A stretch of DNA of 64,000 bases from a bacterium (GTDB lineage Bacteria > Patescibacteriota > Minisyncoccia > Phycocordibacterales > UBA1006): the NCBI GenBank assembly GCA_030433255.1, contig JAUIMI010000002.1, positions 1-64,000 of the forward strand, written 5' to 3'. This document shows, piece after piece, positions 1 to 64,000 of the stretch. Position numbers and translations under genes: made by a program. The notes under the pieces were generated by a model. The model worked only from the letters and a program-made list of their open reading frames with translations. It did no database searches and was not told the origin of the DNA. The first letter of the stretch is position 1. Every line of letters begins with the position of its first letter.

Positions 1-981
<981 letters not shown>

Positions 982-1032
982 ATACCTATATAGTATCAAA
1001 GATATAATTTAATTACATGTTTTAATAGGTTA

Positions 1033-2160
1033 TTATTTATACAAACGAGGTACTCGATAAGAAATTTGTGAGAGCAATTCATAGATACTCGTATTACTCC
1101 ACCTTGCAATATCAAAAAAAGTTATTTCTTGATGTTTTGATCTACCAACCAAAATAACTTCATCTCCTTTATATGCTTCCCCGTTTGGTCCAATATCAAT
1201 CATCATTTGATCCATACATACGCGTCCAGCAATAGGATATAAATTATCATTAATAATAACCATTCCAGAAACACCCATTGCGCGTTGATACCCATCAGCA
1301 TATCCAACAGGAAGTGTCACAATACGTGTTCCCTTATTCGCAACGAAACGATGTCCATAACCTATTCCTGTACCAGGTTCAATATACTTAAAATAAACTA
1401 CCTCTGTTTTCCATGTCATGACTGGTTTTAAATGAATATCATTAGGTATTTGTATTCCTTCAAAGAGCCCGTACAAAATCATTCCGGCACGAACCATTGA
1501 GTAGTTACTATTGTGAAATAAAATTCCACCTGAATTTGCATGATGAACTAATTCAAAATTGTATCCGTGTTTTTTAAACATAGATATAACAGAATCAAAA
1601 CGTTCTATCTGTATGTCATTAAACTCTGATACCTCATCTGATTTTGCAAAGTGTGCATAAAGTCCTTCAAAGTGGATATTCTTAGACTGATTCATCACAG
1701 GAATAAACTTTTCTGCACGTTCCCAATTCACACCTATACGCCCCATTCCAGTATCGACTTTTATATGAACTTTTGCCTGTTTATTCATCTGCATTGCAGT
1801 ACTATTTATATTTTCTAACTTTTCATCAGAAGGTGCAGTAATAGTTAAATCATACTCAATACAAACTGAAATTTGACGATTACTAATAGCTGAAAGCACT
1901 AAAATGGGAATCGTGATACCTGCACGCCGTAATTCAACACCTTCTTCGGGTATAGCTACTCCTAAATAGTCTGCCCCTAATTTCTGAAACTCTTGAGCCA
2001 TTTCAATACTCCCGTGTCCATACGCATTACCTTTTACGATACATAGTATCTTTTGACCAGAAGTTATTTTTTTCACCTCGTTAAAATTATGATGGATTTT
2101 TTTTACATCAATTTCAACAAAAGTTGGACGTGTTAGTAGTTCTTGGTGAATATTACTCAT
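1033..2160 (-). CDS. alr: Alanine racemase
   Basis: PLP-dependent enzyme that interconverts L- and D-alanine in the cytoplasm, supplying D-Ala for peptidoglycan. The PLP lysine lies in VKGNAYGHG near residue 46. The second catalytic tyrosine is in GIGYGHRF and the family motif VCMDQMMID is present. The 375-aa length is normal. I chose the ATG at 2160 rather than the in-frame ATG at 2229, because the longer form adds a non-homologous tail overlapping the next gene and a TACAAT -10-like box sits at 2169-2174. It is the last gene of a minus-strand run behind the Fur-like and YibE/F genes. Confidence 0.95.
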   Translation of the reverse strand: MSNIHQELLTRPTFVEIDVKKIHHNFNEVKKITSGQKILCIVKGNAYGHGSIEMAQEFQKLGADYLGVAIPEEGVELRRAGITIPILVLSAISNRQISVCIEYDLTITAPSDEKLENINSTAMQMNKQAKVHIKVDTGMGRIGVNWERAEKFIPVMNQSKNIHFEGLYAHFAKSDEVSEFNDIQIERFDSVISMFKKHGYNFELVHHANSGGILFHNSNYSMVRAGMILYGLFEGIQIPNDIHLKPVMTWKTEVVYFKYIEPGTGIGYGHRFVANKGTRIVTLPVGYADGYQRAMGVSGMVIINDNLYPIAGRVCMDQMMIDIGPNGEAYKGDEVILVGRSKHQEITFFDIARWSNTSIYELLSQISYRVPRLYK

Positions 2161-2203
2161 ATATAAATATTGTAGCAAAAAAAAGACATAATAATTATGC
2201 CTT

Positions 2204-3274
2204 TTAGTGATTGTGGTGTGCACATGCACTTTCTAAATTTTTAGTATCACTGCTAATTGCATTATTGAATACGTATGTTGCCAACCACGTGGTGAGTGGC
2301 ACCGCAAGTGTCAAGGAGATAGCTCCAACCAGTGAACGAATGATTTCAATAAAGATAAACTCCTGACTAAGTAAAACAAAAAATGGAATATCAAGAAGTG
2401 AAATAAACATAATCATAGGAAGTGTTGCTCCTACATAGGCGAACACAAGCGTATTAACAAGAGAAGAAATGTGGTCTCTTCCGACTCGCAGCGCCTTAGT
2501 AAAAATATCTTCCCTACGCAAGGTTGTATCACTCGATAGTTCCCGAACAACAGCGACTTGTGTAATAGTGATATCATCCAACACTCCAATAATACCAATA
2601 ACAATAGATGCTGAAACAATGCGAACTAGATTCAAAACACGTTCAGATTCTAATGAGAGAAATTGTATCTCATCACTAATAAGACCTGTAAGCGAAGAAT
2701 ATTGTGTAACCATCCAAATAAGCAGTAACGCTAAAAGAATAGAGCCAAATGAACCAATGAATGACACAAGACTCTGATAATTAAAACCATGGGTAATAAA
2801 AATACTTAAAAAGAGAACACAGAGTCCAAAAAATAAGGTAACAATGATAGGATTAAACCCATTTACCAAAAGTGGTACAAGTACAAAAAAAAGAATGGTA
2901 ATACTTACAGCTAAACTCCCTAAAGAACGGATTCCTTTTTTTCCTGCAAGTAAAATAATACTCAGAATAAACAAAACGGTGAGTAACACTAGCGGAGTAT
3001 TTCTGTTAACCGTCATGAAATTATAGGAATCTAAATCTTTAAAATGCTCTATGTAGATTTTATTCCCAACAGAGAGTGATTCTCCATAACTATCAATATC
3101 AACCAATAACCCATTAGACAGTTGGGTAGTATATAGTGTAAGACCATTTTCATTTGTTGTTGTGTCAGTAACAACACCAGAGAGGTATTCACTCTGAAAA
3201 GAGTCTTGTGCGAATACAGGCAACGAAAAAATAGCAATAAGTAAAATTAGGATTGTTTTGAACACTCTTTGCAT
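2204..3274 (-). CDS. YibE/F-like membrane protein
   Basis: A 356-aa protein with an N-terminal signal peptide (cleavage near VFA-QD, residue 22), a small extracytoplasmic beta domain (about 25-90) and then about seven hydrophobic segments to residue 340. The loop with GVLDDITITQ is typical of the YibE/YibF family, whose transport role is not firmly established. The C-terminus is rich in Cys and His (CAHHNH), which may bind metal. The start overlaps the end of the Fur-family gene by 28 nt, so the two are probably translationally coupled. The link to a metal regulator suggests a role in metal or ion homeostasis (inference). Confidence 0.8.
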   Translation of the reverse strand: MQRVFKTILILLIAIFSLPVFAQDSFQSEYLSGVVTDTTTNENGLTLYTTQLSNGLLVDIDSYGESLSVGNKIYIEHFKDLDSYNFMTVNRNTPLVLLTVLFILSIILLAGKKGIRSLGSLAVSITILFFVLVPLLVNGFNPIIVTLFFGLCVLFLSIFITHGFNYQSLVSFIGSFGSILLALLLIWMVTQYSSLTGLISDEIQFLSLESERVLNLVRIVSASIVIGIIGVLDDITITQVAVVRELSSDTTLRREDIFTKALRVGRDHISSLVNTLVFAYVGATLPMIMFISLLDIPFFVLLSQEFIFIEIIRSLVGAISLTLAVPLTTWLATYVFNNAISSDTKNLESACAHHNH

Positions 3275-3648
3275 AGACCAAATAACTCAAAAATATGATT
3301 AGTAACACTATACCCTTTTTTTTCTGCAATGCTAAGCGACTCATCGGTTATACAAATATCAATGTGATCGCGAGATTTACATTCAACACAAGTAATATGA
3401 TGGTGGTGGTTATCACCCTGAAACTCAAAATAAGAAACCCCATCACGAAAATCAGTTTGGTAAATAATTCCAACATCCACAAGTTTTTTAAGAGAACGAT
3501 ATATCGTAGTTACGTTAATATCTCCTTTTATATGTAAGCGAATTTCTTCGATAGTAATAGGTTTCTGAACCTTATCAAGAATCTCTAGAAGAATGACTCT
3601 TTGTTTAGTAACAGAAATATTATGTTGTTGTAAGATTTTTTTATACAT
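3247..3648 (-). CDS. Fur-family metal-responsive repressor (Zur/Mur-like)
   Basis: A 133-aa Fur-family protein: N-terminal winged helix (VTKQRVILLEIL; helix with TTIYRSLKKL), then a metal-binding and dimerisation domain with the HHHH cluster (about residues 85-88), CVEC (about 92-95) and a C-terminal CKEC that would complete a structural Cys4 zinc site. The family represses metal uptake genes when metal-loaded. The start at 3648 is chosen because 58 upstream in-frame residues are unrelated to Fur and run across the operator. It faces a ZIP transporter across a perfect Fur-type box, so zinc or manganese sensing is likely (inference). Confidence 0.88.
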   Translation of the reverse strand: MYKKILQQHNISVTKQRVILLEILDKVQKPITIEEIRLHIKGDINVTTIYRSLKKLVDVGIIYQTDFRDGVSYFEFQGDNHHHHITCVECKSRDHIDICITDESLSIAEKKGYSVTNHIFELFGLCKECSKQS

Positions 3649-3674
3649 AAATATATCATTACATACACACAATA

Positions 3675-3695
3675 ATTTGCAAATAATTTGCAAAT
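3675..3695. promoter_or_regulatory. Fur-family operator between the regulator and the ZIP gene
   Basis: Two abutting 10-bp palindromes ATTTGCAAAT (3675-3684 and 3686-3695) form a perfect 7-1-7 inverted repeat, TGCAAATAATTTGCA, at 3678-3692. The AAT-N-ATT core matches the known Fur, Zur and PerR box architecture. It sits 17 bp before the ZIP start and 26 bp before the regulator start. Confidence 0.8.
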
Positions 3696-3712
3696 ATGTA
3701 GAGTAGGTGCAT

Positions 3713-4555
3713 ATGGAAAATATCTCACTTATTCTTTTATCTGGATTATTAATATCATGTATTTCAATTATTGGGGTCGCTATCATAAAAACACATGTTC
3801 GTGTTGCTGAATTTGTAAACAAAAATTTGAGAGTACTTACTGCTATTAGTGCAGGAGTGTTCTTGGTAACAAGTTATTTCTTAATCAGAGAGACGCTAGA
3901 AGTTCTTAATACATATCAATCATTTGTTGCTTTTTTAGGGGGAGGTATTCTCTATCTTGTGTTACATAAAATTTTATCCCCTCACCGGCACAACAAAGAG
4001 CACACCCATACACATGATGATAAACGTGCGGCATGGAAAATACTCATTGGAGATAGTTTACATAATATCGCTGATGGTTTATTACTTGTTGCATCATTTG
4101 GTACAAGCTCAACACTTGGTATAAGTAATGCCATCTCTATTGCGCTTCATGAAGCTCCTCAGGAAATTTCTGAATTTCTTGTGTTAAAAAAATCAGGGTA
4201 TACAAATACAGAAGCTGCGTACCGTAACTTTGCAACAGCCCTTTCAATATTTGTTGGTATAGCTATAGGGTTATTTCTTCTACAGAGTGAAACATTGCAA
4301 GCATATCTTCTTGGGGCGACTGCAACATTCTTTATAGGAATAGTATTTACTGATTTATTCCCTATTAAAACAATTATCAAGAATAAAGAATTTTCACGTA
4401 TGTTTTCCGCACTGCTTGTTGGAATAATTATTATGTTAGGAATTACTTCATCGTTAGATCACTCACATTCACATGAGCACATTCATACCCATGAAGAACA
4501 TGAAGAACATGAAGAACATGAAGAACATGAAGAACATTCTCATAATAAAGTATAG
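3713..4555 (+). CDS. ZIP-family divalent metal transporter
   Basis: A 280-aa polytopic protein. ZIP signatures are HNIADG in TM4 and HEAPQE in TM5, the known binuclear metal site. A His-rich loop (HRHNKEHTHTHDD, about 93-105) lies between TM3 and TM4, and the C-terminal tail contains five HEE-type units followed by HSHN, coded by a 9-nt tandem repeat near 4489-4530. It imports zinc, iron or manganese in known relatives. The ATG at 3713 has GAGTAGG five bases upstream; a GTG at 3707 is the alternative. Regulation by the divergent Fur-family protein through the operator at 3675-3695 is very likely. Confidence 0.9.
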   Translation: MENISLILLSGLLISCISIIGVAIIKTHVRVAEFVNKNLRVLTAISAGVFLVTSYFLIRETLEVLNTYQSFVAFLGGGILYLVLHKILSPHRHNKEHTHTHDDKRAAWKILIGDSLHNIADGLLLVASFGTSSTLGISNAISIALHEAPQEISEFLVLKKSGYTNTEAAYRNFATALSIFVGIAIGLFLLQSETLQAYLLGATATFFIGIVFTDLFPIKTIIKNKEFSRMFSALLVGIIIMLGITSSLDHSHSHEHIHTHEEHEEHEEHEEHEEHSHNKV

Positions 4556-4570
4556 AGATAATATAAATAA

Positions 4571-4600
4571 AAAACAGCATAATGCTGTTTTTTATTTTTT
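4571..4600. terminator. Bidirectional terminator
   Basis: Stem AAAACAGC / GCTGTTTT with an ATAAT loop and a T-rich tail. It lies between the convergent ZIP gene and the minus-strand gene ending at 4592, and overlaps that stop codon. Confidence 0.8.
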
Positions 4601-5317
4601 TAATGAATCTAATCTCTGTTGTAAAAAATCAACTTGTCTTTGGAAAGATTCTTTCTTTATATCCCTTAAGATAAACCATGTTGATGCTGTGTCATCTAAT
4701 TTATCCATATCTTCTACCTCTAGATTATTCGTATTTTCAAGAGCTACTTCCAGGTTTAAAATAACATCTGCCAATTGAGTATTTATCATTTCAATATCTT
4801 GTATATAACCAGGATAACTAAAATATTCTGTACCATTTACATATTCACCAATGGCAGCTTCTTTACTCATACCAAGATCAAGACCTGGTTGAATCTTTTC
4901 ATTAAAAATATTTATTAATTCTGTGCGAACAGAATCATATTTTTCATACTGAGATTGATAGGTATCTATTAAATTTTGTATGTTATCTAATACTTCTTGT
5001 TTAAGACTAGGAAAAGTATTTATTTTTTCTTGTTCTTGTTGATTATTAATCTCTTCAATTTCTAATTGAATCTGAGAAATTTCATTATTTAACCTTATAG
5101 CTTCTGGTTCAGAATTAAATTCTTCTTCTATTTGGTTTAACCCTTTTTCTCGAATTTCTGATGATGCATCACTATTGCTAAGTAAAAACATCATGTTCTT
5201 TCCTTCATAACCCAAATCTTTTTTTAGAGATTGTAATTCTTTACGTAAAAGAGATTTCTGTTCATACAAGAGATCTATAGGTTTTTTATCTTCATTAGAA
5301 TTTTCCAAATTTTCCAT
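4592..5317 (-). CDS. Coiled-coil protein of unknown function
   Basis: A 241-aa, strongly charged protein without signal peptide or membrane segment. Long Glu/Lys/Gln/Leu-rich helices (about 15-45, 65-125 and 175-241) predict coiled coils. A central part (about 150-175) is less helical. I do not recognise a family. It is monocistronic, facing the ZIP gene and diverging from ppaC. The ATG at 5317 is the only plausible start. Confidence 0.7.
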   Translation of the reverse strand: MENLENSNEDKKPIDLLYEQKSLLRKELQSLKKDLGYEGKNMMFLLSNSDASSEIREKGLNQIEEEFNSEPEAIRLNNEISQIQLEIEEINNQQEQEKINTFPSLKQEVLDNIQNLIDTYQSQYEKYDSVRTELINIFNEKIQPGLDLGMSKEAAIGEYVNGTEYFSYPGYIQDIEMINTQLADVILNLEVALENTNNLEVEDMDKLDDTASTWFILRDIKKESFQRQVDFLQQRLDSLKK

Positions 5318-5377
5318 ACCTTAATATTAAAGATATCTATCAAATAAATCAATCTGTATCAAATAGATAATATGAAC

Positions 5378-5405
5378 TTGTATTTCTATTACAAAATTTT
5401 ATACT
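5378..5405 (+). promoter_or_regulatory. Promoter of ppaC
   Basis: TTGTAT (5378-5383), a 16-bp spacer and TATACT (5400-5405). The -10 box ends 9 nt before the ATG at 5415, which implies an almost leaderless mRNA. Confidence 0.6.
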
Positions 5406-5414
5406 GGTACAATC

Positions 5415-6350
5415 ATGAATATAGAAGAAAAAAATATAAAAGTTTTTGGTCATCGATCTCCTGATACAGACGCAACATGTAGTGCTATTGTTTGGTCATG
5501 GTTTTTAAATACTCACCGACACCAGAATGCAACACCATATATCCTCGGACCAGTGAATACCGAAGCTGAATTTGTATTAGAGAGTTTTGGAGTAACCATA
5601 CCAAAAACCCTTGATGAAATTCAATCACACGATACCGTTGCTATTGTTGATACAAATAATCTTGATGAATTATTTGAAAATATTAATGAAGCTGAAATTG
5701 TTTCAATTATTGATCATCATAAATTAACAGGAACACTAAAAACCAATCTTCCTCTAGAGCTAGTAATTCAACCGTACGCATCAACTATGACCGTTATGTA
5801 TAATGTGATGAACATTGAACCAGAGGATTTACCTCAAGATATTGCAGGATTAATGCTCTCTGGAATTATCTCTGATACCTTAGAATTCCGAAGCCCAACG
5901 ACAACAGAAGAAGATAAAGAATTAGCGGTAAAAATTGCTCAGGTTCTTGGTATCAATATTTCTGAATATGCAGCAAAAATGTTTGACGCAAAATCAAACA
6001 TTTCTGATTTCTCTGCAGCAGAACTTATTCGAATGGATAGCAAGATTTATGAGATTAATGGAAAACAAACACGGGTTTCAGTTCTTGAAACAACAAACCC
6101 TCAAATGATTATTGATAGGTGTGATGAAATCATTACAGCAATACCAAAAATAAAACAAGAAGATACTGTCGAAGAAGTTCTTTTATTTGCCATTGATATT
6201 TTAAAAGAAGAAGCCGTGTTGTTTGTTTATAATGATGAAATAAAAGCACTTGCTGAAAAATCATTTAGTGTAGAAATTTCAGGAAATACTACTGTACTTC
6301 CAGGGGTTGTCTCACGAAAAAAACAAATTCTTCCTGCTCTGACAAAATAA
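5415..6350 (+). CDS. ppaC: Manganese-dependent inorganic pyrophosphatase (family II, DHH)
   Basis: Hydrolyses pyrophosphate to two phosphates in the cytoplasm and so drives biosynthetic reactions. The 311-aa protein has the DHH-domain motifs GHRSPDTDA (about 11-19), VDTN (about 75-78) and DHHK (about 96-99), then SDTLEFRSPTTTEED, and the C-terminal DHHA2 domain with the SRKKQ substrate-binding motif. All expected metal and phosphate ligands are present and the length is normal. It is monocistronic, with its own promoter and terminator. Confidence 0.95.
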   Translation: MNIEEKNIKVFGHRSPDTDATCSAIVWSWFLNTHRHQNATPYILGPVNTEAEFVLESFGVTIPKTLDEIQSHDTVAIVDTNNLDELFENINEAEIVSIIDHHKLTGTLKTNLPLELVIQPYASTMTVMYNVMNIEPEDLPQDIAGLMLSGIISDTLEFRSPTTTEEDKELAVKIAQVLGINISEYAAKMFDAKSNISDFSAAELIRMDSKIYEINGKQTRVSVLETTNPQMIIDRCDEIITAIPKIKQEDTVEEVLLFAIDILKEEAVLFVYNDEIKALAEKSFSVEISGNTTVLPGVVSRKKQILPALTK

Positions 6351-6374
6351 AAACACCGATTGGTGTTTTTATTT
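6347..6374. terminator. Bidirectional terminator
   Basis: Stem AAAACACC / GGTGTTTT followed by TTTTATTTTA on the plus strand and preceded by an A-rich stretch. It serves ppaC and the convergent surface-protein gene. Confidence 0.8.
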
Positions 6375-9300
6375 TACATTCCATTAACTGTCACTTCTCC
6401 AAGAGCATTTAATGAACCTGAGGTTTCAGGACCAACAATTCCATCAATATAAAATAACTGTTTATCGCGCTGATATGAAGTAATACCAGCATACGTTAAT
6501 GGTCCATAGATTCCATCTTCTGGACCCGAGGTGTATCCAAGAGAGTTCATACATCGCTGAACATCACGTACATCCTCCCCAATCATACCTCGCTTAATGA
6601 GACGGTAATAATTAATAAAACAATTTGCTTGTAATGGATACGTCGCCTCATTATTATCTTCAGCTGTTTCTTCTATTAATTCATCTGAATTACCAAAAAT
6701 CATATCAAGAATTTTCTGGGAAACTTTTCTACTTCCTCTTGTGTCTGAATCTTCATCACATTCTTCGGTTTCAATTTGAATAATCTCTTCTCCAGTTTCA
6801 ATAAGATTTCCATTTCGTGCCTTAAGAATATATTCATATGTCGTTTCACATGATAATTCAGTTTCAGTAAATGTTAGCATGTCAGAAATCCAACTAGAAT
6901 TTTCTCCGGTAGATGTATTTTCAATATAAAATTCAGTTCCTGTTGGATTTCCTCCATTCTCCCAATTGATTTCTATCTCCCCTTGACTCACTTCTGTTGC
7001 AATAGGGTTGCTTGGTGAGTTTGCTAAGGTAAATACCGTCACAATATTTGAATCTACTGATTCTAAACGCACCCCTGAATTTTCAACATAAGAACGAACC
7101 ATTCTACTATATGAAGTATTGGGAATCAATCCAGTTTCAGTAAATCCAGTAATATTTGGTGATCCAATGCTTTGAATAAAATCTAATGTTCCAGAATCAT
7201 AAAGCGCAAAACCTAATTCATAATCAGCAGTATCTATTACAGACCAATCAACACTTGTTGAGGAAATTAAGATATCAGATAAAACTGGTGTTGTCGGGCG
7301 AGTATATACTCTTCTAAATTCTGCTGGCCCCAAGGTATTAGTAAGACCGATAGGATTAGTAGGCGGGTTTGCATTTACAAAAGCCTCAATATAGAAATCA
7401 TAGATATGATTTGCTAATCCAGATGTATAATTAAATGTTGTTATATCAGCCCCAACAGAACCAGCAAGTCCCCATACTCCATTGTCTTCACGTACATAAA
7501 CATTAAACCCATCTTCAAATGAACTTTGATCTAACCAATATACGTCAATGTCATTATCATTATTATGAACAACAGTGCTAATAATCGGAGCATTTGGTGT
7601 AGTTACCACAACATTTGATACTCCTGGATTTGAGAGTAATTCATTATTCACAAAGCTATCACAACTTGTTTCTGAAATATGTGCATGAACTTGAAATTGA
7701 TATTCAGAACCAGCACTTGCAGATGTATAAGTATACATAGTTTCATTTGCTGCAACTGTGTTTACTCCTGGTGTAATTTCATTAAAACTTCCACCATCAA
7801 TACTTACCAGCACACGAAATCCATCTTCATAAAGACTATTATCTATCCAAGATAGATTAATAATAGCATCAGAAACTCTACTTGCCTGAACACCTGTTGG
7901 TTCAGCAGGTGTTGTGTATTCAATATGAGAATAGGTTGGTTGTGAACTTACCACACCATTGTCTGCAAATACAGACCAACGATATAAATTATTAATTGTA
8001 GTCGCTCCATTTACCGGACCTGGTTCAGGTTGACCTGATGTAATAGTTGTAAAACTTGGTGCTGAACAATCAACTCCATCGCACTGTTCAACAGTCGACT
8101 CATCAAAGACGGATCTATTTTCCCAATACACATCAAACTGAGTATCAGAAATATATTCTGAACAAACATTAATAGGTGCTTCTGGGTCAGTATAGTGAGT
8201 CATTGGATCCTGTACCCAAGATGAACATCCTGCATAATTACACGAACGAACACGAAATTCATATGCAGCATTGTCGATGGTATTATGCATATCCCAAGAT
8301 GTCGTATTCGCTGGAGTTGGGCTAACTACTGGCAGTGTCACTAACTGCCAAGAACTAAACCCAGCACCAGTATCTTCTCTGAATTCAACTTCAAATAAGG
8401 TTTCAGAAACTGAAGTATCTTGCCAATTAATGGTAAAAGTATCAGGTGCTCCTTCAATCTTTGTTCCATTCACATTTCCTGGTGCAACCGGAATATCTAA
8501 TAGACTAAAAATCGCAGGGCTTGAAAAGTTACCTTGTAATCCACTATTATCTTCAAATGCTATTCGCCAATAGTACGTAATATTAGCATCATCCATAACT
8601 AGTGGCAGTAGTGCTGCACTAGCTCCTGATAAAGAAGTATCGTATTCAATATCTTCACTACGTGCATTATCAGTTACAGTGGTTGTTAAATCAAACCAGC
8701 CCGAATCCCAGTAATCAACAGTGGTAAAACTTGAGTCTGTTGAAACTTGGATATATGCCCTTACTGCTGTATCTCCGTCACCTTTATATATTGCAGACAA
8801 ATAAGGTGTATAGCTATTTATTCCACCAACTTCAACATTGATTGGATTAGTGTTTCCACCTTGAGCGTTACTGTGATTAAAGAATAAATTTTCTGCTGGT
8901 TCTGGAGCAAGGTTTTGTTGTTCTGGTGTACCAATATTCCAAAAACTAGCATTGTTTGATTGATTATTATAATTCGTTTCAACCCACCCTGCAGATACCG
9001 CGCGATGTTCAATACGTGCTTCATCAATAAATCCTTCATAGGGAATATTATTTGCACTCCCATTTCCAGAACCATCTTCTGAGCCATCACCAAATATTCC
9101 ATATCGCGTAACACCTGTACCTAATGATCCAATATGCTGATCAACGGCTGTATCTAGTTGACCATCGATGTAGATTTTTTTATCTTGTGCATCTGATTCG
9201 TCAAAAACAACAGTAATATAATGCCAGTTTCCATCATTTACAGTTGTAGAACTATTTAAGTCTTTAATACCTCCTGAACTTGATGCTGTATCAAAAGAAA

Positions 9301-10915
9301 TTTTCCCAGCATCTCCTCCTGCATTATGGAAATTAAGCCCAATTTCCCAGTGTTCTGAGCGGTCAAAATCAAAAATACCAGAACGAGCAGTATCAGTTGT
9401 ATTAATCCACATTGATGCAGTTAGTGTATCTAAATTATTGCTATTCGTATAATTTAAACCAGAAATAGGTAATCGAGTCCCTGAGCCATTTAAATTAACA
9501 CCTCGACCTATTTGCGCATTCGAGTCAGTAGTAACCCCTCCAACAATCGTTGTATTAAATAAATTAATGGTACTGTCGCTAAACCCTATAATACCACCTG
9601 AACCACTCAAACCTGGATATGCATATGCAGGTGAATTATCAATACCTGCAACGGTATCTGTCCCCAACTGTGCTAGTGATTGAAATCCATTATTACTGCC
9701 ATTATGCTGCTCAACGATAATGTACCCGAGAGTTTCATCAACAACTGATGGTGAATTATCAGCTCCAGTATGCCGACCAATATAAATATTTGAACCATTT
9801 GCTGGACCAGTTTGCGAACCATTAGAACTCCAAAAAGTCTGCCATTGTCCATTATTATTGGTAAGAACAGATCCCAATACAACAGGATTAACAAAACTTG
9901 ATGTTGGATTAATTTGAATCATACTAGCACTTCCCCAATTACTTGATGAATTTACTCCAGTTACAGTGGCACTACCAGCTTCTAGTGGAATACCTCCGGG
10001 AAGAATATGAGAACCTGCTTCAATCACAATATAATACACTGAGGTATCATCAGGTATTCCAGATTGCGAACTAGGTGTTGGGTTTTGTAAAAAAACATCA
10101 AATCCTCCAGAAGTAAGGTTATCTAATCGTACAACAGCAGGAACTCCGGATGTATATTGTGAGCTAGCAACGACAACAGGATTAGTATATGAATTATCCA
10201 AAGATACCGATGAAATAGAGCCACCAATGGTATTAATAACCCCTGATTCACCAATAACTGAACCCATGTTATCAACAATATGAGTAAGACCATTTTCAAA
10301 GACCCAATACCCTAATTGTTCGTTTGTATGTGACCGTTCTGAATCGGTGATTTGATCTTCATCAACAGCAACATTAACATTAGAACCAATAGGGTTATTT
10401 CCATACCAAACAGACCAACCGCCATCAGAACCATCCATTGCTGCCATGGTTACGACTCCTAAATTTTGAACTTCTGGTGCAGAAAGATCTTCATCAAAGT
10501 GCCAAACTCCACGGTAATCTCCCCAAATATTTCCAGAAACAAAAGGATTCGTTCCTGAATTTCCATAGTAGAGATAGAAAGAGGTATCAGAGCTTGCATC
10601 TAATGAATGAGCTTTAAAATAAAGCTCACCAGTTTCGTTGTTGGTATCTAAAGAAACCAATTCGTAATCCAAGGCGGTCATCTCATCATCAGCCGTAATA
10701 ATAATATCCGAACCATCAGGTTTTACATTTGAAAAAAAATTGCTCGGTAGTAATGATAAATCAAGATACAATGGAATATTTAATTCATTATCAACAACTA
10801 ACACATTATTAGAATTTATTTCGACACGATATTGCCAAGCATTATCATACCAAGCGGCATCTGAAAATTGCGGGATGCATAAAAAAACAATGAGTATAAA
10901 AAAATATTTTTTCAT
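6374..10915 (-). CDS. Giant secreted protein: DUF2341, LamG-like, FN3 repeats, peptidoglycan-binding domain
   Basis: A 1513-aa surface protein. The signal peptide (MKKYFFILIVF, cleavage after SDA) fixes the start at 10915; the ATG 10 codons upstream would spoil it. Domains in order: DUF2341 (about 20-135), a beta-rich insert with two similar units (NPVVVASSQ and NPVVLGS, about 150-460), a LamG/concanavalin-like domain (about 480-655), about six fibronectin type III repeats (about 805-1370), and a C-terminal PG_binding_1 domain (about 1440-1513, with GPLTYAGITSYQ). The last domain suggests attachment to peptidoglycan; LamG suggests glycan or protein binding, perhaps to a host cell (inference). 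Confidence 0.88.
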   Translation of the reverse strand: MKKYFFILIVFLCIPQFSDAAWYDNAWQYRVEINSNNVLVVDNELNIPLYLDLSLLPSNFFSNVKPDGSDIIITADDEMTALDYELVSLDTNNETGELYFKAHSLDASSDTSFYLYYGNSGTNPFVSGNIWGDYRGVWHFDEDLSAPEVQNLGVVTMAAMDGSDGGWSVWYGNNPIGSNVNVAVDEDQITDSERSHTNEQLGYWVFENGLTHIVDNMGSVIGESGVINTIGGSISSVSLDNSYTNPVVVASSQYTSGVPAVVRLDNLTSGGFDVFLQNPTPSSQSGIPDDTSVYYIVIEAGSHILPGGIPLEAGSATVTGVNSSSNWGSASMIQINPTSSFVNPVVLGSVLTNNNGQWQTFWSSNGSQTGPANGSNIYIGRHTGADNSPSVVDETLGYIIVEQHNGSNNGFQSLAQLGTDTVAGIDNSPAYAYPGLSGSGGIIGFSDSTINLFNTTIVGGVTTDSNAQIGRGVNLNGSGTRLPISGLNYTNSNNLDTLTASMWINTTDTARSGIFDFDRSEHWEIGLNFHNAGGDAGKISFDTASSSGGIKDLNSSTTVNDGNWHYITVVFDESDAQDKKIYIDGQLDTAVDQHIGSLGTGVTRYGIFGDGSEDGSGNGSANNIPYEGFIDEARIEHRAVSAGWVETNYNNQSNNASFWNIGTPEQQNLAPEPAENLFFNHSNAQGGNTNPINVEVGGINSYTPYLSAIYKGDGDTAVRAYIQVSTDSSFTTVDYWDSGWFDLTTTVTDNARSEDIEYDTSLSGASAALLPLVMDDANITYYWRIAFEDNSGLQGNFSSPAIFSLLDIPVAPGNVNGTKIEGAPDTFTINWQDTSVSETLFEVEFREDTGAGFSSWQLVTLPVVSPTPANTTSWDMHNTIDNAAYEFRVRSCNYAGCSSWVQDPMTHYTDPEAPINVCSEYISDTQFDVYWENRSVFDESTVEQCDGVDCSAPSFTTITSGQPEPGPVNGATTINNLYRWSVFADNGVVSSQPTYSHIEYTTPAEPTGVQASRVSDAIINLSWIDNSLYEDGFRVLVSIDGGSFNEITPGVNTVAANETMYTYTSASAGSEYQFQVHAHISETSCDSFVNNELLSNPGVSNVVVTTPNAPIISTVVHNNDNDIDVYWLDQSSFEDGFNVYVREDNGVWGLAGSVGADITTFNYTSGLANHIYDFYIEAFVNANPPTNPIGLTNTLGPAEFRRVYTRPTTPVLSDILISSTSVDWSVIDTADYELGFALYDSGTLDFIQSIGSPNITGFTETGLIPNTSYSRMVRSYVENSGVRLESVDSNIVTVFTLANSPSNPIATEVSQGEIEINWENGGNPTGTEFYIENTSTGENSSWISDMLTFTETELSCETTYEYILKARNGNLIETGEEIIQIETEECDEDSDTRGSRKVSQKILDMIFGNSDELIEETAEDNNEATYPLQANCFINYYRLIKRGMIGEDVRDVQRCMNSLGYTSGPEDGIYGPLTYAGITSYQRDKQLFYIDGIVGPETSGSLNALGEVTVNGM

Positions 10916-10973
10916 ATTTTTATTATATACTAATATTAGAGTCATTTAAGAAGACGATAGAGCAAAATAACCT

Positions 10974-11204
10974 ATGGAAGATTTAAATTTTTATCAACAA
11001 ACAATTGTTATACTGGGAGCAATTATTTCTCCAATATATGCATACTTGAGCTATAAATCAGGTGTCATTCACCTAAGATACATGGGGATGAGACCAGACA
11101 TGATATACCACAAGGATAAGAACGGGCGTTCATTTTATTTAGGACTATCACTTTTGATACTATGTACATTGTTATGCTGGAGTCTTATCTTGGGAATTAT
11201 TTAA
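10974..11204 (+). CDS. Small two-helix membrane protein
   Basis: A 76-aa protein with a hydrophobic segment at each end (about 9-26 and 55-75) and a basic loop between them (YMGMRPDMIYHKDKNGR). No family recognised. It is monocistronic, lies between the surface-protein gene and a strong palindromic terminator, and diverges from the former. The ATG at 10974 gives an intact first membrane segment. Confidence 0.65.
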   Translation: MEDLNFYQQTIVILGAIISPIYAYLSYKSGVIHLRYMGMRPDMIYHKDKNGRSFYLGLSLLILCTLLCWSLILGII

Positions 11205-11225
11205 TAATTAAAACCACTCAAATAT

Positions 11226-11255
11226 AAAAACTATCTTGTATACAAGATAGTTTTT
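11226..11255. terminator. Perfect palindromic bidirectional terminator
   Basis: A 30-bp perfect palindrome with 15-bp arms (AAAAACTATCTTGTA and its complement), with T-runs on both strands. It separates the convergent genes ending at 11204 and 11257. Confidence 0.85.
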
Positions 11256-11256
11256 A

Positions 11257-12261
11257 TTATAAATGATGATCATTCATTACCATGAAAAAATTTTCAGGGT
11301 GCCATTCTACATCGCGAACTGATAGTTTCGGAGCAAGAGATGGATTTGAAGGGTAAGTATTACCGTCATGTTGTAATAAACGATATGAACCATTACTCCA
11401 CACCACTATATCTTTCCAAATATTTGGTTCTCGATAATTTTCGATGAGTATCGGTTTTCGAGTAACTGTAAATTTTGTTAAAATCCTATCACTGCTATCG
11501 ATAAGAACCATAGTACATCCACCGGAACCACAATAATCAGGACCCTCAAGAAAGAAAAGATACTCTTCAGTTTCCCAATTACTATCTGCATCAATATACT
11601 TTCCTGTTGCCGTTGTCGTATCCCTAAGATCAGAATCATTCATAATAGATGAAATACGATTATACATTTCATCTTCATCAAAATCATTAAAGCTTTCCCA
11701 TTGGGTATACATCTCATTAAGCCATTCATCAACAAGAGAACAGTCAATAGCTGATTCTGGATAGTCTGTATTCCAGATAACATCATCAAGATTTTCGTAG
11801 CTAACAATCTTTCCACCAAGTTGAGCCTCAGTGTATCCGCTGATTATAGAACCCTCTTCTAATTTCCAGATACGACTATTACTATGGTACATTCCTTCTC
11901 CATAAGAAGAGGTGATAGCTGTAATGGTTTTAGTTTCTTTATCATAAACACCTTGAATCGAAGAAACCCCACTGTCAGTTCCATATGGGTGATATCGAGA
12001 GTAACCCTCAACACTTTCTGGATTTGAAATATCAAACACTAACATCGAATACGAATATCCACCTGGATCATCTTCGTAGTATTGGTGAAAACTTCGGTCT
12101 CCAAAGCAAAAAATATTTTCATTTTTTTCAGTTTCTTCTACATGAGAAATATTTAAACCACGGGGAACTACTTCAGTATTTTTTGTTTTGTGTAGTTGTG
12201 AATAAGTAATAGCACCAATCCCAATAAGAATAATCAGAGTAATAAAATATTTTGGTTTCAT
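11257..12261 (-). CDS. Secreted or membrane-anchored protein, paralogue of 44622-45611
   Basis: A 334-aa protein with one N-terminal hydrophobic segment (about 5-22) and an extracytoplasmic domain. Conserved blocks shared with the second copy include FCFGDRSFHQY, GYSRYHPYGTDSGVSSI, GYTEAQLGG, DEWLNEMY, KYIDADSNWET, EGPDYCGSGGCT and VEWHPE. The CGSGGCT motif could form a disulfide. I do not recognise the function. No cysteine sits where a lipobox would need it. The gene is monocistronic between two terminators. The chromosomal position of this copy and the element-associated position of the other suggest one was captured (inference). Confidence 0.75.
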   Translation of the reverse strand: MKPKYFITLIILIGIGAITYSQLHKTKNTEVVPRGLNISHVEETEKNENIFCFGDRSFHQYYEDDPGGYSYSMLVFDISNPESVEGYSRYHPYGTDSGVSSIQGVYDKETKTITAITSSYGEGMYHSNSRIWKLEEGSIISGYTEAQLGGKIVSYENLDDVIWNTDYPESAIDCSLVDEWLNEMYTQWESFNDFDEDEMYNRISSIMNDSDLRDTTTATGKYIDADSNWETEEYLFFLEGPDYCGSGGCTMVLIDSSDRILTKFTVTRKPILIENYREPNIWKDIVVWSNGSYRLLQHDGNTYPSNPSLAPKLSVRDVEWHPENFFMVMNDHHL

Positions 12262-12293
12262 GCCTAACCATTATAACAAGAAAGTTAACTATA

Positions 12294-12614
12294 CTATAAA
12301 ATTGTACAGAAAGTAGATTCTATAAAACTCGAAAATAAGGAGATAGTAGCTATGTTTTGAACAATTAATAAGGGTATTCCTAATTGGAAATACCAAGTTC
12401 TGGTTTTATGGCGAAATACTAACATACCAAGGTACACCCCAACACTACCCCAAATAGCACCCAGAAAAAACATGATGCCTTCTGGGGTACGTTCTTCATT
12501 ATTTTTATGTACCGCCTTTCCTTTATCGCGAGCCATAACTATAAAAGAAAATACGTTAATTAAAATAAGAATAGTAATTATGATAGCCTCTATATTTTTA
12601 GTGCAAAATTCCAT
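12294..12614 (-). CDS. DUF1294 family membrane protein
   Basis: A 106-aa protein with three hydrophobic segments. The DUF1294 signature is visible: VMARDKGKAV, then RTPEG, an aromatic/Gly-rich helix (LGAIWGSVGVYLGM) and FRHKTR. The function of the family is unknown. The start at 12614 (MEFCTKN) is chosen because the longer in-frame ATG at 12698 would read back through the terminator of the RND gene. Confidence 0.8.
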   Translation of the reverse strand: MEFCTKNIEAIIITILILINVFSFIVMARDKGKAVHKNNEERTPEGIMFFLGAIWGSVGVYLGMLVFRHKTRTWYFQLGIPLLIVQNIATISLFSSFIESTFCTIL

Positions 12615-12633
12615 ATAGCTGAGTGTATCATGT

Positions 12634-12664
12634 AAAAAACACTTTCTAAAAGTGTTTTTTATTA
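12634..12664 (-). terminator. Terminator of the RND operon
   Basis: Stem AAAAAACACTT / AAGTGTTTTTT with a TCTA loop. The last codons and the stop of the RND gene (12646) lie inside the hairpin. Confidence 0.75.
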
Positions 12665-15600
12665 ACATTGAAGTACACATATAAAATTGGAAATACAACT
12701 AATGTCATTATGGTTGATAAAGATAGACCAAATATAATAGCCCAACCTAAACCAGACCAAACAGGATCAGAAATGATGGTTAAATTAGCAAGAACTGTTG
12801 TTAGTGAAGTTAGCATAATAGGTCTCAATCTAACTTTTCCTGCTTCAACAAGAGCTGTTATGTGATCAATTTTTGAATTCTTATTAATTAACTCAATAAA
12901 GTATTCAAGGTATAAAATTGCATTATTAACAACAATACCAATAAGAGCAATAAAACCAATAAGTGCTGTTGCTGTTAAGTATATGTTGAAACCTAAATCA
13001 AGTAAGGTAAAACCAAAGAGAATACCAACCAAACCTAAGGGTATCGTTACCATTATTAATCCGGGAACTAAAAAGGATTTATACTGAGCAACTAAAATAG
13101 CATAGACCAAAAATAATGCGGCAATCATCGCAATACCAAGATCTCTAAAATTACTTAAGGTCATGTCCCATTCACCATCAAATGTTAATTGGTGTTTATA
13201 TCCATCTTTTTCGATAACAAAAGTATTGAGTGATGTTTGAGAAACGGTATAACCTAAACTATTTAATGATTTAATCTCTTTAAAGCTATCTAATACAACG
13301 TACACGATAGATCTATTTTCAACTTCTCCAGTAATATATGAATATGTTTCACCATTCATACGGTAAATTGATTGATCGCTTTGAGTTCTTTCAATATCTA
13401 CAATTTCTGAGATAGGAATTAAATCTCCAGAATTATTTAATATTTTTAAGTTTAAGATATCATCAAAAGAGTTTCTTTCGTCTCTTGAAAATCCTATTTC
13501 AATAATGGAGTATTCATTTTTTTCATTATAGAACTGTGAAGTTGTGTAAGTTGAAGTTGCCGTTGAGATGATTGAATATAGGGATTCTAAAGGTATTCCA
13601 AGTGCTGAGAGGCTTCGGTGATTTACTTTCAATATATTTTTTTCAAATGGTTCTTCATTACTGATATCAACATCAACAAGCCCAGATACCTCTGAAAGTG
13701 AAGCATGAATATCTTCTAATAACTTTTGTCTTTCACCCACCTCTTCTCCATATAACTCAAGAACAAAGGTTGCCTGTACTGGAGGTCCAGGTGGATCTTC
13801 TAACACCTTAATAACAGTTCCATAAGGAATATTAATCTTTTCTATATTTGATCGAATTTGTTTTGTAAAATTAATAGAACTTAAATTTCTTTCTTTTTTT
13901 AGATTTATCCTTAGGGTTGATTGATTACTATTCGTTCTATTCTGAACACCCTTAAAGAGACCGTTAAAATCAGGAATAGGTGCTGCCCCTATAAAACTTT
14001 GGATGGAATTTACATCTTCATGTTTCATGATCTCATCAATAATATGTTGAGAAAATTTTTGATTAATTAAAATATCTGTACCACTTGGATAATCAATATG
14101 AACATAGACTTGATCCTTGTCTGCTTTGGGTAACATTTGAAAATGAACTATTCTCAGTAAAGGAAACGATAGAGCAACAATAAGAGAGAGAATAAGTCCA
14201 AGAAGTATTACCTTAATTTTTCTTTTGTTCGTTAAAATATTTGTTAATTTCTTTCCGTACCATGAACTTATTTTATTAAAATAACCATCTAAAGGAGCAA
14301 TTTCTTCCTTACTGTTTTTTGAAAAAACAAAATGCGCAACAAAAGGTGTGATAATAAAAGCCGTTAGTAGAGATATAGTTAGTGCCACAGGAACAAAAAA
14401 AGCAATCGGTCCCATATATGGTCCCATCATACCGGTAATAAACTTAACAGGAAAAAATACGACAATTGATGTTATTGTGGAAAGCACTAGCCCAACACCT
14501 ACCTGGTTAACTGCACTAACAACATTCTTGTGTATTGAATCTTCTCTATTTTCTCGGATATTACGATATATATTTTCAACAACAACAGTCGCTGAATCAA
14601 CGAGTAGTCCTAACGAAAGGATTAATGCAAAAAGCGTAATTCTATTTATGGTTTGACCCGCCAAAAAACCAGGAATAAAAACAAGTAAAAGAATAATTGG
14701 TATAGCAGCCATTACAATTGCTGCTGGACGTAAAGAGAGAAAAAGATATAAAACGAGCCCAACGATACCAATAGAAATAAGAAGATTTACCATTAGATTA
14801 TTTATTTCTTTTTTTGCGACACTACCGTTATCTCTTAAAAATGAAATTTTGATATTTTCTTGATTGAAAATTTCAGACACAGATGATTGAATATCACGAG
14901 ATACATTTATAGTATTTGTGCCTTTCTTTTTTGCAAAAGAAATAAAAACATTTTGATAATCATTTTCTCCGTTGTTATGGAATTCAATAAAATTATTTTT
15001 TTCGGTATATGAATGTTGAATAGTTGCGATATCAGATAACAGTATTCCAGGTTGGATAGAGATATCTTCTAAATCACTTGTTGTATAGATACGATTATCT
15101 AATTCAAGTGATATTTTTCGATACCCAGTACTAATATCAGATGCAAAAATTTTCTTATTTTGAGTTTCCAATGCAGCCAAGACCTCTGGAAGGGTTACAC
15201 CCAAAATCTGCATTTTTTCTTTTTCTAACTCAATACGAATGGATGGATTTTCTCCGCCGTAAACCTCAACACCAGAAACACCCTTTATCGTATTAAGTTC
15301 ATTAATATTTTCAAAAACAATTTCACGTAAATGATTTTGATCATACAATAAAGAGGAAATATTTACCGTAAGAATCGGAACATCATCTGGATTAATAGAA
15401 GCGATGTATGGATTTGAAATTCCAGGTTTTTTTATTTCTGTGTTTTCTAAAATCTTAGTAAAAATTTTAGTCTTAGCATCTTCTTCGTTTTCGCCAACGT
15501 GAAACATTGCAGTAACCAAAGAATATCCCCCTGAAAAAGATTGAGATTGAACCTTATCAATTCCAGGAATTTCTCGTATATCTTGAACAATTTTTTTACT

Positions 15601-15822
15601 AACAAAATTATCTACTTCATCTGCGCTGGCTCCAAAATACTCTGTTGTAATAACAAATGCAGGACGTATAACTTCTGGATTGTACTGTTTTGGTGTTATT
15701 ACATATGATATGAAACCAATAACAATAGCTGAAAAAAGTACGATTAAAGAAAGTGGTTTATTGGTTGTGAAAATATGAGCAAGATAACCAAAAAAATTAC
15801 TGTAGTGTTTTTCTTTGCTCAT
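12646..15822 (-). CDS. RND-family efflux transporter (AcrB/HAE1-like)
   Basis: A 1058-aa inner-membrane pump with the internal duplication of RND proteins: TM1 at about 25-45, a large periplasmic loop, six TMs (about 340-540), a second loop and a final TM bundle (about 870-1050). The TM4 motif is GLLVDSATVVVEN, so only one of the usual two aspartates remains. The TM10 motif is GIVVNNAILYLEY, with Asn in place of the AcrB lysine. It is driven by the proton gradient in known relatives. It starts 4 nt after the adaptor gene and shares its promoter. If the organism has a single membrane, export to the outside rather than across an outer membrane is expected (inference). Confidence 0.92.
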   Translation of the reverse strand: MSKEKHYSNFFGYLAHIFTTNKPLSLIVLFSAIVIGFISYVITPKQYNPEVIRPAFVITTEYFGASADEVDNFVSKKIVQDIREIPGIDKVQSQSFSGGYSLVTAMFHVGENEEDAKTKIFTKILENTEIKKPGISNPYIASINPDDVPILTVNISSLLYDQNHLREIVFENINELNTIKGVSGVEVYGGENPSIRIELEKEKMQILGVTLPEVLAALETQNKKIFASDISTGYRKISLELDNRIYTTSDLEDISIQPGILLSDIATIQHSYTEKNNFIEFHNNGENDYQNVFISFAKKKGTNTINVSRDIQSSVSEIFNQENIKISFLRDNGSVAKKEINNLMVNLLISIGIVGLVLYLFLSLRPAAIVMAAIPIILLLVFIPGFLAGQTINRITLFALILSLGLLVDSATVVVENIYRNIRENREDSIHKNVVSAVNQVGVGLVLSTITSIVVFFPVKFITGMMGPYMGPIAFFVPVALTISLLTAFIITPFVAHFVFSKNSKEEIAPLDGYFNKISSWYGKKLTNILTNKRKIKVILLGLILSLIVALSFPLLRIVHFQMLPKADKDQVYVHIDYPSGTDILINQKFSQHIIDEIMKHEDVNSIQSFIGAAPIPDFNGLFKGVQNRTNSNQSTLRINLKKERNLSSINFTKQIRSNIEKINIPYGTVIKVLEDPPGPPVQATFVLELYGEEVGERQKLLEDIHASLSEVSGLVDVDISNEEPFEKNILKVNHRSLSALGIPLESLYSIISTATSTYTTSQFYNEKNEYSIIEIGFSRDERNSFDDILNLKILNNSGDLIPISEIVDIERTQSDQSIYRMNGETYSYITGEVENRSIVYVVLDSFKEIKSLNSLGYTVSQTSLNTFVIEKDGYKHQLTFDGEWDMTLSNFRDLGIAMIAALFLVYAILVAQYKSFLVPGLIMVTIPLGLVGILFGFTLLDLGFNIYLTATALIGFIALIGIVVNNAILYLEYFIELINKNSKIDHITALVEAGKVRLRPIMLTSLTTVLANLTIISDPVWSGLGWAIIFGLSLSTIMTLVVFPILYVYFNVNKKHF

Positions 15823-15826
15823 ACAT

Positions 15827-17245
15827 TTATTTTTTAAGATGTGGAAGTGTTATTTCACCACCACAAATATTAGAATTAAAATCGACCCAATAAAAATCAA
15901 AGTCTTCTTCATGGATTCTGATTTTTTTTTGATCACCCTCACAAACAATGAAAGGTCCATAGTAACCAAATCCAACAAACTCTCTTGGAATCTTTTGGAA
16001 GATTTGATTCAATTCAATAGTTAATTCACCAATTTCTCCACCAATAAAAGAAACATCACTATCATTAAAAACAAACTTAACAACTTTACTTTGGTTCGTT
16101 GATTGAGAATTATCAACAAAAGAACTTATAGAAACTTGATGCTCTTCGTTCCCTATTGTCACCTGTGCAGTTTGACCTATTGATAATTGTGAACGCTGGT
16201 ATACTGGCATTTCCACGACAAATTCAAAATTTTTAGAAATTATACGTCCAAAATTTTTAGAAGGAGAAATCAAAGATCCTACATCTAAATATAATTCTTC
16301 TATTTTTCCATCAACAGGTGCGAAGAGTGTCGTTTTATCAAGAGCAATGCGAGCAGCTTCAACAGCAAGCCCAGCCTGAGAGACTAATTTTTCTTGATAA
16401 CGAATATCATTCACATCAACAGTTGATTGTTTCAATGCGAGTTTCTTACCAGAGAGTGCTAGCTCATATTCTTTCTTTGCCTGAGTTGCCTGAGGACTAC
16501 GAGTATTTGGAACAGGAATAATCCATTCATTTTTTTCTGAAAAATCCTCATTAAAAATAATTTCTAAGCCACAATTACCTAGTTTAACTGGGTAATTGAT
16601 AGATACTGTTTGACGACCCGTTTCCAAACCGTCTATTAGAAATGATGCACCCTCTGGACCATTTGAAGAATAGACTTGAATATGATATTCACCTTCCTCG
16701 TTACATGAATAGTTTCCTGAGATTACTGGTGCTAATTCCTCTTCATCAAAATCATAGGGATAAGCCCTTAAATCTGTATTAAAATAATTATTTTTTGCAG
16801 CTTCAATAACAGAATCTTGTGTTTCCGAAACACGAGATAATATAGAATCTGAATCATTTACATTATTATTCTGTTTCATTTTTTCAAGTTGTAAATGAGC
16901 TGATTCATATGACACCTGTGCATTTTTAAGTGCTAATCTTTGATTAATATTTTCAATTTGTGCAATCTTTTGACCACGTTCGACATAGTCACCCTCATCA
17001 ACAAAAATCTCTTTAATAACTCCATTAGTTTCTGGATTTAGATAAATTTCTTCAACTGGCTTAACAAAGCCTGAAAAAAGAACGGTATTCACATCTTCAT
17101 TTTCTTGTATGAAAAAAGATGGCTCATTGAATTCATTCACAACAACCTCCGTTGAAGAAAATTTAGGTAAAACAAAAACAACAACAAGTACTGTAAAAAA
17201 TCCAATAAAATAAATTTTATTTATATTATTTTTTATAAATTTCAT
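15827..17245 (-). CDS. RND adaptor (HlyD/AcrA membrane-fusion protein)
   Basis: A 472-aa periplasmic adaptor anchored by one N-terminal segment (about 10-27). The lipoyl half-motifs are GVIKEIFVDEGDYVERGQ (about 75-92) and LFAPVDGKIEELYLDVG, flanking an alpha-helical hairpin. The hairpin is interrupted by an atypical beta-rich insert (about 160-245) with cysteines in NYSCNEE and LGNCGLE. The C-terminal beta-barrel and membrane-proximal domain follow, with more cysteines. First gene of the efflux operon. The -10 box ends 7 nt before this ATG, so the mRNA is probably leaderless, and the promoter spacer contains the CsoR/CstR-type operator. Confidence 0.88.
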   Translation of the reverse strand: MKFIKNNINKIYFIGFFTVLVVVFVLPKFSSTEVVVNEFNEPSFFIQENEDVNTVLFSGFVKPVEEIYLNPETNGVIKEIFVDEGDYVERGQKIAQIENINQRLALKNAQVSYESAHLQLEKMKQNNNVNDSDSILSRVSETQDSVIEAAKNNYFNTDLRAYPYDFDEEELAPVISGNYSCNEEGEYHIQVYSSNGPEGASFLIDGLETGRQTVSINYPVKLGNCGLEIIFNEDFSEKNEWIIPVPNTRSPQATQAKKEYELALSGKKLALKQSTVDVNDIRYQEKLVSQAGLAVEAARIALDKTTLFAPVDGKIEELYLDVGSLISPSKNFGRIISKNFEFVVEMPVYQRSQLSIGQTAQVTIGNEEHQVSISSFVDNSQSTNQSKVVKFVFNDSDVSFIGGEIGELTIELNQIFQKIPREFVGFGYYGPFIVCEGDQKKIRIHEEDFDFYWVDFNSNICGGEITLPHLKK

Positions 17246-17252
17246 ACCTTGA

Positions 17253-17303
17253 ATTATATACCCCTATGGGTATATTGCAAGTTTGGTAAAAAACGTATAT
17301 TAT
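17253..17303. promoter_or_regulatory. Divergent promoters with CsoR/CstR-type operator
   Basis: Minus strand: TTGCAA (17275-17280), a 16-bp spacer and TATAAT (17253-17258). The spacer is filled by the inverted repeat ATATACCC / GGGTATAT (17256-17275), which has the C-tract/G-tract form of CsoR-family operators. Plus strand: the same self-complementary TTGCAA serves as -35, with TATTAT (17298-17303) as -10, ending 7 nt before the regulator ATG. Confidence 0.75.
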
Positions 17304-17310
17304 TTTATAT

Positions 17311-17577
17311 ATGAATAATAAAGAAAAATTGTTGTTAAAAATAGATCATCGTTTTAATCGAGTTGTTGGTCAAATAAAAGCAATACAAAAACATATACAA
17401 GAAAATCCAGATGCAAATTGTAAGGATATTGTGTTCCAGATAAAAGCAACACGAAAGGCGCTCAAGAAAATATCAGATACACTCATTGAACAAAAAATTA
17501 ACCAATGTGTTGATATCAACAAAAAAGAATTTATTCATCTCAAGGAATCGCTAGAGATTCTTACCAAAGAATATTAG
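17311..17577 (+). CDS. CsoR/CstR-family repressor, CstR-like by its ligands
   Basis: An 88-aa all-helical DUF156 regulator with the RVVGQIKAI signature (about 17-25). Copper CsoR uses Cys-x24-His-x3-Cys. Here Cys37 and Cys66 are present but position 62 is Lys, the pattern of the persulfide sensor CstR. The next gene, a DUF2892 protein of the type found in CstR operons and rhodanese fusions, supports sulfur sensing. The operator lies in the promoter of the divergent RND operon, so it probably represses the pump and perhaps itself. The sulfide/persulfide inducer is inference. Confidence 0.85.
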   Translation: MNNKEKLLLKIDHRFNRVVGQIKAIQKHIQENPDANCKDIVFQIKATRKALKKISDTLIEQKINQCVDINKKEFIHLKESLEILTKEY

Positions 17578-17578
17578 T

Positions 17579-17812
17579 ATGAAAAATATATATAGAATAG
17601 AAACTAATAATTGGTATATAGAACGAATCATTTTTCTCGTTGCTGGAATACTAATATTAACAGGGGTTATTTTAAGCCTTCTGGTAAACAGTAATTGGTT
17701 AATTTTAGTAGTATTAGTTGGGGTAATGATGGTTGTGTTCTCAATAACAGGATACTGCCCTATGGCAATCCTATTACATAAAATTGGTAAAAAGGGCAAA
17801 TGTAATAGATAA
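17579..17812 (+). CDS. DUF2892 (YgaP-type) membrane protein
   Basis: A 77-aa protein with two membrane segments (about 18-36 and 41-57), N-terminal NWYIERI and the typical TGYCPM motif near the second helix end, matching DUF2892. The domain also occurs as the membrane part of rhodanese YgaP and in sulfide-detoxification operons. The start lies one base after the regulator stop, so it is co-transcribed. The Cys in TGYCP is the likely functional residue (inference). Confidence 0.82.
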   Translation: MKNIYRIETNNWYIERIIFLVAGILILTGVILSLLVNSNWLILVVLVGVMMVVFSITGYCPMAILLHKIGKKGKCNR

Positions 17813-17828
17813 TTCTTTGAATTTAGTA

Positions 17829-17857
17829 CAAAAAAGCACTCAATGAGTGCTTTTTTG
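17829..17857 (+). terminator. Terminator of the CstR-like operon
   Basis: Stem AAAAAAGCACTCA / GAGTGCTTTTTT with a short loop. The hairpin and about 45 bp after it closely resemble the terminator and trailer of tRNA-His at 61543-61617. Confidence 0.8.
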
Positions 17858-17882
17858 TTTGTACTGAAACAAGAGAATAGAC

Positions 17883-17950
17883 TTTCTCGTGCTAGCACTA
17901 AATGAGGGTGCGTTCCGCAGATGCGACCATGGCAATTCATTACCCTGAAA
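17883..17950. repeat. Dispersed repeat, tRNA-His-trailer-like copy
   Basis: Contains CTCGTGCTAGCACTAAAT followed by GGGTGCG and the ATGCGACC... AATTCATT block shared with 29767-29815. The core GTGCTAGCAC is a perfect palindrome. The gene-free stretch 17858-18076 otherwise shows nothing. Confidence 0.7.
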
Positions 17951-18076
17951 TGTTTTTTCATATTTTTCAAGCAGTGTAATAGTTGTTATATCAGTTACTG
18001 TCTAAGGGCGTACAAGAGGACGGAGTCACTAGCTTCACTTCCAACTAATAAATACACCTAAATATGTCTGTATGTT

Positions 18077-18601
18077 TTATGCTATAGATTTCAATTCCAC
18101 TTGAATATCAAACACCACCGTATCACTCACCACTACACCACCTGTTTCTAATGCTGCACTCCACGTAAGCCCAAAATCTTGTCGATTAATAGATCCCTTA
18201 AATTCAAATCCTGCAACCTTTCCACCGTCCATGCCTGACCCAACACCTTCAAAATCAACATCAAGTTTTACTTCCTTGGTAACCCCTTTAATAGTCAAAT
18301 CACCTGTAACAGTAAATTGATCGCCACTTTTTATAAATGACTTTGAAAAAAAAGTAAGTTCTGGAAATTGTGCTGTGTCAAAAAAATCAGCTGATTGTAG
18401 ATGTCCATCTCGCCCTTCATCCCCAGTAGTAATACTTGCCGTTTTTGCAGAAAAAGAAATCTCTGCATTTTCAAATGTATCATCAGCTGCCGTCACTGTT
18501 CCCGAAAAATCAGAAAAAGAACCTTTTGCTGTAGAAACCATTAAATGTTTTACCTTAAACCCGACATACGAGTGTGCTTTGTCAATACTCCATGTATTCA
18601 T
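18077..18601 (-). CDS. YceI-family lipid-binding protein
   Basis: A 174-aa lipocalin-like beta-barrel of the YceI family, recognised by WSIDKAHSYVGFKVKHLMVS at the N-terminus, GDEGRDGHL and SADFFDTAQFPELTF, TVTGDLTIKGVT and the FGLTW motif. Known members bind polyprenoid-type lipids. There is no signal peptide, so this one is cytoplasmic. It diverges from an HxlR regulator, which likely controls it. Codon use looks somewhat less AT-rich than its neighbours. Confidence 0.92.
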   Translation of the reverse strand: MNTWSIDKAHSYVGFKVKHLMVSTAKGSFSDFSGTVTAADDTFENAEISFSAKTASITTGDEGRDGHLQSADFFDTAQFPELTFFSKSFIKSGDQFTVTGDLTIKGVTKEVKLDVDFEGVGSGMDGGKVAGFEFKGSINRQDFGLTWSAALETGGVVVSDTVVFDIQVELKSIA

Positions 18602-18627
18602 AAATATAAAAAATTAAACTAATAGAT

Positions 18628-18717
18628 TACCTTGTTAGGTAGTTTATACAGTATATCAATCCACTTTACTTTGTAAAGTAGATTGAATAATTAAAAAATA
18701 TTTCTATATGCTATAGT
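18628..18717. promoter_or_regulatory. Divergent YceI/HxlR control region
   Basis: Two inverted repeats: TACCT-TGTT-AGGTA (18628-18641) and ACTTTAC-TTT-GTAAAGT (18663-18679), candidate HxlR sites. TATAGT (18712-18717) is a -10 box ending 6 nt before the HxlR ATG. Confidence 0.55.
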
Positions 18718-18723
18718 ACTTTT

Positions 18724-19011
18724 ATGAAAAAAACGGATGAAAAAAAATGCCCTATAACCGCAATTGCAGAACTTCTTTCTGACACATGGACTATTCGTAT
18801 TATTCACAGCTTCTTAAAACAAGAAAAAAATAGGTTTTGTGAATTGGAACAACAGTTAGATGGAATTAGCACTCGAACTCTTACGTTAAAATTAAAATAC
18901 CTTGAAGATAAAAATATTATTCAAAAAATTGATCAAGGTTACATAATTACCTCTCGTGGAAAAAAGTTACAACCTATTATCGAAGAAATGGAAAAATTTA
19001 CTCAAAAATAA
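18724..19011 (+). CDS. HxlR-family transcriptional regulator
   Basis: A 95-aa winged-helix protein. The N-terminal CPITAIAELLSDTWT matches the HxlR start, including the cysteine used for redox sensing in some relatives (HypR, QorR). A recognition helix follows (GISTRTLTLKLKYLED) and then the wing (GYIITSRGKKL). It probably autoregulates and controls the divergent YceI gene. The -10 box abuts the ATG, which implies a leaderless mRNA. Confidence 0.9.
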   Translation: MKKTDEKKCPITAIAELLSDTWTIRIIHSFLKQEKNRFCELEQQLDGISTRTLTLKLKYLEDKNIIQKIDQGYIITSRGKKLQPIIEEMEKFTQK

Positions 19012-19288
19012 AACAAATCAGATCTGGGTTTCTCCAAACTCAAATGGAGGATGGAGAGTACATAAAGCTAATGCAAAAAGAGACAGTTCAGACCCTTACA
19101 AAAAACAAGCCATCTTAAAAGCAACTCAAATAGCAAGAAATCAAAGATCAGAATTAAAAGTACAAAATAAAGATGGGAAAATATCTCAATCAAATTCATT
19201 TGGAAGAGATCCATTTCCTCCAAAGGATAGAAAACAAGTCAAAACAAAAACCCTCAGTTTCCTGAGAGTTTTTGTTTTGACTAACTGA
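18956..19288 (+). CDS. DUF2188 protein
   Basis: The domain runs from about 19017 (IWVSPNSNGGW) to DPFPPKD near 19222 and matches DUF2188. The function of the family is unknown. The only conventional start in frame is a GTG at 18956, inside the HxlR gene (56-nt overlap); a non-canonical start nearer 19017 is possible. The last codons run through the terminator hairpin, so the natural end may differ. A second DUF2188 gene is at 30898-31137. Confidence 0.6.
   Translation: MEKSYNLLSKKWKNLLKNKTNQIWVSPNSNGGWRVHKANAKRDSSDPYKKQAILKATQIARNQRSELKVQNKDGKISQSNSFGRDPFPPKDRKQVKTKTLSFLRVFVLTN
19237..19281 (+). terminator. Terminator with a long stem
   Basis: Arms AGTCAAAACAAAAAC...CTCAG and CTGAGAG...TTGTTTTGACT pair over about 20 bp. 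It is followed at 19291-19312 by another CCTTCTCGTGCTAG-type dispersed repeat. Confidence 0.75.
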
Positions 19289-19290
19289 GA

Positions 19291-19312
19291 CCTTCTCGTG
19301 CTAGCGCTAAAT
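19291..19312. repeat. Dispersed CCTTCTCGTG repeat copy
   Basis: CCTTCTCGTGCTAGCGCTAA, one mismatch from the copies at 42807 and 61597. Confidence 0.7.
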
Positions 19313-19353
19313 AGGGTCGGTTTGTGGGGGAGTACACGGAACATTTATAAAAA

Positions 19354-20925
19354 TTACTGACATAATGGGAAATTTGAACAACCATGAAATATACCGTGCT
19401 TACCATCTCTTAAGACTAAATCTCCACCACAATCAGGACAGTTTTTGACATGTGATACTTCTATACTAGATAATGCTTCTTTTTCTAGCTCAGAGACAAA
19501 TTTTGATTTCATATTGTGGTTAGTTAGTATGTAATTTTTATGACGTGCTCTGGTTGTTGCAACATAAAACAATCTTCTCTCTTCAGAATTAGGATATACA
19601 TCACCAGCCTCCAAAACGATACTCAATACAGGATCATCCATAAGCTCATTTGGAAACCCTAATACATCAGTAATTACCTCAATAAGAATAGTATAATCAA
19701 ATGTTTTTCCTTTTGCCTTATGTGCTGACAAATAAACGATATCCAATTGAGAGAACACTTCTTTTAAATGTTTTAAATTTAGATTTGGATGACCGATCTT
19801 TCTTCGAGTATTAAGAGTGTATCTACCACAAATAAGAACAGTAAAAGTTCTATCATGTCGTATTGCGAGTGAATTTAAAGAGGTGAGAATATGCTGAATA
19901 ACTGCAATTTCATTTGACTTATCACATTCATTAATCTCTAAGGTCTTCTTCCCTCTTGAAGACTTAGAGCTAAACATATGTTTTTTAATTTGTATCGGAT
20001 TCTTTTGTATAAAATTACTAGTATAATCTAATATTTCTTGACTGAATCTATGAGTTTCTTCTAATTTACCTTCATAAGAAAATCCAAAATGATTACTAAA
20101 TTCGGTCATGATAGATAAATCACTTCCAGAAAAACGAAAGACTGATTGCCAATCGTCACCAACCGCATAGAGTTTTGTCTCTCCAGGCTCACCTATTAAG
20201 CTTTTGAGAAATTCATATCTACCAATAGACATATCTTGAAATTCATCGACGAGAATATATTTATAAACAGGTGTATATCTACCTTCTTTGATATATTGAG
20301 TAGCCTGATTTATTTGGTCAGCAAAATCTATAAAAGAGTTTTCTTTTAGATAAGCTTCATATTTTTCAAAAATAATTTCAAAGATATCTAAAAATAATAG
20401 GGTTCTTTTATCTTTTCGTGCTTTCTTTTGTAAAGAGAATGTTGAGTTATTTGACTTAAATAAAGTTAAAAAAGTACTTATCAATACTGAAAATTGATTT
20501 ATTTGCTTATGGTTCTTCAATGCATTAGAAACTTCATCATCAGAAATTTTTTCAAGTTTCACCCCAGCTTTTTGTAACTTTAATTTAAGCGCTTCCACTA
20601 GCCCCTTCCCTTTATCTTCATAAGAGTATGTTTCAATTAATTTACGATTTGCCTCAAGGTGAATACTTCGTGCAAAATCCATTTTTTTATGATACGCCTC
20701 AGTAGGACTTAGACCATTTGAGCCTTTAAAAAAGGGGGGTACCTCTCCGTCTTCATCTATTCCAAAATGTTCTATGGAAATATTATAATCAGGTAAGTAA
20801 AAATCTGGACGATATTTTTTTCTACCCTCTTGATTTAAGTTTTCATCAAAAACTTTCTCATATTCATACTTAACACCATGAAGAAACAAGAAGTTTGCAA
20901 TTTTTACCTCTTGAAAACTTTTCAT
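19354..20925 (-). CDS. UvrD/HelD-type helicase, C-terminal part of a frameshifted gene
   Basis: A 523-aa fragment with a nuclease-like insert (RPDFYLPDYN, EHFGIDEDGE, about 40-60), helicase motifs LVDEFQDMS, GDDWQSVFRFSG, AHKAKGKTFD and VATTRARHK, and a C-terminal topoisomerase-type zinc ribbon (CPDCGG ... CSNFPLC). It lacks Walker A, which lies in the upstream fragment. The frame stays open upstream of the ATG (20925) to the stop of that fragment, coding a further conserved-looking YRYVKNFRKVPLGG, so the two halves are one gene split by one base in an A6 run at 21000-21005. The family unwinds DNA during repair. Confidence 0.85.
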   Translation of the reverse strand: MKSFQEVKIANFLFLHGVKYEYEKVFDENLNQEGRKKYRPDFYLPDYNISIEHFGIDEDGEVPPFFKGSNGLSPTEAYHKKMDFARSIHLEANRKLIETYSYEDKGKGLVEALKLKLQKAGVKLEKISDDEVSNALKNHKQINQFSVLISTFLTLFKSNNSTFSLQKKARKDKRTLLFLDIFEIIFEKYEAYLKENSFIDFADQINQATQYIKEGRYTPVYKYILVDEFQDMSIGRYEFLKSLIGEPGETKLYAVGDDWQSVFRFSGSDLSIMTEFSNHFGFSYEGKLEETHRFSQEILDYTSNFIQKNPIQIKKHMFSSKSSRGKKTLEINECDKSNEIAVIQHILTSLNSLAIRHDRTFTVLICGRYTLNTRRKIGHPNLNLKHLKEVFSQLDIVYLSAHKAKGKTFDYTILIEVITDVLGFPNELMDDPVLSIVLEAGDVYPNSEERRLFYVATTRARHKNYILTNHNMKSKFVSELEKEALSSIEVSHVKNCPDCGGDLVLRDGKHGIFHGCSNFPLCQ

Positions 20926-20993
20926 GACTATCCCTGGTTCAATTCCACCAAGAGGTACTTTACGGAAATTTTTTACATATCTATAATATTGAT

Positions 20994-21830
20994 CTAAAGA
21001 AAAAACTCACTTATATCTTTTTCAGGGTAAAGATAAAAAGAAAAGAAATTCTCCATTTTTTTTCGTAAATTATTATCTTTAGTAAAATTTGAAACTAAAC
21101 TATAGATAAAACGAGATTGATCTTTAGTATTACCAGCAAAAGCAATATCTGGTGCCCCGCCTTCAACTTCTTTTAAAATATGATGGCCTAAGGCATTGAA
21201 TGTTGATGATTTAATTTTTTCACCCACTCTTTCTGAAATACGCTCTTCCATTTCTTTGGCAGCACTACTTGTAAATGTTATAAGTAAAATTTCTGATGGA
21301 TCTGCATATCCTTTCTCTAAAATATATTTTACTTTCCCTATAATAGTACTTGTCTTTCCAGATCCTGCACCAGCAACAATAAGCGAGCTATCTTCATCTC
21401 TTAGAATAGCTTCTTGTTGTTGATCGTTTAGTGGGTACTCTTCAATTGAATCAAAAAGATGTTTGTACTTTTCTTTTTCAGAATTAACAAAATGAGTGTT
21501 GTACACACATCGATCATTTTCACTGTAATTTGAAAGTTTTTTTATTTCTGAAATTTGGTCACGTTGTTTTTTGGTCAGAAAATAATCAAGATTTTTTTCT
21601 TTCACATAGAGAATAAGATCTGAATATTTCTTTTTCCACCCCGTAAAACTTGAATGCGTAAAATAACTCCAACCTGAAATATATTTATTAAATTCTTCAA
21701 AGGCAGTTATAAGTACATCTTTATTATTTTCATAATATTTTTGTTGATTTTTTTTAATTTTTAAAATAAACAAAACAAGAACAACTATCAAAACCACAAC
21801 TGTTAAGCTAAATATATTTATATTAGTCAT
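20994..21830 (-). CDS. UvrD/HelD-type helicase, N-terminal part of a frameshifted gene
   Basis: A 278-aa fragment with an N-terminal membrane segment (about 5-22), a coiled region, the Q motif (LNDQQQEAIL) and Walker A AGAGSGKTS (about 154-162), then FTSSAAKEM. It ends abruptly after DISEFFL at a TAG. One more T in the run encoding the two Phe residues would continue into SLDQYYRY and the downstream fragment. It may be non-functional, rescued by slippage, or an assembly error. Confidence 0.85.
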   Translation of the reverse strand: MTNINIFSLTVVVLIVVLVLFILKIKKNQQKYYENNKDVLITAFEEFNKYISGWSYFTHSSFTGWKKKYSDLILYVKEKNLDYFLTKKQRDQISEIKKLSNYSENDRCVYNTHFVNSEKEKYKHLFDSIEEYPLNDQQQEAILRDEDSSLIVAGAGSGKTSTIIGKVKYILEKGYADPSEILLITFTSSAAKEMEERISERVGEKIKSSTFNALGHHILKEVEGGAPDIAFAGNTKDQSRFIYSLVSNFTKDNNLRKKMENFFSFYLYPEKDISEFFL

Positions 21831-21896
21831 TTATACTTAAATTTTACTGAGTTATTCACTTTGATACAAGTTATTTTATAAATAAAAAACTTACCT

Positions 21897-22421
21897 CTAA
21901 TCTTTATTTATCTCTAAAAAAATATCTTTAATTCGTTCTGAATATACTTCTCCAACTTTTACTCTATAGAACTTAATTCCAACAAAACCAAAAATATCGT
22001 TCTTAATTTGATCTCCATTATTAGCTTTTTCAGTATTGTGAGATTTATCATCTACTTCAATAACAGCAAGGATTTTTCCATCTTTATTTAAAACAGCAAA
22101 ATCAACATGGCGAGATTTAATATGGTTTCTCATTTCTCTATATCTCTTTCCTATATCATTGCCTTTCCCTACACCAACAATATCTTCCATACGAACCTTT
22201 GAGAGAATAATAAACTCATTATTATTTTGTTTTGATAATTCATCAAAAAATGGTTTTTCTCGAAAGGTAAAAAAACTTTTCTTTAGGTAATAATACTTAC
22301 CAATGTTTTCTCTTTCATTTTCGCTTTTACCGTCCTGTTCTAAATTTTCTTTTAGATTTGTTAGAAATACAGTAGCTCCAACAAGAACAAGTATTCCAAT
22401 AATAATATATAGAATATTCAT
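21897..22421 (-). CDS. DUF2726 nuclease-like protein
   Basis: A 174-aa protein with one N-terminal membrane segment (about 3-20) and a DUF2726 domain (about 50-165): EKPFFDEL, VDFAVLN, AVIEVDDKSH and FGFVGIKFYRVKV. The D...E-x-D layout resembles a PD-(D/E)XK-type fold. The family often accompanies helicases and topoisomerase-like zinc ribbons. It lies directly upstream of the split helicase in the same direction, so a joint DNA-processing role is plausible (inference). Confidence 0.75.
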   Translation of the reverse strand: MNILYIIIGILVLVGATVFLTNLKENLEQDGKSENERENIGKYYYLKKSFFTFREKPFFDELSKQNNNEFIILSKVRMEDIVGVGKGNDIGKRYREMRNHIKSRHVDFAVLNKDGKILAVIEVDDKSHNTEKANNGDQIKNDIFGFVGIKFYRVKVGEVYSERIKDIFLEINKD

Positions 22422-22491
22422 ATAAAAAACATTATATCAAATAACATAAATAATTTCGATTTCCTGTTAGAGGTACACCTTTTCAATACAA

Positions 22492-22558
22492 AAATCTCCT
22501 TATATATAAGGAGATTTTCATTTGGGTCAGTTTATAAATAGGATACGGAATTTGTATA
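22492..22558. repeat. Dispersed GGGTCAG...GGATACGGAATTT repeat, copy 1
   Basis: A palindromic hairpin (AAATCTCCTT / AAGGAGATTT, 22492-22518) followed by GGGTCAGTTTAT and GGATACGGAATTTGTAT. The second half recurs at 25632-25668 and 27616-27648. Confidence 0.7.
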
Positions 22559-22588
22559 GATAAAAACCACAATTAAGTGGTTTTTATA

Positions 22589-24229
22589 TTACATCATTCC
22601 CATCCCTGGCATACCTGTTGGCATTGCTGGTGCTTGAGATTCTTTCTCAGGAAGATCAGTAATAGCAACTTCAGTTGTGAGGAATACTGAGGCGGCTGAA
22701 CAAGCATTTACAATAGCTGATTTGGTTACTTTCACTGGGTCAATAATTCCTTCAGAAATCATATCGTCAACATATGTATCTGATTTTGCATTATACCCAG
22801 CAGTATCACCTAGCTCAAGAACCTTTGATAAGACAACTCCATCGTCCTTACCTGCGTTAATGGCAATTTGTCGCACTGGTCCTTCAAGAGCTCTCATGAC
22901 AAGGTCATACCCAGCTTGCTCTTCTTCAGAGAGGTCTTTTTTCTTTTTGGCACCTAATGTGTGAGCAACTTTTACCAAAGCCGTTCCTCCTCCTGAGATA
23001 ATTCCTTCTTCAAGAGCTGCTTTGGTTGCATTCACTGCATCCTCAATCTTATCTTTCAAGTATTTCATTTCAGATTCTGTTGCAGCTCCAACGCGAATCA
23101 CGGCAATACCGCCAGAGAGTTTTGCAATACGTCCTGTAATTTTACCTCGCTCAAATTCTTTTTCCGTATTATCAAGCTGTTTTTTTAATTGATTAATATA
23201 GTTATCAATTTTTGTTTTTTCAGCTTTTCCACCGATGATAACCGTATTGTCTTTTGTAGAAACAATTCTATCTGCAGATCCTAGATGATCAAGTGTTACC
23301 TCATCAAGTTTCATGTTGATACCTGAATCAATAAAAGTCGCACCCGTTACCAATGCAATATCAGCAAGCTGTTGTTTCCGTCCATCACCAAATCCTGGAG
23401 CCTTGATACCAAGAACATTCAAACTTCCGCGAAGTTTGTTTAGGATAAAAGTTGCAAGTGCTTCACCTTCAATATCTTCGGCAATAATAACGAGGTCTTT
23501 TTTACCAGCTTGAGCAAGTGATTCAAGCACCGGAAGAACCTGTTTAACATTTGAAATTTTTTGATCAGTAACAAGAATATGTGGATTCTTCATTTCAGCA
23601 CGCATTTTTTCTGAATCCGTCATCATGTATGGCGATACGTAGCCTTTATCAAATTCAATTCCTTCAACAACGTCACTGGTAATTCCAATTGATTGAGATT
23701 CTTCAACCGTTACAACCCCATCATTACCAACCTTTTGAACAGTGTCTGCAATAATTTTTCCAATCTCTTCTGACTCTGCTGAAACCGAAGCAACATGAAC
23801 AACTTCTTCGTGAGTATCAATATTTTTTGAACGACTAATAAGTTCTTTTTCAATATCTTTTGCTGCCTCTTGAATTCCGTGTTTTACCGCCATTGGATTT
23901 GCACCCATGGCAACCACCTTCATTCCTTCTGAAATAATTTCATGTGTGAGAACCGTTGCGGTTGATGTCCCGTCTCCTGCGTTATCGTTTGTTTTGTTGG
24001 CAACCTCTTTGATCACTGAAGCTCCAAGATTTTCAAATTTATTTTCTAGTTCAATTTCTTTTGCAATGGAAACTCCATCATTCGTAATGACGGGAGATCC
24101 ATAGCTTTTATCTAAAATAGCATTGCGTCCTCGTGGGCCGATCGTTGCGCGAACTGATTGTGCAACAATATCGATACCTTTTTTCATGCTCGTGCGAGCA
24201 TCATCCTTAAATCGTACTTCTTTAGACAT
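22589..24229 (-). CDS. groL: Chaperonin GroEL (Hsp60)
   Basis: The 546-aa ATP-driven folding chamber subunit. Family landmarks include GPRGRNAILD, the ATP-site NDGVSIAKE and GDGTSTATVL (about 86-95), apical-domain EGMKFDKGY-equivalent EGIEFDKGY, GGGTAL and the Gly-Met-rich C-terminal tail (GMPGMGMM). Normal length, intact. It is co-transcribed with groES 8 nt upstream. Confidence 0.98.
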   Translation of the reverse strand: MSKEVRFKDDARTSMKKGIDIVAQSVRATIGPRGRNAILDKSYGSPVITNDGVSIAKEIELENKFENLGASVIKEVANKTNDNAGDGTSTATVLTHEIISEGMKVVAMGANPMAVKHGIQEAAKDIEKELISRSKNIDTHEEVVHVASVSAESEEIGKIIADTVQKVGNDGVVTVEESQSIGITSDVVEGIEFDKGYVSPYMMTDSEKMRAEMKNPHILVTDQKISNVKQVLPVLESLAQAGKKDLVIIAEDIEGEALATFILNKLRGSLNVLGIKAPGFGDGRKQQLADIALVTGATFIDSGINMKLDEVTLDHLGSADRIVSTKDNTVIIGGKAEKTKIDNYINQLKKQLDNTEKEFERGKITGRIAKLSGGIAVIRVGAATESEMKYLKDKIEDAVNATKAALEEGIISGGGTALVKVAHTLGAKKKKDLSEEEQAGYDLVMRALEGPVRQIAINAGKDDGVVLSKVLELGDTAGYNAKSDTYVDDMISEGIIDPVKVTKSAIVNACSAASVFLTTEVAITDLPEKESQAPAMPTGMPGMGMM

Positions 24230-24237
24230 AATAATTT

Positions 24238-24534
24238 TTAGTTATTAATAACGGCTAAAATATTTTCAATCCGGACAATTTCGTATTCTTGCTCGTCGAC
24301 CGTAACGGTGTCACCCCAAGAAAAGAGAACCGTATCACCTTCTTGTACTAGAAGTGCTTCATAACTACCATCTTCTTTTTTGATTCCTTGACCAACAGCA
24401 ACAATTTCACCTTGTTTTTTAGGTGAAGAATCTTTTTCACTACTTGCGATATATATTCCTGACGCAAGTTTTTCTTCTTTTTTTTGTATATCACGTTTAA
24501 TGAGTACGCGATCACCTAATGGCTGAATTTTCAT
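24238..24534 (-). CDS. groES: Co-chaperonin GroES (Hsp10)
   Basis: A 98-aa cap subunit for GroEL: PLGDRVLIKRD at the N-terminus, a mobile loop (KLASGIYIASSEKDS, about 22-36) and GDTVLFSWGDTVTVDEQEYEIVR. First gene of groES-groEL. It diverges from hsp20, with a perfect inverted repeat (24621-24652) between them. No CIRCE element is present. Confidence 0.97.
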   Translation of the reverse strand: MKIQPLGDRVLIKRDIQKKEEKLASGIYIASSEKDSSPKKQGEIVAVGQGIKKEDGSYEALLVQEGDTVLFSWGDTVTVDEQEYEIVRIENILAVINN

Positions 24535-24620
24535 ATGAATAAATAAAATGAATTACATAAACGTATAATAATTCTCCAAAAAGTGGAGATATTTTTTATA
24601 TATCAAATATTTTATTTTTA

Positions 24621-24652
24621 GACAAGTATTTCACGAAAATGAAATACTTGTC
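24621..24652. promoter_or_regulatory. Inverted repeat between groES and hsp20
   Basis: Perfect 13-bp arms GACAAGTATTTCA / TGAAATACTTGTC around a 6-bp spacer, roughly midway between the divergent heat-shock genes. It differs from CIRCE. It could be a heat-shock operator for both directions (inference). Confidence 0.55.
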
Positions 24653-24736
24653 GATTATTTTGTTTTTTGGTATATAAAAAATATAGCTATTATTCAGCTA
24701 TATTAATTATTCGAACTAAGATAATAAACAAAACAT

Positions 24737-25156
24737 ATGAAATTAACACGATGGAATAGCTTTGATAATCAGCTCCCTACTATTAATGACATCTTTAATG
24801 ATTTTTTTGGTTCGCATGGTAATCGAGTGCTGTCAGAACAAACATTACCTGGAATTAATATAAAAGAAGACGACAAAGAATACACTATTGAAGTTGGTAT
24901 TCCGGGAATGAAAAAGGAGGATTGTAATCTTGATATTCATGATGGTTATCTAACGCTATCGGCTGAGTCAACAAAAAATACTGAGGATTATTCACGTTGT
25001 GAATACAATTACACGTCATTTTCTCGGACCATGGCATTACCGTCAGATGTAAACGAAGAGGAAATTAAAGCAAAATACGAAAACGGTGAGTTAATTATCA
25101 CCTTACCTAAAACATTAGAAGAAAAAACTAATAGTAAAAAGATTGCTATTGATTAA
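24737..25156 (+). CDS. Small heat-shock protein Hsp20
   Basis: A 139-aa alpha-crystallin-domain holdase (about 42-130): LPGINIKEDDKEYTIEVGIPGMKKEDCNLDI motif region (spread over about 40-70), a GYLTLSAE strand, SFSRTMALP and the YENGELIITLPK C-terminal strand. It keeps unfolded proteins soluble for GroEL. It diverges from groES-groEL and is followed 2 nt later by a membrane protein gene. Confidence 0.95.
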   Translation: MKLTRWNSFDNQLPTINDIFNDFFGSHGNRVLSEQTLPGINIKEDDKEYTIEVGIPGMKKEDCNLDIHDGYLTLSAESTKNTEDYSRCEYNYTSFSRTMALPSDVNEEEIKAKYENGELIITLPKTLEEKTNSKKIAID

Positions 25157-25158
25157 CT

Positions 25159-25548
25159 ATGAATACAGAGAAATTGAAAGAACAGATTAAAAAATTTAGT
25201 TCTGATAGGGTAAAAATAGTTCTTCTTATCTTGGTTGTTGTGAGTCTAGTGTTTAACATCTTTCTTCTTACAAACAAGGTGTATGCACCAACGCAAGACA
25301 ATTATCAAAAACCAGAAGTAGTATATGAGCAACAAGTTGATACCCTATATCCTTTTGGTAAGAAACATGAATCATATAGAAAGTATGAAAATGGTGAATG
25401 GAAAACATATTCAAACACAAGTGCACTAGAAGAACATGAGATCGAAGGTATTCAAAAAGAGTTTCAAGAACGTCAAAGATTAATGCATGAGCATTTCAAA
25501 AAACAACGAGAATTAATGGATGAAATATGGGGATCGTTTTATTACTAA
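25159..25548 (+). CDS. Single-pass membrane protein of unknown function
   Basis: A 129-aa protein with one membrane helix (about 19-38), a Tyr/Lys-rich extracytoplasmic stretch and a C-terminal charged helix (about 93-122, coiled-coil-like). No family recognised. Its position 2 nt after hsp20 makes stress-linked expression likely. Confidence 0.7.
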   Translation: MNTEKLKEQIKKFSSDRVKIVLLILVVVSLVFNIFLLTNKVYAPTQDNYQKPEVVYEQQVDTLYPFGKKHESYRKYENGEWKTYSNTSALEEHEIEGIQKEFQERQRLMHEHFKKQRELMDEIWGSFYY

Positions 25549-25570
25549 TTTCTATCTCATAAAAAAATTT

Positions 25571-25598
25571 AAAAAGAACTAGTGTGCTAGTTCTTTTT
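25571..25598 (+). terminator. Terminator of the hsp20 operon
   Basis: Perfect stem AAAAAGAACTAG / CTAGTTCTTTTT with a TGTG loop. Confidence 0.85.
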
Positions 25599-25611
25599 AA
25601 ATTGATAGGTT

Positions 25612-25668
25612 GCGTATCCTATCCATGTAGTGGGTCAGTTTATGAATATGAATAGGATACGGAATTTG
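25612..25668. repeat. Dispersed GGGTCAG...GGATACGGAATTT repeat, copy 2
   Basis: GCGTATCCTAT (25612-25622) and ATAGGATACGGAATTT (25652-25667) form an inverted repeat around GGGTCAGTTTATGA. Confidence 0.65.
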
Positions 25669-25739
25669 TATAAATAAAACCATAATTAATCTTTGCATAT
25701 TTTAATTAAATATGTGATATTTAATTTATGAAATTTAAT

Positions 25740-25882
25740 TTCACACAAAAATCAACTTGGAATGTTTGGAACACATTTTCCCTCAACAGGAAGATTGATT
25801 TTTGTGTGAATAAATAACGTTCTATTTGAAATTATCTATTTAAGTAAAAACCAGTCTTTCTGATTTCAGAAAGGCTGGTTTT
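25740..25882 (+). promoter_or_regulatory. Structured leader with attenuator-like hairpin, candidate riboswitch or small RNA
   Basis: The gene-free stretch 25549-25917 holds, besides the repeat above, a 16-bp perfect inverted repeat (TTCACACAAAAATCAA at 25740-25755, complement at 25795-25810) enclosing a smaller AATGT/ACATT hairpin, then a 17-bp terminator-like stem at 25847-25882 ending in TTTTC. The second hairpin lies 35 nt before the ATG of the downstream gene. That is the layout of an aptamer plus intrinsic terminator. No known riboswitch class recognised. Confidence 0.45.
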
Positions 25883-25917
25883 CTTTAACAATTTAATAAA
25901 TCCTAAAATTTAATAAC

Positions 25918-26676
25918 ATGAATAAACAAAAAATCTTAAATGAATTTAGAGGTCAAATGGTCTTTAATAAGAAACTTACTGGCTATATCAGCTGTGAACG
26001 TGAATTTTTTCTTGTAGGCAAAAACCAAGAAATTTTACCAAAAGCAAAACATGCCTTAGCAATTCTGAACGATTCTGAATATTTTAGCTACGAGCTTTCA
26101 GCTTGCCAGCTAGAATACAAAACAGGTCCTACAAAAAATGTTTCAGAATTAATGAAACGTATTACTGAACTTGAAGCGCAGTGCCAGGATTTCGAGAAAT
26201 ATTTAAATATATCTCGAGAACTTATTGAGGTTGCCCCTAAAACCATGCCGCTTGATGTATATCAAGATCCTAGATATATACATTTTGCAAAAACCAAGAC
26301 AGCTGAACAATTACTTGGAATGATGCGCGTGACTGCATGTCAGTTTCATGTTGGAATGCCTGATTATGAAACAGCTTTGCGAGTATATAATTCAATTCTA
26401 CCTGATATAGACAAGCTTATTAAACTTGGTGACTATTCAAACCGACGAAGAATTGAGATATACAAACAAGTGGCGCCATATTGGAAACCAGAAGAAATTA
26501 CCTCTCTTGAAAATCATTATACTCAAGCCGTTGCGGGTGGATATGAACATGATCTTGGTAATTGTCATACATTAATACGTATAACAAAATATGGAACGAT
26601 TGAGTTTCGTATGTTTGGAGCAGCTCCGATACAAGACATAGCAACTCTAGCTAAAAAATGTTTAAGCTATTTGTAA
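25918..26676 (+). CDS. GCS2/YbdK-type carboxylate-amine ligase
   Basis: A 252-aa protein resembling glutamate-cysteine ligase family 2: an N-terminal acidic metal/ATP region (CEREFFLV, about 27-34), SACQLEYKTGP (about 62-72), MMRVTACQFHVGM (about 135-147) and a C-terminal TIEFRMFGAAP. It is shorter than typical GCS2 enzymes (about 370 aa) but appears complete. The reaction would be ATP-dependent amide-bond formation with an amino acid; the substrate is unknown. The upstream leader suggests attenuation. It converges on an AstE/AspA-type amide hydrolase. Confidence 0.75.
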   Translation: MNKQKILNEFRGQMVFNKKLTGYISCEREFFLVGKNQEILPKAKHALAILNDSEYFSYELSACQLEYKTGPTKNVSELMKRITELEAQCQDFEKYLNISRELIEVAPKTMPLDVYQDPRYIHFAKTKTAEQLLGMMRVTACQFHVGMPDYETALRVYNSILPDIDKLIKLGDYSNRRRIEIYKQVAPYWKPEEITSLENHYTQAVAGGYEHDLGNCHTLIRITKYGTIEFRMFGAAPIQDIATLAKKCLSYL

Positions 26677-26691
26677 AACTAAATCAAAGCA

Positions 26692-26716
26692 AAAGACCTT
26701 CATTTGAAGGTCTTTT
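26692..26716. terminator. Bidirectional terminator
   Basis: Perfect stem AAAAGACCTTCA / TGAAGGTCTTTT between convergent genes. Confidence 0.85.
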
Positions 26717-27534
26717 TACTTTTCTTTTGCAAAGAGAAATGCTTCAACGCCAATTGGATCTTTGTCTGATGGGAAAATAATATACCCATCAACATCCATA
26801 CTAATTACATCTTTATCGTGAGCGATAATTTCACCAGCAGAAACCTTATCAAAACTAAGATATTCTTTTGTGAATTTAAAATCTTCTGTTTGTTTTTTAT
26901 GCAAATAATGCATCTTCATAATATCCTGTGAGACAGCATCAAAAGGAACTTTTTGATCAATCAAATCAAAATATTGAAGAAATTGATAAGATGTTTTAAT
27001 TCCTAAATCTTTAAATTTTTCTGTGTGACGTAACGAACCTAGTTCAACACATATACCAATTTTCCCGTTGTTATCCATATATCCATCGGAACCCCCTTTT
27101 TCAAAATCATCTATATTGGTGATGACCTTGGATATATGCATCTTACTTGCGAGATCTAATCCGTTTTCACCCGTGAAAGCAAAAGTAATATCTCGATCAG
27201 AATCATCACGGTATGCATGTAGATCAAGTAATGCATCACACTCATCAAGAATCTTCATAAGCTCGTCTGCGAGAAATTCTTCATAGAATTCTGATTTTTC
27301 TCTTTTAATAAAGCAGCGGTTAAGATTCTTTTCTGTAAAACGTATATTTTGTTCTATTGCACGAGGATTAGCATGAACAAGGTACACAATACCTTGCTTG
27401 ATTTTCAAATTCTCAATCAAAAAATCTAATGTTAAAATTCCAGCTTTTTCGTTTCCGTGAACACCTCCAAAGATAGCTACTGTTTTTCCAGGTTTTCCTG
27501 AATCTATTTTTGTTATTTTAGAAGTCTTATTCAT
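26716..27534 (-). CDS. Succinylglutamate desuccinylase/aspartoacylase family zinc hydrolase
   Basis: A 272-aa M14-like metallohydrolase. Zinc ligands are His and Glu in GGVHGNE (about 23-29) and the His in LLDLHA (about 98-103). NPRAIEQNIRFTEKNLNR holds the substrate-binding arginines, and a conserved Glu appears in CVELGS. The C-terminal beta domain is present. Relatives hydrolyse N-acyl amino acids. Its pairing with a ligase of the GCS2 type suggests synthesis and breakdown of one amide metabolite (inference). Confidence 0.85.
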   Translation of the reverse strand: MNKTSKITKIDSGKPGKTVAIFGGVHGNEKAGILTLDFLIENLKIKQGIVYLVHANPRAIEQNIRFTEKNLNRCFIKREKSEFYEEFLADELMKILDECDALLDLHAYRDDSDRDITFAFTGENGLDLASKMHISKVITNIDDFEKGGSDGYMDNNGKIGICVELGSLRHTEKFKDLGIKTSYQFLQYFDLIDQKVPFDAVSQDIMKMHYLHKKQTEDFKFTKEYLSFDKVSAGEIIAHDKDVISMDVDGYIIFPSDKDPIGVEAFLFAKEK

Positions 27535-27553
27535 AGCTTTAATTATATCAAAA

Positions 27554-27645
27554 AAATTCCGTAGTCCCGAAAGGGATATTTGAAAAAGTCCTTATAAATA
27601 AGGACTTTTTCATCTGGGTCAGTTTATGGTTAGGATACGGAATTT
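27554..27645. mobile_element. MITE-like element with terminal inverted repeats, copy 3
   Basis: A 92-bp unit bounded by AAATTCCGTAGTCC and GGATACGGAATTT (inverted, one base extra). It encloses a hairpin (AAAAAGTCCTTAT / ATAAGGACTTTTT) and GGGTCAG. Its left part recurs at 29701-29765 and its right part at 22524-22558 and 25632-25668. No coding capacity. Confidence 0.6.
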
Positions 27646-27651
27646 GTATTA

Positions 27652-27681
27652 AAAAAGACTAGTATAAATACTAGTCTTTTG
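27652..27681 (-). terminator. Terminator of the lipoprotein gene
   Basis: Perfect stem AAAAGACTAGTA / TACTAGTCTTTT with a TAAA loop, just after the stop at 27700 on the minus strand. Confidence 0.75.
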
Positions 27682-27699
27682 AAGATTACATCGGATTAA

Positions 27700-28247
27700 T
27701 TATTCCAATTTTGTCAGCAACTCACTAAAGCCGAAATTGACTAATTCGCGCTCTTTCCACTCATCTTCATGGAAGGGAATAAATGAAGGCATTATCATTT
27801 CTTTAGTAATAAAATAACTAAAGAAATGATCTTGGTCCTTAATGCCATCCTTATAGGCCCAAACTGAAATTTGATTAACCGTACCATCAATGGATGGGTA
27901 ACCCTTATCGTTACGCTTTATAGCGATAAGTGCGTGTCTATTTCCTCGACTATCAAAGAAGGTTAATTGACGGTCACAAGGAACACCCCTTTCATAAACA
28001 ATAAATCCGTTTGAATTTATATGGTTAAGTAGCTTCTCAAATTTTCCTTCAGCAATAGGTATTCCTAACCTTAGTGCTTTTGACTCAGATGACTCATATA
28101 AATCAGGCTCATCAGTATTAGATACTGATTGGGCTAAATCCTGAATTTCTGTTTCAAGGGCATTAGCCTCAGATTTCTCCTTGTCGAAACAAGAAGTAAG
28201 TGAAAAATTGATTAAGATAATAGCAGTGCAAATAATAATTTTTTCAT
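27700..28247 (-). pseudogene. Lipoprotein gene frameshifted in its start-codon A-run
   Basis: On the minus strand a frame of about 180 codons is open from codon 4 to a TAA at 27700. It begins as a lipoprotein signal, KIIICTAIILI followed by the lipobox LTSC. The ATG at 28247 is followed by six A; seven would give Met-Lys-Lys-Ile-Ile-Ile in the right frame. The mature part is acidic at first (KEKSEANALETEIQD) and then has VYERGVPCDRQLTFF, NRHALIAI and FHEDEWKERELV. No family recognised. The coding frame is intact otherwise, so the break is recent, phase-variable or an assembly error. Confidence 0.7.
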
Positions 28248-28375
28248 AATTTATTTGATTTTAGTTTTTGTATTTAATTTTAAAATATCACTATATACTT
28301 ATATGTCAATTAAAAAACCAATATTTCTATTGGTTTTATGTTGAGTACTTCTTTACTCTATTTAATTTTTTGAAG

Positions 28376-29593
28376 TTAAGTTATGAATGTGCCACCACCA
28401 ACAAGGTGCTCTGTCTCTAGTTTATCTTCTCTAATAGTACATTGATTAATCCATATTTTTTTAGATTCACCATCCTTTAAAGTAATAGTCCTCCAATGAC
28501 CCCTACGAACGTGTGGTGATTTTTCTGTCCCTACTCTTGAGATACCTAAATCCTCTCTTTGAAGTAAAGTAACACCTGTCTCATCTTCACTTATTCGATA
28601 CGTTTGAGTAACTGGGATTTTGATCCAGTTAAACGAGTCTTTTTCATTAAAGTCTTCAGATGCATCAATTTCACTAAAGATCTTTTTATAATCAGTTTTC
28701 TTTTTTAGGTTAGAAACTAATCTAATAAATCCATTTATCAATTGGATAATATCATAATCCTCAAGTATTTGTGATCCATTATCATTTTTGATAAGAGAAA
28801 GTTTTTCACCTTCGTTTAACAATGGCATTTCTAGCCTGTCACTACCCTCATATGCATGAATATGTAAACTGTCTTTATTTACTGAAAATCCAGTAAAACC
28901 TGGGTCTCCACCAAATATATTAAGATTCAAATAATCTCTCTCTTTAAATTTTTTACCAGAAGTAATATATTTATTGTACTTTTCAAATGTTTTTGAGTCT
29001 GGAACCAGTTCCTCTATTGCATGAGGTATTACCAAGAAATCTATAAAATCTTGATCTGAGCTTATTAAAATAGATGAAAAAGGTATTGCGTCCTCTTCTT
29101 GATCGAAGAAAAAAGTTTGGTTTAGGTTCAGAAAAAAACTTTCATATGGCATCTTATCAAGATAATTTTCTTTCAGAGGATTAAGAAATGGTATCAATTT
29201 AGGCTTATCTAAAACGAATACTCTTCTATTATCTAACCAATTATCCAAAATCATAGGAAAAAGTGCGATCGGAAAAGCATTAAGTCCTCTCACAAAATCT
29301 AATTGATCTATAGATGAGCCATACTTACTTGGAACCCGAGGAAGATAATTTAAATAATCAAATGTCTCATCGTCATTAATTAATCTTCTTAACTGCCTGT
29401 ATCCCTTGATTGGTTTCATAATGGCACCATGTTCATTTAATTCGCTCCCTACTTGAGGCAAGAAATCTAGTCTATCTTCGAAAAATCGCTTACCAGATTT
29501 TTTTTCCATTTTAATTCTAAGTTCATTTTGGAGCATTATAAATTCCCAAATCTTTAAGGTGTGATCTAAATCATTAAGGAATAAATATTTCAT
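28376..29593 (-). CDS. Unknown protein with C-terminal HVRRGHWR motif
   Basis: A 405-aa soluble protein with no signal or membrane segment. The C-terminal 50 residues contain SPHVRRGHWRTITL followed by KKIWINQC, a motif I associate from memory with a widespread family on plasmids and phages, some members of which are annotated AcrVA2-like. The rest (about 1-330) is unrecognised. Start at 29593 is a plain ATG with no strong ribosome site. It is monocistronic near the mobile region. A role in DNA or RNA binding by the basic motif is a guess. Confidence 0.6.
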   Translation of the reverse strand: MKYLFLNDLDHTLKIWEFIMLQNELRIKMEKKSGKRFFEDRLDFLPQVGSELNEHGAIMKPIKGYRQLRRLINDDETFDYLNYLPRVPSKYGSSIDQLDFVRGLNAFPIALFPMILDNWLDNRRVFVLDKPKLIPFLNPLKENYLDKMPYESFFLNLNQTFFFDQEEDAIPFSSILISSDQDFIDFLVIPHAIEELVPDSKTFEKYNKYITSGKKFKERDYLNLNIFGGDPGFTGFSVNKDSLHIHAYEGSDRLEMPLLNEGEKLSLIKNDNGSQILEDYDIIQLINGFIRLVSNLKKKTDYKKIFSEIDASEDFNEKDSFNWIKIPVTQTYRISEDETGVTLLQREDLGISRVGTEKSPHVRRGHWRTITLKDGESKKIWINQCTIREDKLETEHLVGGGTFIT

Positions 29594-29697
29594 AAGTTAT
29601 GTGTTTTTAATTATTATTGTACGTTTGAAAATTAATTCGATTTAAGGAAACTCTACCAGATTACTTGCTATTTGTAAATAGTATTGTTTAATTTATA

Positions 29698-29932
29698 AGA
29701 AGTTCCGTAGTCCCGAAAGCGGTATATGAAAAAACCCTTATAAATAAGGACTTTTTCAGCTGGGTGCCTTCTCGTGATGCGACCCCTGTAATTCATTGCC
29801 CTGCAATGCTTTTTTAATAGTTTTAGTATATCACAACTTAACCCTTCTCGTGCTTAGTTGTTTTCAAATAAAGTTACAAAAGTTACACAGATACGCGTTT
29901 TTAGAAAAAAGTTACATTAAGATGTAACTTTT
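29698..29932. repeat. Composite dispersed repeat
   Basis: The gene-free stretch 29594-29934 contains, from left, an AT-rich region without features, the left half of the MITE-like element (29701-29765), CCTTCTCGTGATGCGACC with CATTGCCCTGCAATG (29767-29810), a second CCTTCTCGTGCTTAG (29843-29857), AAAGTTACAAAAGTTACACAG (29869-29889 region) and a GTTACAT / ATGTAAC hairpin acting as terminator for the gene at 29935. The last three blocks recur in the same order at 42911-42993. Confidence 0.7.
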
Positions 29933-29934
29933 AT

Positions 29935-30894
29935 TTACTCCCCAGGACTTTTTGAAGAAATTAAATCAGCGATATTAAATGAAAGATTATTATTTGAAGT
30001 ACTTTCGGTCCCTAGAAATCCTGTTTGATTATGTGCAAAAACAGATTTAGTGGCTTCTAGAATTACTGTCTGACGTGCCTCAGAACCAACAGGTAATGCC
30101 TGCACAAAAAATGTAAAACTATTTTGTACATTTTGACGGTGTAGATTTAATGATTGAAGGTGTTTATTTGCCTTATACAGTTTTAACGATTGGAATAACC
30201 CAACAGATAGAATCGAAATAACGAGTGCTCTTAATGCTGTATGATATATAACGCTACCAACAACATCAAATTGAATATCTTTATGTCCATGAAACATAAT
30301 CCAAAGTAAGTAAACAACAAGGAAGAGCAAGAAAAGTCCTGATATTCCAATCCACCATTTTGAAGCTGTTTTATGTTTATCTGCTTGGCCTGAAAATACA
30401 CCCGCTTGAATACTTACACCTTTCTCTGCTGAATTCTCTCGTAGACTTTTTAATATTTTATCTGATTCCCTTTTTGATTTTTTAAGTTCAGCAATCAATG
30501 AATCAAAATTTTCTGGCTTTAAGTTAGCTAGTTTTACTGAGTTAATTAAACCAATATGATTTTTGTTGATTGAATCCCTGGTCTCATTTAATCTTCGAAT
30601 AATCTGTTCTCTTGTTTGAATATTATTCCGATCAGTTGCAGGATCAAATTTTAAAATTTTATCAGCTTCTGTAAGAAAATTAGTGATCAGTGATTTATAT
30701 AAACGTAAATCATCTACTCCATATAACTCATTATTTGGAATAATATTTTCTGAAATGAATACAAGATCAGAATGAATATCAACAATAAGATTTAAGTGTT
30801 CAGAAAATCCCAAGCTACTCAGGTCAGACCTTTCTAAGGCTCCAACATTCAACTCGAGCAACTCATCTATTTTTTTCGTAAGTTCTTGGTCCAT
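29935..30894 (-). CDS. Unknown membrane protein with coiled coil
   Basis: A 319-aa protein: an alpha-helical cytoplasmic N-terminal half (about 1-170, heptad-like Leu/Lys/Glu pattern), two membrane helices (about 183-203 and 218-240) and a helical C-terminal part (LYKANKHLQSLNLHRQNVQ). I do not recognise a family. The layout resembles membrane effectors of some defence systems, but no partner domain is visible. It lies 3 nt after a DUF2188 gene and shares its direction with the LexA-like gene, so the three form an operon. Confidence 0.65.
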   Translation of the reverse strand: MDQELTKKIDELLELNVGALERSDLSSLGFSEHLNLIVDIHSDLVFISENIIPNNELYGVDDLRLYKSLITNFLTEADKILKFDPATDRNNIQTREQIIRRLNETRDSINKNHIGLINSVKLANLKPENFDSLIAELKKSKRESDKILKSLRENSAEKGVSIQAGVFSGQADKHKTASKWWIGISGLFLLFLVVYLLWIMFHGHKDIQFDVVGSVIYHTALRALVISILSVGLFQSLKLYKANKHLQSLNLHRQNVQNSFTFFVQALPVGSEARQTVILEATKSVFAHNQTGFLGTESTSNNNLSFNIADLISSKSPGE

Positions 30895-30897
30895 ATT

Positions 30898-31137
30898 TTA
30901 ATATTTAGTATCTTTAATATTTCTCGGATCATTTCCTGGAGCAACTGTATCTGAATCTCTGATTTTTCCATCTAACCCATGAATTCTTACTTCTCCCCCT
31001 CCAGAATTTTTTGAAAATTCTTTGGCTGCTTGCTCAGCTTCTTTTTGGGTTCTAAAATTTCCTGAAGATTTTTTTCCTCCAGCTTTTTTAGCGTCCCAAC
31101 CTCCGTCAGGGTTTTTTGTAACATGATAATTTACCAT
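30898..31137 (-). CDS. DUF2188 protein
   Basis: A 79-aa DUF2188 domain: YHVTKNPDGGWDAKK, FRTQKEAEQAAKEF, a VRIHGLDGKI strand and GNDPRN. Function unknown. It is 4 nt from the LexA-like gene and 3 nt from the membrane protein gene, so it is translationally linked to both. Compare the diverged copy at 18956-19288. Confidence 0.8.
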   Translation of the reverse strand: MVNYHVTKNPDGGWDAKKAGGKKSSGNFRTQKEAEQAAKEFSKNSGGGEVRIHGLDGKIRDSDTVAPGNDPRNIKDTKY

Positions 31138-31141
31138 AATT

Positions 31142-31765
31142 TTATTCGTATAAATCCGCAGGTAATACCTCCTGTACTACCCCTTGGATAATTAAGTTTT
31201 CTGTTAATATGATTGGTTTATGATTTTTGTTAGTTGAATCGGGTTTCAAAATAACCATATCTCCTTTTTTTTCAAAAATTTTCACCGTAGCCTCATGATT
31301 GATGAGTGCAACAACTCGTTGTGAATTTTCAGCAAAATTTTGTTTTTTAATCAAAAGTAAATCTCCAGAATTAATTCCACTTTTATTCATAGAATCCCCC
31401 TCGGCTCTGAGAAAAAAATATTCATTCTGAGGCCTTGCAATTCTAGTTGATACTGGAATATAGGCATCAATATTTTCTTCTGCGAAAAGTGGTGATCCGC
31501 ATGGAACGAGGCCAAGGAGTGGAACATTAATCGTTTGTTCTGAAATAATAGATCTATGAGTCTCAGCAAGTTTTATTTCACGACCTTTTTTAATTAAAAG
31601 TTTTGCTTTAATAAGTCGATCTATAATAAGACTAGCTGAGCGAGGAGATTTACCACCTGTTATTTTGTTGATTTCACGCAATGTTGGTGCTTTACCGTAA
31701 CTAATAATTTGCTTCTTTATAAAAGCATATGCTTTTCTGTCTTTACTGCTTAAGTTATTCGTCAT
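31142..31765 (-). CDS. LexA-type SOS repressor
   Basis: A 207-aa repressor with an N-terminal LexA winged helix (about 8-65, APTLREINKITG) and a C-terminal S24 autocleavage domain: cleavage site Cys-Gly in GLVPCGSPLFAEE (about 85-97), nucleophile Ser in EGDSMNKSGI and Lys in HEATVKIF. The cut bond is Cys-Gly rather than Ala-Gly, as in some phage repressors. It likely represses itself through the inverted repeat at 31791-31808 and possibly the divergent element-A methyltransferase, linking mobility to DNA damage. Confidence 0.88.
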   Translation of the reverse strand: MTNNLSSKDRKAYAFIKKQIISYGKAPTLREINKITGGKSPRSASLIIDRLIKAKLLIKKGREIKLAETHRSIISEQTINVPLLGLVPCGSPLFAEENIDAYIPVSTRIARPQNEYFFLRAEGDSMNKSGINSGDLLLIKKQNFAENSQRVVALINHEATVKIFEKKGDMVILKPDSTNKNHKPIILTENLIIQGVVQEVLPADLYE

Positions 31766-31790
31766 AGGTATAAATAGTATACAAAATATT

Positions 31791-31808
31791 TTACTTTTTT
31801 GAAAGTAA
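31791..31808. promoter_or_regulatory. Candidate LexA-like operator
   Basis: Inverted repeat TTACTTT-TTTG-AAAGTAA, 25 bp upstream of the LexA-like start and 92 bp from the divergent methyltransferase start. Confidence 0.5.
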
Positions 31809-31900
31809 ATGATAAGCTATTAATAACAAATCGGAAGACTGTTTTTACCACTTATATCCCAGGTTGTTAATTTATTAAAAAAATTAATTAACGCAGAGTT

Positions 31901-33187
31901 ATGCAAAATAAACAGCTAGTCTGGAAAACTATCCAAAAAAGGGTTTTTGAGCTTGTTCCACAAGATATAAACCCTCGAACTATTTCAGATAAACAACTAT
32001 CTGACCTTAAAAAATCTATTAAAAAATATAACTTAGTAGAAATACCCGTTATTGACCTTGATAATAAGTTGTTAAGCGGACACCAAAGATGTCTTGCAAT
32101 GAAGATTCTGGGTCGCGAAGACGAACTCATCGATGTTCGAGTGCCAAATAGAAAACTAACAGATAAAGAAGCTAAGCAATACCTCATCGCCAGCAACAAA
32201 CTCGGTGGTGATTGGGATTATGATCTTCTCAGGCATTTTGATCTTGAGCTTCTTTCAGATGCAGGATTTGATGATATGGAATTGGTATCTTTTTGGGATA
32301 CAAAAAATGAATCAATGGATGATGACTTTGATGTAGATAAGGAAGTAAAAAAGATTCATAACCCAACAACAGAACGCGGTGATCTTATTATCATGGGCGA
32401 CCATCGATTACTCTGTGCCAGTGCTACAGATAACAATGCAGTAATTAAACTATTCAATGGAGATAAGGCATCAATGTATTACAGTGATCCTCCCTTTAAC
32501 ATAGGGCTTTCATATGACAAAGGTGTGGGGAATAAATCTAACTATGGAGGTAATGTTGATGATTCAAAAACACCAGAAGCATATAAGGAATTTATCAATC
32601 AAGCACTACAAAGTGCACTTCCAGTACTCACTGACGACACCCATGTCTTCATGTGGTGTGATGAAGCGTGGGTCTGGGTATTTCAGACACTCTACAATGA
32701 ACTAAATATTAAAAACAGGAGACTTAACATTTGGCTGAAAAATAATAGTTCACCAACACCAAATGTAGCCTTTAACAAAGCAACTGAGTTTTGCGTGTAT
32801 GGGACGATTGGATCTCCATTTCTTTCACCAGAGAAAACAAATCTCAATGAGATTCAGAATAAAGAAGCTGGTACCGGAAATGATCTGTATGACTGGGTTA
32901 CCAATGTATGGGCGACAAAGCGATTGGCAGGAACGAAATATAATCATCCGACTGAAAAGAATCCTGAACTTCATGAAAAAGCCATTCTTCGTTGTACCAA
33001 ACCAGGAGATATTATATTCGATTCATTTTCAGGATCAGCAAGCACTATGATCTGTGCAGAACAGCTCGGTCGAAAAGTATATGCAACTGAAATATCAGAA
33101 GTATTCTGTGACCTTGCAATTCGTCGCTATGAAAAACTTACTGGTAAAAAAGCTAAGATAATTAAAAACTACTATGAAGAAAGCTAA
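31901..33187 (+). CDS. ParB-like domain fused to DNA methyltransferase (element A)
   Basis: A 428-aa fusion. An N-terminal ParB/Srx-type domain (about 18-110; VEIPVIDLDNKLLSGHQR is the ParB box II-like strand-helix) is joined to an N4/N6 beta-class methylase (about 155-425) with catalytic SDPPFNIGLSY (about 194-204), FDSFSGSAST as the SAM site (about 374-383) and a NATEF-like KATEFCV segment. It probably methylates element DNA for self-protection. A near-identical paralogue is at 49438-50718. It overlaps the terminase small subunit gene by 14 nt. Confidence 0.9.
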   Translation: MQNKQLVWKTIQKRVFELVPQDINPRTISDKQLSDLKKSIKKYNLVEIPVIDLDNKLLSGHQRCLAMKILGREDELIDVRVPNRKLTDKEAKQYLIASNKLGGDWDYDLLRHFDLELLSDAGFDDMELVSFWDTKNESMDDDFDVDKEVKKIHNPTTERGDLIIMGDHRLLCASATDNNAVIKLFNGDKASMYYSDPPFNIGLSYDKGVGNKSNYGGNVDDSKTPEAYKEFINQALQSALPVLTDDTHVFMWCDEAWVWVFQTLYNELNIKNRRLNIWLKNNSSPTPNVAFNKATEFCVYGTIGSPFLSPEKTNLNEIQNKEAGTGNDLYDWVTNVWATKRLAGTKYNHPTEKNPELHEKAILRCTKPGDIIFDSFSGSASTMICAEQLGRKVYATEISEVFCDLAIRRYEKLTGKKAKIIKNYYEES

Positions 33188-33556
33188 GGTTACGAAACAG
33201 TTCTTAGAAGAACTCAAAAAGTTCCCATCGTTCAAGTTGCTTGTGAGAAAACAGGTATCTCACGAAACAGTGTGTATCGCTGGCGACGAGAAGACAAAAA
33301 TTTTGCAGAGGAAATGGATATCGCTATAGCAGAAGGAGTTGCCTTTGTGAATGATATGTCTGAGTCACAGCTTATGACACTCATTAAACAAGGTAATCTT
33401 GGAGCGGTACGACTCTGGCTTACCCACAACCATGAACGATATACCAAACGAGTTAAGGTCGAACATAGCCACAGTAATTATCAACTTTCAGAAGAAGAGC
33501 TTGATGACATATCTCAAGCTCTTGAAATGATTCATGGAAACCAAAGAGATTCTTAA
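33174..33556 (+). pseudogene. Terminase small subunit-like gene with frameshift (element A)
   Basis: The ATG at 33174 starts KKAKVTKQFLEELKK, as in the intact copy at 50705, but one A is missing from a run at 33216-33220 (A5; six needed), after which the product would be unrelated and stop early. The restored frame continues as SVYRWRREDKNFAEEMD, VNDMSESQL and IKQGNLGAVRLWL to a stop at 33556. The helix-turn-helix ISRNSVYRW suits DNA recognition by a terminase small subunit. An internal GTG at 33272 could give a truncated product lacking part of the helix-turn-helix. Confidence 0.75.
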
Positions 33557-34961
33557 AAAAGGAGTCACAAGAAGAAAGCTCTGTGAGCAAAGTCATAGAA
33601 TATTTTTCGCGAGTTATTTTTCAGAATACATTAAATATCCAAGTGCTGATTTTCACAGAAAGATCTTAGATGTTTCAGAAAATGAAGAATATGAATTTGT
33701 CGTTGTTACTGCCTTTCGGGGATCAGGTAAATCAACAATTATCTCTACCTCACTTCCAATATGGTCTATTGTTGGTAAACAGAAAAAGAAATTTATTATC
33801 ATCATTTCTCGTACCAAAGAACAGGCTAATTTGATTCTGAAAAATATTAAATCTGAACTTGAACACAATGGACTACTTAAAAAAGATTTTGGTCCTTTTG
33901 AAAGTACTGATGATGAATGGCGAAGTTCAAGTATCGTGATTCCAAAATACGGAGCACGTATTATGTCGATTTCTGAAGGTCAAAGTATTCGAGGTCTTAA
34001 ACATGGATCATATCGACCGGATCTCGTGATTTGTGATGACATTGAAGATGTGCAATCAACAAAAACTAAAGAAGGTCGATCGAAAACATATAACTGGTTT
34101 AACAGTGCTGTCATCCCAATTGGAGATATTGGTACTCGTACTATCATTATTGGGAATGTTGTTCACAGAGATTGCTTAACCTTAAAGCTCAAAGAACGAA
34201 TAGAGAATAGTGAGATTCAAAATGCCGTATATATGGAGTTTCCGCTTCTTGATAGTGAGGGTTATTGTCTTTGGAAAGAAAAATATCCTAATGAAGAGGA
34301 TATTACAAAACTAAGAGAAAGGATCTCGCATGATTACATCTGGGCACGAGAATATCTATTGCAGATCATACCTGATGCGGAACAAATTGTTCACAAAGAG
34401 TGGATACAGTATCACGATGGTATACCTCTACAAAAAAATACGTATTGTCGAGGTGTATTCGCTGGTGTTGATCTGGCAATCTCAACCAATGAAAGTGCTG
34501 ATTGTACAGCCCTTGTTGCTGCCCAGGTACATGGTTATCATGAACAGATTAAAATCCTAATTAAACCCGAGATTATTAATGACCGAATAGGATTTGCAGA
34601 ACAGATCGATGCCATCACCCTTTATTCAAACATACATATGACATCTCGAAGAGATACTGTATTTATTGAAAATGTTGGATATCAAGACGCTCTTACACAA
34701 ACACTAAGGACACATAGAGTGAATGCAGTCTCGGTACGTCCTCAGGGCGATAAACGTATGCGATTAAATATGACCACCCAAGCAATTCGTGACGGGATTA
34801 TTCTCTTCCCGAAACATGGATGCGAAGAGTTAATCGAACAACTTCTTGGATTTGGATATGAGAAGCATGATGATCTGGTCGATGCCTTTTCTCTGTTAAT
34901 AATTGAGTTACTTCATAAATTCTATACAAAAAAACGCCTTGTTGGGATCGTTGCGATATAG
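33534..34961 (+). CDS. Phage-type terminase large subunit (element A)
   Basis: A 475-aa DNA-packaging ATPase and nuclease. Walker A FRGSGKST (about 61-68), Walker B LVICDDIED (about 164-172) and the C-terminal RNase H-like nuclease with FAGVDLAIS, FIENVGYQ and HDDLVDAFS acidic residues. In phages it pumps and cuts DNA at a portal. No portal, capsid or protease gene follows; the gene converges on a small membrane protein. It overlaps the small-subunit gene by 23 nt. Confidence 0.88.
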   Translation: METKEILKKGVTRRKLCEQSHRIFFASYFSEYIKYPSADFHRKILDVSENEEYEFVVVTAFRGSGKSTIISTSLPIWSIVGKQKKKFIIIISRTKEQANLILKNIKSELEHNGLLKKDFGPFESTDDEWRSSSIVIPKYGARIMSISEGQSIRGLKHGSYRPDLVICDDIEDVQSTKTKEGRSKTYNWFNSAVIPIGDIGTRTIIIGNVVHRDCLTLKLKERIENSEIQNAVYMEFPLLDSEGYCLWKEKYPNEEDITKLRERISHDYIWAREYLLQIIPDAEQIVHKEWIQYHDGIPLQKNTYCRGVFAGVDLAISTNESADCTALVAAQVHGYHEQIKILIKPEIINDRIGFAEQIDAITLYSNIHMTSRRDTVFIENVGYQDALTQTLRTHRVNAVSVRPQGDKRMRLNMTTQAIRDGIILFPKHGCEELIEQLLGFGYEKHDDLVDAFSLLIIELLHKFYTKKRLVGIVAI

Positions 34962-34965
34962 TAAT

Positions 34966-34996
34966 GAAAAAAGCCATGCTAGTTTTGCAAGGCTTT
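34966..34996. terminator. Terminator-like hairpin
   Basis: AAAGCC / GGCTTT stem with an inner GC pair between the convergent genes ending at 34961 and 34979. Confidence 0.6.
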
Positions 34997-35671
34997 ATGA
35001 ATCCAGAAATAATCAGCAACCTCGGAAAGATTATCAGTGATGAATCCTTCCCAATTAATCTTCTCCCATGTTGATCGGTTAAAAGTAATCAGTCCTACTT
35101 TATCTTGTGAGGTATTTCCATATACATCAGTCAACGGTAGTGATGAACTAATATTTATTTCGTTAATATCTTCTGGAATATACTCTTGGATTGATTCCAT
35201 GATATCGATAGCATCAATCATGATACCTCGTCTCATCATTGCATTCGTAAAATTTTCTGATGCTTGATATTCGATGTACAGAGTATCTTCTTCGATATTA
35301 ATACCATCGATAATAGTATTTTTCCCAAGTGCTTCTTGTACCTGTGATTCCAAAGTTATTTCTTGTGGGACTTCAGCTATCTCAATTACTGGTTCAGAGA
35401 TAATTTCTTGTGATTCAGAAATCGGTTCATTTACCGTATCTTCTGGTAACGAGGAACCAAAATTTGAAAGAGCGACGAGAAGTAAGATAACTGAAGATAT
35501 GTAATATATCTTCTTTTTACTTTTCTTGTTCTTAGTAAATCTCTGAAAGAGATAGAATATGAGTGCGGTAGTAATAACGGCGATAAAGAAGTTTGATGCT
35601 GTTATTGAAGCAAGAAATATTGAGAGGATAAGGGATATGTCTTCAATATGTATGTTTTTTAAGTTTTTCAT
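34979..35671 (-). CDS. Membrane protein of unknown function (element A)
   Basis: A 230-aa protein with two or three hydrophobic segments (about 11-42 and 57-73), then an acidic Glu/Pro/Ile linker and a small alpha/beta domain (about 108-225) outside the membrane. No family recognised. Its 5-prime side faces the structured region 35682-35822, which may act as its leader. Confidence 0.6.
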   Translation of the reverse strand: MKNLKNIHIEDISLILSIFLASITASNFFIAVITTALIFYLFQRFTKNKKSKKKIYYISSVILLLVALSNFGSSLPEDTVNEPISESQEIISEPVIEIAEVPQEITLESQVQEALGKNTIIDGINIEEDTLYIEYQASENFTNAMMRRGIMIDAIDIMESIQEYIPEDINEINISSSLPLTDVYGNTSQDKVGLITFNRSTWEKINWEGFITDNLSEVADYFWIHKALQN

Positions 35672-35681
35672 TTTGGACGGT

Positions 35682-35822
35682 TTTTAATTAAGAAGGCTAG
35701 AAATTTTTATAAACAAAAAGCCCCTAGCCAGGTAGGTAGATCCCGTAAGAAATACCCATATCCGTTTCCAGATATGACCGTCCAAAGTTAACCCCTGACT
35801 AGGGGGTTTTTACTTTGGACGG
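35682..35822. other. Structured non-coding region upstream of recombinase A
   Basis: The gene-free stretch 35672-35985 holds two direct TTTGGACGG copies (35682-35690, 35814-35822) and one inverted copy (35778-35786); a long-range stem, AAAAAGCCCCTAGCCAGG (35715-35732) with CCTGACTAGGGGGTTTTT (35794-35811), 16 of 18 paired; and an inner hairpin CATATC / GATATG. The inverted 35778 copy and the right TTTGGACGG overlap the long stem as a pseudoknot or an exclusive alternative. Could be a switching RNA or a recombination site. Confidence 0.55.
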
Positions 35823-35927
35823 ATATTTGATTGGCATACCACAAATAAATTTATGGGTTAGCCAGTTATATTTAAAAGTATACTAAATCAACTGATCTAG
35901 TCTATTGAATTATATCGCCACTACTCT

Positions 35928-35969
35928 TGTTTGCTAAGAAAAGTTGCCAACAGTGGTGCTTAGCAAACA
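35928..35969. repeat. Perfect inverted repeat next to recombinase A start, candidate att site
   Basis: TGTTTGCTAAG (35928-35938) and CTTAGCAAACA (35959-35969) around a 20-bp centre that itself contains GTTGCCAAC. It ends 16 bp before the recombinase ATG. A matching CTTAGCAA...GCGACATAATG block precedes recombinase B. Confidence 0.55.
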
Positions 35970-35985
35970 CCTGTATTGCGACATA

Positions 35986-37278
35986 ATGATGTATATGGAT
36001 ACATCAAAAATACCTGTGAGATATTGTCTCTACGCGAGAAAATCTACTGAATCAGAGGAAAAACAAGTTCTCTCTATTGATTCACAAATACGAGAAATGG
36101 AACAAATAGCAGAGTCTCAAGGATTACAGATTTTTGTAAGAAAAGAAGAATCTCATTCCGCAAAAGCTTCTGGAAAACGTCCTGTTTTTCAAGAGATTTT
36201 AAAAGAGATTGATGAAGGTGTATACAACGGAATACTGACATGGGCACCTGATAGGTTAAGTCGTAACGCTGGCGACCTAGGATCCCTCGTTGACCTTATG
36301 GATCAAGGAAAACTGATTCATATTCAAACCTACGGACAAACCTTTTCAAATTCACCGAATGAAAAGTTTCTCCTGATGATTCTGTGTTCTCAGGCAAAGC
36401 TTGAAAACGATAACAAAGGAGTGAATGTTAAACGAGGATTACGTGCGAGATGTGAACAAGGACTATGGCCCTTTCGTCCACCAACAGGATATCTAAAATC
36501 TAATCATAAAGACGAGGGTTGTGTATGTTTAGTAGATCCGAAACGTGATCACATTATCAAAGAGATGTTTGAAAAAGTTGGTAATGAACGATGGAGTGGG
36601 AGAAAACTCCATAACTATTTGAAAAATGAAATTCATTTCAGAACACTTAATGATAAGCCGTTGAGTTTAGGTAATATCTATCGAACACTACAAAACCATT
36701 TCTACTATGGAAAGTTTGAGTATCCTCAAGGCTCGGATAACTGGTTTCAAGGAGTACATAAACCAATCATCACCAAGGAGCTATACGATGCTGTCCAAGA
36801 GCAATTAAATCGTCAGTCACTGGTTCGCAGATCAGATCCAAAAGACTTTGCTTTTACAAAATTAATGACCTGCGGTTTTTGTGGTTCGAGCATCACCGCT
36901 GATGAGAAGTACAAAGAACTCAAAGATGGAAGTGTAAACCGACATGTCTATTATCGCTGTTGCAAGTCGAGAAATCAGAATTGTAAAAATCCTGCGATTA
37001 ATGAAAACGATCTTATTAAACAAATCACTAAAGTTATCAAGGATGTAGGCATCAAAAATCTACCTATGCAAGAAAAAATCCGCTCTGATGTCGAGCGGAT
37101 TAAAAAGTTCCATGAAACTATTCTTGGAGAAAAAGCTCAGGTATTTTTGAAAGATATTAATACTCTCGCTTACGCTAAGTTTATTCTCAAAGAAGGCTCT
37201 CTTGAAGAAAAACGAGAAATCATGAATTGTTTGAAGGGGCAGTTGATTTTACAGGATAGAAAAACATCGTTAATTTAA
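35986..37278 (+). CDS. Large serine recombinase (element A)
   Basis: A 430-aa site-specific recombinase. N-terminal resolvase/invertase domain with YCLYARKSTESEE (catalytic Ser in ARKS), TWAPDRLSRN and LMDQGKL (about 10-150), then the recombinase domain (about 165-280) and a zinc ribbon (CGFCGSS ... CCKSRNQNC, about 290-335) with a coiled C-terminus. It integrates and excises DNA through a serine-DNA link. The ATG at 35986 matches the conserved start of the paralogue at 59654; upstream codons are not conserved. About 90% identical to that paralogue by eye. Confidence 0.93.
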   Translation: MMYMDTSKIPVRYCLYARKSTESEEKQVLSIDSQIREMEQIAESQGLQIFVRKEESHSAKASGKRPVFQEILKEIDEGVYNGILTWAPDRLSRNAGDLGSLVDLMDQGKLIHIQTYGQTFSNSPNEKFLLMILCSQAKLENDNKGVNVKRGLRARCEQGLWPFRPPTGYLKSNHKDEGCVCLVDPKRDHIIKEMFEKVGNERWSGRKLHNYLKNEIHFRTLNDKPLSLGNIYRTLQNHFYYGKFEYPQGSDNWFQGVHKPIITKELYDAVQEQLNRQSLVRRSDPKDFAFTKLMTCGFCGSSITADEKYKELKDGSVNRHVYYRCCKSRNQNCKNPAINENDLIKQITKVIKDVGIKNLPMQEKIRSDVERIKKFHETILGEKAQVFLKDINTLAYAKFILKEGSLEEKREIMNCLKGQLILQDRKTSLI

Positions 37279-37286
37279 ATAAAAAG

Positions 37287-37312
37287 ACCAACATTTCTGT
37301 TGGTCTAACTTG
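37287..37312 (+). terminator. Terminator of recombinase A
   Basis: AGACCAACA / TGTTGGTCT stem with a TTTC loop. Confidence 0.7.
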
Positions 37313-37359
37313 AGCTAGCAACTGCTCAGACTTTTTGTCTTTAGCTTATTTATATTTAA

Positions 37360-39798
37360 TTATTCCCAATCTAAAACAAGAGCCATCTTATTAAAAATTT
37401 CTTTATTTAAATCTTTAACGGTCTCATTAATGATTCTTCCTGCAAATGATCTACCAGATCCATACATTCCAAAATCTAAATCTCTAAACTTATTACCTCC
37501 AATAGAATAAAGAGCTTTTAATGAAGTTATACCGTATCTAGATAATAAAAATGTCCATTTATCAATTTCTACTTGAGATACGTATGGTAAATCTAGCACA
37601 TTAGAAAAATCTCTTAAATCAGAAAGTTTAGAAACCTTAATGGTTTTACCTAAAACAAGATTCAAAAAAGCCTTTCCTGTCCCAAAGATCCCAAATTTTT
37701 TACCTCTGAAATCCTTAATTCCGATATCTTTCAAATCTAAATATGAATATATTTGAGCCTTTGATAATTCCTGCTTCCATAAATTCATTTCTAGTTCAGA
37801 TACGTATGGTAAATCAAAATTATTAAATAGATCTAGAAGATGTGCATTTGTGAATCTATTCTTGTTAAAAGACTTATTACAAACCTTTTTATAAATATCA
37901 AAGCCGGTACCAATTTCACCAAAATCTCTATCACCAAAATCTCTCGCATTAGTTCTTAAAACATCTAATTGAGTAGCATAAAAAGGTATCAATTTCTTTT
38001 TATAAAAACTAATTACCTGATCTTGAGCACTCTCTAGAGGTAGCCCGACAACATAAGGTAAATTTAATGCTTTAGCAAAGTCAAACAAGATATCATAAGT
38101 GATTGTGCGTAGCATCTTTATATCCAAAACACTTTGAATAATTGAGTATGCTTTTAATCCATCAGAAAAATCTAATTTCATAAATTTAACTGGACCCAGC
38201 TTATATAGGTCTAAATAAGAAAAAATATTAATACTTTTTAGCTCTTCAATAATAAAATCATTTAAATTAATACATTCTTCTTCCCAATTCAAAAAATCAC
38301 TAATTTCTTCTAAGGTTGACAGGGTAATTCTATCGATAGTTTTATTTAAGATTAAACCAGCAAAAGAATATCCACCTCCAAAATCTCCAAAATAAGATTT
38401 TTTAAATCTATCTGAACCAAAGCGAATAAGATCTTTTCTTGAAAAAATATTATTTTTCTCAAGTTGTTTTTTTATCATTTCCCTTCTTTTAGTAACAGAC
38501 ATCTTTAAAAAAGAAACATCAAAGTTTTTTTCTAAAGAGATCTTCATTAGCTCTTCATGGGTAATTGAAACTTTCTTTATGATACCCATATTAAAACTAT
38601 CAATCTCATCTCTTGTTAGATAATCATAATTACCAGGATTCTCATCAGGCTCTTGAAATGAAACACCATCAAGTAGCTCATGATAGAATACCTGACCTTT
38701 TTGACCAACAAAATTTGGCATCACAACATATGCGAGTTTATCAGAATTATGATCATTAATTCTAAGAACACGACCATTACCTTGAATAATATCAACATAT
38801 GATTTAGCAGGGTATACAAACATTGAAACTGCAACACCAGGATCATCAAAACCTTCCTTAATTACACCAATACCAACCAAGACATCAAATTCATGTCTCT
38901 TAAAAGAATCAAATAATATTTTTCGGTCTTTTTGTTTGGTTTTAGCTGTAATCAATTTTGCTCGAACACCTTCTTTCTGAAGTGATCTAACAAGATCTTT
39001 ACCCTGGCGAACCGTAAGAGTAAACATAATCCCACGTAAATTTCGCTTTTTGAATGCTGAACGAAATAGTTTCGCTGCTGCAATATTTCCTCCTTTTCTG
39101 ATGATTTCACTTGCTAAACGTTGGTTGTATTCGGTTTGGGTTTCAGAATTCATTTTTTCTGAAATTTCAATATCAATATCAACCATACTTAACTGAACTG
39201 CACACAGCATACCCATTTTTATAGCCTCTCGAATAGAGATCTTATAAACCTCTTCACCAAGAAACTCTTGGAGGTTTTTTGTGCCTGAATAAGAAGATGA
39301 AGCAGTAAAACCAATAGTAACTGCGTTTTCTCTATGCTTAGTCAAATTTGCTCGTGTTAAATCTCCTAAACCTTTGTGAGCTTCATCCATCAATACAATA
39401 TTAAATCTATCTCGATTTTTTTGAGAAATTTTATTATATGAGGCATAGGTCATCACAACGATTTCACCACTCAAATCTCTATAGCTTCCGCCATAAAGAC
39501 TGTGACTTCGGTGAGGAATAAATCTAGTTAGCTCTTTAGATATTTGATCTAACAAATTTACTTTTGAGGTTAATAATAGTGTTTTCAGGTTTCTGGAATC
39601 AGCCATCATAGCATCAGCAATAACTGACTCTATGAAGGTCTTTCCCATTCCAGTAGGTCCTTCAATATACATTGAAGTAATACCTTTAGACAAAGTCTCA
39701 ATAATAGCCGAGTACACGGGGCCCTGTCCTTTTCTGAACGGAAAAGACGGAACATATGTACTAATATTGCTTTTAATCTGTGATAATATTTTTTCCAT
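37360..39798 (-). CDS. SF2 helicase with five C-terminal FG-type repeats
   Basis: An 812-aa protein. The DEAD/DEAH helicase core (about 15-400) has GPTGMGKT (47-54), DEAH (138-141), GFTASS and a motif VI-like GNGRVLR. After about residue 440 come five diverged repeats of about 70 aa, each with a helix, an I-x-S-x-x-D-L...G turn, F-G-x-F-G-x-G-x-x-F and ending in L-x-L-P-Y-V or L-x-W. The ATG at 39798 is chosen over 39843 because the paralogue's matching upstream DNA is non-coding. It is paralogous to the sigma-helicase gene and has a nearly identical promoter. Function unknown; transcription or defence is possible. Confidence 0.8.
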   Translation of the reverse strand: MEKILSQIKSNISTYVPSFPFRKGQGPVYSAIIETLSKGITSMYIEGPTGMGKTFIESVIADAMMADSRNLKTLLLTSKVNLLDQISKELTRFIPHRSHSLYGGSYRDLSGEIVVMTYASYNKISQKNRDRFNIVLMDEAHKGLGDLTRANLTKHRENAVTIGFTASSSYSGTKNLQEFLGEEVYKISIREAIKMGMLCAVQLSMVDIDIEISEKMNSETQTEYNQRLASEIIRKGGNIAAAKLFRSAFKKRNLRGIMFTLTVRQGKDLVRSLQKEGVRAKLITAKTKQKDRKILFDSFKRHEFDVLVGIGVIKEGFDDPGVAVSMFVYPAKSYVDIIQGNGRVLRINDHNSDKLAYVVMPNFVGQKGQVFYHELLDGVSFQEPDENPGNYDYLTRDEIDSFNMGIIKKVSITHEELMKISLEKNFDVSFLKMSVTKRREMIKKQLEKNNIFSRKDLIRFGSDRFKKSYFGDFGGGYSFAGLILNKTIDRITLSTLEEISDFLNWEEECINLNDFIIEELKSINIFSYLDLYKLGPVKFMKLDFSDGLKAYSIIQSVLDIKMLRTITYDILFDFAKALNLPYVVGLPLESAQDQVISFYKKKLIPFYATQLDVLRTNARDFGDRDFGEIGTGFDIYKKVCNKSFNKNRFTNAHLLDLFNNFDLPYVSELEMNLWKQELSKAQIYSYLDLKDIGIKDFRGKKFGIFGTGKAFLNLVLGKTIKVSKLSDLRDFSNVLDLPYVSQVEIDKWTFLLSRYGITSLKALYSIGGNKFRDLDFGMYGSGRSFAGRIINETVKDLNKEIFNKMALVLDWE

Positions 39799-39854
39799 TT
39801 TATATAATTTAGTTGTTATTGTACTTTTTTTGAATTTAATCAATATTTTGTAAG

Positions 39855-39883
39855 ACTATATCATATATATTGCTATTTGTAAA
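39855..39883 (-). promoter_or_regulatory. Promoter of the helicase gene
   Basis: TTTACA (39878-39883), a 17-bp spacer and TATAGT (39855-39860). About 100 bp around it are nearly identical to the promoter region at 42652-42752. Confidence 0.75.
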
Positions 39884-39897
39884 GCATATTGTGTAAT

Positions 39898-39927
39898 AAA
39901 AAACGACCTATTTCTAGATCGTTTTTT
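39898..39927 (-). terminator. Terminator of the sigma-helicase gene
   Basis: AAAAACGA / TCGTTTTTT stem with a partly paired loop (CCTATTTCTAGA). Confidence 0.65.
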
Positions 39928-39952
39928 CTTAATTTAATAAGATAATATAAAA

Positions 39953-42646
39953 TTATACTTCTACCACTATTTCTTGCTTAGAAGACTTAGTTAAGTTTAA
40001 TGCCTTACAAACATCACGCAATACGAGGGTGTCTATTTTTTTAATCTTCTTATTTAAAAGAAGACTAGCAAAATCTGCTCCCATTCCAAATTTACCAAAA
40101 GACGTAAATTCAAAATTTTGGACACCATAATTCATAACGTCTGGTAAAGAAACTAATTCGTGTTCCAGCATTCGTGCTTTAAACTCCTGAATTCTTTTTT
40201 CAGAATCCAGGGAATTTAAATATTGAGTAAAGTTATTTTCTTGAGAAATCTTGCTTAACTCCTCGTGATCAACGGATACATCAATAAGATCTTTAACATC
40301 AGCACTAATTTCTTCTAACTCTTCTTTTGAAACAAGGTCATAATTAATTTCATTCCCAGGCTCTGAAAAGTCAGTAAGAGCATCTACCCTTAACGCGTCG
40401 TTATCTTTCGATAAATTGGACGTTTCACTATCAACTGCATCATAACCAATAGAAGGTTCAGGTGAGTCATGTAGGTTAATTTGCTTATTTTCTTTAAACT
40501 TCAAACCTAGAATCTTATCATACAAAAAAGGATCTTTCTGTACTGGAACTCTAGTTTTTCTCGGTTTAATAAACGCAAGCCCATCAACTAATTCATGATA
40601 AAACTTTTGGTTTTGAACGTTTTTAAAATTAAACATAACGATATAAGCAAGCTTACTCTCGTTACCTTCTTCAATTCTAAGCACTCTACCATTTCCTCCA
40701 ATAATATCTGTCGTCGACTGCGTTGGGTAAACAAACATTGAAACTGCAACACCAGGATCATTGAATGATTCTTTAAGCAAATCAATACTAACCAAAACAT
40801 CAAATTCGTGATTAGAAAAACTTTCAAAAAGCTTTTTTCTATCAGAATATGAAATATGATTATCAACCAATCTAGCTTTTATTCCGTGATCAAGAAGAGT
40901 ATTTACCAAATCCTGACCTTGAGAAATAGTTAAAGCAAACATAACCCCACGTAAATTTCGAGATAAAAATATATCTCTAAATAAACGTGCAGCTGCAATA
41001 TTACCACCACTATGAATAATCTCTTCGGAAAGCAGATTATTGTAATCAGTAATTGATTCACCCTTTTGTCTTTCTTTGATACTAATATCAACAGACGCCA
41101 TAATGAATTGTACTGCACACAACATACCAAGCTCTATTGCTTCACGTATACTTATACGATATGCAAGAGTGCCTAAGAAACTTTGTAATTTCTTGCTTTC
41201 TTTTGAATTAGTAGCTGAGGTAAAACCAATAAGTACAGAAATACTTTTTTGATAAGAAAGCTTTTCAAATACTTTTTTACCTAGGCTTTTATGAACATCA
41301 TCAAGTAATAAAGTTTTAAATTGAGAAGTGCTAGCTAGAGTCATTTTCGCATAAACAGCATAACTCATAACAACAACGTCTCCAGATAAATCTTTATCTT
41401 TTGTACCATAAATAGATACTTTACGATTAGGAACAAATTTATTGAACTCAGCACGAATAAATTCAAAAGAATCAATTCGAGATGTAAGTAATAAAATTTT
41501 ACCTTTTTTAGTTGCTAAAATTGCATCTGCAACCAAAGCCTCAATAAATGTTTTTCCTATTCCAGTAGGTCCCTCAATGTACATCGAAGTAGTACCTTTT
41601 TTAAGGTTTTCAATTATTGAGTAGTAAATATCTGACTGACCTTCACGAAATGTTACCTGCGGAATGTACTTAGAAATATTTCTCTGAAGTACCTGTAAAA
41701 ATGCAGAGACTAACTGAGGAGATAAAGATACACCTCCAGCTTCAGTAGATGGAGCCAGTACTTGAAATGATTGAGGAATTTCTTTCCCAAACGTCTCATT
41801 AATTAAGCGAGAAATAGTATTACTACCTCGAAGTCTAGCCAAGGCTATAGCTTCCAGCTGTCTAATCCTTTCTCTTGTTACTCCATACATTTCGCCAATT
41901 TCTTCTAGAGTATATCGAGAACCATTTTGTAAACCAAAACGCATTCGCAATATTTCAAACTCCTTAGGTGAAACAATCTTATGTATTTCTTCAAGTAGAT
42001 CTACAGCGATAAGTCTCCAGTTTGTTGATTCATCAGTTGATAAGACATTCTTATCAGGGATAGTATCCTTAATCATAGATGCATCTTCTGATGAGCCAAG
42101 TTTCTTATCTAAACTAACAGTTCCTTGAGATAATTTTGATTCTATAAATAGAACGTCTTGTACCTCAATTCCCATCTTTTTAGCAATCAACTCAATTGGA
42201 GAATTATCGTCACCATTATTAGTATTTAAATTTTTCACAATTTTTTTATATTGTGAAATTTTTTCTACCATATGAACTGGCTTACGAATAGTAGCTCCAT
42301 TATCAGCAAGAAATCTTGTGATATTTTGACGAATCCACCAGGTTGCATATGTTGAAAATTTAAAACCTTTATCAATTTCAAATTTTTCCATAGCTTTCAT
42401 TAAGCCAATATTGCCTGCTTGAACAATATCCATAAATTCCAAAACTGAGTGATGATTAATCACAGAGCTATATCTCGAAGCAATAGATAATACTAATCGT
42501 AAATTTGAATTATAAAATCTATTCTTTGCTTTTTTATCTCCTGCTTGATATTTTTTTGCAAGATCTATCTCCTCTTCAACTGATAACAGCTGAAAAGATT
42601 TAGTGTACTTCTCGTAACTAGGTGTTACAGTTGAATGTTTTTTCAT
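39953..42646 (-). CDS. Sigma-70 factor fused to SF2 helicase
   Basis: An 897-aa fusion. Residues 8-280 are a complete group 1/2-like sigma-70: region 1.2 (EEEIDLAKKYQAGDKKAKNR), region 2 (NIGLMKAMEKFEIDKGFKFS, then STYATWWIRQNITR), region 3 (about 120-190) and region 4.2 helix-turn-helix (YTLEEIGEMYGVTRERIRQL, 245-264). After a linker comes a helicase with GPTGIGKT (359-366), but the DEAH box reads DDVH (449-452), then TSAT and GNGRVLR. One C-terminal FG-type repeat (about 820-885) ends it. The helicase part is paralogous to the neighbour at 37360. I know of no described sigma-helicase of this kind. DNA opening at promoters or phage-type takeover are possible roles (inference). Confidence 0.88.
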   Translation of the reverse strand: MKKHSTVTPSYEKYTKSFQLLSVEEEIDLAKKYQAGDKKAKNRFYNSNLRLVLSIASRYSSVINHHSVLEFMDIVQAGNIGLMKAMEKFEIDKGFKFSTYATWWIRQNITRFLADNGATIRKPVHMVEKISQYKKIVKNLNTNNGDDNSPIELIAKKMGIEVQDVLFIESKLSQGTVSLDKKLGSSEDASMIKDTIPDKNVLSTDESTNWRLIAVDLLEEIHKIVSPKEFEILRMRFGLQNGSRYTLEEIGEMYGVTRERIRQLEAIALARLRGSNTISRLINETFGKEIPQSFQVLAPSTEAGGVSLSPQLVSAFLQVLQRNISKYIPQVTFREGQSDIYYSIIENLKKGTTSMYIEGPTGIGKTFIEALVADAILATKKGKILLLTSRIDSFEFIRAEFNKFVPNRKVSIYGTKDKDLSGDVVVMSYAVYAKMTLASTSQFKTLLLDDVHKSLGKKVFEKLSYQKSISVLIGFTSATNSKESKKLQSFLGTLAYRISIREAIELGMLCAVQFIMASVDISIKERQKGESITDYNNLLSEEIIHSGGNIAAARLFRDIFLSRNLRGVMFALTISQGQDLVNTLLDHGIKARLVDNHISYSDRKKLFESFSNHEFDVLVSIDLLKESFNDPGVAVSMFVYPTQSTTDIIGGNGRVLRIEEGNESKLAYIVMFNFKNVQNQKFYHELVDGLAFIKPRKTRVPVQKDPFLYDKILGLKFKENKQINLHDSPEPSIGYDAVDSETSNLSKDNDALRVDALTDFSEPGNEINYDLVSKEELEEISADVKDLIDVSVDHEELSKISQENNFTQYLNSLDSEKRIQEFKARMLEHELVSLPDVMNYGVQNFEFTSFGKFGMGADFASLLLNKKIKKIDTLVLRDVCKALNLTKSSKQEIVVEV

Positions 42647-42703
42647 GTTTATATAATTTAGTTGTTATTGTACTTTTTTTGAATTTAATCAATATTTTGT
42701 AAG

Positions 42704-42732
42704 ACTATATCATATATATTGCTATTTGTAAA
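42704..42732 (-). promoter_or_regulatory. Promoter of the sigma-helicase gene
   Basis: TTTACA (42727-42732), a 17-bp spacer and TATAGT (42704-42709), followed by a leader of about 55 nt. Nearly identical to the promoter at 39855-39883. Confidence 0.75.
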
Positions 42733-42764
42733 GTATATTGTGTAATAAATATAATAACTAAATC

Positions 42765-42789
42765 AAAAAACACTCATAGAGTGTTTTTT
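42765..42789. terminator. Perfect terminator hairpin
   Basis: AAAAAACACTC / GAGTGTTTTTT with an ATA loop. Together with the trailer after it, it resembles the tRNA-His terminator region. Confidence 0.75.
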
Positions 42790-42806
42790 GCTTGTACTAA
42801 AACAAA

Positions 42807-42960
42807 CCTTCTCGTGCTAGCACTAAATGGGGTGCGTTCTCGTGATGGAACGGTGACAATACATTGCAGGGCAAGGTTATTTCAATGATTTTATACTTTT
42901 ACCTCCCGACCCTTCTCGTGCTTAGTGAATTTCAAAAAGTTACAAAAGTTACACAGAATA
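42807..42960. repeat. Dispersed repeat and left 28-bp att-like direct repeat
   Basis: Bases 42807-42834 are identical to 61597-61624, which covers the 3-prime end and trailer of tRNA-His. CGTTCTCGTGATGG and CATTGCAGGGCAAGG follow, then CCTTCTCGTGCTTAG (42911) and AAAGTTACAAAAGTTACACAG. The gene-free stretch 42647-42991 contains only this, the terminators and the promoter. Confidence 0.8.
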
Positions 42961-42965
42961 GACAT

Positions 42966-42993
42966 AAAAAGTTACACGTACGTGTAACTTTTT
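42966..42993 (-). terminator. Perfect palindromic terminator
   Basis: AAAAAGTTACACGT and its complement, 28 bp in all, with an A/T flank. It overlaps the stop of the gene at 42992. Confidence 0.8.
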
Positions 42994-43270
42994 ATTTAAA
43001 ATACTTCTTTGCTTTTGGATTCCTATGCGGACACCCTGGCCAACAACAAGGTCTCTTCTTGCCTGATTTCAGATCTTCCTGAAGACGCTTGAGATGATCT
43101 TTGTGTGTTTCTTCTTTTTTTACAATAGTGACCCAACAGATCCATTCATTGCGAGCAATAGATGTAAGATCATTCCAGATCTCACGAAGGTCAGGATCTT
43201 TTTCTAAAATATTCCTAATATCTTTTGGTACATTATGTAAAATACCTGTTTGTATATGTAGCTTACTCAT
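42992..43270 (-). CDS. YdeI/OmpD-associated-like protein
   Basis: A 92-aa protein: helical VPKDIRNILEKDPDLREIWNDL, the WICWVTIVKKEETHKDHLKR segment and a Cys-rich end with CCWPGCPH, resembling the C-terminal domain of the YdeI/OmpD-associated (OmdA) family. Function is poorly known. The cysteines and His may bind zinc. Monocistronic. Confidence 0.65.
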   Translation of the reverse strand: MSKLHIQTGILHNVPKDIRNILEKDPDLREIWNDLTSIARNEWICWVTIVKKEETHKDHLKRLQEDLKSGKKRPCCWPGCPHRNPKAKKYFK

Positions 43271-43365
43271 AAATCTATTCTATTATAAATAAGCTGTTTT
43301 TGATATAATGCATTTAATTACACACCTTTTGTGTTTTAATTATTCATTAGCTTACATTTATTATT

Positions 43366-44550
43366 ATGACAAAAACAATCAAAACTATATTACTCGTCAT
43401 CGTACTCGCTGTGGTAGCCATTGCGATCACAGGATTTATTAAATTCAATATTCTTCAAGATGACATATATATCCAACAAACAGATGGTTCGGTAGTGAAA
43501 GCAAATGATCTCGATGAATATGTGCTGACGACCGAGGAAGGTGTCACCGCGACGTTTGCGTATACTTCAGAAAATAAAGAAACAGCGACACTTACGGTTG
43601 ATGGCGAATTCTATCAACTGAAACGAACTGAATCAGCCTCAGGTGCTAAATATACCAATGAAGATGGATCGGTAGTGTATTGGGAACACCAAGGAGAAGC
43701 AACAATTGAACTTGTTGACGAAACAACATATGTGATACCAACCATACAAGAAGCTGATCTCTTCACATTTACTATTGAACCTTACAAACAAGACTGTGTT
43801 GGTGTTGCACCAATGAGGTGTTTAGTGGTAAATGGAGAACTGTTCTATGACTCAATTCAAGGATTTGAGTTTGAAGAAGGAACTGAATATGAAGTTCTTG
43901 TTGCTCGAACAGAACGTGAAAATGTTCCTGCGGATGCAAGTAAATATCAGTATCGTCGTGTAGAGGTTCTCAAGTCAAAAAAGCAAGGTGATCCTGATGC
44001 GAATAAGTATGATTTTGGTACTGTGGTGGATAACGACTGTGATGACGCTGATGGTAGTTGTGAAGCTCTTGATGATGACTCTGATAATGACTCATTACCA
44101 ACTGAGGATGAAGCAAGTGTTGTTAATGACGAAAACCCTCTTGCAGCTGATGGTCTGACTTGGCTCTGGAAAGAAACTCAATACTCAAATGATGAAATTA
44201 TTGCACCTGTTGACTCAACTCAATTTAAAGCACAGTTCACTACCGATGGGCAATTTTCATCATCTACTGATTGTAATACTGTAGGTGGAAGTTACACAGT
44301 TGATAGCAATAATCTTTCATTTGGTGCTATGTTCGCAACAAAAATGGCGTGTATGGATGAAACGTTGGAAATGGAATACTCAAACATGCTTGCTGAAGTG
44401 ACCAGTTATATGATCGATGATAATGGAAATTTGGTATTAATGTTGAAATACGATACAGGATCAATGATTTTTACTCCGCAATCCTCTACATCAACACAAG
44501 CGCAAGAAGCAACAGATTATAATTCTTCGCGAAGTAACAAGAATTTATAA
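43366..44550 (+). CDS. Anchored protein with MliC-, DUF4377- and META-like domains
   Basis: A 394-aa extracytoplasmic protein with an N-terminal membrane segment (about 6-26). Three domains: MliC-like lysozyme-inhibitor fold (about 38-120; LTVDGEFYQLKR, SGAKYTNEDG), DUF4377-like (about 128-205; DCVGVAPMRCLVV, GFEFEEGTEYEVLV), then an acidic Asp-rich linker (about 215-250) and a META/HslJ domain (about 262-375; WLWKET, GGSYTVDSNNLSF, MACMDE). This set is common in envelope-stress and lysozyme-resistance proteins. Convergent with the next gene. Confidence 0.82.
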   Translation: MTKTIKTILLVIVLAVVAIAITGFIKFNILQDDIYIQQTDGSVVKANDLDEYVLTTEEGVTATFAYTSENKETATLTVDGEFYQLKRTESASGAKYTNEDGSVVYWEHQGEATIELVDETTYVIPTIQEADLFTFTIEPYKQDCVGVAPMRCLVVNGELFYDSIQGFEFEEGTEYEVLVARTERENVPADASKYQYRRVEVLKSKKQGDPDANKYDFGTVVDNDCDDADGSCEALDDDSDNDSLPTEDEASVVNDENPLAADGLTWLWKETQYSNDEIIAPVDSTQFKAQFTTDGQFSSSTDCNTVGGSYTVDSNNLSFGAMFATKMACMDETLEMEYSNMLAEVTSYMIDDNGNLVLMLKYDTGSMIFTPQSSTSTQAQEATDYNSSRSNKNL

Positions 44551-44586
44551 AAATATGAACGGAATCGAGGATAGATAACCTGATTA

Positions 44587-44616
44587 AAAAAGAACCGCCA
44601 AGGCGGTTCTTTTTTG
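44587..44616. terminator. Strong bidirectional terminator
   Basis: AAAAAAGAACCGCC / GGCGGTTCTTTTTT, a perfect GC-cored stem between convergent genes. Confidence 0.9.
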
Positions 44617-44621
44617 TAATA

Positions 44622-45611
44622 TTAATCATTCATTATCATAAAATATTTCTCTGGGTGCCATTCTACATCACGGTCAGAAAGTTTTGGTGCCATAGATGGA
44701 TTTGTAGGATATCCAGAATCCGTATGCTCAAGAAGTCTATACGAACCGTCACTCCATACCACAATATCTTTCCATTGATTTGATTTTTCATAGTTCTGCA
44801 TCAAGATTGGTTTTCGGGTCACAGTGAATCTATTTATAACCTGATCATCACCATTAACCATTACCACGGTACATCCACCTGATCCACAATAGTCAGGACC
44901 CTCAAGGAAAAAGAGATATTCTTGTGTTTCCCAGTTACTATCTGCATCAATGTATTTTTCAGTTACTGTTGTGGTTTCTTGTAACCGAGGATTATCCATA
45001 ATAACTGCGATTCGATCGTACATATCTTGGTCATTTTTTTCTGTAGAAGAATAACTTTCCCATTGTAGATACATTTCATCAAGCCATTCATCTACCTGAG
45101 AACAATCGATAGGTTTTTCTGGAAAATCTGTGTTCCAGATTACTTCATCAAGATTTTCATAATCTTCGATATTGCCACCGAGCTGCGCTTCAGTGTATCC
45201 ACTTATAAGCGTATTATCTTGGAATTTCCAAATCTGACTATTTGTATATGATGTTCCTTCTCCATACGATGACTCCGTTGCTCTAATAACCTCGTTTTCT
45301 TTGTCATAGGTTCCTAAGATTGAAGAAACGCCACTATCAGTACCATATGGGTGATAGCGAGAATAACCTTCTACAAATTCTGGATTAGAAATATCTAATA
45401 CCAGTATTGAGTATGAATATCCTCCTGAGTCATTATCAAAATATTGATGGAAACTTCGATCACCAAAACAGAGCAACTTTTCAGTATCTACCATTGGTAT
45501 GTTAGAAGCAGGTATGGTCGTTTCTATTTTTTCTGATTTATTTATTTGCAAATATATAATACTGGCAATTCCGATCAGAATAATTGTTCTAATAATGTGT
45601 TTTATTTTCAT
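44622..45611 (-). CDS. Secreted or membrane-anchored protein, paralogue of 11257-12261
   Basis: A 329-aa protein closely similar to the gene at 11257 over its whole length (LCFGDRSFHQYF, RYHPYGTDSGVSS, EGPDYCGSGGCT, VEWHPEKYF). One N-terminal hydrophobic segment (about 6-22). Function unknown. It lies 2 nt after a nuclease-like gene in the same direction. The divergence between copies looks larger in the N-terminal linker and small in the domain core, consistent with an old duplication. Confidence 0.75.
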   Translation of the reverse strand: MKIKHIIRTIILIGIASIIYLQINKSEKIETTIPASNIPMVDTEKLLCFGDRSFHQYFDNDSGGYSYSILVLDISNPEFVEGYSRYHPYGTDSGVSSILGTYDKENEVIRATESSYGEGTSYTNSQIWKFQDNTLISGYTEAQLGGNIEDYENLDEVIWNTDFPEKPIDCSQVDEWLDEMYLQWESYSSTEKNDQDMYDRIAVIMDNPRLQETTTVTEKYIDADSNWETQEYLFFLEGPDYCGSGGCTVVMVNGDDQVINRFTVTRKPILMQNYEKSNQWKDIVVWSDGSYRLLEHTDSGYPTNPSMAPKLSDRDVEWHPEKYFMIMND

Positions 45612-45613
45612 AT

Positions 45614-46558
45614 CTATTCTTCGATAAACTCTTTTTTAAATTTCTTATATGCTTGTTGAAATATATTCACTGCATATTCAACATCCTCATCTTTTTTAAT
45701 ATGAAGATATGTAAGTTTTTGCCCTTTGTTTTTAACCTTTTGATCTGATGCATCCTCAAGTCTATTTTGAGCATCTTGATAATCTTTTGAATTACTGCGT
45801 GTAAAGGTTAAACGTAATCTATCTGTATATGCATTGATATATACAATAACTCTCCAGTTATCAGAATACTTCACATTAACTGATCCTGATTTTGGATCAA
45901 AAACTATTTCAGGATAAATATCAGTGATTTTTTCTTTAAATGAGTCATACAAATTCTTTGCCTTTTTCCGATTATTAAACAAGGCACTTTCACTATGTTC
46001 TTTTGTTTCTTTTTTGAATTCTTTGAATGCAGGCTTATCTTCAATATTTGGCATCAATTCCTGTGAATCGTCATTTTTAATTTGATTCAATGCAACGGTG
46101 TTATTTTCATACTGTTTAATTTCCCATAACTCAAACGGTGCATTTTTGAAATTCACTGCATTTATTTGATGAGTGGTGTATCCAGGAGAAACGAAAATAA
46201 TTCTTGATTGCGACCAATCAATGTCGGTACGTTTTAACTGATTCTTGTTCTTTTCATTATATTCAAGAATAAAATCAGCCTTGTTATTTAACAGAAGTGA
46301 CAGATATGAAAATCCTTGATCTACAATACTAAAACTACTTCCACGTTTATATTCAATAATGACAAAACTTTTTGTTTCAGGATCAAATCCCAGTGTATCA
46401 ATACGAAGACCATTGATAACTCGCTCGCTTTCAACAAAATCAATACCGAAGAGTTCCATAAGGTTTTGCTCTACGAGTCCTTGAATATCTTTTTCAAGTT
46501 TAAATATTTTTTCTTTTACTGATTGCAGTTTGTTATTAGTATTTTTATAGATAGGCAT
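45614..46558 (-). CDS. DUF91/DUF5655 nuclease-like protein
   Basis: A 314-aa protein with a PD-(D/E)XK-type N-terminal domain (IDTLGFDPETKSFVIIEYKRG, about 51-71, supplies D...E-x-K) like EndoMS/DUF91, and a C-terminal DUF5655-like domain (about 190-312; RVIVYINAY, LRLTFTR, YLHIKKDEDVEYAV). It may act in DNA mismatch processing or as a restriction-type nuclease. It precedes an unrelated surface protein gene. Start ATG at 46558. Confidence 0.75.
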   Translation of the reverse strand: MPIYKNTNNKLQSVKEKIFKLEKDIQGLVEQNLMELFGIDFVESERVINGLRIDTLGFDPETKSFVIIEYKRGSSFSIVDQGFSYLSLLLNNKADFILEYNEKNKNQLKRTDIDWSQSRIIFVSPGYTTHQINAVNFKNAPFELWEIKQYENNTVALNQIKNDDSQELMPNIEDKPAFKEFKKETKEHSESALFNNRKKAKNLYDSFKEKITDIYPEIVFDPKSGSVNVKYSDNWRVIVYINAYTDRLRLTFTRSNSKDYQDAQNRLEDASDQKVKNKGQKLTYLHIKKDEDVEYAVNIFQQAYKKFKKEFIEE

Positions 46559-46579
46559 AATTTTATTATATCAAATAGA

Positions 46580-47242
46580 TTATTTTAAGTAATTCATTAA
46601 CCCAAACCAATTCTTGTTTGTGTAGTTATTATTCTTCGGATTATCAAGCCTAAGTTGCTCAAGCGTGTATCCTGATTTCCCATAGTTGCACGACCAACAA
46701 GATGTTATTAAGTTCTCAAGATTTGTTTTACCTCCAAGGTTCCAAGGAATAATATGATCAGCATTAGCACGTGAAGCAAGAACAATACCATGTCGTTGTC
46801 TATTAGTTCCCGTTGATCTGAAGTGGTCGCTACCGACCAAATCTTCATATTTCTTTAATATTTTTTTTGAAATAACTTTTCCACCACAATACTGACATGT
46901 GTAATCATCACGCTTAAATACATCTTCTGCGTATTTTTCTGGTGAACGTAAAGGGTCACATATACTATCTTTTAATTTATTACTTGGTATTTGAAGTATC
47001 TTATTTCTGAATCTCCCTGATACCTGACCGTGTTCTATATACCAGTCTTGTAAATCAGTGTTTCGTATAGTTTTTAGTACCTCAATAGATTCATTAATAT
47101 CACCTTGTGTAGCTAATTTGAATGCTTGCTCAAAGATGTCTATTTGTTCTGAAAACCATGTTGGTGGTTGAAGTGGAGTTTTTTCATTCCATAAAGAGAT
47201 ATCTATCCCTAGTTCATCGCATTGTGATTTTCCTCTGCACAT
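46580..47242 (-). CDS. HNH endonuclease
   Basis: A 220-aa protein with a C-terminal HNH nuclease: zinc pairs CQYCGG and CWSCN bracket the catalytic ADHIIPWNLGGKTNLENL (about 165-182). The helical N-terminal half is unrecognised. HNH enzymes next to terminases assist DNA packaging in some phages, and others are restriction or homing enzymes. It belongs to the operon-like run XRE, ImmA, small membrane protein, HNH in element B. Confidence 0.85.
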   Translation of the reverse strand: MCRGKSQCDELGIDISLWNEKTPLQPPTWFSEQIDIFEQAFKLATQGDINESIEVLKTIRNTDLQDWYIEHGQVSGRFRNKILQIPSNKLKDSICDPLRSPEKYAEDVFKRDDYTCQYCGGKVISKKILKKYEDLVGSDHFRSTGTNRQRHGIVLASRANADHIIPWNLGGKTNLENLITSCWSCNYGKSGYTLEQLRLDNPKNNNYTNKNWFGLMNYLK

Positions 47243-47243
47243 A

Positions 47244-47444
47244 TTATTGAATCAAAGAGATAACATATGCTAATGCACCTGCTGATACTAGGCTCGCAAT
47301 ACCTGTCTTGAATTTACCGAAAGCAAGCTCAAGAATGTGTCCTATTTGTTTAAAGACCCAAGAAACAAAAAAGTAAATCATTACAATCGGAGTTCCAATG
47401 ATTTTTAAAACAATATTTATTATATTTTCTTTTATATTTCTCAT
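47244..47444 (-). CDS. Small membrane protein
   Basis: A 66-aa protein with a hydrophobic helix (about 16-33) and a C-terminal Ala/Ser/Gly-rich helix (about 46-65). No family recognised. Holin-like size and topology, but no lysis genes are nearby. The stop is adjacent to the HNH gene start. Confidence 0.55.
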   Translation of the reverse strand: MRNIKENIINIVLKIIGTPIVMIYFFVSWVFKQIGHILELAFGKFKTGIASLVSAGALAYVISLIQ

Positions 47445-47451
47445 AATTTTA

Positions 47452-47946
47452 TTAAACGTATTTCAAAACTGCAGGATCTTGAAATCTTCTTGCCATAGCT
47501 TCTTCACTAACCCAATACTTTTTAGCAATATCGGGTATATTAATATTTCCTTTTAAGTCTTTTTTAAGTAACTCGAGCGGCATAAGTAATTCTGCTGCAA
47601 AAGCATTTGCTTCTGTTTCGTGAATAGGATCAGCATCGGTCTTATTAATATCATCTTTTCTTTGTGTATTATGCGAAAGCATAAAATGACCAATTTCATG
47701 GGCAACACTAAAACGCTGTCTGTGTACGTGATGACTACCGTTGTATCCAATCGCTGTTACATCTTCATCTTCAATAAGAAATCCTGATACAGCATCAGAT
47801 AGTTCAAGAGATCCGCACTCAAGACCACTTTCATTTCTTAAATAAGAAATAATATCTCTTAACATTATAGGAGTACTGTTACATCCTGAATCTTTTAATA
47901 ATTTTCTTGCGAGTTTTCTAGCTCGACCAATACTAGCTGTTTCCAT
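47452..47946 (-). CDS. ImmA/IrrE-family metallopeptidase
   Basis: A 164-aa zinc peptidase with HEIGHFMLSH (His, His plus a downstream Glu in ETEANAFAAELLMP). In ICEBs1-type elements ImmA cleaves the XRE repressor to trigger excision. The XRE stop is one base before this start, so they form a classic switch pair. The ATG at 47946 (METASIG) is used; the longer frame overlaps the XRE gene. Confidence 0.9.
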   Translation of the reverse strand: METASIGRARKLARKLLKDSGCNSTPIMLRDIISYLRNESGLECGSLELSDAVSGFLIEDEDVTAIGYNGSHHVHRQRFSVAHEIGHFMLSHNTQRKDDINKTDADPIHETEANAFAAELLMPLELLKKDLKGNINIPDIAKKYWVSEEAMARRFQDPAVLKYV

Positions 47947-47947
47947 A

Positions 47948-48274
47948 TTATTTTCTGTTTTTAAACAGATGGTAAAAATCTTCCATTTTTTTCTTATCAT
48001 CACTACTTAAGTCTTTATCAGCACGAAGAGCATACATGAAGTCTACCTTCTCTGTTTCTTTCCCTAGAAGAGTATTTACATCAACATGTAAAGCATCCGC
48101 AATATTACTTAAAACCTCAGCATTAACCTTCCGTTCTCCACTTTCAATAAGAGAGATTGCCGTAGGACTTGCAAACCCAACTTCTTCTGCAAGATCTGAT
48201 TGTAATAATCCAGCTTCCTCTCGAGCTTCTTTAATTCTATTACCAATAAGGCTATGTTTTGTGTCATTTTTCAT
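47948..48274 (-). CDS. XRE-family repressor (ImmR-like)
   Basis: A 108-aa protein with an N-terminal helix-turn-helix (IGNRIKEAREEAGLLQSDLAEEVGF, split by the turn at about 22-40; TAISLIESGERKVNAEVL) and a C-terminal tail with DKDLSSDDKKKMEDF. The start at 48274 is preferred over 48289, because a TATAAT box ends 6 nt before it. Likely master repressor of element B, cleaved by ImmA. Confidence 0.9.
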   Translation of the reverse strand: MKNDTKHSLIGNRIKEAREEAGLLQSDLAEEVGFASPTAISLIESGERKVNAEVLSNIADALHVDVNTLLGKETEKVDFMYALRADKDLSSDDKKKMEDFYHLFKNRK

Positions 48275-48280
48275 ATTGTC

Positions 48281-48338
48281 ATTATACATTTTTCAAAATA
48301 GTTGACAAGAATATATCATTTTGATAAACTAGATATAT
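48281..48338. promoter_or_regulatory. Divergent promoters and operator of the XRE switch
   Basis: Minus strand: TTGTCA (48303-48308), a 16-bp spacer and TATAAT (48281-48286), 6 nt before the XRE ATG. Plus strand: TTGACA (48302-48307) overlaps the other -35, with TAAACT near 48325. ATATATC (48311-48317) and GATATAT (48332-48338) form a candidate XRE operator. Confidence 0.65.
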
Positions 48339-48384
48339 CAGATTAAAAGTCTGTATTTTATAAGAACTAATCAAATAAAGCTAT

Positions 48385-48660
48385 ATGAACACATTGATGA
48401 TTTCATACGACCTTATTGCCCCAGGAAGAGGATACGAAGCCTTAAGAAGTTTCATTGAATCTCCATACTCAAAGTGGGCAAAACCAGTTGAATCGCTCTA
48501 TCTGATTAAAACCAATAAAACTGCTGAGGCATATCGTAATGAATTACAATCCTATCTTGATACTAATGATAAGGTTATTGTCATCGATGTCACAGGAAAA
48601 GCGGCAGCATGGAAAGGTTTACCAGATACAGTATCGAACTGGATTAAATCAAATTTATAA
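48385..48660 (+). CDS. Small SinR/Cas2-fold-like protein
   Basis: A 91-aa alpha/beta protein. The pattern MISYDLIAPGRGYEALRSFI, ESLYLIKTNKTAEAYRNEL and KVIVIDVTGKAAAW is like small ferredoxin-fold proteins annotated SinR- or Cas2-like. There is no Cas1 or CRISPR array, so adaptation is not implied. It is the first rightward gene of element B and is probably repressed by XRE. Confidence 0.6.
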   Translation: MNTLMISYDLIAPGRGYEALRSFIESPYSKWAKPVESLYLIKTNKTAEAYRNELQSYLDTNDKVIVIDVTGKAAAWKGLPDTVSNWIKSNL

Positions 48661-48674
48661 GAATTAATTTAATT

Positions 48675-49256
48675 ATGACATGGGACATAAAAAAACAACA
48701 AGCTCAAAAGTTGCAACAACAGCAAGCAAAGCGTTACGAAGCAAAAGCACTTCAAGAACAACAAAACGTCTTGCTGGAAGTGCGCTTTCACAGAAGCACC
48801 GACGAGGATCAAAAAAATAGTATGAATTATAAACTTGAACTTAAGCCTGCTGAAATGAAGAAGGGCCAGAAGTATAAGATTATGCAGATTACCGACCTTA
48901 CCTTTCATTCCCCAAACAGACGACCTACAAAGTCTATTGGTGAAAAAGTAAAAGAATCATTTAACACAAATGAACCAGGGAGAATCTATCAAAATCTTGA
49001 AAAGATTGAACCTAATGAATCCGAAGAAGCAGAACAAGGCGAAGGGTTTATAAAAATGACAATTTTGAATCAATTACACAATGATCCAAGCTTTATAAAA
49101 ATGCTTCAAGAGGAAGAAGCAAAGGGGTATAAAGTTCTTCTTTCATTTCCAAAAAGTGGAGTTCCTATATATGCAGGAAAAGACTCTGTTGAATTTATGG
49201 AAAGCAAGAAAGGACAAAGACTTTTGCGTAGAATTGCGAAAGAGAAAAAATCATAA
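48675..49256 (+). CDS. Unknown charged protein (element B)
   Basis: A 193-aa protein with a Gln/Lys-rich N-terminal helix (QQAQKLQQQQAKRYEAK), a central beta-rich part (LLEVRFHRS, MNYKLELKP, YKIMQITDLTF) and a basic C-terminal helix. No family recognised. Between the early gene and the methyltransferase, probably one transcript. Confidence 0.6.
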   Translation: MTWDIKKQQAQKLQQQQAKRYEAKALQEQQNVLLEVRFHRSTDEDQKNSMNYKLELKPAEMKKGQKYKIMQITDLTFHSPNRRPTKSIGEKVKESFNTNEPGRIYQNLEKIEPNESEEAEQGEGFIKMTILNQLHNDPSFIKMLQEEEAKGYKVLLSFPKSGVPIYAGKDSVEFMESKKGQRLLRRIAKEKKS

Positions 49257-49325
49257 TATAATGATTGTATTAACTGAATATTTGCTTTTGCGTAGTAAAA
49301 AGCAAGTAGTGTATCGCTCCGAGCC

Positions 49326-49395
49326 ATGCCTATTTCGCGCAAGAAATAAACTGTAGGTTGTCTACCTCTGTTTGTTTCGTGTGCGAAGTAGGCAT
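49326..49395 (+). other. Long stem-loop upstream of methyltransferase B
   Basis: A 70-nt hairpin: arms 49326-49340 and 49381-49395 pair over 15 bp (ATGCCTA / TAGGCAT outermost), continued by 49341-49351 with 49370-49380 and a GTAG / CTAC top stem. A T-rich run follows. It could be a terminator, an RNA element or a single-strand recombination site. Confidence 0.6.
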
Positions 49396-49437
49396 TTTCT
49401 ATTTCCACATTTTATTTATATAAATGGAAATAACGCT

Positions 49438-50718
49438 ATGAAAAAATTAGCATGGACGACGGTCAAAAAACGTATATCGGATTTAATCCCACAAGAGATC
49501 AATCCAAGAAAAATATCAGATAAACAAATGTCTGATTTAAAGAAATCACTCAAGAAATATAACTTGGTTGAAATACCTGTTGTAGATCTTGATAACAAAA
49601 TATTAGCTGGTCATCAAAGGCTACTAGCTCTCAAGGTTCTAGGTCGTGGTGACGAAGAAATAGATGTTCGGATTCCGAATAGGAAATTAACAGACAAAGA
49701 AGCCAAGCAGTACCTCATCGCTAGCAATAAGCTTGGCGGTGAATGGGATTATGATCTCCTAAAACACTTTGAACTAGAAATATTATCAGATGCAGGATTC
49801 GATGATATGGAACTGGTATCATTTTGGGACAAAGAAAATGAATCTATTGATGATGATTTTGATGTAGATAAAGAAGTTAAGAAGATCCACAACCCAACGA
49901 CAGAACGTGGAGACCTGATAATCATGGGCGATCACCGCCTGTTGTGTTCAAGTGCGACAGATACAAATGCTGTGCTCAAACTATTCAATGGAGATAAAGC
50001 ATCTATGTACTATTCGGATCCTCCTTTTAATATAGGGCTTTCATACGACAAAGGCGTTGGAAATAAATCTAACTATGGAGGCAATGTGGACGATTCAAAA
50101 ACCCCAGAAGCATACAAAGAATTTATCAATAAAACACTTCAAAGTGCACTTCCGGTACTCACCAAAGATACTCATGTATTTATGTGGTGTGATGAAGCGT
50201 GGGTGTGGGTATTTCAAACTTTATATAACGAAATAGGTATCAAAAACCGAAGACTGAATATTTGGTTGAAAAATAATTCGTCACCGACGCCGCAAGTAGC
50301 ATTTAACAAGGCTACAGAGTTCTGTGTGTACGGAACAATCGGATCCCCATTCCTTTCGCCTAATGTTAAAAACCTCAATGAGATTCAAAACAAAGATGCA
50401 GGAACTGGAAATGATTTATTTGAATATGTAACCAATGTCTGGGCAACGAAACGATTAGCAGGTTCAAAATACAATCATCCGACAGAAAAAAATCCAGAAC
50501 TTCATGAAAAAGCGATTCTCCGTTGTACGAAACCAGGGGATATTATCTTTGATTCATTTTCAGGATCAGCAAGTACGATGATCTGTGCGGAGCAACTTGA
50601 TAGAAAAGTATATTCAACAGAATTATCAGAAGTATTCTGTGATTTAGCAATACGCCGTTATGAAAAGCTCACAGGTAAGAAGGCTGAGGTAATCAAAAAC
50701 TATTATGAAGAAGTCTAA
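49438..50718 (+). CDS. ParB-like domain fused to DNA methyltransferase (element B)
   Basis: A 426-aa paralogue of 31901-33187 with the same architecture: ParB-type VEIPVVDLDNKILAGHQR, catalytic SDPPFNIGLSY and SAM site FDSFSGSAST. Protein identity is very high while many third codon positions differ. The ATG at 49438 matches the start of the other copy. The stop overlaps the terminase small subunit by 14 nt. Confidence 0.9.
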   Translation: MKKLAWTTVKKRISDLIPQEINPRKISDKQMSDLKKSLKKYNLVEIPVVDLDNKILAGHQRLLALKVLGRGDEEIDVRIPNRKLTDKEAKQYLIASNKLGGEWDYDLLKHFELEILSDAGFDDMELVSFWDKENESIDDDFDVDKEVKKIHNPTTERGDLIIMGDHRLLCSSATDTNAVLKLFNGDKASMYYSDPPFNIGLSYDKGVGNKSNYGGNVDDSKTPEAYKEFINKTLQSALPVLTKDTHVFMWCDEAWVWVFQTLYNEIGIKNRRLNIWLKNNSSPTPQVAFNKATEFCVYGTIGSPFLSPNVKNLNEIQNKDAGTGNDLFEYVTNVWATKRLAGSKYNHPTEKNPELHEKAILRCTKPGDIIFDSFSGSASTMICAEQLDRKVYSTELSEVFCDLAIRRYEKLTGKKAEVIKNYYEEV

Positions 50719-51112
50719 GGTTACCAAACAATTCTTAGAAGAACTGAAGAAAGTTCCGATCGTTCAGGTGGCTTGTGAGAAGACAGGAATCTCACGAAAT
50801 AGTGTGTATCGATGGCGACGAAAAGACAAAAAGTTTGCAGAGGAAATGGATATCGCTATGACTGAGGGCGTGGCTTTTGTAAACGATATGTCAGAAAGTC
50901 AGTTACTCACAATGATCAAAGAGAAATCTTTTCCTGCGATACGTTTTTGGTTGCAACATCGAAATGATAACTACAGAAACAAGCTTGAAGTTACGACCAA
51001 AGAACGAGTTGATGAACTCACTCCTGAACAGCAAAAAGTTGTTAAACAGGCACTTAAACTCGCTTCATTAACGAAGCAAAAATCTATTAGAAGAATTAAG
51101 AATAACAAATAA
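50705..51112 (+). CDS. Terminase small subunit-like protein (element B)
   Basis: A 135-aa protein with an N-terminal helix-turn-helix (VACEKTGISRNSVYRWRR, about 20-37), a helical middle (AEEMDIAMTEGVAFVND) and a basic C-terminus. The pattern and the place before a large terminase fit DNA recognition for packaging. It is intact, unlike the element A copy. Confidence 0.8.
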   Translation: MKKSKVTKQFLEELKKVPIVQVACEKTGISRNSVYRWRRKDKKFAEEMDIAMTEGVAFVNDMSESQLLTMIKEKSFPAIRFWLQHRNDNYRNKLEVTTKERVDELTPEQQKVVKQALKLASLTKQKSIRRIKNNK

Positions 51113-51117
51113 CGCTT

Positions 51118-52632
51118 ATGAAAAAACCAAAAGCAAATGCGGTTATCGGTACCGCTCTCATCAATCAGATGATGAAAGACCGATCAATACGAACAAGCAT
51201 CACGAAAGATAGCTTCTTGTATTTCTTTCACTTTTACTACGCTCACTATGTACAGTATGCAACAGCAGACTTTCAAAAAGAGATTATTCACCATCTCGAA
51301 AAAAGCCATAAAGAAAACTTCTATGTCTGTGCTTTTCGAGGGTCAGGTAAATCAACGATGGTGACTACCGCGTATCCAATTTGGTCAATCCTTGGTAAAC
51401 AGCAAAAGAAATTTGTGATGATTTTTACGCAGACACGTGTACAAGCAAAACAACATATGATGAATATCAGGCATGAACTTGAGGGAAATAGAATGTTAAA
51501 AAATGATCTTGGTCCTTTTCAAGAAGAAAGTGATGAATGGGGTTCATATTCATTAGTGTTCAAAAAGCATGGTGCACGAATCACGGTTGCATCAAGTGAA
51601 CAAAGTATTCGTGGTTCACGTCACAATCAGCACCGACCAGATCTCTTTATCTGTGATGATGTTGAAGACGTGCAATCTACTAAAACTCGTGAAGGGCGAA
51701 ACAAGACCTATAACTGGTTACGAAGTGAAGTAGTTCCAGCAGGTGACAAAAATACACGACTGATCATCGTTGGGAACTTACTCCATGAAGATTCACTCCT
51801 TATGCGAATCAAAGGTGAAGTAGAAACTGAAAAGACGGGAGGAATATTTAAGATGTATCCACTTATTGACCATAATGATCAGTGTATCTGGACAGGTAAA
51901 TACCCTGATGAAAAAGCCCTTGAAAATGAGAAGAAGAAAGTTGCTAATGAAAATGCATGGCAACGTGAATATTTACTTCGTATTATTCCAACTGATGATC
52001 AAGTTATCTATCCTGAATGGATTCAATACTATGACGAACTACCAGGAGAGAATCATAAGGGGTATCGTGGGACCTATGCGGGAGTTGATCTTGCGATCTC
52101 TTCAAAAGATTCTGCTGATGACACGGCTGTTGTATTTGCTCATGTATATTCACGAGCTGAGAAAATGCGTATCTATATTTTACCGAATCCAATTGCCAAA
52201 AAGATTAATTTCCCTGCACAGGTAGATCTCATGAAAGATATTCGCAATACACATATGACAAAAAGTAGTGATGAGTTGTTTGTTGAAAGTGTTGCGTATC
52301 AGGAAGCCCTACCGCAAATGCTTGAACATCATGGTGTGAAAGCGACCTCAATTAAACCCAAGGGTGACAAACGAACACGGCTGGCTCTAACCTCAACCGC
52401 AATCAAATCTGGGAAAATTAAATTTCCACGCCAAGGGTGCGAGCAACTTATTGAGCAACTTGTCGGATTTGGTGTTGAAAAACATGATGATCTAGCTGAT
52501 GCCTTTTCACTTTTGATTAACTCAACAATGGATAAACATGCGGGAGAAGGAACTATTTTTATGTTCTTTGTTGGAGGAAATAGTAGTAGTGACGATACGG
52601 TTTATTATAGTAGTTATGTTGATGTGGATTAA
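51118..52632 (+). CDS. Phage-type terminase large subunit (element B)
   Basis: A 504-aa packaging ATPase/nuclease: FRGSGKST (73-80), LFICDDVED and the nuclease motifs YAGVDLAIS, FVESVAYQ and HDDLADAFS. Similar to the element A copy but clearly diverged. No capsid, portal or tail gene follows; a DGR comes next on the opposite strand. DNA of the element may be packaged by a helper phage (inference). Confidence 0.88.
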   Translation: MKKPKANAVIGTALINQMMKDRSIRTSITKDSFLYFFHFYYAHYVQYATADFQKEIIHHLEKSHKENFYVCAFRGSGKSTMVTTAYPIWSILGKQQKKFVMIFTQTRVQAKQHMMNIRHELEGNRMLKNDLGPFQEESDEWGSYSLVFKKHGARITVASSEQSIRGSRHNQHRPDLFICDDVEDVQSTKTREGRNKTYNWLRSEVVPAGDKNTRLIIVGNLLHEDSLLMRIKGEVETEKTGGIFKMYPLIDHNDQCIWTGKYPDEKALENEKKKVANENAWQREYLLRIIPTDDQVIYPEWIQYYDELPGENHKGYRGTYAGVDLAISSKDSADDTAVVFAHVYSRAEKMRIYILPNPIAKKINFPAQVDLMKDIRNTHMTKSSDELFVESVAYQEALPQMLEHHGVKATSIKPKGDKRTRLALTSTAIKSGKIKFPRQGCEQLIEQLVGFGVEKHDDLADAFSLLINSTMDKHAGEGTIFMFFVGGNSSSDDTVYYSSYVDVD

Positions 52633-52639
52633 AGATCTA

Positions 52640-52674
52640 TTAAAAAATACTATCTTAATGATGGTATTTTTTAA
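52640..52674. terminator. Bidirectional terminator
   Basis: TTAAAAAATACTATC / GATGGTATTTTTTAA between convergent terminase and reverse transcriptase genes; it overlaps the stop of the latter. Confidence 0.85.
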
Positions 52675-53599
52675 TATCTAAAATTTCTTGCTTTAACTTG
52701 TGACCATCACCATGTTTCAACATTCCGAGATATGATTGAACACTTTCGTCTGCGTATTCTTTTTGACTTAGTTTTTTGAACATTCTTCGTTTTGTTACCG
52801 TCCGCAGGGTTCTATGTTTTGGAAAATGAACCCAGCCGAGAAAGTCTACACCTGACGCCAAAGTGGTGATTGAAACTTTTTTAGGATGCAATTGTAATTT
52901 CAACTTAGTTTCAAGAAAAATATTAATATCTTTTAGGTAATTTTCTAAGATAGATTTATCAGTATCGAGTATAACAAAATCATCAGCATAGCGAATATAA
53001 TATCTTGCCTTGAGTTTGTGTTTTACCCATTGATCAAACTCGTTCATGTATATATTGACGAGAAGTTGCGATGTGAGGTTACCAAGTGGCAACCCTTTGT
53101 CTGGTGAGGTATGAAAACTATCAATAATATGACTCAGTAAATTTACCGTATTAGTATCATGAATATGTTTCTTCAAGATATCTTTCAGTATTTGATGGTC
53201 TATACTGGCAAAGAATTTTTTAATATCACATTTCAAAATCCACACTGTTTTGGTTTTATTCTTGCTCACCTTGTTACACATCTTTTTAAAAGCAATTAAC
53301 GCGCGGTGCGTTCCCTTATTCTTTCGTGATGAATAGGAGTGAGCAATAAATTGTTTATCAAAATAAGGATATAAAATTCTGAAAATAGCATGATGTAGCA
53401 ATCGGTCGCGAACGCTCGCCTTGTGAATATCACGAGGTTTAGGATCATTTATTTTAAAAGCTTCGTATTTTGAATGTTGGTAATTTCTATTTTTCAAATC
53501 ATTATGCAGTGAAAATATTTCTGCCATCAAGCGTAGCGCAAATTCAAAAACATCTTTCCTGCTCTTCTTTCCTTTTTCAAATTCATGCCAAGAGATCAA
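52655..53599 (-). CDS. DGR reverse transcriptase
   Basis: A 314-aa reverse transcriptase of the diversity-generating type: CDIKKFFASID (motif A, about 124-134), GLPLGNLTSQ (the DGR-type SQ motif, 169-178), IRYADDFVI (YADD 204-207) and FLGW. No maturase or nuclease domain, unlike group II introns. The TTG at 53599 is the first usual start, but the frame is open upstream and encodes YDSIISSENILI, which looks like the conserved RT N-terminus, so the true start may be 15 or more codons earlier. It copies the template repeat with errors at adenines. Confidence 0.92.
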   Translation of the reverse strand: MISWHEFEKGKKSRKDVFEFALRLMAEIFSLHNDLKNRNYQHSKYEAFKINDPKPRDIHKASVRDRLLHHAIFRILYPYFDKQFIAHSYSSRKNKGTHRALIAFKKMCNKVSKNKTKTVWILKCDIKKFFASIDHQILKDILKKHIHDTNTVNLLSHIIDSFHTSPDKGLPLGNLTSQLLVNIYMNEFDQWVKHKLKARYYIRYADDFVILDTDKSILENYLKDINIFLETKLKLQLHPKKVSITTLASGVDFLGWVHFPKHRTLRTVTKRRMFKKLSQKEYADESVQSYLGMLKHGDGHKLKQEILDIKKYHH

Positions 53600-53654
53600 G
53601 ATATTTTCACTTGATATGATAGAATCATAGTTATTATGACTGTTAAAAATGCTA

Positions 53655-53665
53655 CCCCCCCCCCC
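53655..53665. repeat. Poly-C tract of 11
   Basis: The only long C-run noted in an AT-rich window. It lies between the divergent starts of the RT and the Avd-like gene. With 12 (or 9) C the ATG at 53636 would read into the Avd frame. Confidence 0.85.
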
Positions 53666-53676
53666 GACAACCTGTC

Positions 53677-54012
53677 GTGATCCAAAAGCTCAAGTCTGCT
53701 TTCTCTGATTGGATTAGTATTGCTCCACATGTACCTAAGATAGCACGTTATGGATTGGGTGCGAAAATTGAAAGTTCTTTTGTTTCACTATTAGATATTG
53801 CTCATCAAGCCGTCTTTGCAAAAACTGAAAGAAAAGGAACATTGATTGACCACGCTATTATACGACTTGATACCTTATCGTTCTTTTTACATATTGCGTA
53901 TGAGAATAAACTGGTTCCTCAGAAGAAATACTTGATACTTGCCGAGAAACTGGCTGATATCGGTAAAAATCTTGGTGGTTGGAAGAAATTTATTGAAAGT
54001 AAATTAAAATAA
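53677..54012 (+). CDS. Avd-like DGR accessory protein (frame broken at poly-C)
   Basis: A 111-aa four-helix-bundle protein: VPKIARYGLGAKIESSFVSLL, ALKTER-like AKTERKGTLIDHA, LDTLSFFLHIAYE and LGGWKKFIES match accessory variability determinant proteins, which bind DGR RT and the template RNA. The listed GTG start (53677) is poor. The ATG at 53636 followed by MTVKNATPP would, with one more C, continue as RQPVVIQKLK, giving a more complete N-terminus. It is transcribed opposite to RT and template repeat, which is unusual. Confidence 0.75.
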   Translation: MIQKLKSAFSDWISIAPHVPKIARYGLGAKIESSFVSLLDIAHQAVFAKTERKGTLIDHAIIRLDTLSFFLHIAYENKLVPQKKYLILAEKLADIGKNLGGWKKFIESKLK

Positions 54013-54044
54013 AAAAACTCCTTGATATATTTCAACCAAGGAGA
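54012..54044 (-). terminator. Terminator of the template-repeat RNA
   Basis: Read on the minus strand: CTCCTTG ... CAAGGAG followed by TTTTTTTATTTT, just after the template repeat. It implies a discrete TR transcript. Confidence 0.75.
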
Positions 54045-54056
54045 AAGAGTATGTTT

Positions 54057-54167
54057 CAGGTACCACAATGCGATGAGCATTGCTCGCATTCCACACATTG
54101 TCGTTCGACAAGTGGTTCACGTTCACCTTCAGCTCACCAGAGTTGAAGTTCACGTTCGCAACGAAGA
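54057..54167 (-). repeat. DGR template repeat (TR)
   Basis: 111 bp aligned without gaps to the variable repeat at 54533-54643. All 15 differences fall on T of the plus strand, that is on A of the TR strand (54061, 54074, 54080, 54081, 54084, 54098, 54101, 54105, 54116, 54117, 54122, 54129, 54144, 54150, 54156); no other base differs. Read in the target frame it carries several AAC codons, the usual DGR design. The stretch 54168-54503 beyond it holds no gene, only a 20-bp near-palindrome at 54300-54319 and the target terminator. Confidence 0.95.
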
Positions 54168-54448
54168 TTTGAGGAATAATCCACCTGTATCACCATACCT
54201 TCATTGCTGTCGGTATTGTATTTTATTCGGAACCAAGAGTTCACCAGATTATTCCACCTACAAACTATTTTTTATTTACTCGAAATAATATTCACGCTCT
54301 ATACAGACGTGTCCGTATACATTCTGGATTACTATTTCAAGATACCTTTTATGTTGAGTATCAATGATGAGTACCAAACATAACAAAAGAGTACGTGTAT
54401 AGTATATATCAAAAAATAATTTTTTCCTGCTGGCAAAATATAATAAGA

Positions 54449-54482
54449 AAAAAGACCCAATCTTTGAAAAAGAAAGGGTCTA
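54449..54482 (-). terminator. Terminator of the DGR target gene
   Basis: AGACCC / GGGTCT stem with a T-run on the minus strand, 22 bp after the target stop. A hairpin just downstream of VR is also a known DGR targeting feature. Confidence 0.7.
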
Positions 54483-54503
54483 AGGTATTGAGGATCTAAG
54501 AGT

Positions 54504-55193
54504 CTAGCTCTGAGTATCCAAGGTTTTTGTAGCAGGAACCACAATGCGAAGAGCAAAGCACGCATTCCACACACTGCCGTCCGACAAGTGGCGCACGCTC
54601 ACCTCCAGCTCACCAGAGTGGAAGTACACGTCCGCAACGAAGAACTTTTCTTCACCGTTTACTTCTTCAGTAAATAGGAAAAATGTTCCGTAGCCGTCTG
54701 TGCGTAACCATTGTTTGTTTTCTTGAACGAATTTTTCAATTTGCTCTTGAGATTCAAAGGCTAGACTTTTAAGGTCTGAACTTAATGAACCAAACAAAGT
54801 TTTGAAATCTGCGTTTTTATTGTACATTTCATGTACTTCAACATCAGTTTTCGCTGTAGTTGGTTGTGGTAAGTTGATTCCATAACCTTTGAAATCAGAA
54901 TCTATGTATCCAGGAAACGTTTTCTTGGCATTGTAGATATTTGCTTTCTTTCCACCTTTGCAGGCAGAAATAGTTACGGTTTCACCTCCTGAGATTAATC
55001 TGAGGTAGGGATTTTTTGGTTCAACTAATTCATAGTTACCTTCGACAAGTTGTCGTAAGGTTTCTTTTGAGAGATTGTTAAACCAATACAAATCGTCAAG
55101 AGATCGTGATCCATTGATTAATTTGTTTCCTAAATCTTTTTGAAGACCTAGCAACCTTGTTGCCGATTCTTCGTTGGTACTTTTGTGTCCCAT
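54504..55193 (-). CDS. DGR target protein with variable C-terminus
   Basis: A 229-aa protein. The N-terminal part (about 1-60) is helical (TRLLGLQKDLGNKLING, LYWFNNL). The C-terminal domain has ISGGETVTISACKGGK, SLSSDLKSL, WLRTDGYGTFFLF, VADVYFHSGELEV and VWNACFALRIVVP, a type I recall as common in Parcubacteria DGR targets and probably C-type-lectin-like. VR covers about residues 184-220, eight residues before the end. No signal peptide is seen. It would act as a diversified binding protein; ligand unknown. Confidence 0.88.
   Translation of the reverse strand: MGHKSTNEESATRLLGLQKDLGNKLINGSRSLDDLYWFNNLSKETLRQLVEGNYELVEPKNPYLRLISGGETVTISACKGGKKANIYNAKKTFPGYIDSDFKGYGINLPQPTTAKTDVEVHEMYNKNADFKTLFGSLSSDLKSLAFESQEQIEKFVQENKQWLRTDGYGTFFLFTEEVNGEEKFFVADVYFHSGELEVSVRHLSDGSVWNACFALRIVVPATKTLDTQS
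54533..54643 (-). repeat. DGR variable repeat (VR)
   Basis: Within the 3-prime end of the target gene. TR Asn codons (AAC) appear here as Asp, Tyr, His, Ser and Arg, and TR Asn (AAT) as Phe and Ser. The non-adenine positions are unchanged, which shows past adenine-directed mutagenesis and selection or neutrality. Confidence 0.95.
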
Positions 55194-55323
55194 TTTTTAA
55201 TATTTTATTGTAATTGAACTACCAAATGATGCTGAATGCATAACTCTCGATTCAATAAGTAATATATCACGTATGAGTATATATGTCAATACTTACGTGT
55301 AATGTGCAAACACTTCTGAAACC

Positions 55324-57639
55324 TTATAATAGGTCTTTAAGATTGTCCCACTTCTCAAATGATGGTGAATAGGTATAGGTTGTGTTGGTATTGATTTTCC
55401 ATCCATTAGGTCCATCAGGAACAGCTATTCCCCCTTTGAAGTTCTTCTTTCCTTTGAGCCACTTTTGAAGAGCTTCCGATTTATATTTAGTATCATTGCT
55501 TTCTGCGGTTACTCCTTTTTTTGTATCGATAAACCAAACATCATTTGTTGTTTGAATAACCCAATCGGGGTAGAATAATTTTTCCTTATTTTCGTCTGGG
55601 TTGTAATATGATAGAGAAAAATATTCACTTCCAACATCTCCATTTTTATACCACCACCTTACATTTTTATGGTTATCAAGAAATGTGATAAATTCTTTTT
55701 CATTGATTTCTCCTTTATAATCCTTTTCTATGTAAAATGGATCCATAGCTGATTTTTTTACCTTCATGGTTTCATAGCGATCAGTAAAAAATAAAGACTC
55801 ACGTGGAAGATCAATAACTTCAACACGCTTGGCACGTTCTGATTTTTTGTTTACTTCTTGTTCTCGGAGAGGTCGGTATTCTTCAAGTGCTTCACCGATA
55901 ATAGGGGCAAGGGTGCTACTGGTATCAAGTAGATCATTCACTACAATTGTGTAGATTTCTTTTCGTGAGTAAGACGTTGTATTCAACATCCACACATTGA
56001 GTGCGGTTTTTAATTTACCCCACGAACGCTCTGGTGCGAACTTTTTATTCTCATCAGTTTGGTGTGCAATATGTTTGAAACACAACAGATTATATAGACG
56101 TTCAAGATCGTGTTGTGACATTTCTTGATCATGACTACCTCCCTCATTAATAAGTTCTTGAGTGAAGTTATCATAATCATCAATCTCAACACCAACAATT
56201 AATCCATTTGTAACTATTGGGGTCATATTAAGGTCTTTTTTCTTTAGTTTTTCTATAGCTTTTTTAGAGCTGTTTTTTTCATCAATCTCAAAATAATTAT
56301 TCGCTATTTTTGAAAATGTATTTTGAAAACTATCCCCCAGGTCATTATAGTCAGTACGACTCATAAATACTGATTCAACGGTAACAGGTGTTACTTCTTT
56401 TTTTCGATAACTTCCATAGACGGCAGGTCGATTATCAATACTCGATTTACTGTACTCTGTCAGTACTTCGTTTCTCTTGTAGTTGGTATATAAATAACCA
56501 AGATTCAGTTCTGGAAGAGGAAAATGTGAACCAAAAGGCATACGTAAAATACGACCTACTGTCTGAATGGCAAAGGTTGGATTTTTTATTTCACGGAACA
56601 TAACCAGAATACCTGCTCGTGGGCAATCCCAACCTGTCGCCGCCGCTTGCTTAAACAAAAGAAATGAAATTGATGAATTGTTGTCATCAATGTATTCAAG
56701 ATTCACCTTATCTTCTGAAAGCCATATTGCAATCTCGTCTTCAAGAACACCTTTTTCTTTCAAGAAATTCAAGACAATTCCCTGCTTATTTACGGTTGTC
56801 GTGTCTTTACTTGCCTGATCATCATTAGGAAGCTGAATCAAAACAAGAGGGTTCACCTCAATACCTAAACTTTTATACATCTCCACCAAAGAAAGACGTT
56901 TTTGGTACGCAAGCTCAAGAAGTATCTCGTCTTGATCCATACCCTTGAAATCTTTTTGATTAAGATCTTCTTCTGTTTGAAAAATAATTTTTTCTTTAAT
57001 CAATCCTGACTCAATAACAGCAGATCGATCTGATTCTACATACCCACCAACCTCAGCTTGTGTTGGGATATATGATGGTGTTGCTGAAACACGCATGGTA
57101 ATTTTTGGATTTACTAAATCGATAATTTCTTGAGCAAGGTCAGTATTTGAACCAATATGAGATTCATCAATAATCATAACAATCTTTCTATTTTCCTTAT
57201 GAGTTCTTTGTATAAATCTATCGAAAGTTAAGTCACGCTCGTTATCACGTCGTAATACACGGCTTGCTTTGGTGGTTCCTTTTATTTTCTGCCAGTTAAT
57301 AAAGAAAACTGAATTTTTTGAAAGCTTCCCTTGTGATAAATCGTTTAAATCAAGGAGGTCAATTTCTGATGCTCCGCCGTAGTAGTTAAAAAGTTTGTAT
57401 TTACTTTGCACATATGAATCTTCACTAAAGGTGAACCATAAAAACGCCACGTCGTTATTATAGAAACGTGGGTCACCAACAAGGTCACGCAAGAATTGTG
57501 CCATCATGATTGTTTTCCCAGACCCCGTTGGAGATTTAAAAACAAGAGGAATATTATTTTCAGGGGATTTCCAAAGTGAAAGAAATTGATTTTTAAGTTC
57601 TGCAATAGCAGTTTCTTGAAATGGTTTAAGTGCAAACAT
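55324..57639 (-). CDS. Type III restriction enzyme, Res subunit
   Basis: A 771-aa ATP-dependent restriction subunit: SPTGSGKT (35-42), IIDESHIG (DEAH-like, about 157-164), RVSATPS, QTVGRILRM (motif VI) and a C-terminal PD-(D/E)XK nuclease with YPDWVIQ and FIDTKKG (about 690-712). With Mod it cuts DNA with unmodified sites after ATP-driven communication. It starts 2 nt after mod and is co-transcribed. Confidence 0.92.
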   Translation of the reverse strand: MFALKPFQETAIAELKNQFLSLWKSPENNIPLVFKSPTGSGKTIMMAQFLRDLVGDPRFYNNDVAFLWFTFSEDSYVQSKYKLFNYYGGASEIDLLDLNDLSQGKLSKNSVFFINWQKIKGTTKASRVLRRDNERDLTFDRFIQRTHKENRKIVMIIDESHIGSNTDLAQEIIDLVNPKITMRVSATPSYIPTQAEVGGYVESDRSAVIESGLIKEKIIFQTEEDLNQKDFKGMDQDEILLELAYQKRLSLVEMYKSLGIEVNPLVLIQLPNDDQASKDTTTVNKQGIVLNFLKEKGVLEDEIAIWLSEDKVNLEYIDDNNSSISFLLFKQAAATGWDCPRAGILVMFREIKNPTFAIQTVGRILRMPFGSHFPLPELNLGYLYTNYKRNEVLTEYSKSSIDNRPAVYGSYRKKEVTPVTVESVFMSRTDYNDLGDSFQNTFSKIANNYFEIDEKNSSKKAIEKLKKKDLNMTPIVTNGLIVGVEIDDYDNFTQELINEGGSHDQEMSQHDLERLYNLLCFKHIAHQTDENKKFAPERSWGKLKTALNVWMLNTTSYSRKEIYTIVVNDLLDTSSTLAPIIGEALEEYRPLREQEVNKKSERAKRVEVIDLPRESLFFTDRYETMKVKKSAMDPFYIEKDYKGEINEKEFITFLDNHKNVRWWYKNGDVGSEYFSLSYYNPDENKEKLFYPDWVIQTTNDVWFIDTKKGVTAESNDTKYKSEALQKWLKGKKNFKGGIAVPDGPNGWKINTNTTYTYSPSFEKWDNLKDLL

Positions 57640-57641
57640 AA

Positions 57642-59387
57642 TTAGATTCGGTTAATTTCTTTATATACTTCGATAATTGGTTCTGGAATATCTTCAACCC
57701 TTATATTCTTGCTTGAATATTCGTTCTTGTATTCATTCTTTCCCCAACCAAAGATATATAATGTTATTGGTGTATTCTCTTTTTCAAGGTCATTAATAAG
57801 ATCAGCAAGTTTTGATTTATCTTCCTTGAAATAAATGACTGTTTTTTGTTTATCATTTTTAAAAATCTGCCACCAATCATTTTTTTCTACTTCATTAAGA
57901 GTGTTTTCACGTAAAGCGATCATCTCACCTGCCTGATAGGTGATTTTAATTTTAGAATCATCAGAAATTTGATTCAGTTTATCAATATCAACAAGATCAG
58001 TTTTATAATATGCGAGATTGCCTCCTAGACCTTTTACTTTTTCGTCTTTCTTATTCTTGTATCCTTTGATTACTCGTTTAATACGTTCATAGGTGACCTC
58101 TTCTGCAATATTGTTTTCATTATTGGTACAGAGAATAAATTTACGATTTCCTCCGTCTTCCTTATTAAGTTCAAGGACGGCGTGACCTGTTGTTCCAGAG
58201 CCAGCGAAAAAATCGAGAATGGTAGAACATTGGTTTTTATTTTTTGAAATTGCCCATTTCAACATGTCGAGTGACTTAGGGTAATCAAACTTTTTCTCCC
58301 CTAATACATCAACAAGTAATTGATTCCCAAGTTTTCTTGTATCAAAACCTTTTATTGTCGTATCTTTAACTAAACCAGTAGATCTATTTTTATGATAAAT
58401 ATTCCACTCTTCTTTTTTATTTTTCTTAAAAATTAAATCTTTTTTATAATCAGTATTAAATCTACCCTCAGTCCAGTTCCACGGATACTGAATATTTTTT
58501 CTTACTCCTGGTCGAATAGGAATATATCCTTTCTTGATAAGTTTTTGATCATAATCTAAGAAAATACCTTTCTCTTTGTTATATTCATTTCGAGTACAGG
58601 CGTCTTCTTTTTGTGGATGATAATAAACGGTATATCCTCTATTTTTATTTTTTTCTAAGGGAGAATTAATTGAATCGAAAGCATTTGTTATAGCGTAACG
58701 ACCCCTATCATCTTCATACTTATATTTTTTATGATCCAATTCAATAGGTAAGTCGTAATTAATATCTTTTGAATAGTTCTTTTTATACATCAAACAATAC
58801 TCGTGCTGAGTTTTAAATGTGACACTTTGATTAGCTCCCTGTGCAGTTTTATCAATAATAAAACTAGCGACAAAATTTTGCTCTCCAAAAATCTGATCAC
58901 ATAATATTTTCAGATAAGATTGCTCGTTGTCATCGATACTGACAAAAAGTATTCCATTTTCGTTTAAAAGATTTTTTGCTAAAAGTAATCTTTTATTTAT
59001 AAAAGATATCCATTTGCTATGCCTGAATGAATCTTCATAGTCGACATAGTTATCCTCATAAATAAAATCATTATTTTTTGTATTATACGGAGGGTCAATA
59101 TATATAAGGTCAATCTTACCCTTGTGTGTATAGTTCAAAACAGAAAGTGAGTGATAATTATCACCTTCAATCAAAATATTGGTTGATAGAGAATTATCAG
59201 AAACCAACTTTCTGGTTTTAACTTCTTTGAGTGTCGGCACGTGTGTTTTGCATTGCAAAACAACATCCTCGTCGTGGGGTTCCCAGACGAGTCCGAATTT
59301 CTTTCGATCCTTTAAAACTTTAATTTGTTTTTCAAGATCTGATATACGAGCTAAAAGCTCTTTTTCAGAGTTTGTGTTGTTAGACAT
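57642..59387 (-). CDS. Type III DNA methyltransferase, Mod subunit
   Basis: A 581-aa beta-class adenine methyltransferase: YIDPPYNTKNNDF (DPPY 98-101), target-recognition region (about 190-360) and ILDFFAGSGTTGHAV (SAM site, about 391-405). An N-terminal coiled stretch (SDLEKQIKVLKDRKK) suits Mod dimerisation. It methylates one strand of an asymmetric site and supplies specificity to Res. The 5-prime side carries the nested hairpin at 59442-59549. Confidence 0.92.
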   Translation of the reverse strand: MSNNTNSEKELLARISDLEKQIKVLKDRKKFGLVWEPHDEDVVLQCKTHVPTLKEVKTRKLVSDNSLSTNILIEGDNYHSLSVLNYTHKGKIDLIYIDPPYNTKNNDFIYEDNYVDYEDSFRHSKWISFINKRLLLAKNLLNENGILFVSIDDNEQSYLKILCDQIFGEQNFVASFIIDKTAQGANQSVTFKTQHEYCLMYKKNYSKDINYDLPIELDHKKYKYEDDRGRYAITNAFDSINSPLEKNKNRGYTVYYHPQKEDACTRNEYNKEKGIFLDYDQKLIKKGYIPIRPGVRKNIQYPWNWTEGRFNTDYKKDLIFKKNKKEEWNIYHKNRSTGLVKDTTIKGFDTRKLGNQLLVDVLGEKKFDYPKSLDMLKWAISKNKNQCSTILDFFAGSGTTGHAVLELNKEDGGNRKFILCTNNENNIAEEVTYERIKRVIKGYKNKKDEKVKGLGGNLAYYKTDLVDIDKLNQISDDSKIKITYQAGEMIALRENTLNEVEKNDWWQIFKNDKQKTVIYFKEDKSKLADLINDLEKENTPITLYIFGWGKNEYKNEYSSKNIRVEDIPEPIIEVYKEINRI

Positions 59388-59441
59388 AGGGGTACACTTC
59401 TATGTCGTCTGAGGGAAATTTAAAAGGCACCCCCAGACGGG

Positions 59442-59549
59442 TGTACCCATTCACAGATAGATAAACTACTGATCCTGACCGCTGAGAGTGCCTCTTAAGG
59501 TCACGATCAGTAGCCGCAAAAATGCGCTAATCTATCTAAAATGGGTACA
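59442..59549. other. Nested 30-bp inverted repeat between mod and recombinase B
   Basis: Four perfect helices in register: TGTACCCATT / AATGGGTACA, AGATAGAT / ATCTATCT, ACTGATC / GATCAGT and TGACC / GGTCA, with small bulges. The apical loop has AGAG / CTCT, and its GTGCCT (59488-59493) complements AGGCAC at 59425-59430. A side hairpin CGCA / TGCG sits in the 3-prime bulge. No known RNA family recognised. Confidence 0.65.
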
Positions 59550-59653
59550 AAATAAATATATCACAAATAGTGAAGAAAAATAAGAGGTATTTGCGAGTAT
59601 GCGACGTATTTTTAGTTCTGCATAGCTTAGCAAGACAAAACCACAGCGACATA

Positions 59654-60949
59654 ATGGTATATATGAATACGATACCAACTACACCTGTTAGATATTGCCT
59701 ATACGCACGTAAATCAACAGAATCAGAAGAAAAACAAGTATTATCAATAGATTCTCAAATACGAGAAATGGAGCAAATTGCAGAACGTCAGGGATTAAAT
59801 ATTGTTTGTAGAAAAGAAGAATCTCATTCAGCAAAAGCTTCTGGAAAAAGACCAGTATTTCAAGAAATCATAGAGGAGATAGATAAAGAGGTATATAACG
59901 GAATACTGACATGGGCACCTGATAGATTGTCTCGTAATGCAGGTGATCTTGGGTCTCTTGTTGATCTCATGGATCAAGGTAAGCTCATGAATATTCAAAC
60001 CTATGGACAAACCTTTTCAAATTCACCAAACGAGAAATTTCTACTCATGATTTTGTGTTCTCAAGCGAAACTAGAAAATGATAACAAGGGAGTAAATGTT
60101 AAACGCGGGCTTCGAGCAAGATGCGAGCAAGGACTGTGGCCCTTTCGACCACCTACTGGATATGTAAAATCAGATCATAAAGATGAAGGGTGTGTATGTC
60201 TGGTTGATCCGAAACGTGGTCATGTGATTAAAGACATGTTTGAAAAAGTAGGCAACGAGCGCTGGAGCGGAAGAAAACTTCATAACTATCTAAAAAATGA
60301 AATTCATTTCAGAACTGAGAATGACAAACCATTAAGTCTGGGGAATGTCTACAGAACACTACAAAATCATTTCTACTATGGGAAATTTGAATACCCTCAA
60401 GGTTCAGGCAACTGGTTTCAAGGAGTACATGAGCCAATTATCACGAAAGAATTATACGATGCTGTTCAGGAGCAATTAAATCGTCAATCATTAGTTCGTA
60501 GATCAGACCCAAAAGACTTTGCTTTCACAAAACTTATAACCTGTGGTTTGTGTGGATCAAGCATAACTGCTGATGAAAAGTTGAAAGAGTTGAAAGATGG
60601 AGGTGTGAATCGTCATGTCTATTATCGCTGTTGTAAGTCGAGAAATCAGAATTGTAAAAACTCCGCACTTAATGAAAATGATTTGATCAAACAAATAACT
60701 AAAGTTATCAATGATGTAGGTATCAAGAACTTACCTATGCAAGAAAAAATACGCTCTGATGTTGAGCGAATTAAAAAATTCCATGAAACTATTCTTGGAG
60801 AAAAAGCTCAGGTTTTTTTGAAAGATATTAATACCCTTGCCTATGCTACTTTTATTCTCAGAGAGGGATCAATTGAAGAAAAACGAGAGATTATGAATTG
60901 TTTGAATGGTCAGTTGGTACTACAAGACAGAAAAATATCTTTGGTATAA
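59654..60949 (+). CDS. Large serine recombinase (element B)
   Basis: A 431-aa paralogue of 35986-37278: YCLYARKSTESEE with the catalytic Ser, TWAPDRLSRN, recombinase domain and zinc ribbon CGLCGSS ... CCKSRNQNC, coiled C-terminus. The ATG at 59654 lies at the same conserved place (GCGACATAATGG). As the rightmost gene before tRNA-His it is the natural integrase of the segment 42807-61624. Confidence 0.93.
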   Translation: MVYMNTIPTTPVRYCLYARKSTESEEKQVLSIDSQIREMEQIAERQGLNIVCRKEESHSAKASGKRPVFQEIIEEIDKEVYNGILTWAPDRLSRNAGDLGSLVDLMDQGKLMNIQTYGQTFSNSPNEKFLLMILCSQAKLENDNKGVNVKRGLRARCEQGLWPFRPPTGYVKSDHKDEGCVCLVDPKRGHVIKDMFEKVGNERWSGRKLHNYLKNEIHFRTENDKPLSLGNVYRTLQNHFYYGKFEYPQGSGNWFQGVHEPIITKELYDAVQEQLNRQSLVRRSDPKDFAFTKLITCGLCGSSITADEKLKELKDGGVNRHVYYRCCKSRNQNCKNSALNENDLIKQITKVINDVGIKNLPMQEKIRSDVERIKKFHETILGEKAQVFLKDINTLAYATFILREGSIEEKREIMNCLNGQLVLQDRKISLV

Positions 60950-60957
60950 AAGAATAA

Positions 60958-61530
60958 CTATATACAAATACCCTCTTGAGTAAGCCATTTAGCTTTATTG
61001 CCTTCGTTTAATGAATCTTGAACAGAGTATGTACCTGAAATTTTTTTAATATTATTTAGTTCATTTTTGTATTCAATAACAAACGAACAAGAAAAAGTGC
61101 TATTTTCTTTTTGATTCGTTTCACTAAAAATAAAACTAAAGCTTTTATTTTTAGGTATCAAGGGAGTATCGATTAAAATAATATAAAGTGAGGTTGAAAA
61201 TTTATACCATTTATCTCTATCGTTTAATAATGACTTATCTAAAGAATACTCTTGAAAAAAACTACACAACTCCGAACGGAGCATCCAATGATCCTGTATT
61301 CTATTGGTCTTGGTTTTACTAGCATTTTCTATTTCATTAACGATCTTACTAGGTAGATTCTCTATATTAGAATGAGCGATCCAATTGCCATAAAAATTCA
61401 ACAACTCATATTTATTTTTTTGAGAGTTATTTTCTATAATAATTCGAACTCTATTGAGCAGAAAAACAACATCTTCAATTTCTAGGAGATTTTTTCCTAA
61501 AATATAGTTTATATTATCTAGTATTTTCAT
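60958..61530 (-). CDS. Unknown protein next to tRNA-His
   Basis: A 190-aa protein; the N-terminal half is helical (LLNRVRIIIENN, YELLNFYGNWIAHSNIE), the C-terminal half beta-rich (SFSFIFSE, FSCSFVIEYKN, ISGTYSVQD). No family recognised. The NWIAHS segment is faintly HEPN-like but lacks a clear R-x4-6-H. It converges on recombinase B with 8 bp between stops. Confidence 0.55.
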   Translation of the reverse strand: MKILDNINYILGKNLLEIEDVVFLLNRVRIIIENNSQKNKYELLNFYGNWIAHSNIENLPSKIVNEIENASKTKTNRIQDHWMLRSELCSFFQEYSLDKSLLNDRDKWYKFSTSLYIILIDTPLIPKNKSFSFIFSETNQKENSTFSCSFVIEYKNELNNIKKISGTYSVQDSLNEGNKAKWLTQEGICI

Positions 61531-61545
61531 ATATTAAGTATAACA

Positions 61546-61573
61546 AAAAGCACTCAAATGAGTGCTTTTTGTT
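61546..61573 (-). terminator. Terminator of tRNA-His
   Basis: AAAAAGCACTCA / TGAGTGCTTTTT stem downstream of the tRNA on the minus strand. Resembles 17829-17857. Confidence 0.8.
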
Positions 61574-61596
61574 TGTGCTGAAACGAGAAATATAGA

Positions 61597-61624
61597 CCTT
61601 CTCGTGCTAGCACTAAATGGGGTG
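61597..61624. repeat. Right 28-bp att-like direct repeat at the tRNA-His 3-prime end
   Basis: Identical to 42807-42834 (CCTTCTCGTG ... GGGGTG). Covers the last acceptor base, discriminator, CCA and 21 bp of trailer. Confidence 0.8.
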
Positions 61625-61693
61625 GCCACAGGGAATCGAACCCTGATTGCAGGTACCACAAACCCGAGTAATAACCGTTATACCATGGCCACC
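61618..61693 (-). tRNA. tRNA-His (GTG anticodon)
   Basis: Acceptor stem GTGGCCA / TGGCCAC, D-arm GTAT...TTAC, anticodon stem CGGGT / ACCTG with loop TTGTGGT (anticodon GTG), T-arm CAGGG-TTCGATT-CCCTG. The His-specific G-1 (61693) faces C73 (61621) and the CCA end is encoded (61620-61618). Confidence 0.96.
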
Positions 61694-61762
61694 ATATAAT
61701 TCTTAATTCATTAAGAATTATATATAGTATACATATAGAAATAAAAAATCAAAGAAAAAATA

Positions 61763-62764
61763 CTACTCTGTAGTATTTTCTTCTGACTGTGAATGTAATG
61801 ATTTGTTGTAAATAACTGATTCAACGAGACTCGCTATAAACACACCAACAATAATAAGCACAATATATCCGACAAATAAAGCTCCGCTTGAAAATGAAAA
61901 CCAATCAAACACACTTAATAGTAGCAATGAATACCAAGAAACAACACCAACAGCAACAAGCCCGAAAGCTAATTTTCTCTGAAAACTGTGTTCATGGTCA
62001 TCTAACTCAGGGTGGTCACCAAAATGAATACCAAGAAGTTTTGGCCCAACAATCATATTCATAACCACTTCATAAATAAAGAGCACTGCCATAATAATTA
62101 TCATGACAATGAATGCATTACTATCAGTAAATTCTCGCCACCTATCAGTTATAACTAACCCAAGACCCGTAAGGAAGGTTAACCCTATAGCAACCCATGC
62201 AGTCTGTGAAAACATTTCTAATCGTTTTTCTTCTTTGCGACTTATTTCAAAGTCTCGCAAGAAACGTATAAAAGTTCGTGCATGAAGTGTGGTAATAGCA
62301 GTTCCTACCAGAACACCAACCATATATAGCCATTTTAATAAATCACGCGAAGTATAGGCAAATTCTGCAAAGTAAGATTCATAGCCTCGAAAAGCTAATA
62401 TAACAATAAGTAAATTCAATCCTGTCGAAATAAGACAGAGCAAACACCATTTTTTAACTACAAATAGTTGAATGGTTGTAAGGTACAATGAAAATACAAA
62501 ACCTATACCCGAAAGTAATAATCCTATAAGTAAAACGACATGGGGTAATTCTCGAAAAATTCCCGCTAAAAATAATAACCCAATAAGGACATAATATACC
62601 ATTCCGATATTCTCGACTGGTACTCCTAGAAAACGAGAAAATTTTCCTGTCATAATTGAGCTCGTTTTCTCATCAAGCTGGTGGTGTTTTTTGCTTGCAA
62701 TATGTCGTGACAACCACACACCAACGATTGCCGAAAGAATAATTCCAATATGTATCCAAATCAT
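61763..62764 (-). CDS. VKOR-like membrane protein with extra TM domain
   Basis: A 333-aa polytopic protein. The N-terminal four-helix VKOR-like part (about 1-125) has GKFSRFLGVPVENIG and the active CLLC pair (WCLLCLIS). The loop cysteine normally before the SKYSKFLG motif is absent (SSIMTGKFS). A second membrane domain (about 140-320, five or more helices) replaces the thioredoxin domain seen in other fusions. It may be a partial oxidase in disulfide formation or a divergent relative. Minus strand, likely with the alkylation repair gene upstream. Confidence 0.75.
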   Translation of the reverse strand: MIWIHIGIILSAIVGVWLSRHIASKKHHQLDEKTSSIMTGKFSRFLGVPVENIGMVYYVLIGLLFLAGIFRELPHVVLLIGLLLSGIGFVFSLYLTTIQLFVVKKWCLLCLISTGLNLLIVILAFRGYESYFAEFAYTSRDLLKWLYMVGVLVGTAITTLHARTFIRFLRDFEISRKEEKRLEMFSQTAWVAIGLTFLTGLGLVITDRWREFTDSNAFIVMIIIMAVLFIYEVVMNMIVGPKLLGIHFGDHPELDDHEHSFQRKLAFGLVAVGVVSWYSLLLLSVFDWFSFSSGALFVGYIVLIIVGVFIASLVESVIYNKSLHSQSEENTTE

Positions 62765-62794
62765 ATACTACTATTGTACCAATTTGTTATGTAA

Positions 62795-63916
62795 TTAAAC
62801 AAGTATAAAACTAAACTTATAAATAATAGTTCCGTTAATTTGAATTTCACATACATGTTCACCTGGGTATAGTTTTTTAGTTGTCATGATCCGAAAAGGT
62901 TGTTTTTTATTAATATGAATTACCTCATCTTTTTCGAGAGAGACTTTTTTAATTTTAAAAACTTTTGGATTTGTACCCCCTGATTTTAATTGATGATGCA
63001 CTATGTAATCAACCATAAGATGTTGCTCTTGAAGAGAGGTAAGGTCAAAAGAGAATTCTAAACAACTACCAATATGAACACGCGGTGTAGAGAGAGAAAA
63101 ATTATCTATGCAAATTTTCGGTTGAGAGGAAAACCCCAATAATTCTAATGCTTTTTTGTTTCCTTTTTTTACCAGGGTTCTTAATGAATGATGTAATATA
63201 AATGACATTTCATTTGGTTTCTGTCTTTTACTTTTTTCCCATTCTGAAAGTTTTTGTATCACAAAATCTGGATTGATTTTTGAAATATCATTCATATGGT
63301 TTGCAACAGACCGGGTTACATAGCGCGTCTTATCTGAATAAAGTATATCTAGTATAGGAACTGATTGTCTGTAATCAATCGTAATATTAATACACCAAGG
63401 AAGTTTTGGTCTCATTCCCTCGCTTGATAACCTGCGTACATGGTAATTATCCGAACGAGCTCCTCTTTCAAGGAACTGAATTGTTTCAACTGGAAACGCA
63501 TTAATAAAATAACGTATAGCGTCTTCTGCAGAGAATCGTTTAGTACATTCTCGAAGTCCATTCAAGGAAACTTTAAGGTATTCTTTTTTGCAACCATACT
63601 CGGCAATATAACTAGATAAGGGTGCCAAAATGAAATCACCAAAATCATTATCTGTTTTTGTTGTGTTAAGTTCAGGGGGTAGTGCTTTTATAATTTGTGT
63701 AAGTGCTGTTGGGTAATCCTCTGATAAAACAATATGTAATTCATCGCGAATGCGAGTAATTCTCTGTTTTAATTCAAGATTTGGGAAATCATTAATAACA
63801 TGTTCAATAAATCTCTCTCGAGGAAAAGAATTGTCTGACCTAAAAAACAAATCAGCAAGATACGTTACTGATTTTTTATTAAACAGATAGTCTTTCAGTG
63901 AAAACTTTTCTTTCAT
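62795..63916 (-). CDS. DNA alkylation repair (AlkC/AlkD-type HEAT-repeat) protein
   Basis: A 373-aa helical-repeat protein with ENDO/HEAT repeats (about 1-265): NDNFGD-like DNDFGDFILAPLSSYIAEYG, NYHVRRLSSEGMRPKLPW (conserved base-excision segment) and YVTRSVANHMNDISK. A C-terminal Ig-like beta domain follows (about 275-373). AlkC members excise alkylated bases. The start overlaps the stop of the upstream gene (TAATG). Confidence 0.85.
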   Translation of the reverse strand: MKEKFSLKDYLFNKKSVTYLADLFFRSDNSFPRERFIEHVINDFPNLELKQRITRIRDELHIVLSEDYPTALTQIIKALPPELNTTKTDNDFGDFILAPLSSYIAEYGCKKEYLKVSLNGLRECTKRFSAEDAIRYFINAFPVETIQFLERGARSDNYHVRRLSSEGMRPKLPWCINITIDYRQSVPILDILYSDKTRYVTRSVANHMNDISKINPDFVIQKLSEWEKSKRQKPNEMSFILHHSLRTLVKKGNKKALELLGFSSQPKICIDNFSLSTPRVHIGSCLEFSFDLTSLQEQHLMVDYIVHHQLKSGGTNPKVFKIKKVSLEKDEVIHINKKQPFRIMTTKKLYPGEHVCEIQINGTIIYKFSFILV

Positions 63917-64000
63917 TATTTATTATTTTGTGAAGGACCAAGGGCTTTGTAGTAATATAACCCCATAACAACCATCCCAAAAACTCCAAAGATTGCTAAT
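63916..64000 (-). CDS. C-terminal end of a membrane protein (partial)
   Basis: The last 27 codons of a gene entering from the right edge: a hydrophobic helix (LAIFGVFGMVVMGLYYY) followed by KALGPSQNNK and a TAA at 63916-63918. The stop shares bases with the next start. Family cannot be judged. Confidence 0.6.
   Translation of the reverse strand, partial: LAIFGVFGMVVMGLYYYKALGPSQNNK

Follow-up and report, generated by a model that had tools for sequence, protein, structure and literature searches.

A sigma-70 factor joined to a degenerate SF2 helicase core at the head of a phage-like element in a patescibacterial genome

Introduction

Sigma-70-dependent transcription opens promoters without ATP hydrolysis; sigma-54 systems and eukaryotic RNA polymerase II use separate ATPases. 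What, then, is to be made of a gene which seems to encode a sigma-70 factor and an SF2 helicase in one polypeptide? Such a gene was noticed in a draft assembly (6 contigs) of a tiny, uncultured Patescibacteria (Paceibacteria) genome. We asked whether the fusion is real, what its two halves have retained, and which function would fit its surroundings. The window denotes the whole stretch of 64,000 nucleotides that was analysed.

The fusion gene

The gene, P0001, has the following parts.

39953..42646, minus strand: sigma-helicase fusion gene P0001, 897 aa (ORF analysis, Pfam)
41804..42619, minus strand: sigma-70 half, residues 10-281, regions 1.2, 2, 3 and 4, without region 1.1 (Pfam, RpoD alignment, AF2)
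41747..41803, minus strand: post-sigma tail, residues 282-300, INETFGKEI... (sigma sequence comparison)
40559..41686, minus strand: SF2 helicase core, residues 321-696, RadD/XPB-like fold, motifs II, V and VI degenerate (Pfam, alignment, AF2, structure comparison)
41291..41302, minus strand: motif II DDVH, residues 449-452, instead of DEAH/DEVH (alignment)
39995..40225, minus strand: single FG-type repeat, about residues 808-884 (repeat comparison)

The open reading frame listed in the first-pass annotation is real, with the correction that it has to be read on the minus strand. There an ATG at 42646 opens a single 897-aa frame which runs to 39953; the plus strand across 39953-42646 is packed with stops. 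Pfam places the sigma regions, a ResIII/DEAD domain (residues 331-485) and a Helicase_C domain (566-658) in this one frame, as had been claimed for a complete sigma-70 plus SF2 helicase fusion. In an AF2 model built on a 13-row alignment (mean pLDDT 67.8) the sigma helices are well formed, with pLDDT mostly 75-90, the two RecA lobes reach about 80-93, and the linkers are disordered.

An assembly or annotation that wrongly joined two genes would be a trivial explanation. The draft state of the genome speaks for it, and nothing further in its favour was found. Against it stand the single frame and the codons 270-345, which hold not one ATG, GTG or TTG, so that no start codon is available to the helicase half close to where its N-terminus would naturally lie. 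Further, P0001 sits in the interior of a 303-kb contig, and a second sigma-SF2 fusion with the same post-sigma junction tail occurs in an independent genome of another family. A false join is therefore hardly credible. P0001 is a true sigma-helicase chimera, i.e., a new domain architecture made from known parts. The earlier remark that no protein of this kind had been described agrees with our search of the open-access literature (subscription journals and bioRxiv lie largely outside it), in which no sigma-helicase fusion was found.

The sigma half

Pfam assigns Sigma70_r1_2 to residues 18-38, r2 to 44-117, r3 to 128-206 and r4 to 226-273. The scores of r2 (64.4 bits) and r4 (53.4 bits) are over the cut-off, that of r3 (21.8 bits) is just under the curated value of 25.3. 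The NCBIfam RpoD model yields 258 bits, below its equivalog cut-off of 572. Among solved structures, SigA/RpoD chains come closest to residues 1-280. An alignment with RpoDs demonstrates conservation of FSTYATWWIRQ.ITR, TIR.PVHMVE and TRERIRQ, and across regions 2.3-2.4 P0001 shares 20 of 26 residues with the RpoD of its own genome. Regions 2.4 and 4.2 thus retain their promoter-contact motifs (WWIRQ.IT, PVHMVE, TRERIRQ), and the claim of intact promoter recognition motifs holds for these two regions.

The proposed set of regions 1.2, 2, 3 and 4 stands as well and makes this half a near-complete sigma-70 of primary type, with two corrections: region 1.1 is missing, and region 2.2 reads D-I-V-Q-A-G-N, i.e., QAGN replaces the QEGN of the aligned RpoDs. 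The Glu is kept in all of these and in the second fusion. This exchange may weaken binding of the core polymerase, and it is mainly because of it that core binding is in doubt at the sequence level. By its regions P0001 would be classed as a sigma-70 factor outside group 1 (housekeeping); a separate RpoD is encoded in the same genome at C4:249134-249919, and region 1.2 of P0001 begins at residue 18.

The helicase half and its paralogue

The neighbouring gene P0002 encodes a helicase of the same type.

37360..39798, minus strand: P0002, paralogous helicase with DEAH and five FG-type repeats, no sigma (ORF analysis, alignment, repeats)

The Walker A motif (GPTGIGKT), the DDVH in place of DEAH and the single FG-type repeat of P0001 were all seen as first described. 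To these the altered motifs V and VI must be added. Among nine aligned helicases P0001 is the only one with DD for DE in motif II, i.e., with loss of the catalytic-base Glu, and it is unique in having SFN for G-F/I-D in motif V and GGNGRVLR, without the Gln, in motif VI. The other eight keep the residues which P0001 lost; P0002 retains DEAH and QGNGRVLR. Of the SF2 hallmarks P0001 has the two RecA lobes and Walker A; DExH and QxxGRxxR are absent. Because motifs II, V and VI are degenerate the ATPase of P0001 is probably weak or dead. The notion of a sigma factor that carries its own ATPase is accordingly doubtful; the intact ATPase motifs are found next door, in P0002.

In structure comparisons the best matches of the helicase are the XPB of a Pol II pre-initiation complex (Z 27.6, 3.5 A, 380 residues, the aligned range beginning within the sigma half) and RadD (Z 26.5, 3.8 A, 322 residues); other SF2 chains are close behind.

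P0002 adjoins P0001 and is 52% identical to its helicase core. Its start is probably the ATG at 39798, the frame being open up to a TTG at 39843. At the nucleotide level the helicase coding regions are 59% identical and 32 of 78 four-fold sites match (41%), which amounts to saturation. The FG-type repeats of about 74 residues, five in P0002 versus one in P0001, correspond to no Pfam family, have no copies across 20 genomes of the family and are left unresolved by AF2 in P0002 (pLDDT about 35).

Non-fused relatives of the helicase were found at 3 loci in 84,980 species genomes, none joined to a sigma factor. More distant relatives (L058-L060) were considered as further fusions and ruled out, again for lack of a fused sigma. 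One relative (L062, 4072-7398) lies directly behind rpoC-dnaG-rpoD, 538 nt past rpoD on the same strand; another (L064, 5971-11570, same record as G006) lies directly before rpoB. These two positions hint at a link of the helicase family with RNA polymerase, and from such neighbourhoods a sigma-helicase fusion could physically arise. The C-terminal repeats have been exchanged between relatives: L063 has five Integrase repeat units (PF14882), P0004 has WMTAS...EHYAPEL, P0001 and P0002 have the FG type. No phage relative of the helicase exceeds about 25% identity among the best matches listed.

A second fusion

A second sigma-SF2 fusion emerged from 297 genomes of the order: P0003, 796 aa (G053:C6), from another family. 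Its sigma appears to belong to the accessory lineage of P0001. A tree groups the two with support 95/98; both branches are long and long-branch attraction is possible. Among 58 patescibacterial sigmas sampled only the two fusions have a spacing of 24 residues before region 2.2 (21 residues in 53 of 58), and the ETFG tail is absent from the other 56.

Beyond the sigma the two proteins differ. The helicase of P0003 falls into a different SF2 subfamily (type IV restriction-like) and retains DEAH and motif VI; the gene adjoins an IS30 transposase and lies outside the element that carries P0001. This leaves two histories: an accessory sigma that fused with helicases on two occasions, or a fusion in which the helicase was replaced. 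A P0002-like neighbour was not seen near P0003. With its motifs intact and no such neighbour in sight, a dead helicase plus a partner is not a general arrangement.

The architecture is rare. A sigma profile made from the two fusions retrieved both at E about 1e-180 from 397 genomes of the order, the best other sigmas reaching 5e-90; in 380 genomes of the phylum only the copy in the window fell below 1e-88. Two fusions were thus seen among 297-397 order and 380 phylum genomes, a count which applies to the matches listed in overlapping samples drawn evenly from larger groups, and which can miss divergent fusions. Additional sigma matches in G003 and G008 were left out; they are partial or markedly unlike the RpoD of the order and may come from contaminant contigs. 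IMG/VR contained no close homologue of the whole fusion, and no plasmid record covered 80% of P0001. Sigma relatives in IMG/VR were considered as candidate fusions; those examined are ordinary RpoDs without helicase.

As a separate observation, another unusual sigma, from a genome of the same family (G002), joins sigma-70 regions to the C-terminal DNA-binding domain of DnaA (L025:113-1351; PF08299, E 3e-19). Here the spacing before region 2.2 is 26 residues.

The mobile element

P0001 is the first gene of an element, E1, and lies just inside its att repeat.

29767..42834: element E1, about 13 kb, carries P0001 (left end inferred from the resemblance of 29.7-29.9 k to 42.8-42.9 k)
35944..37278, plus strand: large serine recombinase of E1 (PHROG integrase)
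33534..34961, plus strand: terminase large subunit (TerL) of E1 (PHROG comparison)
31901..33187, plus strand: ParB-N / DNA methyltransferase of E1 (PHROG comparison)
31142..31765, minus strand: LexA-like S24 repressor of E1
42807..42834, minus strand: att repeat CACCCCATTTAGTGCTAGCACGAGAAGG between E1 and E2, just upstream of P0001
61597..61624, minus strand: att repeat at the tRNA-His 3' end, exact 28-nt copy of 42807-42834
61618..61692, minus strand: tRNA-His (gtg), integration target

The att core TAGYGCTAGCACGAGAAGG has four sites in the genome at up to 2 mismatches, and none with the reversed pattern as control. All four are on the minus strand of the window, at 61597, 42807, 19291 and 17882. 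Repeats at tRNA-His together with internal copies are what remains when elements integrate in tandem at the 3' end of a tRNA. E1 (about 29.8-42.8 k) and its neighbour E2 (42.8-61.6 k) lie in tandem, and the stretches at 29.7-29.9 k and 42.7-42.9 k are alike over about 300 nt. Both elements have a ParB-methyltransferase, a TerL (48% identical) and a large serine recombinase; the set of ParB-methyltransferase, TerS, TerL and recombinase is also present on short IMG/VR contigs. No capsid gene was recognised in E1. With a recombinase and direct repeats at a tRNA end E1 is classed, by its sequence, as an integrative phage-like element.

Compared with the intact terS of E2 (50705-51112), that of E1 (33150-33540) has a frameshift close to its start. 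The att cores at 19291-19309 and 17882-17900 suggest that the array once extended to about 17.9 k; groEL (22589-24229) and a small heat-shock gene accordingly lie between att copies. Dating the array by synteny with relatives was tried and given up, as the region is rearranged and the backbone genes reveal only a variable area. E2 also harbours a diversity-generating retroelement (52655-55193) with a reverse transcriptase ORF, a bAvd-like protein (53677-54012), a template (54052-54167) and a variable repeat (54528-54643) within ORF 54504-55193; 17 of 17 differences between template and variable repeat fall on template adenines. Two clearly similar secreted or membrane-anchored proteins are encoded at 11257-12261 and, within E2, at 44622-45611.

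A shared promoter and leader cassette

P0001 and P0002 are preceded by nearly identical sequences.

42704..42732, minus strand: P0001 promoter, TTTACA-17-TATAGT with extended -10 TG (29/29 identical to the P0002 promoter)
42634..42749, minus strand: P0001 promoter and 5' leader cassette (98/99 nt match to that of P0002)
39785..39900, minus strand: P0002 promoter and leader cassette, promoter at 39855-39883 (sequence comparison)
29650..29678, minus strand: third promoter copy, TTTACAAATAGCAA-N6-TGGTAGAGT, 57 nt before ORF 28376-29593 (genome-wide pattern search)
28376..29593, minus strand: 405-aa protein behind the third promoter copy (ORF analysis)

Over 99 nt of upstream sequence P0001 and P0002 (the latter counted from the ATG at 39798) differ at a single position. 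The pattern TTTACAAATAGCAA-N6-TGRTAKAGT, allowing up to 3 mismatches, has three matches in the 812-kb genome and none in the control. They precede P0001, P0002 and the 405-aa ORF, all within the array and 57-58 nt before the start codon. The 405-aa protein has no Pfam or PHROG match; its gene and the third promoter copy mark the start of an older element remnant. In IMG/VR the full pattern gave zero matches, and a 14-mer query was too unspecific.

This arrangement strongly suggests that P0001 and P0002 are co-regulated. The simplest idea is that the sigma of P0001 itself would control the cassette. The promoter is near the ordinary extended -10 sigma-70 consensus, and RpoD could read it. Since the third copy sits at the equivalent place of an older remnant, the cassette may instead be an inherited, conserved end of the element, or have been kept by gene conversion, rather than represent a sigma regulon. 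The suggestion that P0001 is a selfish regulator gains from its position: it leads a recombinase-bearing phage-like element, and the shared cassette is confined to the array.

Proposed function

We propose, with a probability of roughly 0.42, that the element encodes P0001 as an accessory sigma factor which steers the host RNA polymerase to promoters of the element itself, the helicase half serving to dock P0002 or DNA. When the element is active P0001 would displace RpoD on the host polymerase, and the resulting holoenzyme would fire the few promoters of this type, those of P0001, P0002 and the 405-aa gene. The helicase half would not translocate by itself and would act as a DNA-binding or hetero-docking module; a docked P0002 would be brought to the polymerase or to the DNA of the element. 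In this way the element would possess a transcription switch of its own, one that amplifies itself and is coupled to a helicase. That P0002 is the partner we infer from proximity, paralogy and the shared promoter.

Other readings must be weighed against this. The sigma half might be no more than an anchor by which P0001, together with P0002, hands an SF2 motor to the host polymerase; like RapA or Mfd, the motor would then serve in recycling, eviction or repair coupling, without any choice of promoters. The helicase relatives next to RNA polymerase genes would fit, as would Mfd and RadD among the close folds; yet a mere tether needs neither region 2.4 nor region 4.2, both of which are kept, and the motor motifs of P0001 are degenerate, so we regard this as unlikely. 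Slightly less likely still is that P0001 is a defence protein, a sigma-tagged helicase which senses or disrupts invading transcription or DNA. Phage-like elements do carry such cargo, e.g., the type III restriction-modification genes in neighbouring E2, and MzaA, PbeA and type IV restriction helicases are weakly similar. However, P0001 and P0002 lack effector domains such as nucleases, PADLOC and NCBIfam models gave no match at a meaningful level, and a conserved defence neighbourhood was not found.

About as unlikely is a relic without present function, left by a chance fusion within a tandem duplication on a decaying element. The degenerate helicase motifs, the frameshifted terS of E1 and the rarity of the fusion (2 in about 400 genomes of the order) would be expected of one. 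But 897 codons are still open despite divergence to 41% identity at four-fold sites, the promoter cassette is retained at 98/99, and in another family a sigma of the same accessory lineage is likewise joined to a helicase. Least probable among the functional readings is a far bolder one, a self-contained bacterial initiation factor in which the sigma brings an XPB-like translocase, its own or, more likely, a P0002 docked on the degenerate half, for ATP-driven opening or selection of sigma-70-type promoters. It would be a bacterial counterpart of TFIIH from mobile elements of Patescibacteria; we consider it a long shot.

The locus deserves attention. Here a natural sigma is physically linked to an SF2 core, and an intact paralogue stands behind the same promoter; this makes it testable whether mobile elements have built an ATPase-coupled sigma-70 switch. 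It would also hint at how elements capture the host RNA polymerase in ultra-small bacteria with few regulators.

Comparison with known systems

With RpoD/SigA-like sigma-70 factors (groups 1 and 2) P0001 shares regions 1.2, 2, 3 and 4, and it is about 45% identical to the RpoD of its own genome. It differs by the absence of region 1.1, a 3-residue insertion before region 2.2, the QAGN and a C-terminal extension of 620 residues with the helicase. With RadD/YejH and the XPB of TFIIH it has the two-RecA fold in common; motifs II, V and VI are degenerate and the C-terminal repeats are of another type. Against the curated RadD score of 720 (NF053632) P0002 attains 64.2 bits, and for P0001 the RadD model is not among the 25 families listed; against that of XPB (610, NF045503) P0002 attains 33.7 bits.

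MzaA, the sigma-like protein of the MZA anti-phage system, likewise has a sigma-70 domain and belongs to a mobile or defence context. P0001 scores 241.5 of the curated 800 bits, and no other MZA genes were seen. To our knowledge MzaA has no fused helicase. Phage sigma factors, e.g., those of group 2 jumbo phages (PMC7824862), are stand-alone proteins, and the passages on them mention no fused helicase. The likeness to P0001 lies in the principle: a selfish element supplies a sigma factor that steers the RNA polymerase of its host.
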